Shown here piece by piece: positions 1 to 64,000 of a stretch of 64,000 nucleotides of DNA (positions within the stretch are counted from its first letter, which is position 1; each line of letters opens with the position of its first letter). This stretch comes from Auriscalpium vulgare (lineage: Eukaryota; Basidiomycota; Agaricomycetes; Russulales; Auriscalpiaceae): assembly GCA_019915015.1 (NCBI GenBank), contig JAHBBC010000025.1:434001-498000 (forward strand). Reading direction: 5' to 3'. The notes under the pieces are model-generated. The model searched no databases. It was given only the letters and a program-made list of their open reading frames with translations, and had not been told where the DNA came from. A program made the position numbers and the translations under genes.

Positions 1-328
1 TCGCGCTGTGCTCCCGTAGCCGGGTCTGCACGCGTGGGACCATAGAGTCTCGGTGCTTGCACATGGTTGATGAGTAAGAGGTGCCTAGGCAGTGGTACGC
101 CGGTACAGATCGCGGCGAGCGTCTGGCGGGAAGCCCAGATGCCTTGAGACTGCATGGAGAGCACGGAGAGCTGCATGCTGCGCAGCAGCGCGAGCAGGTC
201 CGTGTCGAGCCCGTCGCCCACGGGCGCGCAGTCCGCGCTGGCGTCTGCGTCCGTGCCCGCGCCTGTATCATCACCGCGCGAGCGATGCCTTGTCAGCGAC
301 GACGTGCGCGTTGCACGGCCCAACCCAC

Positions 329-790
329 CCGTCGTGCAAGCAGCCTGCTGGTCCGCGCTCAAGAAATTCTGAAAATGTCGTGGCCGTGGCGCGCCTCCAT
401 GGGTGAGGCCCCAACTTGCGGTTGGACGATACGCTCAGACGCGCACAGCTCGAACAGCCGTGCGCAAGACAGACCGACACGCGCGCAGCCCGAACAGCCG
501 CGCTCAAGACAACGGTCGCGCTGAATGACTCTGCATGCGGCCACCGCGTGGACGAGCCCGGCGAGTCGCAGGCTATGGACGAGGGCGACACCGGGGATGC
601 TCGCTCACTTTCAACGCGTGCAAGCAGCCAGCTGGGCGCGCGTCGCTCGCCTTCAAGAAGATCTGACAATGTCACGGCCGTTGCGCGCGCCCATGGGCGA
701 GGCACCAACTAACTCCTCCAGGACGGCGCGGACGCGCGCAGCTCGAAAAGCCGTGGTCAATACACGTCTGAAGCACCGTCGCGCTGGAGC
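329..790. repeat. Diverged tandem duplication, two ~170-nt copies about 290 nt apart
   Basis: The stretch around 331-460 (GTGCAAGCAGCC, then CAAGAAATTCTGA, then CCATGGGTGAGG, then CAGCTCGAACAGCC) recurs in the same order at about 617-756 (GTGCAAGCAGCC, CAAGAAGATCTGA, CCATGGGCGAGG, CAGCTCGAAAAGCC). The copies differ by many substitutions and small indels, so the duplication is old. Neither copy holds a convincing coding frame. Bases 1-880 otherwise show no gene I can support. Confidence 0.6.
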
Positions 791-1153
791 CCTACGCTCG
801 TAACTTAGTATATTGTTGGTTTCGCCGGGCAATATAGTCTTTCTTTGAAGCGCGCAGTAGGGTTTGTTTGATTTCGACATAGGTGGAATTTACACGCCCT
901 GTTGGCAGCGCCCCGTCCTAACATAGGGTATGTTCTTCGGAGTGGAAGGCAGCAGACCGGTGTTCCTCGGGGGAACTCGCGCCACGGAATGTCCGCACGC
1001 GATAGGTCGATAGTGCAGGCAAAAGAAGCCATGCCCGCGATTTCACCAAGCACACTCACACAGATCCGTGTGAACCCCTCGAAGAGCTCAAGTCTTCAAC
1101 GTCCCGAGCGTTACTCCCCCCAACACTTGCCTTTCTCCCTCTCCCATCTCGAT

Positions 1154-1737
1154 ATGGAGGGGCTCACATTTCAGGAACTGCTCGATACGATAGATGTAGA
1201 ATTGGGGAGGTTCAACCCGCGTTGGCCGTTGCAGGCCCAGCTCACTTGGCTCAAGGACATAGTGGATGCGATTGTGAGTAGTGAATGGCTTTCACACCAG
1301 CTATGTTATTGACTCAGAATCAACTCTAGAAAACAGCGATTTCAGATGACCCTGCTGGTGGGCCGTCGGTCATAACCATCCGCGTCCAGCAGCTCAGACA
1401 CCTAGCAAAGCTGCACGGCAGTCCACGATGGGTGGAGGCCGCCGGAGGGCTATTCTCGGTGTGCGTGGCTTGACCCACATCCGAGCACAAACTAACGGGT
1501 GCCTTGTAGTGGCCCGTCGATGATTACCCAGTGGTAGAAGTAGGCGAGGTGCTCCACGAAGCAAGTCAGAGTCAACCGCCGCCGTCCTTTCATGCGTACT
1601 TTGATTCGCCGGACCATCGCCGGTGGTACGTTGCACAAGAGGCACACCGGGCAGTCGAGGCCCAGGAGCGAGAAGAGGAGTTGGCGCGTTCCATCGACGA
1701 GATTCAATGGCGGAGGATGCACGCGGGGGGCCCTTAG
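1154..1737 (+). CDS. Hypothetical protein, at least two spliced exons
   Basis: I do not recognise the family. The first coding piece starts at an ATG (MEGLTFQELLDTIDVELG) and runs to a GTGAGT donor at about 1275. An open piece then reads ...QQLRHLAKLHGSPRW...GGLFS up to 1458. The best-supported intron is 1459-1509: GTGTGC donor, ACTAAC branch site, TTGTAG acceptor, phase 0 on both sides. The last exon (1510-1737) reads WPVDDYPVVEVGEVLHEAS and ends in a charged helix-like tail (VEAQEREEELARSIDEIQW) before TAG. The junction between 1275 and about 1346 is unclear because the obvious acceptor does not keep phase, so there may be another small exon or a lesion. The frame is open upstream to 902, so the true start could be earlier. 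Confidence 0.45.
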
Positions 1738-2249
1738 GGCAGTGACTAGGAAGGCGACCCCTCGCGTCCCTGTCGCCCCTATTACCTGCCTTTGTCGTAT
1801 CGTTTACTATATGTATATACAAAGAACTAAGGGATGTGAAGGAGCGGTCAGAGAGAGGTATGTGGTCGTATGTAGGAGGTGGGGGCCGTACGTGGAGAGC
1901 CGACGTTGCTGGCCTACTTCCGCATCAACTAGCGCAGCGCGGCCGCATGCTGCGCTGCACTTCTTCGTCCAGATTGGCGTAGGCCCGAAGTCCTGGGGTG
2001 ACGCGCTCGACCGGCCTGTGGATTTGATTCGCACGTCCGCGCAGGCTACAGCGGACCAGCCGCGAAGACATGTGGGCAGGCTTCAACTTGGGCGCCTGGA
2101 ACCATGACCCAAAACTTAAAAGCGTAGCAGCCACGGCGGACTTTCAAAGTTCGGGACTCCGACACAAGACGCGTGAAAGGCTCGTCTCGGCGCGTCTCAG
2201 GCTCATGTCTCTCTCTTGACAGAACAGTGGCAAAGACACCTTCCATCTC

Positions 2250-3666
2250 CCAGATAGGACGTCCCGTGCGGAATTACCTGCGTGATCTTGAAGACCTGGC
2301 AGACAGCGTTGGTCGTACTTCTCGCGACGAGACCTTGTTGTGCGTTTCTGGCAGGGCGCCGACCAGTACTTGCGGATCAAGTGGGCCGAGAACGGCTATG
2401 ATAGTCGTCGTCCATCGGCGAGCTTAAGCAGTCCGCTGACCGCTTCGAAAAGGCAGCAAAGATGCGTGATGCTGAGGAAAGCCGGGGGCTCAGTGACCAC
2501 GGCGCGGACTATTCCGAGGATGACTCGTTGTCATCAACGTCCACTTCTGAAATGCACAACTAGAGAGAACGCTCATCAATGCCAAAATGAGGAAACTCTG
2601 AAAACAACCACAGGACCTTGACACGCGAGCAGATGAATGAGTATCGCTCGACTGGCAAGTGCGGCATTTTGCGCAGGACTGCCCGGCGCGCCTGACTTGC
2701 GCCTGACGGCCAAACCAACCGCGTCGCTGCGCGCCAATACCGTGGATTTTCATGAACTTGCAAGGCTCGGACTGCCGATTCACTTGGTGTCATGATGGTC
2801 CAGCCAGTTGTAGATGATCTGGAACGGAACGGCGCACGCAAGTGCATGAGATTAATACATTTTCGCGGGTACTGCGTGAGAGCGTACCGTTCGTTCATGA
2901 CTACTACGACGATCCTTCCAAGTATCCAACGTGCCCCGAGCGCTTCACGATGGGTCCGCAACCCGGATGTCCTGGAAAATTCGTCCTATGGGACTGGCAA
3001 ACGCTGGATGACCATGTCGCGACTCGCGAGCAATTGAAGGAACAAACTTCGATTTGTGCACCTGGATTCATGAAAAGGCGAAAATCGAAGACGTGCTGAA
3101 GGTTGGACTCCCTATTATGGCGCACCCGGACCTCCCCAAACCCGCACAGTTGGACGGAATATTTGGGCTGAACGCCCCGTCTCCTCAGCTCTCAGCTCTA
3201 TGCCAACGGACGATGCAAGCGTGAACCACTTATGGACATACGTTCACAGCTTGTTCACACCGAGCTCTTGCACGGCGTACCGTACTAACTCGATGTCATT
3301 CGCAGCCAGCTCATTCTTGTCAATCAAACGGGCTGGAAAGGGTAGCTGGCTAGGAGGTAAAGTGCTCGCTCTTTTGCTACTGTAGGGGATACGCTAACTA
3401 CGTCCTAAACTAAGCGCGTCCAAGCACCGCTCCGTCGTGCTTACTTGAGCCTGTATTGTGGGGAACGACAGGTGCATTCTTGATGTCTACTCTCATCACC
3501 GATTCCTGGTCGAGGCGTGCGAGCCCGACTATCTCCTGGTGACCGACGAATGCGTGCAACACGAATAGGAGTTGGCGCTCGATGAAGCCTGCTCGCTCGG
3601 CTTCTGCGCCGCATTCTGGCTTGAGCAGGCCTATCGTCGGTTGCTGGAGGTACCCATGGACCCATG
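2250..3666 (+). pseudogene. Retrotransposon gag relic, copy 1 (decayed)
   Basis: This is a degenerate copy of the gag-like gene found nearly open at 35.2-38.2 kb. Recognisable blocks are RNYLRDLEDLADSVGRTSR, then QGADQYLRIKWAENGYD, then a zinc-knuckle region that has lost its cysteines through a deletion (the intact copy has CFECGESGHLGKDC), then YYDDPSKYPTCPERFTMG, then the segment after the knuckle around 3240-3660. Several frameshifts and stops interrupt it. An unrelated insertion of about 170 nt sits near 3300-3465. Bases 2250-3042 are nearly identical, in inverted orientation, to 32520-33318, including the same disabling deletion. The region after 3043 is absent from that other copy. Confidence 0.75.
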
Positions 3667-3895
3667 AAAATTTACCACCCCGCCCCGCAGTACGTAGCTC
3701 GACTCACGACGCACCCGAATACACCGACAACATACATGCCACGCCATTGCCATTGCCAACGTCGACGTATTAACATACAAGTAACAATTCGCAAACTTGG
3801 AAGAGCTCTAGAAATTCGTGTGTAAGCATGTGCGAGCGATGCAACCGAGGGCCGAGGCCACAGCTTACATTTTGACGGCAGCCGCGGTGCTGTTT

Positions 3896-4790
3896 TTACT
3901 CTTCGTTCATCTGAGGGTTCAGCTCTCCAAGTTCAAACGCGTCCAGCGAAGCCAACCAGTCCGCGTCATAAGCCGTGACTGGCAGACCTCGCACGGCTTG
4001 CGAGGCGGTGACCATGGTCGACTGGGATGGGCCCTGGGCAGTGCGACCCTGCACCGCGCGGTCCATGTGGTTGAACTCTTCGGAGTGTCGCAACCATGCT
4101 GTAACCGTATGTTCCCTCCACGGTTTCGTGACGGCGTACTGAAAATTGCTGTCGGACTTGTCGCTGCTCTCCGCTGAAATGATGCGGTGGAGCATATCCT
4201 CGCGTGGCTTGACGTCCCAGAACGCAGCTGCAAGAAATTGAAGACGTCTTTGGTATATCTGAAGGACAGCGCTCAGTTCGGTAAGGCACTCCTGCACGAC
4301 ACAAGACGTACCAAGCGCTTACGGCCTTCACGGTTGGCGTCTCGTTGCTTCTCTGCAGGCCTCTTGTGCTCTCGCTGGAGACTCGACATGCGAGTCTTGA
4401 AGGCCATCTCCAACACCGTCAGGTCGCTGATTTCATGCGTCGCCTGCTTGGCAAAGTCCTGAGCAAAGACGCGCGCCGCAGATGTGTTCCAAGGAGAGTC
4501 GTTCGTCCCCGACATATCGATCTTGAAGTTCTCGACGGTGCAGCACGGCCGCCTAGCGCGGACGCCGACGTAGGCGTCAACCTCCTCGGAGGTCGCGACT
4601 CTGGTAGCGGGCGCCTGAGTGCCGTCTCGTTCCATCAGACTCAGCGCATGAGCCTCAACGAGACGCTGGGGTGCAAGTCAGGAACAGGTTCCACACATGA
4701 AAGCGATTGCCGACCTGTAACTCGTCCTTGGAGATATATCCATGCCCTATCCTGCCGCCCATCTGCACGTCATCATCAATGACAGGACTG
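3896..4790 (-). CDS. MSSDES-family basidiomycete hypothetical protein (3' part, possibly truncated at its 5' end)
   Basis: Function unknown. Exons read on the minus strand are 4665-4312 and 4258-3896, joined by a 53-nt intron (GTACGT donor, CTTCAG acceptor). A further exon ends at 4715 (...GYISKDELQ). The protein carries HALSLMERDG, then EVDAYVG...PCCTVENFKIDM, then WNTSAARVFAQDF, then EGRKRL at the splice, then YQRRLQFLAAAFWDVKPRED, then KPWREHTVTAWLRHSEEF and a tail AVRGLPVTAYDADWLASLD. Each block has a counterpart in the gene at 63.3-64.0 kb, and the intron falls at the same codon (after RKRL). Here the usual MSSDE stretch is altered to SAESSDKSD. The family identification rests on the match within this window and on memory of similar agaricomycete proteins. 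No N-terminal exon-repeat region is visible upstream of about 4800. Confidence 0.7.
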
Positions 4791-4799
4791 TTCTGAACC

Positions 4800-5540
4800 A
4801 ATTTGAGCTCGCAAAACAGTCACGAAGCGCGTGCGAGGACACATACATGTGCATCGGCCATGGAGCACACACGGTGGAGAGGCACTGTGGAGCGAGGGAT
4901 AAATGAATCACTGATAGGATGCAGCCTGATGACGGACAGACGGACAGTCAGGCCTAGCCTGAGGGAGGTTGATGCAATGAAGACTCACGACAGGCTTCCG
5001 CTGCGAAGAGATGTTCGTACATCGTGAACTCTGGCAGCTTTTGTAGACCGACTGAGCCCTTCAAGACCGAGACGACAGCAGTATAAAAGGCGCGGTCGTC
5101 GTTGCTTTGTGAGGTCGAGCAAAGACGCTTTTGAATTGCTTTGTTGGAGGACAATTGAAGGTGGGAGCCGCCTTCTGCTTTGTTAGGGCATGACCGTCCC
5201 CGACTTCCCACGGAGTACTTGTGGAAGGAGGGTAGTTTCCGTGGCTGACAGCTTGGCACCGAAGACAATCGTTCTAGTAGTAAGTTAGAAGGAGGGTTTT
5301 CTCGAATGATGGACTCTACAAGTTGTTCTGTCACCGTGGGATAAATAGGTTTGGTGGCTGTGGGCTGGCTGTGGGCGGCGTCGTCCGATTAAATTGAGTT
5401 TCTTACGCTCCCTTTCTCTCTTGAGTCTCCTCCATCATTACCTTGGCCGCGTGTGTCTCTTGCATCTCTGCAGTTTGTCCTAGGGTCATCGAAGTCTGCT
5501 TCCAGGAGACTATCCTTGACGCGGTTGGATATCATCTATC
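4800..5540. other. Intergenic stretch, no gene supported
   Basis: Open frames here are short, lack splice-consistent extensions and have no recognisable motif. I see no RNA gene or convincing regulatory structure. Confidence 0.4.
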
Positions 5541-5554
5541 GACTTCCTTCTCCT

Positions 5555-5890
5555 TAATTGTTTGCTCGTCTTCCCGTTGTCGTCCCCCGTTCGTCTATGT
5601 CTTGTCGCCGGCTCGTATCATGTATGCATCTCCCGCTGATCGCTGTCATTTTTGTTGCATACTCGTCGCCGTCTAGTTGCACGCTCGTCGTCGGCTCGAG
5701 TTGGCCTCTCGTCGTGTACTCGTCGCATTATCATCGTCGGCTCCTTACCGTCTCGTCGTGCGCTCGTCGATTTCTCATCCTGGGCTCGTCTCCCTCTCGT
5801 CGTCCTTTCGCCGCCCACTCGCCGCCCTCTCGTCTCCGACTCGTCACTGGTCCGTCGCCCTCTTGTCGCTGGCTCGTCGCCCAGTCCCAC
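5555..5890 (+). repeat. CTCGTCG-rich degenerate minisatellite
   Basis: The heptamer CTCGTCG and one-base variants (CTCGTCT, CTCGCCG, CTTGTCG) recur dozens of times at irregular spacing of 10-25 nt. All forward frames become Ser/Arg/Leu-rich as a result, which explains the overlapping open frames here. The repeats look like a decayed minisatellite rather than a gene. Confidence 0.65.
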
Positions 5891-5899
5891 TATCTGATC

Positions 5900-7300
5900 A
5901 GACTCTGCTGTACCATAACATCAATTAACCAGCCTATAACCGACGACTACAACTTGACATCCCTCCTTCCCCCAGTCTTCACCGAACACAGATTCACAAA
6001 ACACCCTGACAGATCTCCTCTTCTCCCCTCTTTTTTACGCTCTAACCAGCTAGAGTTTTTCTCGCATAACGTCTTCTGTGTTGACTCGGTCACTAACAAA
6101 ACAGATAGATCTCCAGAAAAGAAATTGTTCTCCAACTCCCGAATCTCGTCGCCTTTCTTCTACCTTGCACTATGCTCTACCCTCTACATGCACTCCCTCA
6201 TTATCTGACGACACGCTTGTATATATAATTTGCTTGACGGTTGTGCATTAAATCTGCCTGCACTCGGTATTTATCCTTGATAAACTGGATAATTATCACA
6301 ATGGTAATGCGAAGTCGGGGACCGGTACGCCCGCGCCGCTACGAGATATTGTAAAGCGGCGTTACTAAACGTTCAACGCTATATAGCATACTACCTTCAC
6401 GAATCGCTGTAGCTTCAAGGTGAAGGAGCACGCTTTCGCCAGCATCCGCATGATGCGTTCCTGACCTCTCGGCGTGGCACTGAGTGGCGCTGACAGTGAC
6501 ACGCTGCTCTGCTTTCTTCCGAGGGCGTCAACTGGTCAAGATTGAAGACAGCTACCACCACGGCCACAAGTCCTCGCTTCAAACAGTTCAAGATCGCACC
6601 GCGTGCTACGTTAGGCTGAGCACCTCGAGGCGCGAATGGATTTTGCAGGCAGCGCACTCCCGATGGCACCACCCAGTTCCAGCCCTGTTGAATGACACGG
6701 GTGCGTTGTACTTCTTCCTGCCATTGAATATTGACGCCCCACCCACCATGGACAAAAACACAAACTTCATTGGAACAAGCAAGGGGCCACTAGTCAGTAA
6801 CCATACAAGTCCTGTCTCGGCCCTGTGTACATAAAAATTCTGCGGCAATGTAGTACGCATGGTTGTTATCTATTGAGAATCCAGTTCCTATCGCTCTCCG
6901 TAATTAGCTACTCAACACAACTTACTCGATAGCCGTCCTTGATGTCACTGTTGTGATGATGTTCGCTGGGGTCGACCCACCCAGGCTGCATCGACGCATG
7001 CCTGACAAAGTGCCGAATTGTTCTGGAACAACCCTGTATACGATAGAGGAAGCAGCAAAAGGTGGCTGCGTCGGGAAATCGCAGGTGGAAAACGGGGCAC
7101 GGCAAGAAGTTTCCTGTGTTGCAGGACCAACGGAGCGTTCGTTCCGCCAGATACGGCTCGTACATGTGCTGCGCGGACAGGTCAGACAGGACAGCGTGGA
7201 AGTTTAAAAGAAACGAACCTTCGTGACTGGCATGTCGGGATGGAAACCACCGTTGTCGATGTATCCATCGTACACGTCCATGAAATCCGACTGATCAGAC
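5900..7300. other. Intergenic stretch, no gene supported
   Basis: This stretch is mixed AT-rich and GC-rich DNA with only short, mutually overlapping frames. A TATATATAA run near 6220 is the only promoter-like sequence I noticed, and nothing convincing follows it. Confidence 0.35.
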
Positions 7301-7408
7301 CCGATGGCCAGACTCCCTGCTCTGGGTCAGTACGGTGATCAATGGGCGAGGAGCGCGAGGACCCACAATCCTCCTCGGTTTCGGCCTGCCACTCTGACAA
7401 CCGAACCA

Positions 7409-8032
7409 TCAGAGCTTGCCAGTCCAGCAAGACTTGAGAGCGGTACCTCCCCGTGATGGAGAACTCGGCGCAACAAAAGATATGAGTGATCGTGGTGCCG
7501 AAGGGGTCGCAACTGCAGTCGGAACTGTACTCGTCATCGCTGTCTTCTGGGGGCCCATTACTGTCCTGAGTATCGGCGGGCGGAGGAGGCGCGTGGAGAG
7601 GGTCTCGGACTTGGACTTGGAGAGGGTCCTAGCCATCGACACGGTGAGACAGACTTCATATGCGAGAGCAGCATGCTGACCTTGTCCGTCATCGGCGCAC
7701 ACGCATCCATGACACCTGTGCTCTCGCACGCATCGAAGTACAAGTCATCAGAGGACGCATCGGAGGCGGCGTCGAAGAGGTCGGTAGAATCGGGACTGGC
7801 TGCTTGGATGTTGTCGGATGGCTGCGAAGTGGCGACTGTCACGACATGTCAATGGCAAAGGCGAGGATGGCGCACCTGGGCCATTGTGAGCTACCACGAA
7901 CTGACTGGCATCGTCGGGGCAAACCGTCATTTTATATGTGCCCATAACGAGTGCGCCTGCCTGTCGAAAGTCGAAGTTGTTTGCATTGTCTGCTGGAAGG
8001 AATAATTGAGTGCGAGTCACGCTTCGTCGCAT
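7409..8032 (-). CDS. Possible hypothetical gene, acidic Asp/Ser-rich, boundaries uncertain
   Basis: On the minus strand an open piece (FLPADNANNFDFRQAGALVM...SQFVVAHNGP) ends at a GTGCGC donor. A 43-nt candidate intron ending TGACAG then joins, in phase, to VATSQPSDNIQAASPD followed by an acidic run (DLFDAASDASSDDLYFD). The composition of the joined reading is more protein-like than its neighbours, but I recognise no domain. The intron is at the lower size limit for this genome, and the 5' and 3' ends are not fixed. It may be a decayed gene. Confidence 0.25.
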
Positions 8033-8049
8033 GCTATGTGCGTCGGCTA

Positions 8050-11000
8050 CACCGCCACTGTTGCTCTTTCCTCATCCGACGCTCGACCACCTCGCTCCTG
8101 CTTTATGGCTTGCGCCACCTGGAACAACTTCTTGCTTTATCATTTGCTTTTGCCTAGCCATGTCGGAGTCTCCTCTGTGCCGCTCGTGCCATGTGGGGTG
8201 CCTTTTCCTCGGAGGCTGGCACGCTTGCGACGTGCTCTTACTCAGCCCGGCATATCGAAGAGTCGTCGTCACCGTCGGCGGCGGCGACCCGGCCAGCCAA
8301 TCACAAATGCGGCCGATGGCGTTCTCGTCGGTACGTCTATCATTATCATTATCCATTGGACCTCGCGCTGACTTTCAATCGTGTTCTTTCATAGTCAAGA
8401 GTGTGCTCACCCCGAGTCCGGACTCCAGACCGCCGCGCGCTCAGTGGAGCTTGTTATTCGTAGGTCACATCTGTGCTTCTCCCTCATAAATATGTTCCGT
8501 CGTGCTAATCTCCGTTTCTACCTACTCGATAGATCTCGCCGGCGCGTCGCATGCTCGGTCAGCCGTGTCAAAGCCTCCCCGCTGAGCCGTGCAGCTATCT
8601 TTCGGTGAGACGTCTCCCCAAATTCCCAACGAGTCTAGAGCTAATAAATCAAATCGGCCAGATCTCGACGCCTTTCACGCACGGGCTCCCTTCGCGGTGT
8701 CTGCGAGCGCACAGCCGCTCTTCTGTTCGTCTTGGAGCGGTCCGCACATCGTTTGCGCCGTATATATGCGGGCTTCAAAATCAGTGCCCTGTTTAACAAA
8801 CCGCCACGCGACTGCGCCGGACCTTCACCCAGCCGGTTTCGCCCTCCGCAAGCACGTTGGCTGCTAGGCAACGGACGTCCGCAGAGGCAGGCCGATCTGG
8901 ATTGTATGCGAACGCCGCGATGGCGTCCTGGTCTGAGAGCGTTCAATTCCTGTGAGCTCGCACGCCTGGAATATCTGTCTCTCTCTTGCTGGGGCTGAAA
9001 TGATATGTAGAATGGCACCATCAGATCGTTCCAGTGTCCCGCGACTGCGTCGGATCGCGAGGCCACAAAAAAAGAAAAGTCAATGTAAGTGGCCGGGCGT
9101 GTCCCCACTATTCGCAACTGACTTGGCTGCCGCAGTCTATCGGGTAGCCGCTTCCAAGAGCTATGATCATTGTGCGTAGTACGTGCACCCTCTCTCCCAC
9201 TGCAGGCATACCAAACTGACATCATTGCTCAGCAGCCGGGAAAGCTGCGACCTTCGGGTCGTCCTCAACGTGCTTGCGTCACTCATCGGCATGATCCTCT
9301 CACAGAACACCGTCGCCAACTCGTCGTCCACCTAATGCAGTCGGACGAGACCCTCGGGCAGCAGGTCTTCACCGTGATTGCCAGCACGCCGCGCCCCGAC
9401 TGGTTCACCGTGCGCAAGGCCAACACCATCCAAGGGCTCGTCACGCATCGCACGCTGCGTACTCGCTGCAGCACCTTGCGGACGCCCCCACGCTCTCACG
9501 CATAGCTCACCGCCGAGCGCGTGCTGTTCTACATGGGCCGCGGGGCGTTCACCCTCGACACGCATGTGCACGCACCTCGAGACTGGGCGCCTCCGAGGGC
9601 CACCGGAACGCGCGCGGGCCGTGCCCGTCTTGTCTCTGCGGCTGCCATCTCATGCGCTGGACGAGCTTCCTGTGCGCGCGTGCGGATAGGCCGGACCGAC
9701 GCCGCGCTTGGTCCGAGCGGACGACTCTGTACGCAGCAGACTGGCTGGACGATGGTGCTGCGACGTTGCCCAGTCTCTCCACGTCGCCAAGTGTCAGGTC
9801 ATCTTCAATATCGCTGGGTACACAGGAAAGGACGCCTCGCAGGTTGTCCGTGCAGCCACCCGGCAATGCTCACGGCTCGAAAAACCTGGACGAGGCGGGA
9901 TTCAACATTGCACCGTCGCAGCATCGCTTTGCGACCGCCCTGCGCATAGGTATGCACATTGCCGACTTTTCTCTCGAATGTCTTTGACTTACATCCACGG
10001 CCTTCAGTTTTACCTGGACATGAAGACAATCATACCACTGCCAGGGCAGCCGATGCCGCGCCTGCTTCGACGCCAGCGCTCCACTTCAAGAGTGGCTGCT
10101 GCCTCCCTGGACGAGGCACCAAACATCCGCCCCGACTCCTCGATTCACCTGGACGACGCACGCCCGCGTGCACGCGCAGGACGAGCCTGCGCAGACGAGG
10201 CCCTCAACGCTTGCTACGGGGGCGCGTTCTGCTCACGCAGAGCGAGTGCGCAAGCAGGCCGGACACACGACGTGGCTGTGGATCACACGCATCGTGGGGG
10301 AGGCACATCAAGCTATACGAGGCGCTGCGATGCGGCAGCCGTCTCCGCACGTCGCCAAGATGCCGCAGGAGTCTCAGCCCTCGCTCGTGCTCGCACTGAC
10401 CGCGACGACGCACTCTTAGACGGGCCACACATGCACGAACACGCTGGGACGGCTCGTAGGCTGTGCCACCATGCGGTAAGTGACGGCGTGCAACGCTCGA
10501 GACCGAGGCGTGCAGCCACAGCGTGATTTCTGCACGTCGTCGCAGCCGTTGCTTCATTGTGCCAAGACATCACACTGGTACCTCAGGCTGCTCGAAGGGA
10601 CGGATGGATCATCTCGAGGCAGGAGCCGTGCGCGCGCACGACGTGCGTGTGCATTGCGGGACACAGCCGCCCGTCGCTTACGGCATCGCGCCACTCGGAC
10701 GTCACCCTCCACTCGTAAGAGGCGTGGATTCGCCGGTTGGAAGTCCGAGGTCACAGCGCACGGGACAAACTGACTCAAAAGCGTATCGCATCAAGGTCAA
10801 GGGAATCAGCTGTGAGCTCGACGAGAGCAATCTGACCGCAGCAAACGGCGCCGAAACGAATGAAGCAGAATCCTATTGTACACAAGTACATACGTGGTAA
10901 GCTGCTGCTGCTCTGCTTGTTCGCGGCGCTGAACTAAATGCACAGGTTGTGCGGCGCTAGACGTTCGCCATGGATACCCTCCGCACGCGATTTCTCAGCT

Positions 11001-11414
11001 GGAGGCGAGGTGCACAATTCACAGACGATGCCAGCCAGGTGAGAAGGATACGCTGTGAGCACATCTGGCACACTCTCTGACATCGTCTTCAGGCTTGCAG
11101 GTTCAATGAGGATGCGTGGACCTGACAGCATGGCAGATCTTGCGAGGACGAAGCTTTGTCAAAGCGTTCACCGAACCCTCCGGACATGATTCCCCAGCTG
11201 GAGACGAGGCGCACGATTGGCAGAGAAGGCTCGCAAGATGGCGCGCACCGCCAGGTCACGCTCACCAAAGCACGACCGACGGCCCGACTCTAAGGCCTTG
11301 CGGGCACGACACAAAGGCAAGACAAGGCGAATGCGAGCGCACCGAGGGTAAGCGGTTGTTTGTCCAAAGCACGGTGAGAGACTGACTTGGGTACATACAG
11401 GATATCCGGTCGGG
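8050..11414. other. Long intergenic stretch, no gene supported
   Basis: Many overlapping frames of 60-270 codons are open here on both strands, but this is expected at this GC content. None shows a recognisable motif, splice-consistent neighbours or a believable start. The region looks like decayed coding or transposon DNA. It ends at the left border of the element beginning at 11421. Confidence 0.4.
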
Positions 11415-11420
11415 CAAAGT
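11415..11420 (+). repeat. 6-bp target-site duplication, left copy (CAAAGT)
   Basis: The direct 6-bp repeat CAAAGT lies immediately outside the left terminal inverted repeat and is matched exactly at 21542-21547 outside the right one. Confidence 0.8.
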
Positions 11421-11453
11421 TATGGGCACTATACTGTAAAAGTATTCCAAAAT
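11421..11453 (+). repeat. Left terminal inverted repeat (33 bp)
   Basis: Reverse-complement partner of 21509-21541, with mismatches only at positions 6 and 7. The core shared block contains CTATACTGTAAAAGTATTCC. Confidence 0.85.
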
Positions 11454-11509
11454 TGCGTAGGTTGACTAGAAAGCATGTAATTTTCGCACATGTTGGTCAT
11501 TTTGCTGAA

Positions 11510-12055
11510 ACAAAACACACAGGTGGAGCAAAATTAAGATTTTCTACACATGTTGTCACCTCATTCTGCTCACAATGACACAACTATGTTTGAGTCATCT
11601 AGGAATTTACACAGGTCTTGCAAAAAGAGAATCTCCACAAGTGCTTGAAGTATCACAAAGATTACACAGGTTTTTTGGGTGAGTAAAACTGCACATGTCA
11701 AGTTTTTGCAGTAATGAAATCTACACAGGTCTCTGGCAGGTTAATTTACACAGGTTCCATAGGCACAAGGGATCTACGTAGGTTGAATCCTGTGGGCATA
11801 AACATAAATAATCTACACAACTAACAGAATCCGGAAAATGTACACAGGCTGCTTGGACATAGATCTATACACAGGCATTGGAACTGAAGAAATCTGCACA
11901 ACTTACAGAACCCAAAAAACATACTCAAGTGAGTTGAACATATATTCTCGCACAGATGGTAGATCTAAAAAAATCTGCACATCTGAAAAAATCTAGGAGG
12001 TAGAAATTTACACAGCTTATACAGCTTACAGAATTTAGCATATGTACACAGGTCA
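11510..12055 (+). repeat. Left subterminal repeat field (ACACAGGT words)
   Basis: About ten copies of TACACAGGT or close variants (ACACAGGC, CACAAGTG, ACATGTTG) are spaced 20-100 nt apart in AT-rich DNA just inside the left end. They all read on the plus strand. The reverse complement ACCTGTGT recurs near the right end. Subterminal repeats like this commonly bind transposase; that role here is inference. Confidence 0.7.
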
Positions 12056-12996
12056 GAGGGACTTCAGTTCTGTGGCAAACCAGTCAGGGTGATATGTGTA
12101 GTCCGCCTGCCCGGTTCTGTCTTCCCGTGTACCCGTGGGCTCACTCCAGGGCAGCTGGAGCCTGTAAACTGTGAGGGAATCCAGACAGCGCCAGACGGCT
12201 TCCACAAGCACAAGGTCCACATGCTGGTGTCTGTGTCTTTGTTGCCTCGCCCGCGGGTGATGAGATAACCCCCACTGCAGTTGCTGGGGGCCAAGGGGTA
12301 GGGACTGGGAGTACTCAGCTGCCTGGGGTGAGAAGCGTGAGAGCACAACTTGCTGGCAAAAAGACCCTAACCACAGTGCGCACACTATCCTATGGGCTCG
12401 CTGCCGTCCATACTCCTGTCTAGATACCATCAGTCACACCGAGAGCGTAGAGCACATACTGTCAGTCACGGTGATGGACACCCCAGGTAGTAGGGTGGTA
12501 AACAGTAGAATACGACCAAGTCCCTAGAGCGCTGCCGAGGTGGTGATATGTGTTGCAAGTGAGCATCAGGAGTCCCGAATGGACAACAACCATCTCCGAT
12601 CGAGCACAATGTGTTTGAGCCCGCCAGTAGACCAGTGGACATGGACATGGACACCACGAGACAAGCACAAGTGTGCGGCGCGCACCAGCGCCGGCCAGAG
12701 GACTAGCATAACGAGGGTCTCTCTCTCAATATAGTGGCCCAGCCAGCCTCATGAATGAGTATATGACACTTTGAAAAGGACTGCTTCCACGGTAACACAC
12801 CAAGCTATAGGTGTGCCTTTTATTTGGCTTTATTTGCATCCAAAATTGATCAACCTAAATAAGCCTGTGCCACACCTTGTCCACCAACCACCATCCACAT
12901 CATTGTGTACTTGCTGAAAATTACTTATCTTGAACCAACAGTGAGTCATTCTATTGATGTGTCTGACAACTGTTTGCTAATGCATAAAGACCTCAT

Positions 12997-14024
12997 ATGG
13001 AGAACCCTCATTCCTCAGCTGAAGACCAAACAGATGGTCTCCCAGACAACGGTCCCCCAGGTGTGCATACATTTCTCCAGGAGGCTGGCAGGATCGCTGT
13101 GGAAGCAAAGTTCATCATTCAGTCACTTCCAAATGCCGACACCCCTGCCGTCGAGCGAACTTTACGACACGGACGACGGCCTATTCCTCCAGTATGCAGC
13201 ACTCACAAAGAAAGAGCCCAAGACCGAGGTGTACATCACTTCGAAGCAGCTGTGGTCAATTGTCCGCTGGGATCTTGTTCCTGAAGGGTGCGTGTCTCTC
13301 TCCTGGTCACTACACTACAGTGCTCACACCGCCCACGCGGCATGGCGCATGGCGCGCTCACTCAGGACACCCCTCAAACCTCTCACGGGCCGTGATCGAG
13401 ACGAGAAGATGTTTTCGCACATTGTAATGAATACCAAGGATGTCGCAATCGGCCCCCTGGAGTATTGTGGAAATGGGATCACTGTCAAGCTTTTGGATGG
13501 TCAATCACGCAGGTGTGTAAGCAAGCACTGGAAATGTCGATTCACATACTTACGGTTTGTACGCTAGCATTCTGGCGTGTCCGGGCGATCCAAATCCTGC
13601 CGTGCCGGCATTCTACAATGACCGCAGCATACGCAGCACTGAACGCCGGTCTCTGTCGTTGGCCGGCAAGCGCAAGGGCAGCGTCTCGAAACAGGTGAAA
13701 ACCCGCCAGCTCAAGAAGGTTGCAGCCTCTGAGCAGGTGCGAAACAGCCTGCGCCTGAGCGTTGCCACCAGCTCGGATGACGGTGGCCCTAACCGCCATT
13801 CTCCCCTCATGTCATCGCCGGAAGAAGGACGATCCAGCAACGCAGAGGACAGCGTCGTCGTCCCTTCACCACCTGTTGTTAGGAAGCGTAAGAGTGCGGA
13901 TGCTGCTGTCACGATACAGGGCAGCGTGCGCATAGCATCCCCCATCAAGCGCATCCGCATAGAACGGGGTATCCCTATGGACAGAAGGCACCACCCCAAT
14001 GATACAGACTTACTATACATGTAA
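12997..14024 (+). CDS. Hypothetical protein, cargo gene A of the TIR element
   Basis: Function not recognised. The likely start reads MENPHSSAEDQTDGLPDNG. A coding block from about 13128 (MPTPLPSSELYDTDDGLF, then KTEVYITSKQLWSIVRWD) leads to a GTGCGT donor near 13287 and, after a candidate 78-nt intron, to TPLKPLTGRDRDEKMFSH. A second intron at about 13512-13566 (GTGTGT donor, GCTAG acceptor) joins in phase to ILACPGDPNPAVPAFYND. The C-terminal ~150 residues are basic and Ser/Pro-rich with nuclear-localisation-like clusters (LAGKRKGS, VVRKRKS, SPIKRIRIERG) before TAA, suggesting a nuclear protein. The junction between the first 66 nt and the main block is unresolved, because no intron of normal size keeps phase there. 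It lies between the element's TIRs and is divergent from the other cargo gene. Confidence 0.5.
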
Positions 14025-15039
14025 TCAAATGATGCGCAATTTATCGGATTTATATCTACTTGTTGACTCGGGGCAGACGACAACGGCGCAGAGTAGGGAG
14101 CGTCGGCCGCGGACCGGAGGACGCCAAGCGCCACGTGCTTCTTCCCTACCAGCTCGCGCTCACTGATCGGATCCCAGTCAGCTACAATCTACACGAACGC
14201 CTTGTCTTTCTCTCCCGCAAACCACACTAGGTCGCTTCGCTCGATGGCGCGCCGCTCGATTTCAAAGGCATCCGGCCACGCGAGATTGAGAATGCCGCCC
14301 CGCCTACCGTGCGTTTTTGGGATTGTTCTCGCCATCCCGGTTCGAGGGACTCATGGAGCACGCCGAGGACGACGAACTGGGCGCACGTGGCGGCCGGCCG
14401 TCTCGTCCTGGACTCCTTCAGCCGTGTTGCTGCCAGTGCTCAGACATCCCCGGCCCATACCCGGCTTTTGTGCAGGACGGAAAATGTGCTGGAGGATGTT
14501 CAAGGCGCGATACCTGTGATGCGAGCGGTCAAGGTGAGCGACACCGTCGCGCCTTGGGTTGTCTGAGCTGATGGCGCCTGTCTACCAGGCAAATTCCACG
14601 GCACGCACCCATGACATCTCTACCACGCCGCTCGCCCACTCGCCCAAACCCTCCAGTTCGCAGCGCGCCGTGCAGGCTGGTCAGGCAGCCGCTCGATGAC
14701 GCCGCGCCGCAGAACCATGTACAAGCACACAACCCGTGATCCCGCAGCCTCGCTGGTGATAACTCAGGCTCAGCGCTGCAGGCGAGGAATCCAGCGGGAG
14801 AAGGTGTGTGCACCCTTCGCACTGACGCTCTCGTGCGCATGCTGACATGTCTCGGGCTTGCAGGACGACGTGCAGGCAGCGGGGGCGACACGGGTGCATG
14901 CAATTGAAGGGCTGCGTCCCATATATCTCCTGCGCTGATGTTTTGCTTTGGAATCAGCGATTGCACGACGCCAACGGCCCGCCACAGAGACGGCGCTCCA
15001 CACCAAATGTGGCGCGTAGGACTGTCTGCAGTCCAAGTG

Positions 15040-15760
15040 CTAATGTACGTGCGCGAGCAGTCCCGCATCTCTTCTGTGCTGATGTTTTGCTATGGAAGAA
15101 GAATGGCGCGCGAAGCCAACAGCCGTTCCCCGTTCCCCGTTCGACTGCCTGTCATGCGCGATGGCTACAGAGTCGGCGCGCTCCCAAACACGGACGTCGC
15201 GCCAACACAGACGAGCGCGGCCGCGTCGAGCAGCGTGGTGTAGCCGAGGGTGGCCGCGTGGCGAGCAGCGCAAGGGGCGGCTTGGTGTTGGTGAGGTTTG
15301 AGAGGCCTGTGTAGGCGAAGAGCGCGGCGGTGCCTGGTGCGGGGCGGTATTCTTGTAGGAGCGCCTGGGGAGTGTGTTAGCCGGGACTGCACAAGGCGGG
15401 ACACGAACGCACCTTAGCCTCGTGCACCCACACGCCACCGCGACGTCCCGCGGGCTACCGGGCATATACGCGACCGCCGCGCCCTTTGCGCGCGCAAACT
15501 CGCGGACCCGTGCACGGAGTTGTGCGCGTCCTCGGGGAGCACGAGCGCGCCGCCCGGTGTGAAGGGGAACGCCTCGCTGACGAGCTTGAGCGCGGTGCTC
15601 GCGGTGCTTGCGTTCGCGGTGAACACGACCGCGGAGCCCTCTGGCGCGTTGAAGAACGCGAGCACCGCTGCGGCTGCGCGCGGCGTCCGCGAGCGCCGCC
15701 GAGAGCTTCGAGCTGCCAGTGCGCGGGCATCAGATTTGGGATGGTTTGAAGGCAGAGCAG
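15040..15760 (-). pseudogene. Aminotransferase class V / Mo-cofactor sulfurase-like fragment, frameshifted
   Basis: The minus strand reads VLAFFNAPEGSAVVFTANAS, then ALKLVSEAFPF, then LPEDAHNSVHG. This is the beginning of fungal PLP-dependent class V aminotransferases related to molybdenum cofactor sulfurase. Farther downstream are AALFAYTGLSNLTN and, in another frame, HAATLGYTTLLDAAAL, which match the next part of the same fold in the right order. The frame changes at least twice. The lysine-bearing cofactor region is not found, so this is a broken N-terminal half. It lies inside the 10.1-kb TIR element and looks like captured host sequence. Capture is inference; an old insertion of the element into such a gene is excluded by the intact target duplication outside. 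Confidence 0.6.
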
Positions 15761-15784
15761 ATCATTATGGGATAGTAGAAATAG

Positions 15785-16185
15785 ATTGCAGACCATTCTG
15801 AGGCTTAGCCGTAGATGCCCTGGTCGGCATGAATTTGACTTTGACTAGGTGGTGCGGCGGCGGTCGGTGGCACGTGATGCACCCGGGCTGCCCTACCCTT
15901 GGCACCGGGAAACATACCTGCAGCTTTTCGGATGATTTCAACATTCATTGTGAAGTTTTTTTGTACTAGAAAGATAGTGGGGACCATCCGAATGCTTAGC
16001 CGTAGATGCCCCGGTCTGCATAAAATGCGACTGAGTGATGTCACGTGACCCACCCCTGGCGCGTCGCGTGCAACATGGACTGGAAACCACTTTGAGGATA
16101 TTATTTGGAGGCATCATTGTAGCTTTCCATAATGTCTCAATCTGGGAATAACTAGCTGAGCTTCAGCTGTAGATGCCCCAGCTGC
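15785..16185 (+). repeat. Diverged ~180-bp tandem repeat, three starts
   Basis: The words CTTAGCCGTAGATGCC (about 15806), CTTAGCCGTAGATGCC (about 15994) and CTTCAGCTGTAGATGCC (about 16158) mark three repeat starts, the first two followed by GG-rich and CACGTGAY words. Spacing is about 188 and 164 nt. No coding potential is seen. Confidence 0.5.
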
Positions 16186-16589
16186 TACTACTGCTACTGC
16201 GACTGCTAAGTACTTCGCAACTTGTCGTTGGGCACCGCTCCATCCCACACCCTCTATGGGGAATCCAATAATTCTGTAAGAGCTTGACTGATGGTGGTAT
16301 GGAGTTTCTGGGTGTGTTCAGACTGTGCGTGCTTATCAGGATGGTAAAACTGGTATTTGCGCGATATATAAGCTCACAAACTTGCTGGGAGTGGGCCGAC
16401 ACGTAGCGCGGCGGTACGATTCCGCTCCAATGTCTCACTTCTGGGTTTCTGGTTACATAATCAAAAATATACATGAAAAAACAGTACGGAGCGACACTAC
16501 AACACAACTGGTGGCCCTGGGAATAGCCCGGGATACTGAACGATGGTTAGCACTGGAGGGCATTATATTGCGTGTGCAGTTGCAGCCTG

Positions 16590-16940
16590 AGGTGGTTGCT
16601 GTGAGAGTGATGACATCATTCCGGGTTCTAAATGTAATTTTAAACCCCGGAGTGATGTCATCATATTTCCGCCTGTGTTGTCCTGCGCTGCTTATTTCCT
16701 GCAATATCACTGTTTGTCAACTCATGTATTTGTTTCATGGTCTAATAAATGGTGTATCTGGGCAATCATTAGTTTACATTGTGTGGAGCAAAAGGGAGGA
16801 GGGGTAAAGTCGTCAGTCAACAAAGCGTGGGAGTGAAGTTCCAAAAAAGGCGACTGAGATAGTCGTTGCATGGGTCAAAAAAATGCTGTATGTAGATTAC
16901 ATAAGAAACGATTCGAAGGAATCGTAATCTGCATGGATTG
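16590..16940 (-). mobile_element. Hairpin-ended dispersed repeat, copy A
   Basis: Read on the minus strand this matches 42815-43155. It starts with the palindrome ACGATTCCTTCGAATCGT and continues with CATTTTTTTGACCCATGCAACGA and a GTCGCCTTTTTTGGAA block. It ends in a 54-nt imperfect palindrome at 16609-16662 (GATGACATCAYTCCGGG...). No protein is encoded. It sits at the 3' edge of cargo gene B, so the last codons of that gene as read (after about 16955) come from this repeat. MITE-like or Helitron-like nature is not settled. Confidence 0.65.
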
Positions 16941-19900
16941 AATAATAGAATACCTTGAGCAGCAAGCGGGCGGCTTTGCTCGGATTCATTGCGTTCAGAT
17001 ACTCCTTGGATGGGGCATTCTGAACCGGAAACTTGTCGAAAACCATGTTGATGATGCTCGTCAAATTCTGCCCTCGGAGACCGGCTGCTAGCTCTAGCTG
17101 CTTGGCTTGACGCTGAAGCTGCAGTCGTCGCAATACGCGGTCAGGGGATGTCTCTCCAGCAGAAGCTGCTTTCTCTGCCCCTCCTGCGTATGGCCGAGGC
17201 TCACGCTCCGGTATCGGATTGAGCGGCGGTGCACTGTCGTCTTCAGATTGCCCTTGCGACTTTGTGCCCTCATGTTGAGCTTGCGCATCATTCTGCACAT
17301 TGTCGTCTGAGGGTATATGCGCTTGTCTGTTCCAAAAGGACACAAATATGTAGAATGAGACTCCGATATACATCTTTCAGAAACTAATTATGTCGCCTAC
17401 TGTGCACGCCGCGTTCCGCTTCGTGTTGACCGCTTTCCCTCTGTCCCATCCGTATCCGATGCTTGTAAATTTGACTCAGGCTGGTCCTAATCCGAGAGGC
17501 ATGTTGTGAGCATAAGCGATGCAGCGGAATATGAGTGGCTGCCTCACCGAGCTTCGTGTTTGCTTTCTTGACGGTTCATATTGAGGAGCCGCTGCCTTTT
17601 TCTTGCCCTGCGACTATAATAACAGACACAGATTAATCAACGTGCATGCGCGCAAATCTGAGTATGCAAACACGCACCTTTTTGTGGCTCACGAGCTTCT
17701 GCCCGACGGCGTGGAAGAACTCCTCGAAGATCTTGAAGTACTCCGCATAATGCGGATGATCAATAGGAAAGTTATCCAGGAATGGATGGACGATGACGTC
17801 GATCAAACCATCAAGACCGTACTTGCCGCAATTCATAACACCGTACCGCATACTGGCGTGCGCTGACACGTGGCCATAGTCCACTGCAAGGGCATCCGTG
17901 AGAACAGATGGGTCCTCTTGTTTGAGAACCAGGTTTCGGACGGTGAGATTTTCCCAGTCTTCTTCATCGGCGTCCTGGGTTGTTACAGTCAGAACAGTGC
18001 TGATGCAGGGGAACATGAGGATACAAACAGGAAATGTTGGGTTTTCTCTGTTTCGGTCAAGGAGGACACCCACAGCGCGAAGCTTTGGGGGATCGTACAT
18101 GTGTCGAGGGAATGCAGACAGGAAGTCATCCAGAAGCCGCTGCGCTGTCTCCGATGTGTGGACAAGAATTCTCAGGCGAGCATTGTATGTCCCCTGCATG
18201 ATCCCCGGGTGTGTCGCAGGAAGAAGGTTGTAAATACTATCCAAGCCATCGACAACGGTCTGAAGTCCATATGGGCCGAGCCGTAGACCGATATTGAGCT
18301 GGTCGCGGCATTCCCAGCTTGATGGGTTGCCAGTTGCATTGGCCGGTTCAATGAGTTGCACGAGCTCATTAAGAAAAGACAATGAGTCCAGGAATGGTTC
18401 GACGCAGGCAGACCACACAACGTCTGGCGTGAGGACAGCTGCGTTCTTCAACCGGCGTTCTTCAAAAGTCTGTAAAGACATGAGATGGAGGGCGACAGCT
18501 CCAAACGCCTCTGTGGTAGTCTCGCGCGAGACTGCCCACTTGTGTGCGTCAACGATTCAACAATCAGCTATCAATAAGGTGGCGGATTAAATGTGAGTTA
18601 CATACCCAGGTCTGCTGCGACCCCGACGGCGGATGCACCGTGTGGAGTGCACGACGGAGTGCAATATGACACGCTGGCACAGGCAGAGGGTGAGGTGCCT
18701 CGTCGGACGCGGGCTGATGTGTAGTTGATCCCGAAGCTGGCGCAGCGCCGGATGTGTCATAAGTGGCGAACTCAGGCTCGTCTGCGTCCGGGTCGTCGAG
18801 CATCTCGTCGTGCTCAGCAAAGTCAAAGTCATAGTCCTGTTATATATCAGACCCGGATGAGAGAGCGTAGCCATAGATGGTGCGGAGAGATGGCTCACCG
18901 TAGGCGCAGGACCTGACGCTGCATCACTGCCAGTACGCTTAGACGGTGGTGGGGGAGAATCATGAGTAGTATATGCTTCAGACTAGAAATATCCATCATC
19001 AGACACAGGCTCTTTACGCATGAACAGAGAAGCTGACTGTGGCCCGCTGCGCTTTAGTTTTTTCACTTGGCACATCCTGGGATTCAGACTCGCTGATATT
19101 GATTATGGAGACGGTGTCGGTGTTGCTGTCGTGGTCACTGCTGCTGTCCGCCTGGTCGCTGCTGCTGTCTTCCTGCTGATGTTTTCGACGGTTGCGATGA
19201 CGATGAGCGCCACTGGGAAGGGGAAGAGGAATGTTGGCTGATCCTTTGACCAAAGCCAAGTACACGGTGATCTTAAATCCGGCACCGGCTGGAACGCCGC
19301 GCAGCTTGGGCAGTGCAGCACTGCAAGGATTTTCAGCTTCACTATTTCCGGAGATAAGAAGGTGAGTGCATACCGCAAGAATGTATCAGAATCGATAGGA
19401 TCGGCAGAATTCTGTGGATCCTCAGGAAACAGAATTGTTTTACTGCCTTGAACAGCGTTTGATCGAAGGAGTGTCCACGGACGAGCACTGTTCGGGTCTG
19501 CGATGGAATTGATGCGCGCTGCTGCGTATTGAGTTGTCGACCTAAATGCGTTGTCGACCAAGTCGCAGATTGTGCCGCTGGTTGCATCTTCCGGGACATG
19601 AACAGTCTTTACCAATTTGATTGAATCCATTATTGCCTGTCTGCACGTATAATTGTTCACGCCTCGGACAAGAAGGATAGGAGACACGACGTACTTGCTG
19701 GCGTCCGGTTGAACATAAGTTCCTCGGTGAACCTTGGCTGTGTCCTCTACCAGAATGACCGCGACTTTGGTTGTCTTAAGCGGCTTCGATGGCTTTGGAG
19801 CGGTGGTCGTGCCCCCAGTCTTGCTCTTGCTGCTTTTGCTTGCAGGCCTGGAATCTTCTGTTCGCTTGCGCTTGCGCTGCGAGGATGACTCCTCTGAGGT

Positions 19901-20406
19901 CTGCTGCGACTTGACCACCGATCAGAGCATGTCATCAGTAGAGTGGGGAGGGTAGTCCGCACCTTCCCTGCCGGGTAAAATGCATGCGCACCAGCCGGAG
20001 ATGATCCGCTTGATAGGCGGTCTGTCCGGGTTTTGCTCTGTTCTGAAAATGACTTGGCCTTGGATGACACTAATTTGAAGAATGTGTTAGTGATGATGTG
20101 CGCTTGTGCGAGTAATAGGGAGGGAGACGCACTACTAGTATGACCACGAGATCCCGATATCTTCTCCTGCGTCTGTCGAGGAATTCCACCATTCTATGAA
20201 CGGTGCGTTGTTAGCGCAGTGACAGTGTGGAAGTATGGCAAAGCGCGCGACGAATCGCGATGAACCTCGGTCCAGGATGTGGAAGCTCTGCCTGCACTAG
20301 AAGCTGGAGTCGACTTGGTCTTGTACGGCCCCTCGGGTGGCAGCGTGGAACCTGGCGACGGACTGGGATTTCCCCGTGCGCTGGGCGTGCTTGTGCCAGC
20401 GTGAGG
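16897..20406 (-). CDS. Hypothetical multi-exon protein, cargo gene B of the TIR element
   Basis: Function not recognised. By phase-matched splicing I read exons (high to low) ending at 20266, then 20193-20133, 20069-19963, 19909-19374, 19320-19026, 18982-18899, 18836-18606, 18538-17678, 17613-17548, 17486-17401 and 17326 to about 16897. The N-terminal third is Ser/Thr/Lys-rich with basic clusters (QRKRKRTED), then an ordered part (TKVAVILVEDTAKVHRGTYV), then an acidic stretch (DYDFDFAEHDEMLDDPDADE). The 287-codon exon 18538-17678 is the main folded block (LTPDVVWSACVEPFLD, SSWECRDQLNIGLRLGPYG, PFLDNFPIDHPHYAEYF). The C-terminus ends NPSKAARLLLK before the hairpin repeat supplies the last codons. 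The 5' end is not fixed and may lie up to about 20530. The GTTCAT donor at 19025 is weak, so the gene could instead be two genes. It could be a transposase of unknown type, but I see no catalytic motif. Confidence 0.5.
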
Positions 20407-21079
20407 CGCCGTGTGACGATGCCAGACGGCGGGATGTTGACAATATGCACATAAAACACTCGGGAGTCAGCTGGGATCGTCGGCTGCAGCGGGATCAATG
20501 GGGAAGAATTGAGGGCATGAAGATTCACTGCATGAGGGCTGATTGCAGCGGCCGAGCTCCTCAACAGACAACGTCCAGAGAGGCGACATGATTGGTTAAA
20601 GGGGTATTGTTCACTGGCAGGTTGGGAAAAGGGGCTGGCAGGCTGGACGATGCACAGGAGCAGCGCGAAGTTTTTTGCGCAGGGCAGTCGGGACGCACTG
20701 ATAAGCAATCTTGTTTGTTGCAGCCAAACAAAGCCGCGATATCCTCCAGCTCCAAGTCGACCTACCCACTGAAGCACGCCAGGAACCAGCACACCAGCCA
20801 GCGAGAGTGTCCGCAACAGGAAACCCTATCTATCCGCCGATGTTTCACCCCTATGTATGCGGGACAGAGAGTGCGGTGAGCAACGAGCAGGTTAGACATT
20901 GCATAAATGTAATGGGACTTATCTAGAAGTAAAGTGCTGGGCTGAGCAGCCGCCCCCTCTGAGAAGCGTGCTTGGTATCATGCGGGGCAGCCTTCCGAAG
21001 AAGCGAAAGAAGCGAAAGAAGCGAGCTGCATGATTAGGCTTTAGAGCTGGGCCCAAACTCTCGGTGCGCGGCGCGCGCA

Positions 21080-21400
21080 AGCAACCTGTGCTTATCTAAT
21101 CTGGCGCATCGATAAACCTGTGTCATTTCAATTGACTTCTGACATTGTACCTTCCTGTTGATTTTCTCCCTGCTCGCCTACAAATGTGTACGTTTCTTGC
21201 ACTTCACACTTACACCAATTTTGGCGCATGCACACCTGTGTCGATTCATCAATTCTTCCTGTATAAGAAGTAGTGTGAAAATCAGTAGTCCTCGCCCTCG
21301 TGCGCTGTCAATTCTCCCACATAAACAACCTACGCTGATTTTGAGAGTGCACCAAAACCTGTGTATAATCTTCAGCTGTGTCGATTTCTCCGCATATGTG
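21080..21400 (-). repeat. Right subterminal repeat field (ACCTGTGT words)
   Basis: AACCTGTGCTT, AAACCTGTGTC, CACACCTGTGTCG and AAACCTGTGTATA occur within 300 nt of the right terminal repeat. They are reverse complements of the ACACAGGT words at the left end, so both fields point inward. Confidence 0.65.
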
Positions 21401-21508
21401 ACATGTGCACATATTGCTTGCAAGATAGCACTTAGGTATATTACAAAATATTTTAGCCATCCGGTGTCAATTTCTATGAATTTCGCGAGATGTGTAAGTT
21501 TGGACCAT

Positions 21509-21541
21509 ATTTTGGAATACTTTTACAGTATAGTTGCCATA
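21509..21541 (-). repeat. Right terminal inverted repeat (33 bp)
   Basis: Inverted partner of 11421-11453; see that entry. The outer end is GCCATA on the plus strand. Confidence 0.85.
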
Positions 21542-21547
21542 CAAAGT
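21542..21547 (+). repeat. 6-bp target-site duplication, right copy (CAAAGT)
   Basis: Exact match to 11415-11420 at the other border of the element. Confidence 0.8.
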
Positions 21548-21559
21548 CTCGACGCAAGC

Positions 21560-24170
21560 CCGCTCCGTTCTCCGCACACGATTCCGCGCCGCCCAGTTGC
21601 TCAATTCACGCACAAGCGGCATGCCAAACACCCGGAAGACACGCACCACGACGATGCACATACCGCCACGCCAGTGGGGTCGTGACACGGTCAAGGGCAT
21701 GGGCCTGCTCTGTTGCAGAATAATGTGGGCGCGCAAAGCAGCCCTGAACCTATCAGAATTGCCTCGTCTGATGTCCGCATGGATGGGGCGCACAGTGAGC
21801 ACGGCGGCGTTGCCGCAACCCGATGTCCTTCATGACTTGTAGCACGTGCCATTGAACTGACCTGGTCTGTTGGAGATTCGCATGCGCACGTTGGTGTCGA
21901 CGGTATCGGAGGTGCCCAGCATTTCATGGCGAAGCTCATGGACAAGATGATCACTGGTCGGTGAACATCGGGTTGCGAGAACGACGTCGACGACATGCCT
22001 TTCCATAGCATTTTGTACATACATCTGCAATAACACACGCTCTCTTGCTGCACAAATACGTCCAACAACGTGACTGAGCATGCCGAGCGATGGCTGACAC
22101 ACAAGCAGGACATTTACATGACCAGATCAGTGTTCTGTGTGCTTTGACTGCAGCCTATGATATCTAGTACGAGTTGCCAACCATTCAGACGAGGCTACAA
22201 AGCTCTTATCACCCGTATGTATGTTTATGGACAAAATTTTATTCTCAACTACAGGGCATACATGGCGAGCACAACTATTACACCAACCTCCCAACTACAC
22301 GATCAACCGGACCTTATAGCAAAATGAGCACGCACCAAGGGAGGCATGGCAGCACAGTCGGTGCAGCATCCTGGACGGACAGACTGAGTCTCAAGGATGC
22401 AGGTCATAAATAAACAACATACCAGAGACCCAGATAGCGCGGCATCGTCGCCGTACAGTCGCAGGACGTCGCTGTACAGTCACAGGACGTCACGCTATAC
22501 GAGCTCACTGCCCAGCACAGCGATGTACCAAGGCAAGTCCGGATGCATGAGAGTGCGAGGCAAGTCATCCGCCTTCTGGTGAAAGAAAGAAACAAAGTGA
22601 GCAAAGTGAGCATGAGGGATGCAGAACATGAACAGAACGTACAGGGACACAACAGCACTGCCCGGAAAGACAGCCCGGAAAGACAGCCCGGACGGTGTGA
22701 GGATGCGGAAGGCGAGCATCCGCAACCCTGGATAGCGGCATGCAGAGTGGGGGAGGTAGGAGAATGGCACGGCCAACCGTGCGCCGAGTTGACTCCGCTA
22801 TTCAAAAACAAATGAGACCAGAGTGAGGATCAGAGATGGTCAACGTACCAGGACCCGTCAGGCAGCTGCCTGGACAGCCTTGACTAAGAAGCAGGAGGAA
22901 TGCATAACAGAGGCGGGTGGAGAACATATCGCCGTTGAAAATGAACAGTCACGTGACTTCGTTTGACTGCCAGCAAAGCACCCTTGGGCGACATAGGAGA
23001 AGGTGGGCATGTCATAGGGCTAGAAGACCTAGTGTGGATGATACAAGGTGACCATAAGGGAACAACATAGTCAGCTATCTGAGAGGCTGAAGCGGTAGCA
23101 AGCAGAAAACTCACCTGTTGATCAAATTTTGTGCGATGTGTTTATGTGGGAGACAGTGGGTAAGAACCGGTGGATGAGACCATCAATATTTGTCTGACCA
23201 TGCCAGGAGGCTACGTATACACGCAAGCCCCATTATTCCTGGCGGGTTTACGACAGAGGGAAGAGGTAAGACGGAAGGAGCAAGTGCCAGCAAACTTCAA
23301 AGCTGACCACGGCGCGTGAGAAAGTGGCCAACTCCGTGGGAACTTAAGCCGTCAATTTCCACCGTCAATTGGGAACTTAAGCCGTCAATTTCCACCGTCA
23401 ATTCCCGCCGTCGATTTCTGCGCCGGATGTCACACCCTCCGCAGCGCCAGCTGCCAACCTGGGTGTGTGAATCGTCGCGTGCGCGTCAAGATCTGATTTC
23501 CCTCCCATCCTTCGGACGACGTCTTTGAGAGGTCGATACGCGGCGGCCTGTGGTCGCTGTGATATGTGTATCATAATTTTGAAATACATTCAATTATTGC
23601 TGTGCTTTTTGTGCCGTATAAGGATTACTATCTGGTAGAAAATGGGAAATACACGAGAGCCACAAGCAGCAGGCAAGAGAGTTACTGAGGACACGGGCGG
23701 GGGCATACTCCGGCTCCGGATAGCACGCAGAAGCCCGCTCTGGATGTGGCTCGGGACTCAAGCTCAGGATGGATTCAGGGCCCCAGCTCCACCGACAGTG
23801 ACTGAAAATGGAAGCACATATCTACATGTGCACCCAAAGGGGGGCAAGACATCACAAATCAGACGCACCGGGAACCGGCTACCGCAAATTCACGCACGCA
23901 GCTGTGGCCCAAGGACTGACGATATGCAGACAGCCATGCCGAGAAACCGATACCGGGTCAGACGCCATCTCCCATTCATCTAGCCAGCACACGAATTGCT
24001 ACAAGTACATTAAAAGTCGTCAGGAAACGTCATGCAGTAAATGGCGTTACGAAGAGCCAGTATGTTCGCAAGCGACTGCCTTCCAAACGAAGATTTGAAT
24101 TCTAACGAGCGTTCCCAGGCAGCAAGTGCTGTTAAGTCTTGTCAGGAGCCGACCGTGAAATGGGTCTGAT
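21560..24170. other. Intergenic stretch with one possible minus-strand exon and short tandem duplications
   Basis: A minus-strand piece around 21870-22102 reads SHVVGRICAARERVLLQMYV...VHELRHEMLGTSDTVD and ends near a GTCAGT donor. It looks protein-like but has no recognisable family and no secure partner exon. Two copies of a 33-nt unit (GGGAACTTAAGCCGTC...) lie at about 23338-23403, and three copies of CCCGGAAAGACAG-like sequence at about 22660-22690. Nothing else is supported. Confidence 0.35.
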
Positions 24171-24182
24171 GAGACTTACCAG

Positions 24183-24875
24183 TCACTCATCGAAAGGAGA
24201 GAAAGGCTGGGGCGATACGTAGGGGAAAGCCTCGGGCGTATTGACCGGCACAGGCTCACGATCGCCAACGGCAGACAAGCGGGTCGGGAGGCAATACGGA
24301 AACCGCTGGTCATGCCTGCGCCTGGCGGCCTCCTCGAGAAACCTGACGATTGAAAAGGAGGAAATGAGCAAAGGAAGTATGGGCCGCGACGGGGGTACGT
24401 ACGCGGTAACAGCCCGGAGGGCCAATCCGTTCAACGACTGCGGCATGTTCGCGACAAACTGCGTGGCCGTATGCTGCATCACGACGAGTGACCCATGCCA
24501 CGGCATGTCCGGAAACAGCTGCTCCAAGGCAACGTTGACGGGCAGGGAGGTGTCATACTGGAAGCACAGCAGGAAGTAGAGGACGTCGCCACCGTCGTCC
24601 TCTGCACTGACGATGCAGTCGTGCACGATGTAGCGTGACCCCATGGCCGCCTCCACGCATGGAAAGCGAGGACGATGGACAGAGTTACCGGACGGGTTCA
24701 CGGTGTAGATAGAGACCGAGGTGGGTCTCACGGAGAAGCCTTTGAACATCAAGGCAGCCAGCGACAAAGGACGGAGCTAGAGGGAGCCACGACAGAGTCA
24801 GCGCGCTGGGGAAAGGACTAATGGGGGCGAGAGACGTACGTTGTCCGTGGGGGACTCGATGCGAAGGAAGGGCAT
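24183..24875 (-). CDS. Hypothetical protein, two exons, 209 aa
   Basis: Function unknown. Exon 1 (24875-24840) encodes MPFLRIESPTDN and ends in a perfect GTACGT donor. The 63-nt intron ends CCTCTAG, and exon 2 (24776-24183) continues in phase to TGA. The protein has a conserved-looking core (GDVLYFLLCFQYD, then FPDMPWHGSLVVMQHTATQF) and a Pro-rich C-terminus. The pattern 'short hydrophobic strand, then PWxGxLVV' resembles small uncharacterised proteins I recall from polypores, but I cannot name a family. There is no signal peptide or membrane segment. It has no close neighbour sharing a promoter. Confidence 0.6.
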
Positions 24876-25372
24876 GGCTGAAGACTCATGGTCAAGACTG
24901 CAGGCTTTAAAGGCGCAGAGACGTCGAGTCGACGGGCGAAGCGCTTGCTGTCTGAGACATGAATCGTCCTGGGGATGCCCCAGCCCTTGAATTGTCTGTA
25001 GCGACAACAATTGACCAGCTGAATAGCCCTTGAGTTGTCTGTAGCGACATCGTGGGTTTTTCTTGCTTTGTCTCGATGTGCTCGGGATAACGGAAGGATA
25101 GGCGAACAGGCGCCTGAGCCACACACTGGCAGCCAACTGCCTCATGTGAACGACGCGCGGCGTCACCTCTCTGTCTCTATCTCAAACATATGATGCTCAA
25201 ACCCTCTGACTCTTGCTTTATGCGCCGCTTCAGGCCTCTAATCACTGCTGGGGCTCTCTTGTGTTCCAAGTCGCTGTATAAGTCGCGGTCTAGCGCGAAC
25301 GGTGAGCCCCGTCTCCCCAGTACGACGCCGTGTTGACTAGCTCTTCGGTTCACTTTGCCACCACTCCTTCAA

Positions 25373-26545
25373 ATGGCCGTCCTTTTCCCCATCAAGACTG
25401 AGGATGACTTGAAGCCGTCACGCCACGGCGAGATTGCTGCATACAGAAGTAGGCCGAATCCAGTCTGTGCTCGGCCAACTTTTACTGACAACGAGACGCC
25501 TCCAGGGCATCGAACGCTGCGCCTTCATCTGATCAGTTTGAAGCTGAGCTATCCAAAGCCCACCCTTGCCTGGCGCACCGCGCGTCGGCGCATCATACAC
25601 CAGGGTGAGCACCTCCTACTCCGTCTATCGTCCCCATATAGCTCACGTATGCTCCCCGAGACGCTTCAGATCCGCATATATCTGAACCTGACGCCCCACA
25701 CGATAGCTCAACCTCTGTCTCAGGGAAGGACCCCATTGTGGTCTTCGAAGTCGCTGCCGACAGCGGCCACCAGGACGTGAGCACGCCCGCGCAGGCACCC
25801 ACGTGTGTCGCCGAACGCCCTGATGGGTCCCATGCTCCTGGGGATGGCCCTCAGGTCCCGCCGCCCGTTGTGGCTTCGGAGTTCGTCTATGGTGATCCCT
25901 TGGTGCGTACTTACCCGCCGTCCTGAAGCCTCTAGAAGCCTGATGATTATTGCCCTCAACCAGCTCGACGCTCGATACGGTGTCGCTCCCAATGGCGTCG
26001 ACGTCAGAGTGAGCGACTCGTGGGTGTCAGAACTTTTCGGGAAGGAGGAGCCTGAGGTGAGCCAATGTTGCATCACATCCCTCCACACCTTAATCAAGAC
26101 ACACAGACCGCCGAGGAAAAAATGTCGGCGTGGAAATCTGACTATGTCGACGAAGGTGTGGTGCCCATGGAGGAGGAGGCGTCGACGACGGAATGTGAAT
26201 CGCCTATCGAGGAACGGACCACAGCAGAGACGATAGTCGACCCGACCCACGTTGCGGACAAGCGCAAGAAGTGCAAGACGTGCCTAGACGCGGACAGAGC
26301 ACCTCGGGTGAGTAATTCGTGTCTTCTAGGTGGCATCAGGCTCATTATTTCTACAGGCGACAATATCAGATCTCCAGGAAGCCGTGCATGGTTTGCAGAG
26401 GGCAGTTCTCGATGTGCGGCGGCTGCCACCTCCAGAAGCGAGGATCCAGCGGATCTCTGCAAATGAATCGTGTCTTGTCGCCATGTTTCTGTTGGTTCTC
26501 CTTTTACTGTCGTTCGCCATTCTGATATTGGTTCGAGAGCGTTAG
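25373..26545 (+). CDS. Hypothetical tail-anchored protein, multi-exon
   Basis: The start MAVLFPIKTEDDLKPSRHGE is followed by several ~50-60-nt introns. Later coding pieces read DPIVVFEVAADSGHQDVS, then EFVYGDPL at a GTGCGT donor, LDARYGVAPNGVDVRVSD to a GTGAGC donor, and TAEEKMSAWKSDYVDEGVV through an acidic stretch to KRKKCKTCLDADRAPR at GTGAGT. The last piece begins ATISDLQEAVHGLQRAV (amphipathic, possibly coiled) and finishes with one strongly hydrophobic segment (CLVAMFLLVLLLLSFAILIL) followed by VRER and a stop. A single C-terminal membrane segment with only a few residues behind it is typical of tail-anchored proteins; location in ER or other membranes is inference. The early exon borders (25440-25700) are ambiguous because two frames stay open. 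No family recognised. Confidence 0.55.
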
Positions 26546-26549
26546 TCGT

Positions 26550-28680
26550 GTATACCTGCATGTCTATCGGATCGCTTTTGCTGCTGGATTACTCGATGCC
26601 ACACTGTACTCTAGAACAGCATTCAAAGGATATTGCTACACCTTGGATCCGTGTCATTTGTCTGTCGCGCGCGCGACCGTTCGCACTTCTAGATTTGTTT
26701 GTGTTACAAGGCGCTCAATTGAACAAGTCATGCCGCGCCGGCGCCTCACGTTCGATTCTTTCCTTCCCACCAGCGAAGATGACCCAGCCGTTCGTCGCCC
26801 GCCCCCGCGCCGAGCAGCAGTGGAGATGATGCCACGAAGTCTCTGACATGGTCGTATAGTAAGCCTGGAAGCCCTCGTGGCGAGCAGGTAGAGCGGTGTG
26901 TCAGTAGCACCGGCGGAATCGAGGTGACTGTCTGCACCGGTGGCGACGTCTCTCCCATGCTAATCTCTTGACCGGGACGCCCCTGGCCGCTCTCTGACGT
27001 TGACCTATGGCCGTTGTCGAATTCAGGTGTGTTTCGCCCCTGCGTATCCCAGACTGCTCATAAATAAATCTCCTACTTCGCAGATCCTGTCTGCTAGATG
27101 TACCAACGTCCTGGACACCCTCTATGCCCACTCGTCGCCGCACACCCAGGATGCGACTGCCCCCGGCGGCACCATGTGGTACGGTCCTGCCCATGCTAGT
27201 GTTCATCCATGAGCAGGTTAGGCAGGTGACCCTACACCCCACGGCAGTAGCTGGACAAGATCAACGTCCCCTGGTGCGCCATGTTACCATCGTCGACGTG
27301 GCTGCAATTGTTCGGCCTCGGCAAACACCAAGGGCAGGCTGTGGGGCGTTGAAGATTGCAGGGCGTGTGGCAAAGTTTCAAGACGACGACCGAGCACTTT
27401 CGACAATGGGAACGCCCAGCGGGTGAAAGCATTCGTGCCGGTGGCTCATAGTAGTCAGGGGCGCACCCTTGATGAGTGGTCTGAATCCATCCTCTCCGCA
27501 TTGGCAAGCATTGGCAAGCCCAACAAACAACTCGTCGGACTCGCATAGACCACCTTCGGTGGGAAATCTGTACCCACTGTTCATTGATCCTGCTCACGTC
27601 ACAGTGGCCGCCTCCAAAACAATCCCAGTCTTGTACCACGAAGGGCGCTTGTCTACCTCACCACGGAGGCTCGGAAAATATCCAGCACACGTGCAACCTA
27701 CATATCAAGGCTCATCTCAACTTCGAGGACAACAGCAGCCGTATACTTCTGTTCGGCAACATCGCCATTTGTCTCTCAAGAGTCAGCCTCTCTGCCTCAC
27801 GTTCTCTCCACCGCAGTACTGACTATGCCACAGCGGCTTCCGCGTAGTCTGCGAACCCGAACAGCCTGTGGCCTAAATCAGTTGCTCGTCGCTCTTGGTG
27901 CACCTTGTCAACGGTCGTCGTGGCACTGCCTCTGCGTATGTCGAGCTCCTCGCCGTTGCGCATCTCCGGAATTTGCTGATGAACGAGACGGCATACTCGG
28001 CTCGGAGTGCTGCTTCGTGCACTAGTTGGACGGCTGCACGTTGGGTGTGTTCTCACGGATGGGCCAGCGGCGTGGTCAGCCTGTAGTTCATTCAAATCCT
28101 GGCCTTGCGGGCTTGTTGCCTCCCCGATCAACGTGTTTCCGCTTTCCAGGACGTTGCTGTCAGCCTTCTTTCGGGAGCCTTTCCTTATGTCCGCCACATA
28201 CTGGAAAACCATTCAACCATACGCCGTTCCTCTGGCAAATGCTCGCAATTGTCATCACACGGTACCAGGAGTTTGAGCACTCGTTCGTGGAAGCCATTGT
28301 CCTACTGTCATTGCTCCCCACCGGACCCTTGCACATGACGGTCCTCAGATCTCCAGACCACCCTGTCGGACAGCCTCCATCAGTCCGGCGCATTGTCCAT
28401 CTCCGTAAGTCTTCGACTCCATTCCATTCCAATTGCTGACCTTCTCTCATACATCCACAGCTCCGGTCGTGTGCATATAAGCCACCTAGAGGAAGCCGCA
28501 TTTCAACACCCACGTGACGCCCATGCCCTTCCCTGCCTGTACGCGGCATGGCCTTCCCTGCTTGCACGCAAGCCGCCTACTCTTGTGCTGTGTTTCGACG
28601 GGGATGGTGGAAGAATTGGAACACAGTGCTCAGGTGCGTTCTAGGTCCCTGGGGCCCCATTCATCTGCTGACTCGTTGCG
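26550..28680. other. Intergenic or decayed coding DNA, no gene supported
   Basis: A short start (MPRRRLTFDSFLPTSEDD, 26730 on the plus strand) and scattered protein-like pieces with stops (for example LDEWSESILSALASIGKPN near 27470) suggest decayed genes. I could not chain exons in phase over any useful length. Confidence 0.35.
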
Positions 28681-28689
28681 CGCCTCAGC

Positions 28690-28850
28690 AGAACACCGAC
28701 GTCGTCAAGTCTCCTTCGCGAACACCTTTACTCTCTGTCTCAAGCTTCGCCACGTCTACGGTCTGTGCGGCAAGAATGGTACCGGCAAGTCGACGCTCAT
28801 GTGCACACGGCAAGTCGATGCTCATGCGCACCAACGCCAACGTGTAAGTT
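28690..28850 (+). pseudogene. ABC-F ATPase relic (elongation factor 3-like P-loop)
   Basis: The frame reads FANTFTLCLKLRHVYGLCG followed by KNGTGKSTLM, a Walker A motif in the 'YGLCGxNGxGKSTLM' context typical of fungal EF3-type ABC-F ATPases. Right after it a second partial copy (GKSMLMRTNANV) appears in another frame, as if about 30 bases were duplicated. No signature motif or Walker B follows, and the flanks are not open. This is a small non-functional remnant. Confidence 0.4.
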
Positions 28851-28919
28851 TTCAGCGTTTGCTCGCATCGTCATGATAGCATAGGATACAGGTGTAGGTA
28901 CAGAGTAAGTAATTGTATA

Positions 28920-30487
28920 TCATGCAATGGATAACAGTCCTTCATCTAAGCTACGCAGAAAGGAGCTGTGACTATCCCGCTCGAGGTCAGGGAAAGCCCC
29001 AGCTAAAGGATGCATCCCAACCAGGTCAGGCGGCATCGCAACGGGGAGGAAAGGCGCTTCCAGGTCCATGGTTTGGGGCAAGTCCCAGCGACGGGGTGCA
29101 TTCACGCCCATAGTTGGGGGAACATAGCAGTCATCGACTGCCGGCTGCGCGGCGAGGTTGTGCCAGTTGGCGGACGGCTGGGTGGCGGAGTTGAGGGAAG
29201 GTGGGTCCCCGCTCGTGGTCTGACCGAAAAGGTCCAAGTTGTCCCATGAATAGTTGTCCCATGAATAGAACTCGCTCATGATATCGACGGGCGGCTGCGC
29301 GGCGAGGGGGCACCCGTCGGAACCGCCTGAGAGATCGTACTGGGGGACAGGAGCGCTCGGAGCGACGTCGACAAGGAGGGAGGCAGGCGTAGGGACGCAA
29401 GTTGGCTGGCAGCGGGATGAGCAGGAGGTGAGCATGAGCCCAATCAAGTACTCACAAGAATCGGCCCCGCTATCATGCTTTGGTCGTAGTCTTTGACGGC
29501 GGCGACGAGGTTGGCACCGGTCTTGCCCTTGAGTACGAGCTTTGCTACCTGGACGTCTCGGTCTAGATCCTTGGGCTCGTTCCTCTTGGTCCGCCTGCGC
29601 ACGGGCGGGTGGGAACGACGGGTGGGACGGAAGCGATAGTCGGGGTGGGCACGCTTGTGCTCTTCCTTGAGCACTTGGGCCTGCTCCTGGTACTTCTTCT
29701 TCTGCGATAGGGACATGGACTTCCACACGGTGCCCGCGACGCGGCTGAGGTGACGGTTCTCACTTTCAATGTTCTTCAGATCATGCCCATGTTCAGCGTA
29801 GAAAGCTGAGCGGAATACAAAGAAACTGTTTGGAGGTCGCCTAATGTGATCAGGGCCCTTGCCGCGGCACGGCGACGGGCGAAGACTGGGGAGGGGGGAG
29901 GAGGTGGTGGCAGAGGTGGCGGAGGAGGCGGAGGAGGTGGAGACAGAGACAGAGACAGAGGAATCGTCGGAGGTGGAGAGAGAGACAGAGGACGACGAAG
30001 ATGAAGAGCCCGAGGGCGATGGTGCCCTGTCTAAAGTAGCGTGCGTGCGGTCCGGATAGAGCAAGGCGGATACAATGACTTCATAGTCGTCGTTGGGAAA
30101 GGGGGAGTTGGAGGCGGAGGTGGCGGAGGAGGAGGTGGAGGAGGTGGAGACAGAGAAAGAGGACGATGAAGATAAAGAGCCTGAGGGTGATGGTGCCCTG
30201 TCTAAAGTAGCGTTGGTGCGGTCCGGATAGAGACAGGCCGATAAAAGGGCTTCAAAGTCGTCGTCCAAGGGACGCAGAACCTCGGGCACATGAGTGGCGG
30301 TATCTGTCGGTGTGAAGTCAGCACACGGCGGCGGTATCAGACAGAGCCTGGGAAAGGCTGACTTACCGACCGGGAAAATCGGGCCGGAGTAAGTGCCAGT
30401 GCTGGGATAGTAGGAGGCCATGTAAGTAGAGCGGGACTCTGGGGCTGGCGATAGACATCGTTGTGGCTCGTATTTATACCTCGACAT
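28920..30487 (-). CDS. HMG-box transcription factor, 484 aa, three exons
   Basis: Sequence-specific DNA-binding regulator, nuclear. Exons are 30487-30367, 30303-29456 and 29405-28920, with introns of 63 nt (GTAAGT donor) and 50 nt (GTGAGT donor) in consistent phase. The start is MSRYKYEPQRCL; the frame is open upstream but has no better ATG. The HMG box lies at about residues 192-268: RRPPNSFFVFRSAFY, then ENRHLSRVAGTVWKSMS, then KKKYQEQAQVLKEEHKRAHP with a basic tail (RFRPTRRSHPPVRRRTKR). It is of the SOX/MATA type, as in fungal mating and sexual-development regulators. Before it are two ~60-residue repeats, each with LYPDRTxATLDRAPSPSGS followed by a serine run. The C-terminus is Pro/Asp/Trp-rich and may be an activation region. 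Which fungal HMG factor it is cannot be told; no mating-type genes are beside it. Confidence 0.85.
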
Positions 30488-30701
30488 ACCATGGAGCTCC
30501 TCGACGTAGAGCACAGTGGCAAGCACAAGTGTGGGACTTTCACCCCGCTGTAAAATCACGTCGAGGTCACCTCGAGGACAGCTCACATCCATAATAGGAA
30601 TAGGACGGCGGCAGGTACAGATCCATCGGGCTCAAGATATCTAATGCACTGCGAAGTCAGATAACGTGTCCTTCGCTGTGGTCCTCGAAGCGGCGGTGGC
30701 G

Positions 30702-31272
30702 GCAGAAATACGGCGCACAAGGCACACCAGCGTGCCATTCGAACTCTGTCGTGGACTAATGCTGCAAGAGAGAGCCAGAGAGTCTGAGTCCTCAGGGCCT
30801 GGCGAATCGCGATAGCCGGCGAATCGGCAGATCGCGCACACTACACAAAGCAAGACCGAGAGCAACTCACAAAGCAAGAAATGAATTGAGAATCGGCGCG
30901 GCCAGTCAACAAGCAGCGATGCAGAATCGGTAAGATATTCGTTGGCTGTCGCACCGCCGGCGCAAATATGGTCATTCTACAGGGACTCATATGTACAGCG
31001 AGCAGAAATACGGCGCACAAGGCACACCAGCGTGCCATTCGAACTCTGTCGTGCACTAATGCTGCAAGAGAGAGCCAGAGAGTCTGAGTCCTCAGGGCCT
31101 GGCGAATCGCGATAGCCGGCGAATCGGCAGATCGCGCGCACTATACACAAAGCAAGCGATGAATTGAGAATCGGCGCGGCCAGTCAACAAGCAGCGATGC
31201 AGAATCGGTAAGATATTCGTCGGCTGTCGCACCGCCGGCGCAAATATGGTCATTCACTCATATGTACAGCGA
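30702..31272 (+). repeat. Tandem duplication, ~300-bp unit, two copies
   Basis: The unit starting GCAGAAATACGGCGCACAAGG at 30702 restarts at 31002, exactly 300 bases later. The copies are nearly identical except for two small deletions in the second (about 25 nt after ACACAAAGCAAG and about 10 nt near the end). There is no convincing coding frame. It lies upstream of the HMG gene's start (30487), so it could affect its promoter. Confidence 0.85.
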
Positions 31273-31279
31273 GCGATAA

Positions 31280-32515
31280 CTTCCGTCCCATTCTAAACCT
31301 GTTCGAAGGAGGGTCAGAATCGAAAATAACGGTGACAGTGAGAAAGCCCGACGAGGAGCAACTCGCGCGGCATCGACAGACCGCCAGAGGCGCGCGGCCC
31401 AGGTAGATGCTCGAAAGGGCATTCTCCAGGTCAAGCAACGCTACGGTAATCCGCACGTCGGATGGCCTCTTCTTGAGGGACATGGATGAGTCAGCAGTGA
31501 TTCCAAATCCTCGCGAGAGGAAACTCACCCGAGACGTCGAGTCCGGCAAGAGCTGTCGGCCTACCATCGGCCAATTCAACGTCCCCCTGAGAGCGGTCAG
31601 ACCCACCATCACCGCTCTGCTGGTGACCTCTAAAGAGTCACGTTCGTCGTCGTCGTCGTCGTTGTCGGGTCTCTCGACGCGGTACCACTGGTGGGCGCCT
31701 CCGCCTCCGGCGCTCGACGTCCACGCCGACGATGCGCCACCGACATGTGGAGGGGCAGGCTCGGTTGTATCGAGCAGGGATGTCTCTGTGTGTTTGACTG
31801 AGCATTGGCGTTGAATTTAAGTCTCGAACACTCACTTTCGTCCAGGACAGTCTCGCTATCCATCGTGTGCCCGAGGACCGGATCCCCAGGCGGCACAAAA
31901 GAACACCAGCGGCCATTAGACTTATAAAACAAGGTCAATAGAGCGAATGACAGAGCAAGAGGGCACAGGAAACGAAACGGTCGAGTGTCGCATTGCCAGT
32001 ACGTCCGGGTGCCTGCCTGGAGAATAGTGCAGACACAAATCTAGCCGAATGACATAGCAAGGACTGATCATTGACCCCGCGAGATAAAAGAGGATAAAAG
32101 ACGCACGCCGGGAAACATCGCGCCAGCAAGGACCAGACGGGGCTGCATGGGGTGCCAGTGAGCCTCTTGGAGCACTGGATACATGGGCTGAACGATGGCG
32201 ATTGGAGGTATGCTGAGCGATGCGGCTACAGTCCGTCGAACGGGTGAATGAGGGTGAATGGCGAGACCGAAAGGCGCCGGCGGCTCTCAGGCGGCGCTTA
32301 TGGCATCCGAGCGCCTGGCACGCGCCTTGCTTTCTTTCTCTGTCCTCACAGAGCTGCTATGTAGACGACGGCGACATCATGCATCGGCTCGTCGTGGCAA
32401 TTTTGCAGAGTGGCGACTCTTTGTCTGTGGTCCTGTCTGTGGTCCTGGGCCTGTTTAATGTCGCGGCCGATGCGAGCCCCAGAGGCTACATCACCTCCGC
32501 TGTCTAGGCAGGTGC
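31280..32515. other. Intergenic stretch, no gene supported
   Basis: Contains a (CGT)n run at about 31643-31662 and short overlapping frames only. No motif or splice-consistent reading was found. Confidence 0.35.
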
Positions 32516-32519
32516 GCTT

Positions 32520-34435
32520 CGTTCCTTCAATTGCTCGCGAGTCGCGACATGGTCATCCAGCGTTTGCCAGTCCCATAGGACGAATTTTCCAGGACATCCG
32601 GGTTGCGGACCCATCGTGAAGCGCTCGGGGCACGTTGGATACTTGGAAGGATCGTCGTAGTAGTCATGAACGAACGGTACGCTCTCACGCAGTACCCGCG
32701 AAAATGTATTAATCTCATGCACTTGCGTGCGCCGTTCCGTTCCAGATCATCTACAACTGGCTGGACCATCATGACACCAAGTGAATCGGCAGTCCGAGCC
32801 TTGCAAGTTCATGAAAATCCACGGTATTGGCGCGCAGCGACGCGGTTGGTTTGGCCGTCAGGCGCAAGTCAGGCGCGCCGGGCAGTCCTGCGCAAAATGT
32901 CGCACTTGCCAGTCGAGCGATACTCATTCATCTGCTCGCGTGTCAAGGTCCTGTGGTTGTTTTCAGGGTTTCCTCATTTTGGCATTGATGAGCGTTCTCT
33001 CTAGTTGTGCATTTCGGAAGTGGACGTTGATGACAACGAGTCATCCTCGGAATAGTCCGCGCCGTGGTCACTGAGCCCCCGGCTTTCCTCAGCATCACGC
33101 ATCTTTGCTGCCTTTTCGAAGCGGTCAGCGGACTGCTCAAGCTCGCCGATGGACGACGACTATCATAGCCGTTCTCGGCCCACTTGATCCGCAAGTACTA
33201 GTCGGCGCCCTGTCAGAAACGCGCACAACAAGGTCTCGTCGCGAGAAGTACGACCAACGCTGTCTGCCAGGCCTTCAAGATCACGCAGGTAATTCCTCCC
33301 GGGACGTCCTATCTGTCTGCAGGCCAGATACCTGTCGCGCTGGATGGTCCGAAAGTTCGTCGGGAAGCAGTGGTCAATCAAATAGCTCAGTGAAGAAACG
33401 TGACGACGTCCAACGGGATGGCTTACGAGCAACATTGCGAGAGTAGAAGGCGTACGCTCGTCCGCCCAGGTATTTGCTCAATCTAGCCAAGCGATTCTTG
33501 CACTGAACGAAGCACAATGTCAACCGTTCTTTCGCTTCAAGGACCCATCGCTGGTAGAGTGAAAAAACGGCCTCGCACTGGTGGACGAAAGGTGGGTCTG
33601 GTCTCGCATTCTTCTGCTCCATCCGAAGCTGTAGCATTTCTTTATTCCATTTCCGCCGTAGTGCCTCCTCAGATCGCCTCGACAGGACGTCGCCAAATTC
33701 GTCCGGGGCGGAAGGCTCTGAATCTATCGAGGACCAGTCAGACACTTTGCTTGGCGTAGGCGAATCTTCCTCATCGGAGGACCTTGAAGAGGATGAAATC
33801 GACGACGGCGTTGAAGGTGCACGAGGTGAGTTATCGGGCGCAGGACCTTTCATAGCGCGGTACAGGTGATTGCCTTTCGGCATCTGCGAGAAAGCGCGGG
33901 GCACCTGTCGGCTCGACCATTTCCTTCGCAAGGAGACGGTTCAGCTCTGCTTGTAAGCGACGGGCCACTTCAGCATCGAGCTGGATCATCTGTTCTTTCG
34001 TATGACGTTCATCAATGATAGTCTGTGCCGCCGTGGTCAGTTTGCTCGGCAGAGCCTTGCCTTGGCCTTGCCCTTCCCTTTGGCCGCAGCTGGAATGCGC
34101 GTCGTGCTCTCGCGCCCTCCGCTTGTAGCCATCAAGGCTTCAGCGACAGCAGCAGACGGACGGACGGCGGCCATGGCGCGAGCGAGCCGACCGAGCAGAA
34201 GTTTCAGTACTTAGACTCGGACGACGCAGAAATTACACCGAAGGGTTTCCCCTCGTCGGGCTGCACCGCAGGCTGGGTCGAGGTAGTATCCCCTAGGAAG
34301 TCATCATCTTCCTGGTAGTGCGGGCTTGGGAGGAGGCGGCTCAGGGTTATGGGCGCGTTCAAACCATATAGCAAGATACTTGGCCTTCGTGCTTAGCGTC
34401 GGCGACGCGGCATGTGAGAGAGTACGAGCAGGGGA
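32520..34435 (-). pseudogene. Retrotransposon gag relic, copy 2 (decayed, minus strand)
   Basis: Homologous to the gag gene at 35.2-38.2 kb. From its upstream side it reads SQMPKGNHLYRAMKG, then DEEDSPTPSKVSDW, SEEALRRKWNKEMLQLRMEQ, RPDPPFVHQCEAVFSLYQRW, KYLGGRAYAFYSRNVARKPS, and a stop after TELFD, then frameshifted remains of later parts. The zinc-knuckle cysteines are lost through the same deletion as in copy 1. Homology to copy 3 reaches back to about 34435 (CCCACGTTCCCCTGC), just short of copy 3's own promoter region, so copies 2 and 3 stand head to head. The 3' side is cut abruptly at 32520. Confidence 0.75.
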
Positions 34436-34532
34436 ACGTGGGTGTAACGGTCGAAGCTTACTCACCCTTACTACTTATTTTCTGACCCCGTTCTCTGACG
34501 TTTGCAGCTCCGTACTCCCGATACTCCGCTAG

Positions 34533-34540
34533 TATAAATA
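34533..34540 (+). promoter_or_regulatory. TATA box of gag-like element copy 3
   Basis: TATAAATA lies about 260 bases before the first ATG (34797) in a C/T-rich leader. It probably belongs to a 5' LTR-like region (about 34480-34685), but I found no second LTR to prove it. Confidence 0.5.
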
Positions 34541-34796
34541 CTCGACCTCTGTTGTATGTACAATAGGCTCCCCTTTTCTCCAATACAGAGTCCCCATCCC
34601 GGTTTCCTCTTGCGTGAATCTCGAAGCTTCGGGCCTCTCCTTGTGTTGCAACATACGCGTTCCCACGCCCGTTGCCTCACATATTTTGAACCCCTCGCGA
34701 CTCTACTTTCTCTCTCTACCTCTCCCTCTGGCGACTACGACGGTCTGATCACCCGCTCTTATCGCCACCGTACCTCTCCCCACACCAACCATCGAC

Positions 34797-37700
34797 ATGG
34801 AGACCCGTACCGGTACCAAGTACACCAGCCGTCCTTTGGACACCTCGTCGCTCGCCGAGAGCGACCGCAACTCGGCGGATACGGATGCCCCGCAGGGCAC
34901 ATCTGCCATTGGTGCGTCTCAAGCTGAAGAGTCGTCGCTGACTTCTCTTCGAGGCTCTGCCTCACTGGCCCAGGCTGCTGAAAGCACGGCCATTGTCCCT
35001 CGCTCCGGCACCAACGTGTCCGTTGAGGACGAGAAGACGCGCTCCGAGGCTACCGACAGCCTTTATGTCGCAGTAATTGGCTCCGACGAGCAAGATGTCG
35101 TCGTCGAGGTCCCTCGCTCCGGCACCAACGTGTCCGTCGAGGACGAGAGGTCGCGCTCCGAGGCTATCGACAGCCTCGATGTCGCAGTTGCCAGCTCCGA
35201 CGATCAAGAAAACGTCGTAGAGGATAATTACAACGCGCTCAACGCCGTTGATGATACTGGCTCAACCAATCATGGTCCGACTTCTCAAACGTCTATCAAC
35301 CTACGCCGACTCCGCCGCCGAGCGCGCGTTTACTGTTGTTACCCCGCATGTAATATCACCTCCGATTGTAGAATCGGACGGGTTTAGATCCCCACGTTCC
35401 CCTGCACGTACTCCTTCGTGTGTCGCATCGCCGACGCTAAGCACGAAGGCTAAGTATTTTGCCGGATGGTTCGAGCGCGCGCATAACCCGGAGCTAGTAG
35501 CCACAAGCCAGTGTCAGACCCGGGCCCACTGGTCAGACTATGAGGACGACGACTTCCTCGGGGACATACCCGCTTCCTGGGCGCGCGCAGTTCCTGCGAC
35601 ACTGCCTGCGGACCAGCCCGACGAGGGCACGGCCTTCGGCGCCACCCTCGAAGAGTGTATCGACGGGCTTGACCCGAAGCTACAAGAAATGATGCGCCTC
35701 AAGAACATGCGATTGATGTCTGCAACTTCCGTCTCGGAATTGTCTGACTCCGCTGCTGAGCGTCGCTCGCTACGGTCGAGGCACGGCCGCCGTCCTTCTG
35801 TTACTCCGAGTGAGCCACCGACTGCCGCGAGCGGAGGGCGGGACAGTATGCCGCGTATTCCTGCTGCCGCCAAGGGTAAGGGCAAGGCACTTCCGAACCC
35901 TTCAGACTCAATGATAGACTTTACCAGTGTGCAGTCAACGAGAATTGACGTCGACGAACGTCGAGCTAAAGAACAGCAAATTGAGATTGACGCTGAGGTT
36001 GCTCGCCGGCTACAAGCAGAGCTAACTCGTCTCCACGCTAAGGAACTAGGTGCGGCCGTACGGGCTACGCACAAGGGCGAGCCAAGCGGTCATCGACACG
36101 AGAGTACTAACACGGTGTCGAATACGCCGAGACCCCGCGCCGATCCCGCCGTCGCCGCTCCTATCATCGCCACTCCCGCTGCTGCCCCCGCGCCCTGCGC
36201 GTCCTCGCAAATGCCTAAAGGCAGTCACCTGTATCGTGCAACAATGGGACGTGCGTCTGGTAATCCGCCTCCGGCGCCATCAACTCCCTCGTCGAGCTCA
36301 TCGTCCTCGTCGTCCTCTGACGAGGAGAATGCATCAGATGACGAGTCGGACTGGCCATCAGTAGGCGAAGAGCCTCCAGCGCCCGACGACGACGACGATG
36401 TCGAATCTAAGCGCTCCAAAGAAGCTCTTCGGCGAAGATGGAAGAAAGAAATGCTTCAGCTTCGGATGGAGCAAGCGAATGCAAAGCCGGACCCACCATT
36501 CGTCTACAAGGGCGAGCCGGTATTCTCAATATACCAATGTTGGGTCCTAGAGGCAAAAGAATGGCTGAAACTAAGTTTTGTTCAGCGGAAGAATCGCGTT
36601 GCTCGACTGCACAAATACCTCAGTGGCCGTGCGTACGCCTTCTACTCATGCGATGTCGCTCGCAAGCCATCTCGTTGGACGTTGTCGAAGTTCTTCATCG
36701 CGTTGTTCGACCATTGCTTCCCGACGAACTTCCGCACTGTTCAGCGCGAGAAGTATCTGGCTTATGGACAATCAGGGCACCCCGTGCGGAATTACCATCA
36801 TGACCTCGAGGATCTTGCAGACAGCATCGGGCGCATATCGAAGCGCGACTTCGTAATACGATTCTGGCAAGGTGCTGATCAGTATTTGCGAATCAAGTGG
36901 GCCGAAAACGGATACGATCCTGAGGCGTCCTCCATCGGGGAGCTCGCCCAGTCCGCCGAGCGCTACGAGAAGGCCGCGAAGATGCGTAAGGAGAAGGCAG
37001 GACGGCGGTCCAACAATCGTGGACCTTCCAAGGACAGCGAAGATGCTGCATCGTCGAGGCCGATCTCCAAGGGGCGCTTCTCTAAGGACACTCGTGGTCA
37101 ATCTCGGCGCAATGACCGCTCTGACAAGGATAACGCACGAAACTCGCTTGTGTCGAAACCCAGGTCCAACTCGGGCGGTGCTCGCAGGACCTTGACGAAA
37201 GAACAGATGAACGAATACCGCGCCGCTGGCAAGTGCTTTGAATGCGGCGAATCTGGGCACTTGGGCAAGGACTGCCCAAAGCGCCAGACTGCCAAGCCGC
37301 CAGCATCGTTGCGGGCTAACACAGTGGACTTCCATGAGCACGCTCGGCTTGAGGTTCTGCGGACCGCCGATGACCTAGGTGTTATGACGGTCGTGGATGA
37401 TCTGGCATGGAATGACACCCGTGACGACGTGTTAATCTCGCGCACGCTGCGTATACTACACGACAGCGTACCTTTCGTTTATGATTACTACGACGATCCC
37501 TCTAATGATCCTATGCGCCCTGAGCGATTCACGATGCGCCCACAACCCAGACATCCTGGTGAATTCATGCTGTGGGACTGGCACACACTGGACGACCATA
37601 TGGTGACTCGCCACCAATTGTTGGACCCAAACTTTAATGTGCGGACCTGGATTCATCATGAAAAGGCGAAAATTGAGGAAATGTTAAGTGCGGACCTCTC

Positions 37701-38410
37701 ACTGCGCACCCGGACTTCCCCAAGCCTGCGCACTTTGACGAAACCTTTGGCCTGAATGCTCCGCTGCCCCAATTCCTGCCGCCGACTAACGACGAGACTG
37801 TCGATCGCTTGCGGACCTACGTGCGGAGCGAACTCTTGCACGGCGTGCCGTATTCATTTGATGACACTCACAGCGAGTATATTCTTGATATCTACTCGCC
37901 ACACCGCTTCTTAGTTGCGGCATACGAATATGGTTACCTCCTGGTGACCGATGAGTGCACACAGCACGAGTACGTCTTGCCGTTCGAAGAAGCGTGCTCG
38001 CTCGCATTCTGTGCCGCGTTCTGGATTGAGCAGGCCTATCGCCAGCTGCTGGACATTCCAATGGATATGGAAAGCGGGAGCGCGCCACCAGCGCCGTCTG
38101 GTACACCTGATCCGGAAGCGTTGACCTCGGACTTCGTGATGTTGATGTGTCGGATGCGGATGACGATGTGCCGCCGCTGGACCTGGATGCGCCGCCCAGC
38201 GACGATGAAGGCACTGTCGCGCCCTTGGACACAATACAATTGAACATGGCTGCGCCCTAAAGCGCGCAAAGCACGACCGGAAGTTGACGGTGACGTCGTG
38301 CATCAGCTCAGGGAGCGTACGGCTGGACGTATGAAGGATTTTACTCGCCTGATACCGAAGCCCGTAGCGGTGCTTGCGCAAATCAACGGTCAGCCAGTTC
38401 GCGCCCTTAT
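34797..38410 (+). pseudogene. Ty3-type gag with truncated protease, copy 3 (nearly open, frameshifted, no RT)
   Basis: The largest open part is 35248-37755. It carries a low-complexity N-terminus, a Ser/Asp tract (SSSSSSSSSSSDEENASDDESDW region), a capsid-like block (RRRWKKEMLQLRMEQANAKP, FVQRKNRVARLHKYLSGRAY, RNYHHDLEDLADSIGRISKR, QGADQYLRIKWAENGYD) and one CCHC zinc knuckle (CFECGESGHLGKDC). The first ATG (34797) opens a different frame (196 codons) that would have to shift near 35280 to enter gag. Another frameshift at about 37690 separates the next part (37809-38243, RSELLHGVPYSFDDTHSEY). Homology ends at about 38408 inside the retropepsin start (AQINGQPVRALM), before the catalytic Asp-containing motif. 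No reverse transcriptase follows and no 3' LTR is found. It is a truncated element, not a host gene, although the long open gag leaves domestication as a remote possibility. Confidence 0.75.
34997..35224 (+). repeat. 114-bp (38-codon) tandem repeat, two copies
   Basis: Two adjacent copies start CCTCGCTCCGGCACCAACG at 34998 and 35112 and encode PRSGTNVSVEDE...RSEA twice. The period is a multiple of three, so the frame is kept. Confidence 0.8.
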
Positions 38411-38419
38411 GACAGTCGT

Positions 38420-38728
38420 TATCGCCGTTTAATATCTGGTCAAAGTACAATGTTTGATGTAATGTCGGAGAGCAGTTGCGACGTGACATAACAACATCAG
38501 GCTTAGTGTAAGCGCTCATCAGCCGAGGACGTCTCCGGCATTTCCCCGCATAGCGCTCGGTCGGCAGCCCGGCATCAGACTCGGCAGGCGGGAACATCGC
38601 AACTTGATATGCAAGATGCAAGACGTAGTCACTACGGTACATTGTTATTTGACAGACAGGCATGGGTGGGGACTGGGGGCACGCGAACACTGGGAAACCC
38701 AAGAAACACAGGCATGAATACACATTCC
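38420..38728. other. Short spacer between gag relic and transportin 3' end
   Basis: No gene is seen. It should contain the 3' untranslated region of the minus-strand transportin gene. Confidence 0.5.
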
Positions 38729-41700
38729 TCAGACACCGTACCGCTCGGCCAGGCATTCTTGTGTTGCCAGCGGGAAGGTGGCAACCAGGGCCTGCCAGCC
38801 TGCCGTGTCGTGCGCCTTGAACACGGTCAATATCTTTTGGAACATGGAGTTGAGCGCCGACGAGGGTGTGTTCCAGCACACTACTGCCTTGCAGAACCAA
38901 GGCAGGCTCTGCATGCCGTCCGAATCAACCATCTGCACGATGCAAGAAGAAGCCAAGCTGGAACGCACCGTCCTGATGCCCCTAGGGTTCGCCATCACGA
39001 GCATACACAGGCCATGGAACGCCGATTCCTTCTCCCCGTTGTCCGAAAAATTGCACAGGGCCTGGCACCAGGCCTGCGCGAAGGAGGGAAGGAAAGGCGC
39101 GACGACGCTGGGGTGCCTCAGGCCGATGCGCCCTATCGTCACGGCCGCGTTCTCCTGAAGGCTGACATGGGCCGTCGGGTGGAGCAAGATGGCCACGAGT
39201 TGCCAGATGAGGTGCTGTACCCATTGGCGGAACTGGGGGTCATCTTATCCCAAAACAAGTTAGTACATGGCGTGCCGCATAAGGGCAGCGGCTGCACGTA
39301 CCTCTTCCATAGCCCATCGCGACCTCGCCTATAGCCCATGCGGCGCTGTTGCATGCGCTGATGAACCCCTCTTTTGGCTCGGGTTCCAGCTGCAGGCTGA
39401 GCTCCGGCATGATCTCCGGCATGTGTGGGCGGAGCATGGAGAAGCACGACATTGCGAGTTCACCGACGAGTCCATAGGCGGACTGCCGCACGGCCGCCTG
39501 CGGGTGCTTCAGGCACAGCATTATGAGCTGGAAGAACTCTGGCTGGCTGTTCTCCATGGCCGGCTTGAGCTGCATGCCAACGCCGTGAGTCAGGCCTGAG
39601 AGCAGGTCTAGTGCAAAGACGAGGAGCATCTGGTCTGGATCGTCGAGGTCGGGGTTTTGTTGGTATGTCTGGTACTGCACCATCGAGGCGCGCGCAATGT
39701 CGACGCAGCGGTCGAACACAGGCTCGGAATATGGGCACATTGCTTTACCCACCGCGCTGGTGACTGAGGCGAGACACTGGCGCAGAGACCTGCAGTGAGC
39801 ATAGCGGGAGGCGAGACATCATGGGAAGTACCTCGAGAAGCGGGATTAGGTTCTTGTCATGGTCCTTCACCTTCATCTTGCCCAGTAGTAGTGGCAACAA
39901 AATATCAACGTACTTGGGTTCTTGAAGACCTCCTCGGACGGCGTTTGCCAGCATGCCCACGGCGTCATAGAGGTTTCGCATGTTCTTTGCTTGATACTTG
40001 TGGAAGGCCAAAATGAGACTCCGTAGCACGGGCTCGACGTAGGGTGCCAGCTCGGCCCCTGCGTCTTCCTCCAGCATGGCCAATGCAATGCATCCGGCCG
40101 CTTGGACGCGCTTGTTGTTATCCAAGACCATTCGCAATAACTAAAGGCCAAACATCTGTTCAACGTGGCAATGAAGTGAGCTGTGAGGCACGTACTCCCT
40201 CCATGATCGGGATGAAGAAGATTTTCTTATGTCCATCGGACATTGACTGCGTGCACCAACTCGCATACCGGCCAAGCGTCCAGCAAGAGATAGACCGGAC
40301 GAGAGGCTGCAGGTAAATCAACCTCGGTACTGATCATCTGATGTGTGCAGCCAGCCATACCTTCGTGTCATTCAGTGCATTGACCAGGTACGGGACGAGG
40401 TTGGGCAGATCTGGCTCAAGGGCCTCGCTGCAGCCTGCAGTGCCGCCGCCGGGCTGTCAGCATCATCCTCAAATTAAACTGCGCAGCGCACCTCCCGCAA
40501 CAGTACCAAGGGCATAGGTAGCACTCTCTCGCTGAGTCCACTCAGCATCCCAGAGCTTCCAAGTCAGCGCCTCTTGCAACGCCTTGAACAGCTCAGAGCC
40601 AAAGCGCACTGCGAGCTCTCCAAGGGCAGCAGCCGCGCACGAGCGCAAATTCCACTCGGCCCCCATCTCATCCGCGCTATGATCCTCGCCGTCTGACTCG
40701 TCATCGTCTAACACGTCTTCCACTTCGTTGAGCTGCTTCTCGCCATACGCGCCAACCTTCTTTGTCATAAGCTCACCATTGCCGGAACCCGCACCCTCGC
40801 TCGTGCCCTCACGGTTGACGCCGTGTGTCTTGCCGCTGTAATGGCGAGGCTTGATGTCCGTGTCCTTATCTGGCACGGCCGCGTCCTCCTCCACATCCGC
40901 GTCTAGCCAGAGGAGGTCCTCTTCGCTGTAGACCATGCAGTCCAGTAGCATCGGCGCGACCTGCGGGAGTAGCGGGAGTAGGTAAGCCGCGAGCTCTCGG
41001 GCCTCCGCAAAAGTGAGCCAGAACTCGCATGCCTCGAGCACGACCACGTCCTGTGGGTCCTTCATCATAAAGAGCATGTCCCCTGCGATGTTGTCAAGCT
41101 GGGGGATGAGCCTGACCGGCTGCCAAGCCAGTAGGCGAAGAAGCGCCTGGCAGACGCGGCGCCGCACAGTTGGGTCCTCGTCCCATGCGCACTTCAACAG
41201 GCAGGCGATGAAGAGGTCGATGTGCGTGAGGAGAGCGAATGCGCTGATGGGAACGGTGGGCAGCTCGGTGGGCACGAGGTTCGAGAGGCAGGCAACTGCA
41301 TGCGAGCGGATCGTGGAGTTTTGGTGCTCGGTGCGCAGGAGGAATGTGGGGACCATGTAGTCGAGCATGAAGCCTCCGTGAATTTCCACGTTCAGCTTTC
41401 CTGGGTAGTCTTCGCATGCCTTTTCAAGCACGAAGAACGCCTTCTAAGATGAAACCCGCGCAATCAGCGCTATGAGGGCGCTATGTCCATGGTACTGGCC
41501 AACCAAGTGTAGCCATAGATATACATCAATTAAGACGCTGTGTCGCAGGGCCACAAAGGCAGGAGGCGCACGCATCGCAAGTGGACAAGGAGACGGATGG
41601 CCACAGCACGGAACCAACGACTCACTAGTTGTTGCTGATCATCTGTGCCACCCAGCTGATCGATGAGCTGCAGCAGGCACTCCGGCCAGCCACAGGGCTC

Positions 41701-42113
41701 AAGGATGCCAAGGAACGCCACAATGGCCAGCCCGGTAACATTGCGGATGGACTCGCAAGGGTCGCTGAAGGCCTGAAGGAGGGAGGCCTTGATAAAGTCC
41801 ACGGCTTCTGGGGATACGCGGACGACAGCATTTGCGCTGTTTTTGAGTAGGTAGCCTGCGATCCTCCGGATGCTATCATCGACCTCATCGCAGCTCAGAA
41901 TAAAGGCAAGGTAGGCGATGTAGTCCGGCGCAAGGGAGAGAGTGTTGAGTTTCTGTGTATGGGTGGGCGGTGGTAAGCGGTCGAAGCCGAGCAGGAGACA
42001 AAGGGACTGACGTGCGTGATATTTCTCTGGGATTCCTGCTGTGTGGAGGTGGACTCATGGATGGTCAGGAGCACTTCCTTGAGACATTCTTCCTGTGGGG
42101 ACCAGTAGCTCAT
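38729..42113 (-). CDS. Transportin (karyopherin beta-2, Kap104 family), about 954 aa
   Basis: Nuclear import receptor that binds PY-NLS cargo such as mRNA-binding proteins and releases it on RanGTP binding. Eight exons read by splice phase: 42113-42012, 41952-41626, 41443-40492, 40434-40362, 40306-40196, 40140-39832, 39776-39302 and 39243-38729. The start is MSYWSPQEECLKEVLLTIHE. HEAT-repeat blocks match transportin throughout: YMVPTFLLRTEHQNSTIRSH, LKCAWDEDPTVRRRVCQALL, the acidic loop region (SEEDLLWLDADVEED, then DTDIKPRHYSGKTHG) that couples Ran and cargo binding, VRSISCWTLGRYASW, LDNNKRVQAAGCIALAMLEE, LVFALDLLSGLTHGVG, and the C-terminal LAERYGV expected of the family. One intron has a perfect TACTAAC branch site. 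The 182-nt intron 41444-41625 is longer than the others. My reading of exon 4 is one base short of frame, which should be rechecked. It appears intact otherwise. Confidence 0.92.
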
Positions 42114-42149
42114 GGTGTGCGATCGGGCGAGGTTGAGATGCGCTCCTCT

Positions 42150-42810
42150 GCAACGAACCTCCCTTTTGTTGCCACCGCCAGACTTCGGTGTCAACCCAGA
42201 TCTGTCCTGCCCTGCGAGAGCAAAGTTAGGCAGTCATTGCCACATATGCGCTACAAGAGGCTGCGCAGGGCCTGCCGCCTGGCACGATGTACCCCCGATT
42301 GTATGAGCGCAACGTAATTACTGCCTCCGCCGAGTCGCCGCCGCGGGGCCCAGACCTTCAAGTTCTCGCAGTCACGCAAATAGCATGCATGGACTCCTGT
42401 GGCGCGCGCAGGCCGCCTGAAGACTTCAATGCCGTGGCCTGTTCCGGTTCTATTGATCGCCTGGTGCCGATTTGCGCTCCAGGCATCCTCACCATTGCTT
42501 GTTGGGGGAGAACCGGATCGGCCAGAAATGACCGCTCTGAAGACCCAGGTGACACACAGGGCTACAGCTGACCCTGTCTTCTCTGTTATCCTGCTCAATT
42601 CGTGCTGCGCACAACGTCAACACATCAGCCACGGTCATCCCCGCCACGGCTCAACGCGATCAAGTGCCAGGACGTGGCGCAGGTGAGCATGGTGGTTCAA
42701 GCATAGATCTGACGCCTTCAATGCAAGCTCTTCCGCATAAGTTGATGACGTATTCCTCAGCTCGTACACGGGGCCAAATTGCCGCTATTCCGCAGGTCTC
42801 AGGCTGCTCC
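42150..42810. other. Transportin upstream region, no other gene supported
   Basis: Probably holds the transportin promoter on the minus strand. I see no clear TATA box and no other gene. Confidence 0.4.
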
Positions 42811-42814
42811 ATTC

Positions 42815-43155
42815 TCCAGTGGGTATAGTTACGATTCCTTTGAATCGTTGCTTATGTCATCTACATCCAGCATTTTTTCGACCCCATGCAACGATCATCT
42901 GTGTCGCCTTTTTTGGGAATTCACTCCCACGCTATGTCCACTCACATCCACTTGCACTTTCACCTTCCTCTCATTTGCCCGGAATGATTCACATACATTG
43001 CTCCATTTGCAGTATATTATTTCAGACCATAGAGCACCTACAGAAGCTGCAAAACAGTGATATATTGCAGGGCTTGAACAGCGGTAGCAGAAAGACGATG
43101 ACATCACTCCGGGTTTTAAACACAATTTAAGACCCCGGAATGACATCATCGCTGA
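42815..43155 (+). mobile_element. Hairpin-ended dispersed repeat, copy B
   Basis: Diverged partner of 16590-16940. It begins with the palindrome ACGATTCCTTTGAATCGT and shares GCATTTTTTCGACCCCATGC and GTCGCCTTTTTTGGGAA. It ends in a 54-nt imperfect palindrome at 43097-43150 (GATGACATCACTCCGGG and its inverse). It is non-coding. Confidence 0.65.
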
Positions 43156-43494
43156 CATTATTACACGTGATCATGTTGATATTATGTTGTTTACTCAAAA
43201 CGTGCCCCAGCCCAGGGGTCGTAACCTTGCTCCGATGCAGGCTCAAGGCTGGCCAGCAGTGACAACCCCATTTGGTGCTTAGTACCGGTGGCTTGAGAGA
43301 GCACGCATGTTACCGAAGTGTTTCAGGGATAGCGTTATAGCATTAATCAAGTAGTCTTCATCATTATTTCATGTACTTGCAATTGTACAGAGTTACAGGA
43401 TCATCCAGCCCTGTATTGAGCTTGGAATCGTACTGCCGCGCTAAGCGTCGGCCCACTCCCAGCAAGTTCAGCAGAAGGATAGGCAAATATTACA

Positions 43495-43740
43495 ATGTAC
43501 ATCGCGCCTGTATGTGAGTTGAGTGGAGTGAGTGATATTAGCACAGTGCATCTGTCCGTGTGCGATGCATCAGTCGTGCGCGATGCATCTGCGCGCGATG
43601 CATCGGCCAGCGCGATGCATCGGTCGCGATCTTGCATGGGTATTGCTGCGATGTTTGCTCACTTAACTCTCAGACAGGCGCGATGCAATATACGCGTGTC
43701 AATTGACACGTCGCGCGAACTGAATATCTACTTCTGCCAG
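43495..43740 (+). repeat. GCGATGCATC-rich end fragment of the SINE-like family
   Basis: Four GCGATGCATC words are followed by GTGTCAATTGACACG and the terminal motif GAACTGAATATCTACTTC. This is the same end as the SINE-like copy finishing at about 45226. No tRNA-like head was found upstream, so it looks 5'-truncated. Confidence 0.5.
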
Positions 43741-44304
43741 CTCCAACGCTCATTTTCTCCCCCGGTTGCAGCTCATGCCCTGGCACACTGCCTGCTGCCC
43801 TGGCGAAATCAGCCGCCTAGCGCGCCGCATGCTCGCGCTTTCTGTGCCGAAGCCCGCTTGAGCCGAAGATGGCGCGTTGAGCTCCCGCTTGCGCGCGGGG
43901 TAAATTGAATACCGCGGCTGCAAGCTCTGACTGTATATTCTCCATCTCTGCTCGCTTAGCTTGGCTTACTTTGGTACTATCCCTAGCTTTTTCTCCCCTG
44001 GTTGCGGGGAGTCATGCGTTCAGCCTGAGTGCGGCCCGACAAAAACAGCCGAAACCTTGCTTGCTCTGAGGCCTATGTCCTACCATTCATGCTGCTGTGG
44101 ACTCGGTCTCCATCGCCTTTGGAAACACCGGCTAGGGCTCATTGTACCCCCTAGGACTATCCCTTCGCTGCCCGATCAATATAACCGCAGCTATTTCATC
44201 GTAGATATACAGTTCACGGAATGCATTACTAGGCCTGTGAATTGACAAGGAAATAATGCATGACCTATGCATTTGGGATGACCAATGCATTGGACATCAG
44301 TTCT

Positions 44305-44475
44305 GGGTCAAGACACAGGGCCGAATGCATTATTTCGTGTCAGTTGACACGCATAATGCATTCCGCGAACTGAATCCCCTCCAGAGCCTCTTCCGACGGA
44401 GGGGATTCAGTTCGCGGAATGCATTATGCGTGTGAACTGACACGGAAATAATGCATTCGGCCTGTGATTTGACCC
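44305..44475. repeat. Large near-perfect palindrome (78-nt arms, 15-nt loop)
   Basis: Arms 44305-44382 and 44398-44475 are reverse complements apart from about four or five differences. The loop is AGAGCCTCTTCCGAC. Each arm carries ATAATGCATTCCGCGAACTG and the motif CGAATGCATTAT, the 3' end of the SINE-like family. The palindrome is two such ends joined tail to tail. It could extrude as a cruciform or be transcribed into a hairpin. Confidence 0.85.
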
Positions 44476-44655
44476 AGTGACTAGTGACTCTTGAGTGCAT
44501 TGGATTGGCGTGCGAGCACAATGCATTGGTCGTGCACAATGCAAGAGGCGTTGGACGAGTCATCAAAACAATGCAACAAGAGGGAATCGAACCAAGAGAG
44601 CGAGAGGCATGAACCTCACGTTCTGCTATTAAGTATAACCACTTCGTTACAGAGC
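44398..44655 (-). mobile_element. SINE-like element with tRNA-type promoter, copy 1
   Basis: On the minus strand an A-box-like TAACGAAGTGG (44649-44639) and a perfect B box GGTTCGATTCC (44593-44583) are followed by CCTCTTGTTGCATTGT, AATGCATT-rich body and the end motif CGCGAACTGAAT. Copy 2 shares the promoter boxes, the TCTTGTTG junction, the body words and the end motif. The acceptor stem of a working tRNA cannot be formed, so this is a tRNA-derived retroposon rather than a tRNA gene. Confidence 0.55.
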
Positions 44656-44944
44656 ATATGCTACTGTGTAGAACATATAGAATATACCCAGTATTTACGG
44701 TCCGCATACGACAATTTCTCGAAAATTGTCTCAGTCGTGCATGCTATCACCTGATCTGCCTGTTGCTACACCAGCAGGTCTAGCACAGCTACAAAGTATT
44801 CTATGTTGGATTTATATTGATGGAGCCTTCTTTGTCAGCAGATAGCTGCTGCAAAGAACGGAAGCCGGGTTCACAATGATAGCAATGGTTTAGTGAACTG
44901 AGGAGAACATTGGTGAATATACTGCCCTCATCAAGGGTGACATA

Positions 44945-45228
44945 AAGTCCTTGTAGTCAAATGGTTATGCATACGTATTCCTTATTTTCTTGTTTGCAAA
45001 GGCTCGGGGTTCGACTCCCGGTCTTGTTGACATTTTGTCATAACACAATGCATTGTGCAACGGACCAGATGCATTGCTCGCCAATGCATTGCGCTGCCCA
45101 ATGCATTTGGAGCGAAGACATGCTCTGCTCCTCGTGAAAGGGCTTGTGTGAATTGACACGTCATAATGCATTATATTCGTGTCAATACACAGGCGCAATG
45201 CATTGCGTGAACTGAATATCTACTCCGA
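44945..45228 (+). mobile_element. SINE-like element with tRNA-type promoter, copy 2
   Basis: A box TAGTCAAATGG (44954-44964) and B box GGTTCGACTCC (45008-45018) stand 54 nt apart. They are followed by GGTCTTGTTGACATTTTGTC, several AATGCATT words, GTGTGAATTGACACG and the end motif GTGAACTGAATATCTACTCC. It points away from copy 1 (head to head, about 290 nt apart). It has no foldable tRNA acceptor stem. Confidence 0.6.
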
Positions 45229-45544
45229 CGTAGTCTCCGTGGCTGACCTTGGCACAGAAGATAGTCGTTCTGTTATAACTCCGACGAGCGAACGCGGGCC
45301 GCACGCAATTCTCTGTCTGAACGGAGTAACTTCAACGGACTGCCCAGACCATGGTGGCTACGCCCCGAGCATCCGCCGCTCCGTACCATCGACACTCACT
45401 CTGACGAAGCAGCTTTTCGTCGGTACATTGTTGTCCCTCGAAACTGCTGCAAACTACGCCGCCGCGGCACCGTCCAGCGCATTCGCTATGCGCATTTTCA
45501 GGCCCCCGGCGTACCTGTATTGAGGTTCGATCCGAAGTGACCCC

Positions 45545-45665
45545 TTTCCGTACGTACACATTTGGCCAAAATCCGTACGTACCTGTACTCGGACCTCCAT
45601 TTACGGGGCCCATCCGTACGTATAGAGGATCGGACCTCCGTTCGCGCGCCTTCCGTACGTATGGA
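45545..45665. repeat. CCGTACGTA repeat cluster
   Basis: Four copies of TCCGTACGTA or CCGTACGTA occur at 28-45-nt spacing (about 45549, 45571, 45616 and 45651), several next to GGATCGGA or CGGACCTCC words. The palindromic core TACGTA could be a factor-binding site cluster or a decayed minisatellite. Confidence 0.5.
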
Positions 45666-45699
45666 GGATCGGAGGTCTCAAATATGGTTTCCGTGTGCA

Positions 45700-47050
45700 G
45701 AAACCACAAATATATACTTACACTAGGTACCGACGTATGCCCACCATTTGCGTGCTGCAGCCTCAACCGCCTCGTCCCTGCCTCCTGCCGCTGTCCCACA
45801 CGTGAAAAGGTTACTGTATGAGCATGAGGGTGTCAGCGCACGCTTGAGGCTCGCCGCGATGGGGCAATCTGATGTACCGGTATCCGCACGATGCGTGCAA
45901 GCGGCCGTCGCTCCGTGGCATCCTCGTCGAGGTGGTATGTGACCGCGACTGCGAGACGGCGCACGGGTTTGCTGTCTGCAGCGCATCGTTAAGCATGTTG
46001 CCGAAAGTGGCCGTACTTCTGCGTCGCCGCGACCGTGCGCTGCAGTCGAGTCGGTGAAAGCTTTGTCACGCGATAACACTGCGCCAGGAACAGGTCGAGT
46101 GGTTCAGGAGAGGGCGCTGAGGTTGAGCATGACGGCAAAATGCACGCTGTGCGTGTGTGGTCGATGGGCCCATGGCATCATGCAGACGGTACACCGTTAA
46201 AAGAATAAGCCTAGTACCAGAGAAAAAGAGTGATGATTAAGACATAAGGCCAAGAAGCTTCGCGTGCTCACAATAAATGTACAGCCCATTGTACCAGAGG
46301 CCGTTGTGGACGATCATATTGTTTGCCTAATTGCCTTGATGACTGCAGTGCGTGCTCAGTGAAGAACGACAATCAAAGTGGCGAAGATACGCTGGGACTG
46401 GCAGCTAGCTGACCCTCACCACTGGAACCTGACTTTGAAAGCAGCACTGCACATGCCTAGCCCCCATGCCGACCTTCTGGAGGCCCTGATACGACGCCCC
46501 TCCTGCACCCTCAGAGTCGTTGGGCCGGGCGTGTCGTGGGAAGCGGAGCCCGAGTGCTTGGGACTTGGCTTTTCTGCGACAGGCATCCTAGACGTGAAAC
46601 GATTGGGATTGTGGCGGCGGTGTTCTTGGACGCGGTTGTGGAGGGCGCCTTTGGGGCACTCGCAGGCAGCACAGACATTATACGGCGCCAGGCTCAACTA
46701 ATGTACTGTACAAACTTGCCTTGTACGCTCCTAAACCGAAATTGTCCGTGGACTCGATCCAAATTGCATGTGTACCCTCACGTTCCTCATTGCCGAGCGA
46801 GGTGGTCGGTATATGAGATCTTCTAAGCACCTTGACCTCCAGCAAGGGATTAATGAACGAGCGGTAACTCAAGACAGGGGGCTGGAGGCGATATGTAGTG
46901 CATACTACCAGGCGCTTCCGATTTCCGCACGTGATCAAGTCAGCCAGTCTAATATTGCGTGTCATTTTGTTGCAACCCGCAGTGGTGTCTCGTAGAGACA
47001 CCATCAAAACACTCATTTACACGTACCTCAAAGCTGGACCAGGTGAGGCC
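45700..47050. other. Upstream region of the exon-repeat gene, no gene supported
   Basis: Only short overlapping frames are present. The sequence GGAATAAATAAG just before the first ATG of the next gene (47077) is a possible TATA-like element. Confidence 0.35.
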
Positions 47051-47076
47051 CGGAGTGCGTGGAATAAATAAGTACT

Positions 47077-50000
47077 ATGTCGTCAACGTCAACAACGACA
47101 AAGCAAGGGCGACGCGCCGCTCGTGGCGGCGGCAGAGGCACAATGCAACAAGGACACGAGGCTTGCTCTTTTCTCTCGCAAGCGCCCTCCCACCAGCCCA
47201 GCAGGATACAAAAGTCAGATCCGTCGACCAACGTCTCATTGCCCAACTTTCTAATGTCTGAACAGCCCTCCAATGCCGGTCACGATCTTCCTTCTTTGCC
47301 ATCGAGGGAGCCGGGATACGTGTCCACGCAGCCTGGTGAGTTTTTAGGCGTATATGGATAACGTATCGCCGTAACGTTCTTCAGCAATAGGGAAGCGTGA
47401 CAATGCTCTTGTCACCGGAGGTGCTGAGGTTGCGGACTTACGAAGAGCATCCACGGCGAAGAGGCAGAAGACCGACTACTATGGTTCATTCAACAAAGTC
47501 ACCGACATCTCTTGGACGCCTCAATTCAAAGCCGCAGGTCTACCTTTCTACATCCTTGAGCAATTCCAACTCCGTCCCGACAAAGACCCCTCAGCCACCC
47601 CAGTTCCTGTCATCGAATCCGTATTCGCTGAACCCTACACCATAGATGCTTCTGGTCTCCTCGTTGGACAGCGCTTAGCGGTCTTAGCACACGACCTTGG
47701 CAATTTTTCATTAGGTGACGACTTAATGCTTCGCGCATTGTATCTACGGGGAAGCCGAGTCATCCGCGTACATGAGCCACTGGCACTGGAAGATGTGTAT
47801 ATGAATGAGGTTCCAGACGCGCCTGCTCCACTGAACTTGGACATCCAGGAGGATTTTTCCATGGCGGATGGTTTTGTGAGTACTACATCAATGCTCGTCT
47901 TTTCTGTGATTTAATATCTCATGCTCGTACCTTGGTCTGTGGTCCCTACCTAAAGATACGGCATCCACGAGCAGAGGTGGTCACGGCGCTGGTTGGGCAG
48001 GAGGTGCATACATCAAGCCACCAGGCAGTTAGTCAGAGTCAGACCAAGGTGCGATTGAGACGTCTGGAGCTAGAGCAGTAGCTGACGCCAACTCAACATC
48101 GCCTGCAGGAATATCCCCATCCCGTCAACTTGAGTATCGATAGTGGTGTTTTGGCAGTCCAACAACCCATGTCCCACCACATAGCCCAACCTCGCTTCGA
48201 TTTCGCAGCCTCCAATCCGTTCACTGCTCCGGAGGCTGACACGGGCGTTCCACAGGTCCGTGTGCTCGGGCCGCCTCGCCGCCTTCACTGATGTAGAGCC
48301 GTCAGCCCGCCCCCGATGCCGTGCAAAGTTTCGACGCTGAGCCAGTGGCGCAGCAATACGCAACCAACGAGATAATCTCTCCCGAGTTTATGATGTCAGA
48401 CGTTTTCGCCGGCGTGGAGACCTTCACGGGCGTGAACCAGGTGAGTTTTGTGTTTCCGAGTTGTAGCTGTCGCTTAGGTCGTCCAATCCTTAGCACATGC
48501 CTAATGTCCAGGGTCGAGACGCTGCTGCCCCTGTAGCAGAGGCTGACGCGGGCGTTCTACAGGTCCGTGTGCTCGAGCCGCCTCGCCGCCTTCACTGATG
48601 TAGAGCCGTCAGCCCGCCCTCGATGCCGTGCAAAGTTTCGACGCTGAGCCAGTGGCGCAGCAAGGCGAAACCAACGAGATATTCTCTCCCGAGTTTGTGA
48701 TGTCAGACGCTTTCACCGGCGTGGAGACCTTCACGGGCGTGAACCAGGTGAGTTTTGTGTTTCCGAGTTGTAGCTGTCACTTATGTCCACTTATTAGGAC
48801 ATGCCTGATGTCCAGGGTCGTGACGCTGCTGCCCCCGGAGCAGAGCACCACAGCGCCGGCGAGACTACCCTGCCTGAATTCGATTTAGCGGCCTCCAATC
48901 CGTTCACTGCTCCGGAGGCTGACACGGGCGTTCCACAGGTCCGTGTGCTCGAGCCGCCTCGCCGCCTTCACTGATGTAGACCCGTCAGCCCGCCCTCGAT
49001 GCCGCGCAAAGTTTCGATGATGACGCGGTCGCCCAGCGATTGGAGGCCAATGAGATGAACTCCTCCTTGTCTGTTGTGTCGGAAGCTTCCAACAGTTTGG
49101 AGACGGCAGCGTGCGCGAATCAGGTCCAATTATCTGATCTCTGGCTGTAGCATTCGCTTATGTCAAACCGTTAGCTCATGCCTGATGTCGAGGAGGGTCA
49201 CGACGCTGCTGCCCCCGTAGCAGAGCACCACAGCGCCGGCGAGACTACCCTGCCTGAATTCGACTTAGCGGCCTCCAATCCGTTCACTGCTCCGGAGGCT
49301 GACACGGGCGTTCCACAGGTCCGTGTGCTCGAGCCGCCTCGCCGCCTTCACTGATGTAGAGCCGTCAGCCCGCCCCCGATGCCGTGCAAAGTTTCGACGC
49401 TGAGCCAGTGGCGCAGCAATACGCAACCAACGAGATAATCTCTCCCGAGTTTATGATGTCAGACGTTTTCGCCGGCGTGGAGACCTTCACGGGCGTGAAC
49501 CAGGTGAGTTTTGTGTTTCCGAGTTGTAGCTGTCGCTTAGGTCGTCCAATCCTTAGCACATGCCTAATGTCCAGGGTCGAGACGCTGCTGCCCCTGTAGC
49601 AGAGGCTGACGCGGGCGTTCTACAGGTCCGTGTGCTCGAGCCGCCTCGCCGCCTTCACTGATGTAGAGCCGTCAGCCCGCCCCCGATGCCGTGCAAAGTT
49701 TCGACGCTGAGCCAGTGGCACAGCAATACGAAACCAACGAGATAATCTCTCCTGAGTTTATGATGTCAGACGTTTTCACCGGCGTGGAGACCTTCACGGG
49801 CGTGAACCAGGTGAGTTTTGTGTTTCCGAGTTGTAGCTGTCGCTTAGGTCGTCCAATCCTTAGCACATGCCTAATGTCCAGGGTCGAGACGCTGCTGCCC
49901 CTGTAGCAGAGGCTGACGCGGGCGTTCTACAGGTCCGTGTGCTCGAGCCGCCTCGCCGCCTTCACTGATGTAGAGCCGTCAGCCCGCCCCCGATGCCGTG

Positions 50001-51289
50001 CAAAGTTTCGACGCTGAGCCAGTGGCGCAGCAATACGAAACCAACGAGATAATCTCTCCAGAGTTTGTGATGTCAGACGCTTTCACCGGCGTGGAGACCT
50101 TCACGGGCGTGAACCAGGTGAGTTTTGTGTTTCCGAGTTGTAGCTGTCGCTTAGGTCGTCCAATCCTTAGCACATGCCTAATGTCCAGGGTCGAGACGCT
50201 GCTGCCCCTGTAGCAGAGGCTGACGCGGGCGTTCTACAGGTCCGTGTGCTCGAGCCGCCTCGCCGCCTTCACTGATGTAGAGCCGTCAGCCCGCCCCCGA
50301 TGCCGTGCAAAGTTTCGACGCTGAGCCAGTGGCGCAGCAATACGAAACCAACGAGATAATCTCTCCAGAGTTTGTGATGTCAGACGCTTTCACCGGCGTG
50401 GAGACCTTCATGGGCGTGAACCAGGTGAGTTTTGTGTTTCCGAGTTGTAGCTGTCGCTTACGTCCAATCCTTAGCACATGCCTGATTTCCAGGGTCGCGA
50501 CGCTGCTGCCCCTGTAGCAGAGGCTGACGCGGGTGTTCTACAGGTCCGTGTGCTTGAGCCGCCTTCGCCGCCTTCACTGATGTAGAGCCGTCAGCCCGCC
50601 CCCGATGCCGTGCAAAGTTTCGACGCTGAGCCAGTGGCGCAGCAAGGCGAAACCAACGAGATATTCTCTCCCGAGTTTATGATGTCAGACGCTTTCACCG
50701 GCGTGGAGACCTTCACGGGCGTGAACCAGGTGAGTTTTGTGTTTCCGAGTTGTAGCTGTCACTTATGTCCAATTTTTAGGACATGCCTGATGTCCAGGGT
50801 CGTGACGCTGCTGCCCCCGGAGCAGAGCACCACAGCGCCGGCGAGACTACCCTGCCTGAATTCGATTTAGCGGCCTCCAATCCGTTCACTGCTCCGGAGG
50901 CTGACACGGGCGTTCCACAGGTCCGTGTGCTCGAGCCGCCTCGCCGCCTTCACTGATGTAGACCCGTCAGCCCGCCCTCGATGCCGCGCAAAGTTTCGAT
51001 GATGACGCGGTCGCCCAGCGATTGGAGGCCAATGAGATGAACTCCTCCTTGTCTGTTGTGTCGGAAGCTTCCAACAGTTTGGAGACGGCAGCGTGCGCGA
51101 ATCAGGTCCAATTATCTGATCTCTGGCTGTAGCATTCGCTTATGTCAAACCGTTAGCTCATGCCTGATGTCGAGGAGGGTCACGACGCTGCTGCCCCCGT
51201 AGCAGAGCACCACAGCGCCGGCGAGACTACCCTGCCTGAATTCGACTTAGCGGCCTCCAATCCGTTCACTGCTCCGGAGGCTGACACGG
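47077..51289 (+). CDS. Exon-repeat gene, 5' part (interrupted by an LTR retrotransposon in exon B9)
   Basis: Function unknown. Exons before the array: 47077-47335 (MSSTSTTTKQGRRAARGGG), 47385-47875 (TDYYGSFNKVTDISWTPQFK, QRLAVLAHDLGNFSLGDDLM), 47956-48048 and 48109-48255. The array then alternates exon A (48306-48440, 48613-48747, 48989-49123, 49369-49503, 49676-49810, 49983-50117, 50290-50424, 50595-50729, 50971-51105) and exon B (48494-48562, 48798-48938, 49175-49318, 49557-49625, 49864-49932, 50171-50239, 50475-50543, 50780-50920, 51157 onward). All junctions from 47876 on are phase 0, so units can be gained or lost without breaking frame. Exon A encodes 45 residues (PAPDAVQSFDAEPVAQQ, then SPEFMMSDVFTGVETF); exon B encodes 23 (VQGRDAAAPVAEADAGVLQ) or 47/48. 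Introns are about 50 nt with GTGAGT or GTCCGT donors. The repeats are acidic and probably unstructured. The retrotransposon cuts exon B9 after 133 nt; the remaining 11 nt resume at 60567. Confidence 0.8.
48297..51285 (+). repeat. Tandem array of ~307/~375-bp two-exon units, main block
   Basis: The basic unit is about 307 bp (starts at 48306, 48613, 49369, 49676, 49983 and 50290). Units with the long B exon are about 376-380 bp (48613, 48989, 50595, 50971). Adjacent 307-bp copies differ at only a few bases. A larger pattern is visible: unit types run Y-A, G, divergent | Y-A, Y-E, Y-E, Y-E, G, divergent, so 48306-49318 and 49369-51289 look like two rounds of a higher-order repeat. The G and divergent units at 48613-49318 and 50595-51289 are almost identical. 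Confidence 0.9.
51286..51289 (+). repeat. 4-bp target-site duplication, left copy (ACGG)
   Basis: ACGG precedes the left LTR and recurs at 60563-60566 after the right LTR. Removing one copy together with the element restores exon B9 to exactly the 144 nt seen in the sister exon B3. Confidence 0.9.
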
Positions 51290-52640
51290 TGATACGCCTG
51301 CTACGCGTGTGGCTACTGTTTGCGCATTTTCGATGCACTGTGGCACTCGCACAGTGGCTCCGACCGTTGCCATGCATCCCCGACTCTATCGTTCTCGCCG
51401 AAACACTCGCACAACAGCTAGCTCTGTAGCTGTCCGCGCAATCGTTCGCTGCAGTTCGCCGACGCTCGCTCTCACTCGCACATCATCCTACGACAGTCGC
51501 CGAAGTCACGCCACGTCCCCTGCACCCTAGTCACTCATCAGCAGTCAGACAATGTTCTCCCAAGGTCGCACCGACTCGCTATACGTTCAGGCGTGCATAC
51601 ACAGCTCGTGCACACTCGCACTCGACATCGCTGCTTCGCCCGAGCATCGCTACACGTTTGCATCGTTCGCCTGAGCCAGCCACGTCATCGCCGAGGTCGC
51701 CCGACTCGTCCGAGCATCTAGAGCAATCCATCAACTGCATAGTCCGTCGGATCTTGGCCATGTCTCACATCAATTAGCCCACATCACCGAAGCCAGAGCC
51801 ATGAGATAGCAACCCCGTCCACGTCGTCGCAGTCGTTCGCCGGCGCTCGCCTGTACTCAGCGGACACAGCTGCACATGCCCGACCTCCCAGCGACTCAGA
51901 GATGCAGCGCAGACTCGCAGACCATCGAGCTATTGCCCAGCGACATCGGAGACGATCCCCGAGCCCGAGACATCAGCGGACCGGATCAACGACCACTTTT
52001 GACGCGTCGCTGATGCGCCCCGAGTGTCCCGGAGACTTTGCTGGAGATATCTCCGCTTTTGTGTCTAGGCCTTTGATATCTCTTCTCTCTCATTCGCTAT
52101 AATTCGCCGATGCTTCGCACGGCTTCGCTGACTGCATTGCATGACTCGTGTAGCTACTCCGACGCATTTTCCCATGTATAAGTGTAGCTAGCAGTGTTTG
52201 CATGCGATAGGAACTTCTCCCCCCCAGAGACAGCACCTCAAACCTCGAGAACTATCGTCTTTCATCTTCGCAGCGCATCTTTTAGCCCTTTTATCGACAT
52301 CGACATTGCATTCACCTTCGCAGCGCATCGTTTACGCACTTGCATATTGAGAACCTTCGCCCTATCGTCGCCCATCGTCGCCCAGCGTCGCCTATCGTCC
52401 CCAACCTTCGCCCTACCTCCCCGACTCTCGCTACGCCACCCCAAGCCTTGTATTGCCGCCCACACCTTCGCCGACACTCACCCCCCATTCCCCGTCGCTC
52501 GCTACACTTCCCCAGTGACAGCTGCGACTCTCCGAGCCCCCTGGTAGACCTGGGACACGCCCCCCAACTAAAACAGTACTACTCGACGAGCAGGGTTTGG
52601 TTTTGTCATCTGACCGCCTGTCCGACGAGTTTGGTCATCA
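51290..52640 (+). repeat. 5' long terminal repeat (1,351 bp)
   Basis: Identical by my reading to 59212-60562 except for one base in the GCAGCGCATC(T/G)TTTAGCC word (T here). Termini are TG...CA. It contains TATAAG at 52177-52182 and a C-rich leader of CGTCGCC and TATCGTC words downstream, consistent with promoter and R/U5 regions. Confidence 0.95.
52177..52182 (+). promoter_or_regulatory. TATA box of the LTR promoter
   Basis: TATAAG within CCCATGTATAAGTGTAG, about 460 bases before the end of the 5' LTR. It is the only good TATA match in the LTR; its role is inferred from position. Confidence 0.5.
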
Positions 52641-52644
52641 TTTG

Positions 52645-52664
52645 TGGAGCCCACCGCGAGGGGC
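52645..52664 (+). other. Candidate primer-binding site
   Basis: TGGAGCCCACCGCGAGGGGC starts four bases after the LTR. TGG is the complement of a tRNA CCA end, and the following bases would pair with an acceptor stem and part of a T arm. The priming tRNA cannot be named from here. Confidence 0.5.
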
Positions 52665-53105
52665 ACTACCAGAATTCTTCCAGGACGCTCATCCTCGACT
52701 CCCCCCTCTCGTCGACATCGCTATCCGACTCGCGTCTCGTCGCTCGCAGAGGAGCTACGTGAATCGTTTGTCGTTTGGCCCCCCAGTCCAGGAGAACTTT
52801 TTTCCTCCGTTCCCAGTCCTTTTGCAACACACAACAACCTCTCCGACGTCCCGCACAGCGACAGCGAGGTTCAGCAAATTTTAGGAGACTTTTCACCGTT
52901 CCCTGGAGCCGCTACACCATCGCCTTTGCATCGCTCGCAATCGCATCGCACACCCGATCGCACACCCCCGTCGCCGTCGCCACAGCCGTTATCGCCACCT
53001 CGTAATCTCACCGATCGCCTTGCATCACGTCCGACATCGTCTATCGTCAATCCACTCCCTACAACTGCCCTACCCACTCCAGTCAATCCCCTACCTCGTC
53101 GCATC

Positions 53106-55292
53106 ATGGCTACTCCCGCTATGCCCGCCCGTGGTGATCGCACCGCTCCAACATTTACGCCCGAGCAGCCCCGATCGATTAGGCGATTTTTCGCCGACCT
53201 CGAGATCTTGTTCCTGCGTTGTGCCGTCGCCGATGGCGAAGCAAAGAAGCAATGGGCGCAGAGCTATGTCCCAATTGAAGTCGCCGACCTTTTCGACGCT
53301 ATGCCCGAGTTCACCGACGCAACCAAGACGTACAAGGACTTCAAGGAAGCCGTTGCAAAGCTCTACCCAGGAGCTAGTGAAGACAAGGCGTACTCTGTCG
53401 CCGATCTCGAGCGCTTGGTCGCTGACCGCCATCGGAGAGGCATCGCGACTATCGAAGAGTTTGCTGCGTTCCATCGAGACTTCCTAGCCATCTCCAGCTA
53501 CCTCATCCGCCATCGCCGACTCTCCGACCTGCAGCAACAGCGCGAGTTCGTTCGTGCATTCCCACCCGAGCTCTGGAAGTTCGTCCATGCTCGCTTGCAG
53601 ATCAAGAAACCAGATCACGAGCCTGAGGACCCGTATCTCGTCGCAGACGTTAAGGACGCAGCCAATTATGTTCTCCATGACACAGCAGCACCGTCCGTGC
53701 ACACCGACTCGACCAGCATCGCCAGTTCGTCGCTAGCGTCCGCTCCAGCAATCAAGACCGAGGAGCTACTCGCTACGCTCGTCCGATCGCTCACGCAAGC
53801 AGTCCAGGCGAACGCTATCGCTCCAGCGACGTCCACCACGAATTCGCCCGCGTCCACCGACGCTCCTCGTCGAGACAATCGCTGCCATTACTGTGGCATC
53901 GCCGAGCATCGTATAGTGCAATGCCCCACCGTCGACGAAGACATTCGCACAGGATATGTCAAGCGCAATCATGAAGGTCGTGTTATCCTAGCCAGCGGTG
54001 CCTTCGTTCCGACCTCGATTGTCGGCAGCTATCTTCGCGAACGTGTTATGGAATGGCACAGGCGAAATCCAGGCCAGCGCGCCCAAGCGCAGATGATGGT
54101 CGCAATCGAACCGCTATCGACGTTCACGCTCTCCACCGACGATCGCATCGCTGCTCTCGAAGCTGAGCTGTCTGCACTGCGAGGCTCACGCGAGTCGTAC
54201 AAGCTGGTCTTCGACGGCGTTGAAGTGCCCTCTCGTCGACCTGCGGCCGCAAAGCCTGCGCATAACCCAGCAGCTTCCACCCGAGACGTTCGCGCTCCAG
54301 CCACGAGCCATACGCCGCAAGTTCCCCGAGCACCAGTGCACCCTTTCGCCGAAGCACGCGACGCTACTACAGCCCCAGTCAAGCCTCGTTTCGTCCCAGC
54401 GGACCCGCCTAGACCACCGGCAAACGCTCGCGACGGTGCATACAAGACAAACGCGCCGGTACACAAGGCAGAGATTGCAGACAAAGTCTTCGCCCGCTCG
54501 ATGAAAGCCAGTTCGATTACGCTCACACCCGAGGAGCTCCTATCGCTTTCGCCAGAGGTTCGCGCCAAGTACCGCGACGCCGTAACACCTCGCCGATCAG
54601 CAAATGAGCAAGTCACGTACACTATGTCCACTTTCGACGAAGTCGCAGAAGCTGTCGTCTCGCCCGAGGCAGCTATCGCAGAAGCTGAAGCCAGGACCTT
54701 TGCCAACTTTGTCCCCGCTCCTCGCGTCATCGCACCCGATCGAAGCAACCCTCCGCCTGGTGTTTTAGTCCTCGACGACCCGTACGAATCATATCTAATG
54801 GATCTCTCGCCTGAGGAGGAGCCAAAGACCCTCACAGTCGCCCGAGAATCGGCAGCGCTTCGCTCGATCGACGCGATCATCGACAACAAGGATACAGTTG
54901 AATGTTTGCTGGACCCAGGCTCGCAGATCATATCTATGTCTGAGGAAATTTGCCATCATCTCGGTCTCGCCTACGACCCCTCGATTCGCATTCGCGTTCA
55001 AAGTGCCAATACACATTTCGACAGCTCGCTTGGTTTAGCTCGCAACGTCCCAGTCAAAATAGCGAACATCACCATCTATTTGCAGATACATGTCATCCGC
55101 AACGTCGCCTATGACATCCTACTTGGTCGCCCATTCGACGCGTTGACAGAGAGCATCGTGCGCAACTTCAAGAATGAAGATCAGACGATTACCTTGCGTT
55201 GCCCGAACTCGACGAGCGTGACGACCGTGCCTACGTTCGCCCGAGGGAAGCATCGATTTCGAGTCCCCGCTGAGACAATATTCACTGCTTGA
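53106..55292 (+). CDS. Gag-protease polyprotein of the Ty3-type element, 728 aa
   Basis: Forms the particle and carries the maturation protease. The frame is open from inside the leader (52644), but the first ATG in it is at 53106 (MATPAMPARGD), which I take as the start. A capsid-like region follows (RRFFADLEILFLRCAV, KTYKDFKEAVAKLYPGASED, HRRGIATIEEFAAFHRDF). One CCHC zinc knuckle is at about residue 259 (CHYCGIAEHRIVQC). A retropepsin-like domain lies near the C-terminus: LLDPGSQIISM at about residue 602 and YDILLGRPFDAL at about 670. The catalytic motif is D-P-G where most retropepsins have D-T/S-G. The stop TGA (55290-55292) lies inside the pol frame. Confidence 0.85.
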   Translation: MATPAMPARGDRTAPTFTPEQPRSIRRFFADLEILFLRCAVADGEAKKQWAQSYVPIEVADLFDAMPEFTDATKTYKDFKEAVAKLYPGASEDKAYSVADLERLVADRHRRGIATIEEFAAFHRDFLAISSYLIRHRRLSDLQQQREFVRAFPPELWKFVHARLQIKKPDHEPEDPYLVADVKDAANYVLHDTAAPSVHTDSTSIASSSLASAPAIKTEELLATLVRSLTQAVQANAIAPATSTTNSPASTDAPRRDNRCHYCGIAEHRIVQCPTVDEDIRTGYVKRNHEGRVILASGAFVPTSIVGSYLRERVMEWHRRNPGQRAQAQMMVAIEPLSTFTLSTDDRIAALEAELSALRGSRESYKLVFDGVEVPSRRPAAAKPAHNPAASTRDVRAPATSHTPQVPRAPVHPFAEARDATTAPVKPRFVPADPPRPPANARDGAYKTNAPVHKAEIADKVFARSMKASSITLTPEELLSLSPEVRAKYRDAVTPRRSANEQVTYTMSTFDEVAEAVVSPEAAIAEAEARTFANFVPAPRVIAPDRSNPPPGVLVLDDPYESYLMDLSPEEEPKTLTVARESAALRSIDAIIDNKDTVECLLDPGSQIISMSEEICHHLGLAYDPSIRIRVQSANTHFDSSLGLARNVPVKIANITIYLQIHVIRNVAYDILLGRPFDALTESIVRNFKNEDQTITLRCPNSTSVTTVPTFARGKHRFRVPAETIFTA

Positions 55293-58200
55293 ACATCTCG
55301 CCGACGGAGAAGAAGTCGCCCTCATTCTAGAAGGCGACGATCAAAATGTCCGCGCTATCGCATATACCACACTCGACTCGGCGGACGAGTCTTCGCTTCA
55401 ATTCGCCTATTTGACCGCTTCCGACGTTCGCTCTTTACTCCCCGATCATGCTATGCCTTCCTCTTTCACTCTATTATCTCCCGATTCCGCCCCGACTATT
55501 GCAGCAACTCGCCCAACGTTCCCTACCGCTTCTAAGCCAAATATTTGTTCGCACACTTTGCCTGAGTTCTCGCCCGATACCCCCGACCTCCCAACTCGCT
55601 CCACGTTCGCCAAGCGCAAGTACAAACCTGTCTCGCAGAAGGTCAAGCCGATCCTAGGTTCAGTCGCAGAAGAATTTCGCATCATCCGAGACATCAAAGG
55701 AGACCCGCTCGCATCGCTACCTTATCTCCCGACACATCCGACGCCGTTTACTCCCACAGGACGCTACACACAAGAACGCAAAGGCACTGTTGATCGCCAA
55801 GAGTGCTATGCGTTCCTACAGCCAGCTGAACGCGACCTGCTTCATCATGTAATCGCAGTGCACAACGACGCATTCGCCTGGGACGACACTGAGCGAGGCA
55901 GCTTCAAGCGAGAGTTCTTTCCACCTGTACAGATCCCTGTCGTACCGCATACACCCTGGGTACAGCGAAATATTCCGATTCCACCTGGCATTTACAAGGA
56001 AGTCTGTGCACTCATTCGTCGCAAGATGGATGCGGGCACCTACGAGCCTTCGAACTCATCCTATCGCTCTCGCTGGTTTTGTGTCGCAAAGAAAGACGGA
56101 AAATCGCTGCGAATCGTACACAGTCTCGAGCCTCTCAACGCCGTCACAATCGCGCACTCTGGAGTCCCCCCGACGCCGGAGCATCTCGCCGAACAGTTTG
56201 GTGGTCGCGCATGCGGAGGAATCCTCGATTTATACGTTGGCTACGACGAGCGACTTATCGACGAACGCTCCCGAGATCTCACGACGTTCCAGACGCCCTT
56301 TGGAGCCCAACGACTTGTCACCCTTCCGATGGGTTGGACGAACTCAGTGCCTATTTTCCACGACGATGTCACACATATTCTGCAGCCCGAGATTCCAGCG
56401 ATTACAGTCCCCTACATCGACGACGTACCACTCAAAGGACCTGCGACCGAGTACCCCGACGAAAATGGCATCGCTGAAGCTATCCCCGAGAACGCAGGGA
56501 TTCGCCGATTTGTCTGGGAGCATTTCCAGAACGTCAATCGCATATTGCAGCGCATGAAGTACTCTGGAGGAACGTTCTCTGGAACCAAGTCGATCCTCAT
56601 CAGCCGCGAGTTCACCGTTCTAGGGCATCGATGCACACCAGACGGACGTCGCCCCGACGACTCGACCGTCTCAGTGATCCGCAACTGGGGCCCTTGTAAA
56701 GACCTCTCGGACGTTCGCGCATTCCTAGGAACCATCGGAGTTTGTCGCATATTCATTGATTCGTTCGCCAAACGCGCACACGTCTTGACGCATCTCACTC
56801 ACAAAGGTGTCCCGTTCGAGTTCGGACCACAGCACATAGCAGCGCAAGAGGATCTCAAAGCAGCTTTATTAGCATCGCCAGCACTGCGCGCTATTGATTA
56901 CGAGTCGCCCGACCCTGTTATCCTCGCTGTCGATTCGTCCTACATCGCTATCGGGTATATCTTAGCTCAAGACGTCGAGACACCCAATAGGAAGATTCGC
57001 TATGTCAATCGTTTCGGGTCGATCACGCTGAACGACCGAGAGCGTCGCTTCTCTCAGCCTAAACTCGAGATCTATGGCTTATTTCGCTCTCTGCGCACAC
57101 TCCGCCTTTATTTAATCGGTGTCCGCAACCTGATAGTTGAAGTCGACGCGACTGCGATTAAGGGAATGCTCAAGAATCCCGACCTCGTCCCCAGCGCCAG
57201 CATCAACCGATGGATTCTCGCTATCATTACTTTCCACTTCGTCCTCCGCCACGTACCAGGTATCAGCCATGGCCCCGACGGTCTCTCAAGACATCGCGAC
57301 GAATCGCCTAAGCAGTCCGAGCACGACGACGACTTCGACGACTGGCTAGACAATGTACACGGCTTCCTTCATATAATTTATCCCTCGCCTTCAGCCTTTC
57401 GATCGCGCATACTCGCCCCGCCCACCCACCCTTCGCCGATACTCGCTACGTTCTCGCAGACCGAGGACGGTCCTGAAATCAGTGAGGAGGAGGTGCCCGA
57501 GCTCAGCTACGACGACGTCCCTCGCTCTGACTCGGCGAAAGCCCACGACAAGCGCGTACAAGCAGTCCACGATTGGCACGAGAACCCAGTACGCCCAGCT
57601 CAGATGTCCGAGGCAGAATTAGCAACATTCATCCGCTACGCGACTCGCTTTTTCATTGACGACACTCGCCTATGGCGCCGCAGTCCCGACGGTGCACACA
57701 AGCTCGTAATTCAGCCAGCCAGTCGACTCAGAGTACTCGCAGAATGTCACGATCGAGCTGGACATCGCGGAATCTTCGCTACAAAATCGCTCATACAGGA
57801 ACGCTTCTGGTGGCCGGCGTCCGAGGCCGACATCATGTGGTATGTTCGCAGCTGCCTCATCTGCCAGCAACGCCAAAAGCGACAAGTTCTTATGCGCCCG
57901 ACCGTCGCACCGCCTGCCGCACTCTTTGCCAAGATCTACGTCGACACTATGCATATGCCGCCCTCGAATGGTTATCGCTACATCGTTCAAGGTCGCTGTT
58001 CGCTCACGCACTACCCCGAGTTTCGCCTATTGCGACGCGAGACAGCCAAAGCCATCGCAGACTGGGTCTTTGAAGACATCCTATGTCGCTGGGGTTCGCT
58101 CAGCGAGATTGTTACAGACAACGGCGGTCCATTTGTCAAAGCTCTCGACTACCTATCGAAGAAGTACAACGTCCGACATATTCGCATCAGTGGCTACAAC

Positions 58201-59088
58201 TCCCGAGCAAATGGAATCGTAGAACGTGCACATTTCGACGTACGACAAGCCCTATACAAGTCCTGCGATGGAGAACAGAATCGCTGGTCGACAGCGGCGC
58301 ACACCGTTTTCTGGTCCGAGCGACTGACGACTCGCCGTCGCATGGGTTGCTCGCCCTACTTCGCTGTTACAGGCTGCCACCCGCTGATTCCACTCGATAT
58401 CTCGGAGGCAACGTACCTTCTTCCTGCACCAACATCGATCCTCTCGACCACCGATCTCATCGCGCGCCGCGCTATAGCACTGCAGAAACGACATGAACAT
58501 GTCGCAGAACTTCGCTCAACAGTCTATGAACATCGGCTTGCCACCGCGAAACGTTTTGAGCAAGAACACGCCGCTACCATCCGAGATTTCGACTTCAAGC
58601 AAGGAGCGCTAGTGCTTATTCGTCACACAGCAATCGAGAAGTCGCTGAACCGCAAGATGCGCGCTCGGTACCTTGGTCCGCTCGTAGTCATATCAAGGAA
58701 CCGTGGAGGTGCCTATCTTGTCGCCGAGCTCGACGGTTCTGTTTTCGATCGCCCTATAGCAGCATTCCGAGTCATCCCATTCTTTGCACGCAAGGAGATT
58801 AAGCTCAGTCTCGACGCTATCGACATAGACACAGCCCGACTCCGTGACCTCGAAGCCTCGCAGTCCCTAGGAGATGACGACGATCTTGAAACACTACCAA
58901 TCGCCGAAAAAACGACGAGCCCGATCATGCACAAGTTGAAGACTAGGCACCAGTCAAACATCGCCAGGATACCCTTTCGTTTGCCAATGACTTCCCTTCA
59001 TTTCCCTCTATCTGTTTCACCCTTTTCCCAGTTCATTTTGTTCATCTCACTATTCCAGAGACCAAGAAGGGACATTTTACCTATGTGA
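55222..59088 (+). CDS. Pol polyprotein: reverse transcriptase, RNase H, integrase
   Basis: Copies the element RNA into DNA and integrates it. The frame opens after a stop at 55219-55221 and overlaps gag by 71 nt in the +1 frame, so it is probably made by frameshifting rather than from its own start. No ATG-initiated form covers the first part. Counting residues from 55411: RT has RSRWFCVAKKDGKSLRIVHS, LPMGWTNSVPIFHDD and the catalytic YIDD at about 334; RNase H has VILAVDSSYIAIGYIL; integrase has an HHCC zinc finger (HDRAGH at about 780 to CLIC at about 816). The DDE triad is D in IYVDTMHM (about 845), D in VTDNGG (about 903) and E in NGIVERAHF (about 938), with about 35 residues between the last two. 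A GPLVVISRNRGGAYLV segment corresponds to the GPY/F module. All key residues are present. Confidence 0.92.
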   Translation, partial: RPCLRSPEGSIDFESPLRQYSLLEHLADGEEVALILEGDDQNVRAIAYTTLDSADESSLQFAYLTASDVRSLLPDHAMPSSFTLLSPDSAPTIAATRPTFPTASKPNICSHTLPEFSPDTPDLPTRSTFAKRKYKPVSQKVKPILGSVAEEFRIIRDIKGDPLASLPYLPTHPTPFTPTGRYTQERKGTVDRQECYAFLQPAERDLLHHVIAVHNDAFAWDDTERGSFKREFFPPVQIPVVPHTPWVQRNIPIPPGIYKEVCALIRRKMDAGTYEPSNSSYRSRWFCVAKKDGKSLRIVHSLEPLNAVTIAHSGVPPTPEHLAEQFGGRACGGILDLYVGYDERLIDERSRDLTTFQTPFGAQRLVTLPMGWTNSVPIFHDDVTHILQPEIPAITVPYIDDVPLKGPATEYPDENGIAEAIPENAGIRRFVWEHFQNVNRILQRMKYSGGTFSGTKSILISREFTVLGHRCTPDGRRPDDSTVSVIRNWGPCKDLSDVRAFLGTIGVCRIFIDSFAKRAHVLTHLTHKGVPFEFGPQHIAAQEDLKAALLASPALRAIDYESPDPVILAVDSSYIAIGYILAQDVETPNRKIRYVNRFGSITLNDRERRFSQPKLEIYGLFRSLRTLRLYLIGVRNLIVEVDATAIKGMLKNPDLVPSASINRWILAIITFHFVLRHVPGISHGPDGLSRHRDESPKQSEHDDDFDDWLDNVHGFLHIIYPSPSAFRSRILAPPTHPSPILATFSQTEDGPEISEEEVPELSYDDVPRSDSAKAHDKRVQAVHDWHENPVRPAQMSEAELATFIRYATRFFIDDTRLWRRSPDGAHKLVIQPASRLRVLAECHDRAGHRGIFATKSLIQERFWWPASEADIMWYVRSCLICQQRQKRQVLMRPTVAPPAALFAKIYVDTMHMPPSNGYRYIVQGRCSLTHYPEFRLLRRETAKAIADWVFEDILCRWGSLSEIVTDNGGPFVKALDYLSKKYNVRHIRISGYNSRANGIVERAHFDVRQALYKSCDGEQNRWSTAAHTVFWSERLTTRRRMGCSPYFAVTGCHPLIPLDISEATYLLPAPTSILSTTDLIARRAIALQKRHEHVAELRSTVYEHRLATAKRFEQEHAATIRDFDFKQGALVLIRHTAIEKSLNRKMRARYLGPLVVISRNRGGAYLVAELDGSVFDRPIAAFRVIPFFARKEIKLSLDAIDIDTARLRDLEASQSLGDDDDLETLPIAEKTTSPIMHKLKTRHQSNIARIPFRLPMTSLHFPLSVSPFSQFILFISLFQRPRRDILPM

Positions 59089-59196
59089 TTACTTCTCCTA
59101 TGCCTTCCCTTTTTGCTCCGTTTCATCGCCACACTTCCCCGAGATCTAGGACGCACTCGCCAACGGCATACGCAATGACCGAGGACGGTCAAGACT

Positions 59197-59211
59197 TCAG
59201 TGAGGAGGAGA
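59197..59211 (+). promoter_or_regulatory. Polypurine tract (plus-strand primer site)
   Basis: TCAGTGAGGAGGAGA abuts the TG of the 3' LTR. A purine-rich tract in this exact position primes plus-strand DNA synthesis in LTR retroelements. A second copy of the same 34-nt neighbourhood lies inside pol at 57459-57492. Confidence 0.75.
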
Positions 59212-60562
59212 TGATACGCCTGCTACGCGTGTGGCTACTGTTTGCGCATTTTCGATGCACTGTGGCACTCGCACAGTGGCTCCGACCGTTGCCATGCATC
59301 CCCGACTCTATCGTTCTCGCCGAAACACTCGCACAACAGCTAGCTCTGTAGCTGTCCGCGCAATCGTTCGCTGCAGTTCGCCGACGCTCGCTCTCACTCG
59401 CACATCATCCTACGACAGTCGCCGAAGTCACGCCACGTCCCCTGCACCCTAGTCACTCATCAGCAGTCAGACAATGTTCTCCCAAGGTCGCACCGACTCG
59501 CTATACGTTCAGGCGTGCATACACAGCTCGTGCACACTCGCACTCGACATCGCTGCTTCGCCCGAGCATCGCTACACGTTTGCATCGTTCGCCTGAGCCA
59601 GCCACGTCATCGCCGAGGTCGCCCGACTCGTCCGAGCATCTAGAGCAATCCATCAACTGCATAGTCCGTCGGATCTTGGCCATGTCTCACATCAATTAGC
59701 CCACATCACCGAAGCCAGAGCCATGAGATAGCAACCCCGTCCACGTCGTCGCAGTCGTTCGCCGGCGCTCGCCTGTACTCAGCGGACACAGCTGCACATG
59801 CCCGACCTCCCAGCGACTCAGAGATGCAGCGCAGACTCGCAGACCATCGAGCTATTGCCCAGCGACATCGGAGACGATCCCCGAGCCCGAGACATCAGCG
59901 GACCGGATCAACGACCACTTTTGACGCGTCGCTGATGCGCCCCGAGTGTCCCGGAGACTTTGCTGGAGATATCTCCGCTTTTGTGTCTAGGCCTTTGATA
60001 TCTCTTCTCTCTCATTCGCTATAATTCGCCGATGCTTCGCACGGCTTCGCTGACTGCATTGCATGACTCGTGTAGCTACTCCGACGCATTTTCCCATGTA
60101 TAAGTGTAGCTAGCAGTGTTTGCATGCGATAGGAACTTCTCCCCCCCAGAGACAGCACCTCAAACCTCGAGAACTATCGTCTTTCATCTTCGCAGCGCAT
60201 CGTTTAGCCCTTTTATCGACATCGACATTGCATTCACCTTCGCAGCGCATCGTTTACGCACTTGCATATTGAGAACCTTCGCCCTATCGTCGCCCATCGT
60301 CGCCCAGCGTCGCCTATCGTCCCCAACCTTCGCCCTACCTCCCCGACTCTCGCTACGCCACCCCAAGCCTTGTATTGCCGCCCACACCTTCGCCGACACT
60401 CACCCCCCATTCCCCGTCGCTCGCTACACTTCCCCAGTGACAGCTGCGACTCTCCGAGCCCCCTGGTAGACCTGGGACACGCCCCCCAACTAAAACAGTA
60501 CTACTCGACGAGCAGGGTTTGGTTTTGTCATCTGACCGCCTGTCCGACGAGTTTGGTCATCA
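59212..60562 (+). repeat. 3' long terminal repeat (1,351 bp)
   Basis: Partner of 51290-52640; same length, same termini, one visible base difference (G in GCAGCGCATCGTTTAGCC). Confidence 0.95.
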
Positions 60563-60566
60563 ACGG
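60563..60566 (+). repeat. 4-bp target-site duplication, right copy (ACGG)
   Basis: Matches 51286-51289. The following GCGTTCCACAG is the exact continuation of exon B9 up to its GTCCGT donor. Confidence 0.9.
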
Positions 60567-63500
60567 GCGTTCCACAGGTCCGTGTGCTCGAGCCGCCTCG
60601 CCGCCTTCACTGATGTAGAGCCGTCAGCCCGCCCCCGATGCCGTGCAAAGTTTCGACGCTGAGCCAGTGGCGCAGCAATACGCAACCAACGAGATAATCT
60701 CTCCCGAGTTTATGATGTCAGACGTTTTCGCCGGCGTGGAGACCTTCACGGGCGTGAACCAGGTGAGTTTTGTGTTTCCGAGTTGTAGCTGTCGCTTAGG
60801 TCGTCCAATCCTTAGCACATGCCTAATGTCCAGGGTCGAGACGCTGCTGCCCCTGTAGCAGAGGCTGACGCGGGCGTTCTACAGGTCCGTGTGCTCGAGC
60901 CGCCTCGCCGCCTTCACTGATGTAGAGCCGTCAGCCCGCCCCCGATGCCGTGCAAAGTTTCGACGCTGAGCCAGTGGCACAGCAATACGAAACCAACGAG
61001 ATAATCTCTCCTGAGTTTATGATGTCAGACGTTTTCACCGGCGTGGAGACCTTCACGGGCGTGAACCAGGTGAGTTTTGTGTTTCCGAGTTGTAGCTGTC
61101 GCTTAGGTCGTCCAATCCTTGGCACATGCCTAATGTCCAGGGTCGAGACGCTGCTGCCCCTGTAGCAGAGGCTGACGCGGGCGTTCTACAGGTCCGTGTG
61201 CTCGAGCCGCCTCGCCGCCTTCACTGATGTAGAGCCGTCAGCCCGCCCCCGATGCCGTGCAAAGTTTCGACGCTGAGCCAGTGGCACAGCAATACGAAAC
61301 CAACGAGATAATCTCTCCCGAGTTTATGATGTCAGACGTTTTCACCGGCGTGGAGACCTTCACGGGCGTGAACCAGGTGAGTTTTGTGTTTCCGAGTTGT
61401 AGCTGTCGCTTACGTCCAATCCTTAGCACATGCCTGATTTCCAGGGTCGCGACGCTGCTGCCCCTGTAGCAGAGGCTGACGCGGGCGTTCTACAGGTCCG
61501 TGTGCTCGAGCCGCCTCGCCGCCTTCACTGATGTAGACCCGTCAGCCCGCCCTCGATGCCGTGCAAAGTTTCGACGCTGAGCCAGTGGCGCAGCAAGGCG
61601 AAACCAACGAGATGATCTCTCCTGAGTTTGTAATGTCAGAAGCTTTCACCGGTGTGGAGACTGTCGCCGACCGGCCTCAGGTGCGTTGCTTGTTGAGCTG
61701 TCAGCCACGAGCTATGGCGATCGTTGCCCTGGCAGCCTGTGCACATGTACTCTTCTATCGGAGACGACCAGCACTTTGAGGCCACTGCTACAGCGACTAC
61801 GGTCAAAGTTCCAAGGTCAAGAATTCCAGACTATGAAGCGATGGATACTTCAGAGAAGGCATTCGCCGAAGATCCCGCTCAGGTGCGCTGAATGGTCATT
61901 TTCGCGTGTGTGTTGTTATGACTTCCGATCATCAGTTGAGCGCAACAGGACGTGTCGCAGTATGTCGTTCCACGTTGATATGATGATATACAACCCATGT
62001 ACTGACAAGCGCAGAAACAGTCGAGGACGACAACCCGACTGTCCGGCGTGAGGCAAGTAAGTATTGAAACTCGAACGCCGGAACAGTTTGGACGGACAAC
62101 GGTAAGGATAATATTCTTTCTACCCACAATCGTTGAAATACAACCTGTCACAGCCACCATTCCAATATGGTCACCCCTCGCCCCCACCGTCCCCTCCGCC
62201 GTTTCTTTCATGGAAAAGACCTGTTGAAGGCTCGAATACGAATACTACGTTAGAGAGGCGGCAGCATGTCGAGGTTGGTCATTAATTTCAAATCATCGGT
62301 CGAAAACATCTTATCTTTCCCAGGACGATCATGTGCATAGTGTTCGCGCAACTCATGACGCACTATCGTCACGAATTACGGTGGGAAGTTTTTGCTTGAC
62401 TCGATGTTCAAGAGCCTGACCTCGAGCACTGCCATTCATGCATATCGGTTCCCGAAATACAGCATCAAGAGGTGCTTTTCATGCTGTCGTCTCTCCACAT
62501 AGAGCACACTCTCAAAAATGTCATAGGCAAAAGAGAATGCCCATCCACACCACCGTCGTGTGTCTGAAGGCGATGCGGCAGCCGAAAAGGAGAGTTTCCC
62601 AGCAAATGAGTGTCGGAGGTCAGAATACGACTGCCAAGACCATGGACAGGAGACGGGCGGACGTCCGGACGTGGTTATGGAGGACGCCGATGAAGGCCTG
62701 GGCGGCTACACAGCTGAGGTGAGCGCGAACCGATGCACAAAACAGCTGTGCCCATACTGACCGCTCCGGTAGGCTGGTGGTGCTGAAGGGTCGTGCCCTC
62801 GAGTAAGCCCCTCCGCCGCTCAGGCAGGGCCAGCACCGACCCCTGCCTCCTCTGATGGTCCGCGTGGACCTCCGCACGCACCCCGGCGTGCACCCCCGGT
62901 GAGTTTATTAGCCGAAAGCGCTCGAATTGTATGACGAGCGAAGCCGTGTGTAGACCATGGGCGTGACCAAGGATGACATCGTTGGCATCCATTTGAGACT
63001 CGACAAGAGCGACAAGACGCTCGACGAAGTCGCCAGCGCCATGCGTGCCTTCGCGTCCCGCGGTCGTGCAGAACAAGGGAAGACATCGGGGTCCCATGCG
63101 AAGGGAAGCTCGCAGCAGACGCACTCGGCACGGGACAACGGGCACGGTGAGGATGATGATGGTGATGAGAGCTCTGGCGAGGCCCATCCTTTCAAGAAGG
63201 CTGGGCTCCCCAAACGCCGCTCTCGCCAGATTAAACAGTTGCACGTGAGAGATTGCTCTCGTTGCCACCGTGGGCTGCCCCTGACTCGCATCCCAGGACA
63301 AAATCCGCGAGCATACGCTGAGTCTGATGCGGCGAGACGACAAAACGTCACCGTTCAAGGAAGGGGAAGGGATCGCGTCCATCAAAGAGGTCGAAGACTA
63401 TGTCGGCCCCCGTGCCAGGGAGCCATGCTGCACCGTCGAGGACTTCAAGATCGATATTCGGGGGCCGAACAACTCTGCGTGGAACAAGTCTGCGGCGCGC

Positions 63501-64000
63501 GTCTTCGCTCGTGACTTTATCAAGCAAGCGACGCATAAAGTCACTGATCTGCACGCGCTCGAGGAGGCATTCAAGACCCACATGTCGAGCCTCCGGCGAG
63601 AGTACCGTAAGCGAAAAATGGACAAGAGCGCTGCTGCAAAAGGTAAACGTGACGCCGCCCGTGAAGGCAGGAAGCGATTGGTTCGTCTCTGGCTTCCTCT
63701 GCTTGATTGTGCGGGAGCGGCTTGCTGAACCGAGTGCTGCTCCAGATCTTCGAGCGACGTCTTCGCGCAGCTAAGAAGTTCGACGACCTCCGGCCACACG
63801 AGGATATGCTTTCCCGCCTCATGCCAGCGGGTATGAGCAGCGACGAATCCGACGGCGATGATCCATACGCCATCTTTGTGAAACCGTGGAGGAGCCAGTC
63901 AGTCACAGCTTGGCTGCGAACATTCGAACGCATAGATCAGATAGCACAAGAGAGAAACGTCGGCCGGAGCAAGAGGGGGAACAAGCCACGCCTCCGACGA
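60567..64000 (+). CDS. Exon-repeat gene, 3' part, with MSSDES-family domain (runs off the window)
   Basis: Continues the gene from 51289. Exon B9 ends at 60577. Further repeat exons: A 60628-60762, 60935-61069, 61242-61376, 61546-61680; B 60816-60884, 61123-61191, 61427-61495, 61736-61882. Less certain small exons follow (about 62015-62056, 62154-62273, 62324-62380), then a well-supported phase-0 chain: 62527-62718 (HPHHRRVSEGDAAAEKESF), 62773-62898 (Pro-rich), 62954-63244 (KDDIVGIHLRLDKSDKTLDE), 63297-63680 and 63746 to the edge. The last two carry DKIREHTLSLMRRDDK, PCCTVEDFKIDIRGPNNSAW, NKSAARVFARDF, RRLRAAKKFDDLRPHEDM, AGMSSDESDGDDPYAIF and KPWRSQSVTAWLRTFER, the family shared with 3896-4790. 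Function unknown. One internal acceptor (61121-61122) reads GG instead of AG. As it stands the gene cannot make its full product unless the retrotransposon is absent from the other allele. Confidence 0.75.
60628..61680 (+). repeat. Tandem array of two-exon units, right block
   Basis: Units start at 60628, 60935, 61242 and 61546 (period 307, 307, 304). The first matches the Y-A type units at 48306 and 49369, the next two the Y-E type. The last exon A is divergent in its final ten codons (VADRPQ instead of TFTGVNQ). It is the natural continuation of the array left of the retrotransposon. Confidence 0.9.

Follow-up and report, generated by a model that had tools for sequence, protein, structure and literature searches.

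A complete non-autonomous IS3EU element in Auriscalpium vulgare, and a sister element with a transposase and a Fpg/Nei-like gene

Results

Borders and copies of the element

What kind of mobile element is a sharply bordered 10-kb insertion whose cargo carries no clear Pfam domain? The question arises in the window analysed here, a 64,000-nucleotide stretch of the genome of the mushroom Auriscalpium vulgare. The element is bounded by terminal inverted repeats (TIRs) of 33 nt each, the left one starting with TATGG (positions 11,421–11,453, plus strand) and the right one ending with CCATA (21,509–21,541, minus strand). They are complementary at 31 of 33 positions (94%), and under a uniform-base model such a pair is expected by chance about 1e-7 times per 64 kb. 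CAAAGT is exactly duplicated outside them, at 11,415–11,420 and 21,542–21,547. A scan of the window required ends that begin with TA, a duplication of 6 bp and at least 14/20 matching TIR positions; two pairs passed, this element at 18/20 and one unrelated pair at 14/20. The left subterminal field (11,421–12,170, plus strand) holds the motif ACACAGG eight times within 750 bp, with none on the other strand (shuffle mean 0.14); the right field (20,992–21,541, minus strand) holds three oppositely facing copies within 550 bp, again with none on the other strand (shuffle mean 0.10). The 33-bp termini, the exact duplication and the mirror-image subterminal fields described in a sequence-only reading of this DNA were thus borne out.

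That reading had also proposed looking for an empty site and for further termini with duplications of their own, and both exist in this genome. A site with a single CAAAGT lies at C1:3523846-3524042, and the same termini occur elsewhere as complete pairs. We refer to the window element as A25, to the other copies of its type as A27 and A8, and to the copies of a sister element, B, as B8 and B27. The target duplication is 6 bp in four of five copies and 7 bp in one. The 10-kb element is therefore real, complete and sharp-bordered, as had been claimed. The left ~840 bp of A25 are 93–98% identical to A27 and A8 and the right ends of the three are 84–89% identical, while their interiors mostly differ. 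No intact transposase was seen in these three A copies; A27 retains a transposase scrap near one end. A27 also contains a TET-like ORF that is absent from the window copy.

Sister element B and classification

Element B shares the core TIR and the subterminal motif with the window element, with ACACAGG present only once at its right end. It encodes a transposase of the rva_4 type in a 523-aa DD34E frame that is open in both copies. PF24764 is matched above its cut-off, rve and HTH_23 below theirs, and no zinc-binding integrase N-domain is listed for this protein at E <= 0.1. Gene 2 follows in the same orientation and gene 3 lies opposite. Gene 2 of B is broken in its tail, and its gene 3 is interrupted by a frameshift and, further on, a stop; since both are broken, neither accessory gene was needed whole for the last jumps of B. 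At the search sensitivity used, gene 2 was found near a transposase at only B8, B27 and one place on C1 among about 15. At the C1 place, gene 2 lies ~10 kb from the transposase, and a TIR pair was not found there. TIR-bounded elements were likewise sought and not found for the C1 and C4 transposases, nor were any found at 12 further transposase loci within the 1.5-kb flanks searched.

IS3EU is described as having TAYGG..CCRTA ends and TIRs over 30 bp (PMC12730594). We assign the window element to IS3EU because its ends, the duplication length and the B transposase fit the published description (PMC12730594, PMC10045372). The ends read TATGG..CCATA with 31/33 complementarity, the duplication, usually 6 bp in IS3EU, has that length in 4/5 copies, and sister B has the integrase-like DDE transposase, with no HHCC motif ahead of it; the window copy keeps a stub of this gene. 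No KDZ, hAT, MULE or Plavaka transposase domain was matched among the window pieces scanned, which were part of all frames.

A new superfamily had been among three options offered earlier; its transposase would then be one of the cargo proteins of the window copy, and the scanned cargo pieces without a clear Pfam domain would agree with it. However, B, which resembles the window copy in core TIR, subterminal motif and cargo, also has an open rva_4 DDE transposase; the plus-strand gene of the window starts with a piece of that transposase, and the remaining cargo pieces are Fpg/Nei-like and J-domain-like. We therefore reject a new superfamily, which is extremely improbable, and retain the option of a large non-autonomous passenger element. 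The window element is an ordinary non-autonomous IS3EU, well proven by its empty site and its recent sister copies.

Relics on the plus strand

The plus strand of the window carries two broken genes. The first is a 5' stub of the rva_4 DDE transposase gene (12,997–13,165), comprising ~55 codons of exon 1, with the start read by eye; within it, 13,048–13,158 matches exon 1 of the B transposase at 76% identity over 37 aa in tblastx. The second is the 3' half of gene 2 (13,166–14,024), which aligns to B in five tblastx blocks of 40–68%. Homologue P0002 matches the same stretch at 13,373–13,507 (53%) and 13,554–13,793 (36%), with an E-value of 8e-17. Block positions and reading frames place a probable deletion junction at 13,158–13,181, where the stub is out of frame with gene 2 and A25 falls ~4.6 kb short of the length of B. 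The window element thereby lacks both the catalytic N-terminus of gene 2 and its H2TH part.

Gene 3 on the minus strand

Gene 3 has at least 13 exons, and its GT-AG introns agree in position with those of sister B. Exons 1–12 of the model span 16,954–20,589; 11 introns were checked by script in A25 and B, and the twelfth by eye in the window only. A further short intron probably lies within exon 9. A stop in exon 9 of B was considered and rejected, as the A. vulgare model P0001 places that spot at an intron end. An early in-frame stop interrupts exon 1 at 20,467–20,469, where P0001 and B are open. The last intron (16,350–16,953) is ~600 bp long, compared with 67 bp in B, and holds sequence repeated elsewhere, including a hairpin at 16,608–16,663. 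The last exon (16,254–16,349) is J-domain-like with an HPD motif. Pfam DnaJ gave E-values of 0.003 and 0.0009 against gene 3 (0.003 for the window exon), neither reaching the curated cut-off. Both A25 and B contain YHPDKHAQSEHTQKL in gene 3, and their gene 3 DNA is 69% identical. P0001 matches gene 3 at 58% over 79% of the query. A second, denser search gave no homologues beyond P0001, and P0001 has no sequence match in the PDB. An alpha-kinase was rejected as the identity of this opposite-strand gene, with no match in two gene-3 ORFs and the scanned homologue; in that scan a single, unrelated match, to SidD_cat, was weak (E 0.07).

Thus, of the two spliced genes first described, the minus-strand gene stands, with its early stop, whereas the plus-strand gene consists of two broken ones run together. 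The cargo, formerly unrecognised, is mostly resolved into a transposase stub, a Fpg/Nei-like 3' half and a J-domain-like gene of otherwise unknown fold.

The gene 2 family

A search for gene 2 homologues gave 65 matches, with many divergent copies in several species (9/65 in Favolaschia claudopus). The alignment comprised 47 rows, omitting P0004, P0018, P0036 and the 15 weakest matches. The predicted model of homologue P0003 from Artomyces pyxidatus (residues 2–454) has a Fpg/Nei fold with an N-terminal beta-sandwich and an H2TH domain; confidence is lower in the C-terminal part, and the tail is barely covered by the fold comparison. Among the 50 matches listed by structure comparison (VIA-align), all are DNA glycosylases, a listing that leaves room for other folds. 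The fold search also ruled out gene 2 as a Plavaka-like fragment.

In Fpg/Nei proteins, Pro2 and Glu3 are catalytic and the H2TH motif reads G(V/I)GN, with an Asn. In the gene 2 family, Pro2 is kept in 40/47 rows and Glu3 in 38/47, with four rows gapped at each position, and B gene 2 begins MPEYRE. The H2TH motif reads GIGVY; its two Gly are kept in 47/47 and 45/47 rows, and the Asn position holds Val in 42/47, compared with GVGN and GLGN in E. coli MutM and Nei. We term gene 2 Fpg/Nei-like, not Fpg, because this Asn is replaced. None of the 47 members reached a curated Fpg/Nei family cut-off. TIGR00577 (fpg) gave E 0.036 in one member and Pfam H2TH gave E 0.12 in one, and unrelated models did equally well or better in the same scans (rpoC1 0.019, DUF6505 0.044). 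Profile comparison with MutM/Nei aligned the H2TH part alone, at low probability (hhalign with MutM, 10% and 6%); a wide MutM scan, which kept 80 close enterobacterial relatives, gained little. The majority consensus has no CxxC pair, and the best PDB match of the gene-2 profile (0.93) is unrelated. Evidence for Fpg/Nei from sequence alone is at noise level.

The model and the retained N-terminus suggest that gene 2 would encode an active glycosylase. It might instead be an enzymatically inactive Fpg/Nei-fold protein serving as a DNA-binding cofactor of transposition, consistent with the Asn-to-Val change, the curated cut-offs that no member reaches, and the accessory DNA-binding protein described for another transposon group, Nuwa (Myb/SANT). 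This is a possibility worth keeping in mind but somewhat improbable, as an N-terminal proline, kept together with Glu3 in most rows, is unnecessary for mere binding.

If gene 2 were instead a host repair gene picked up by chance, without a role in the transposon, breakage of genes 2 and 3 in the copies of this genome would be no surprise. However, no PF01149 gene at cut-off was found in this genome, where one weak match bears stops (the search was positive in 8/14 control genomes, and an intron-split gene may escape it). The many divergent copies in several species resemble those of a mobile gene, and dN/dS is low for the gene 2 and gene 3 stretches, so a chance pick-up is quite unlikely. The dN/dS input was eight gene 3 stretches and two gene 2 stretches, with one exon trimmed to its in-frame part; the short exons 2, 3, 7, 10, 11 and 13 were omitted, as were portions of exons 1 and 9. 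Past purifying selection has acted on the accessory genes.

Discussion

Taken as a whole, it is highly probable that the window element is a non-autonomous IS3EU, deleted from a three-gene, B-like ancestor and mobilisable by B. IS3EU is a cut-and-paste DNA transposon with a DD34E integrase-like transposase. The ancestor would most likely have resembled B, with a transposase, a co-oriented Fpg/Nei-like gene and a large opposite gene with a J-domain-like end. An internal deletion would then have removed most of the first two genes while the ends and ACACAGG arrays were kept, so that the B transposase could most likely cut and insert the window copy in trans, producing 6-bp duplications. B transposase may act on the window copy because the B ends share the core TIR and motif; as no A copy has an intact transposase, this step rests on resemblance.

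The window copy could alternatively have arisen by recombination or gene capture, an A shell acquiring B-like interior parts. The alike ends and mostly different interiors of A25, A27 and A8 are in keeping with this, as is the modest identity of gene 3 DNA between A25 and B. Against it, the order and orientation of stub, gene 2 and gene 3 match B, as one deletion predicts, and a transposase scrap near one end recurs in A27. We thus consider recombination unlikely and favour the deletion.

Gene 2 would presumably serve the element by base excision, whether its targets are modified cytosines or damaged bases, and it may help the element to escape silencing. A bolder and rather improbable extension is that mushroom IS3EU transposons carry their own Fpg/Nei-type base-excision enzyme for anti-silencing, completing a TET/JBP route. 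Transposon-borne TET/JBP oxidases would turn the element's 5-methylcytosine into 5-formyl- and 5-carboxylcytosine, which a transposon-borne glycosylase would then excise; excision of 5-carboxylcytosine is reported for NEIL1 (PMC5566547). If true, fungi would gain the excision step of active demethylation, previously not found in them. The surprise for specialists lies in the sister's cargo: aboard this DNA transposon is one member of a nameless mushroom protein family that has the predicted fold and catalytic N-terminus of MutM/NEIL DNA glycosylases.

Among known systems, the element is most readily compared with IS3EU/GingerRoot (Repbase; fungal examples in PMC12730594), which has similar ends, TIR length, 6-bp duplications, an integrase-like DDE transposase and a further gene in opposite orientation; the window copy differs in its missing transposase. 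Published TET-carrying IS3EU elements bear TET/JBP and alpha-kinase genes, whereas Fpg/Nei-like and J-domain-like genes are found here. Fungal transposons carrying TET/JBP (KDZ, IS3EU, Plavaka, Helitron and others) also have a DNA-modification type enzyme aboard, possibly for anti-silencing, but theirs is an oxidase, whereas a base-excision glycosylase is predicted here. With the Fpg/Nei glycosylases (MutM, Nei, NEIL1), the gene 2 family shares the predicted fold, Pro2-Glu3, the GxG..Y..E.LF.AG H2TH motif and a VY.K/R stretch; it differs in the H2TH Val, in being about twice as long, in staying below curated cut-offs and in lacking a recognised zinc finger. Nuwa/Harbinger two-gene transposons similarly combine a transposase and an accessory protein in one element, but belong to another transposase superfamily, make 3-bp duplications and use a Myb/SANT accessory protein.

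Ends, target duplication and empty site

The sequence-only reading had described a complete element with sharp borders, and inspection of the window bears out its termini, CAAAGT duplication and borders. The terminal inverted repeats (TIRs) of this window copy (A25; 11415..21547, including both duplications) match at 31/33 positions; because only ~1e-7 such pairs are expected window-wide under a uniform-base model, the match is not due to chance. When the window was scanned for ends with a 6-bp duplication, this pair scored 18/20, and the one other pair returned, which is unrelated, was weak at 14/20. The mirrored subterminal fields are likewise real: ACACAGG arrays run in opposite orientation at the two ends, with 8 copies at one and 3 at the other (shuffle means 0.14 and 0.10) and 0 on the opposite strand of each.

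An empty site with a single CAAAGT, as predicted, was found on another contig at C1:3523846-3524042 and reads GGGCAAAGTCTCG. When the two flanks of the window copy are joined, they align to it over 193/193 query bases at 96% identity, and the surrounding homology (~1.6 kb per side, 92%) reaches both ends of the compared 3.2-kb locus. The flanks are part of a dispersed repeat, 3.3 kb or longer (window 9761-11420 and 21542-23214), 92% identical to C1:3.52 Mb and partly present at C4:193.5-197.2 kb (88-93%). The C4 copy is split by a 751-nt inverted repeat (L056:1771-2521 and 2751-3501; 94% complementary, 229 nt apart).

Copies in the genome

Further copies of the termini with duplications of their own exist. 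A pattern search of the genome (51.6 Mb, 96 contigs) gave 5 forward and 5 reverse matches, the ten ends of five elements including the window copy; the backwards pattern gave 0 matches. Three belong to type A, namely the 10,121-bp window copy, A27 (C27:330188-362060; 18.9 kb without its nested element) and the interrupted A8 (C8:1261725-1292109; 17.4 kb by itself). The two type B elements, B8 (C8:1261739-1274715) and B27 (C27:348831-361807), are each 12,977 bp and 99.985% identical; B8 lies in the left TIR of A8, and B27 is nested within A27. The duplications are CAAAGT (window copy), CAATTC, TGAAAC, CCCTCA and, for B8, the 7-bp ACTATAC. All three A copies share the left ~840 bp (93-98% identity) and the right 455-620 bp (84-89%). 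A27 and A8 have two more common blocks, each ~0.7 kb (94-95%), and the window copy and A8 further short ones; the interiors are mostly unlike each other. A8 positions 5865-10035 hold two long ORFs resembling, by eye, gag and pol of a nested Copia retrotransposon.

Transposase of the type B elements

The type B transposase (523 aa, three exons, GT-AG introns) is open in 2/2 copies and has a DD34E triad (D250, D307, E342). In Pfam, its pieces exceed the cut-off of PF24764 (3e-34, 4e-27); matches to rve (5e-6) and HTH_23 (3e-5) fall short of theirs. PF24764 has 26 exon-level matches at ~15 places genome-wide, among which no intact transposase lies within an A copy. Because the core TATACTGTAAAAGTATTCC is identical at 10/10 ends of both types and ACACAGG also occurs in B (4 at the left end, 1 at the right), the B transposase would be the natural source of movement for the A copies.

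Two other rva_4 transposases, on C1 and C4, are each followed downstream by a long ORF, of 572 and 543 aa respectively (L055:5187-6902, L056:5176-6804), and the two ORFs have a common motif like AVHxGIRT (by eye). A Pfam scan of the C4 member of this pair gave no match; the two are possibly another IS3EU accessory family. Near another rva_4 transposase, L062:1072-7998 (C10:1.04-1.05 Mb) holds a 2,309-aa ORF that by eye resembles a Helitron replicase-helicase.

Genes of the window copy

On the plus strand, a piece of B transposase exon 1 is recognisable at window 13048-13158 (76% over 37 aa); from 13181 onward comes sequence matching B gene 2, of the Fpg/Nei-like family (main blocks 49%, 68% and 60%, two further 40% and 63%). 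The join is out of frame, and the region is ~4.6 kb shorter than in B. Gene 3, on the minus strand, has at least 13 exons (20589 to 16254), with introns matched in B, and an early stop within exon 1. Because of this stop, the out-of-frame join and the missing ~4.6 kb, neither of the two spliced genes of the sequence-only reading is whole. In B, gene 2 is open in exons 2-7 (404 aa) and, as read from the sequence, in exon 1, with a break in its tail (by eye), and gene 3 is disrupted by a frameshift and, further on, a stop.

The last exon of gene 3 resembles J-domain helices II-III with HPD (DnaJ E 0.003 and 0.0009, both below cut-off). Its one homologue found, P0001 of Auriscalpium vulgare, is 58% identical to the window copy and 98.5-100% identical to B gene 3 in exon-bounded alignments, so that the host is likely to be Auriscalpium or a close neighbour of it. 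The last intron (16350-16953) is enlarged to ~600 bp; it includes sequence repeated in A27 and a 25-bp arm pair (16608-16663, 88% complementary), probably a small nested element.

Between window and B, dN/dS is 0.13 (0.09-0.34) for gene 2, over only 90 codons with synonymous sites near saturation, and 0.32 (0.26-0.40) for gene 3. Thus, purifying selection acted on both genes during much of the period after the divergence of the two lines.

Proposed mechanism and comparison with known elements

The window copy most likely moved by cut-and-paste transposition in trans. The predicted gene 2 enzyme would act on element DNA by base excision, either removing oxidised methylcytosines, with a transposon-borne TET/JBP supplying the first step, or clearing other lesions. 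Excision of 5-carboxylcytosine is reported for NEIL1 (PMC5566547); by one account, fungi had yielded no such discovery of an excision activity, although one of them has a predicted gene for a thymine DNA glycosylase (PMC8889193).

A27 contains a 238-aa ORF at positions 4289-5002 (C27 ~334.5-335.2 kb) and part of a KDZ transposase (PF18758, 4e-40) at 13962-14750 (~344.1-344.9 kb), probably another transposon nested in the IS3EU shell. We take the ORF to resemble fungal TET/JBP oxidases; its only Pfam match is weak (2OG-FeII_Oxy_3, E 0.048). Given these contents of A27, TET-like and glycosylase-like enzymes may both be carried by elements of this genome.

IS3EU families of rust fungi are described as having TAYGG..CCRTA ends, TIRs over 30 bp and 6-bp duplications, and those that carry TET also have an alpha-kinase gene running counter to the transposase gene (Kojima 2025, PMC12730594); the 2023 IS481EU paper gives IS3EU TA..TA ends and a duplication of usually 6 bp (PMC10045372). 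Set beside these descriptions, the elements here fit IS3EU in ends, TIR length and duplication length.
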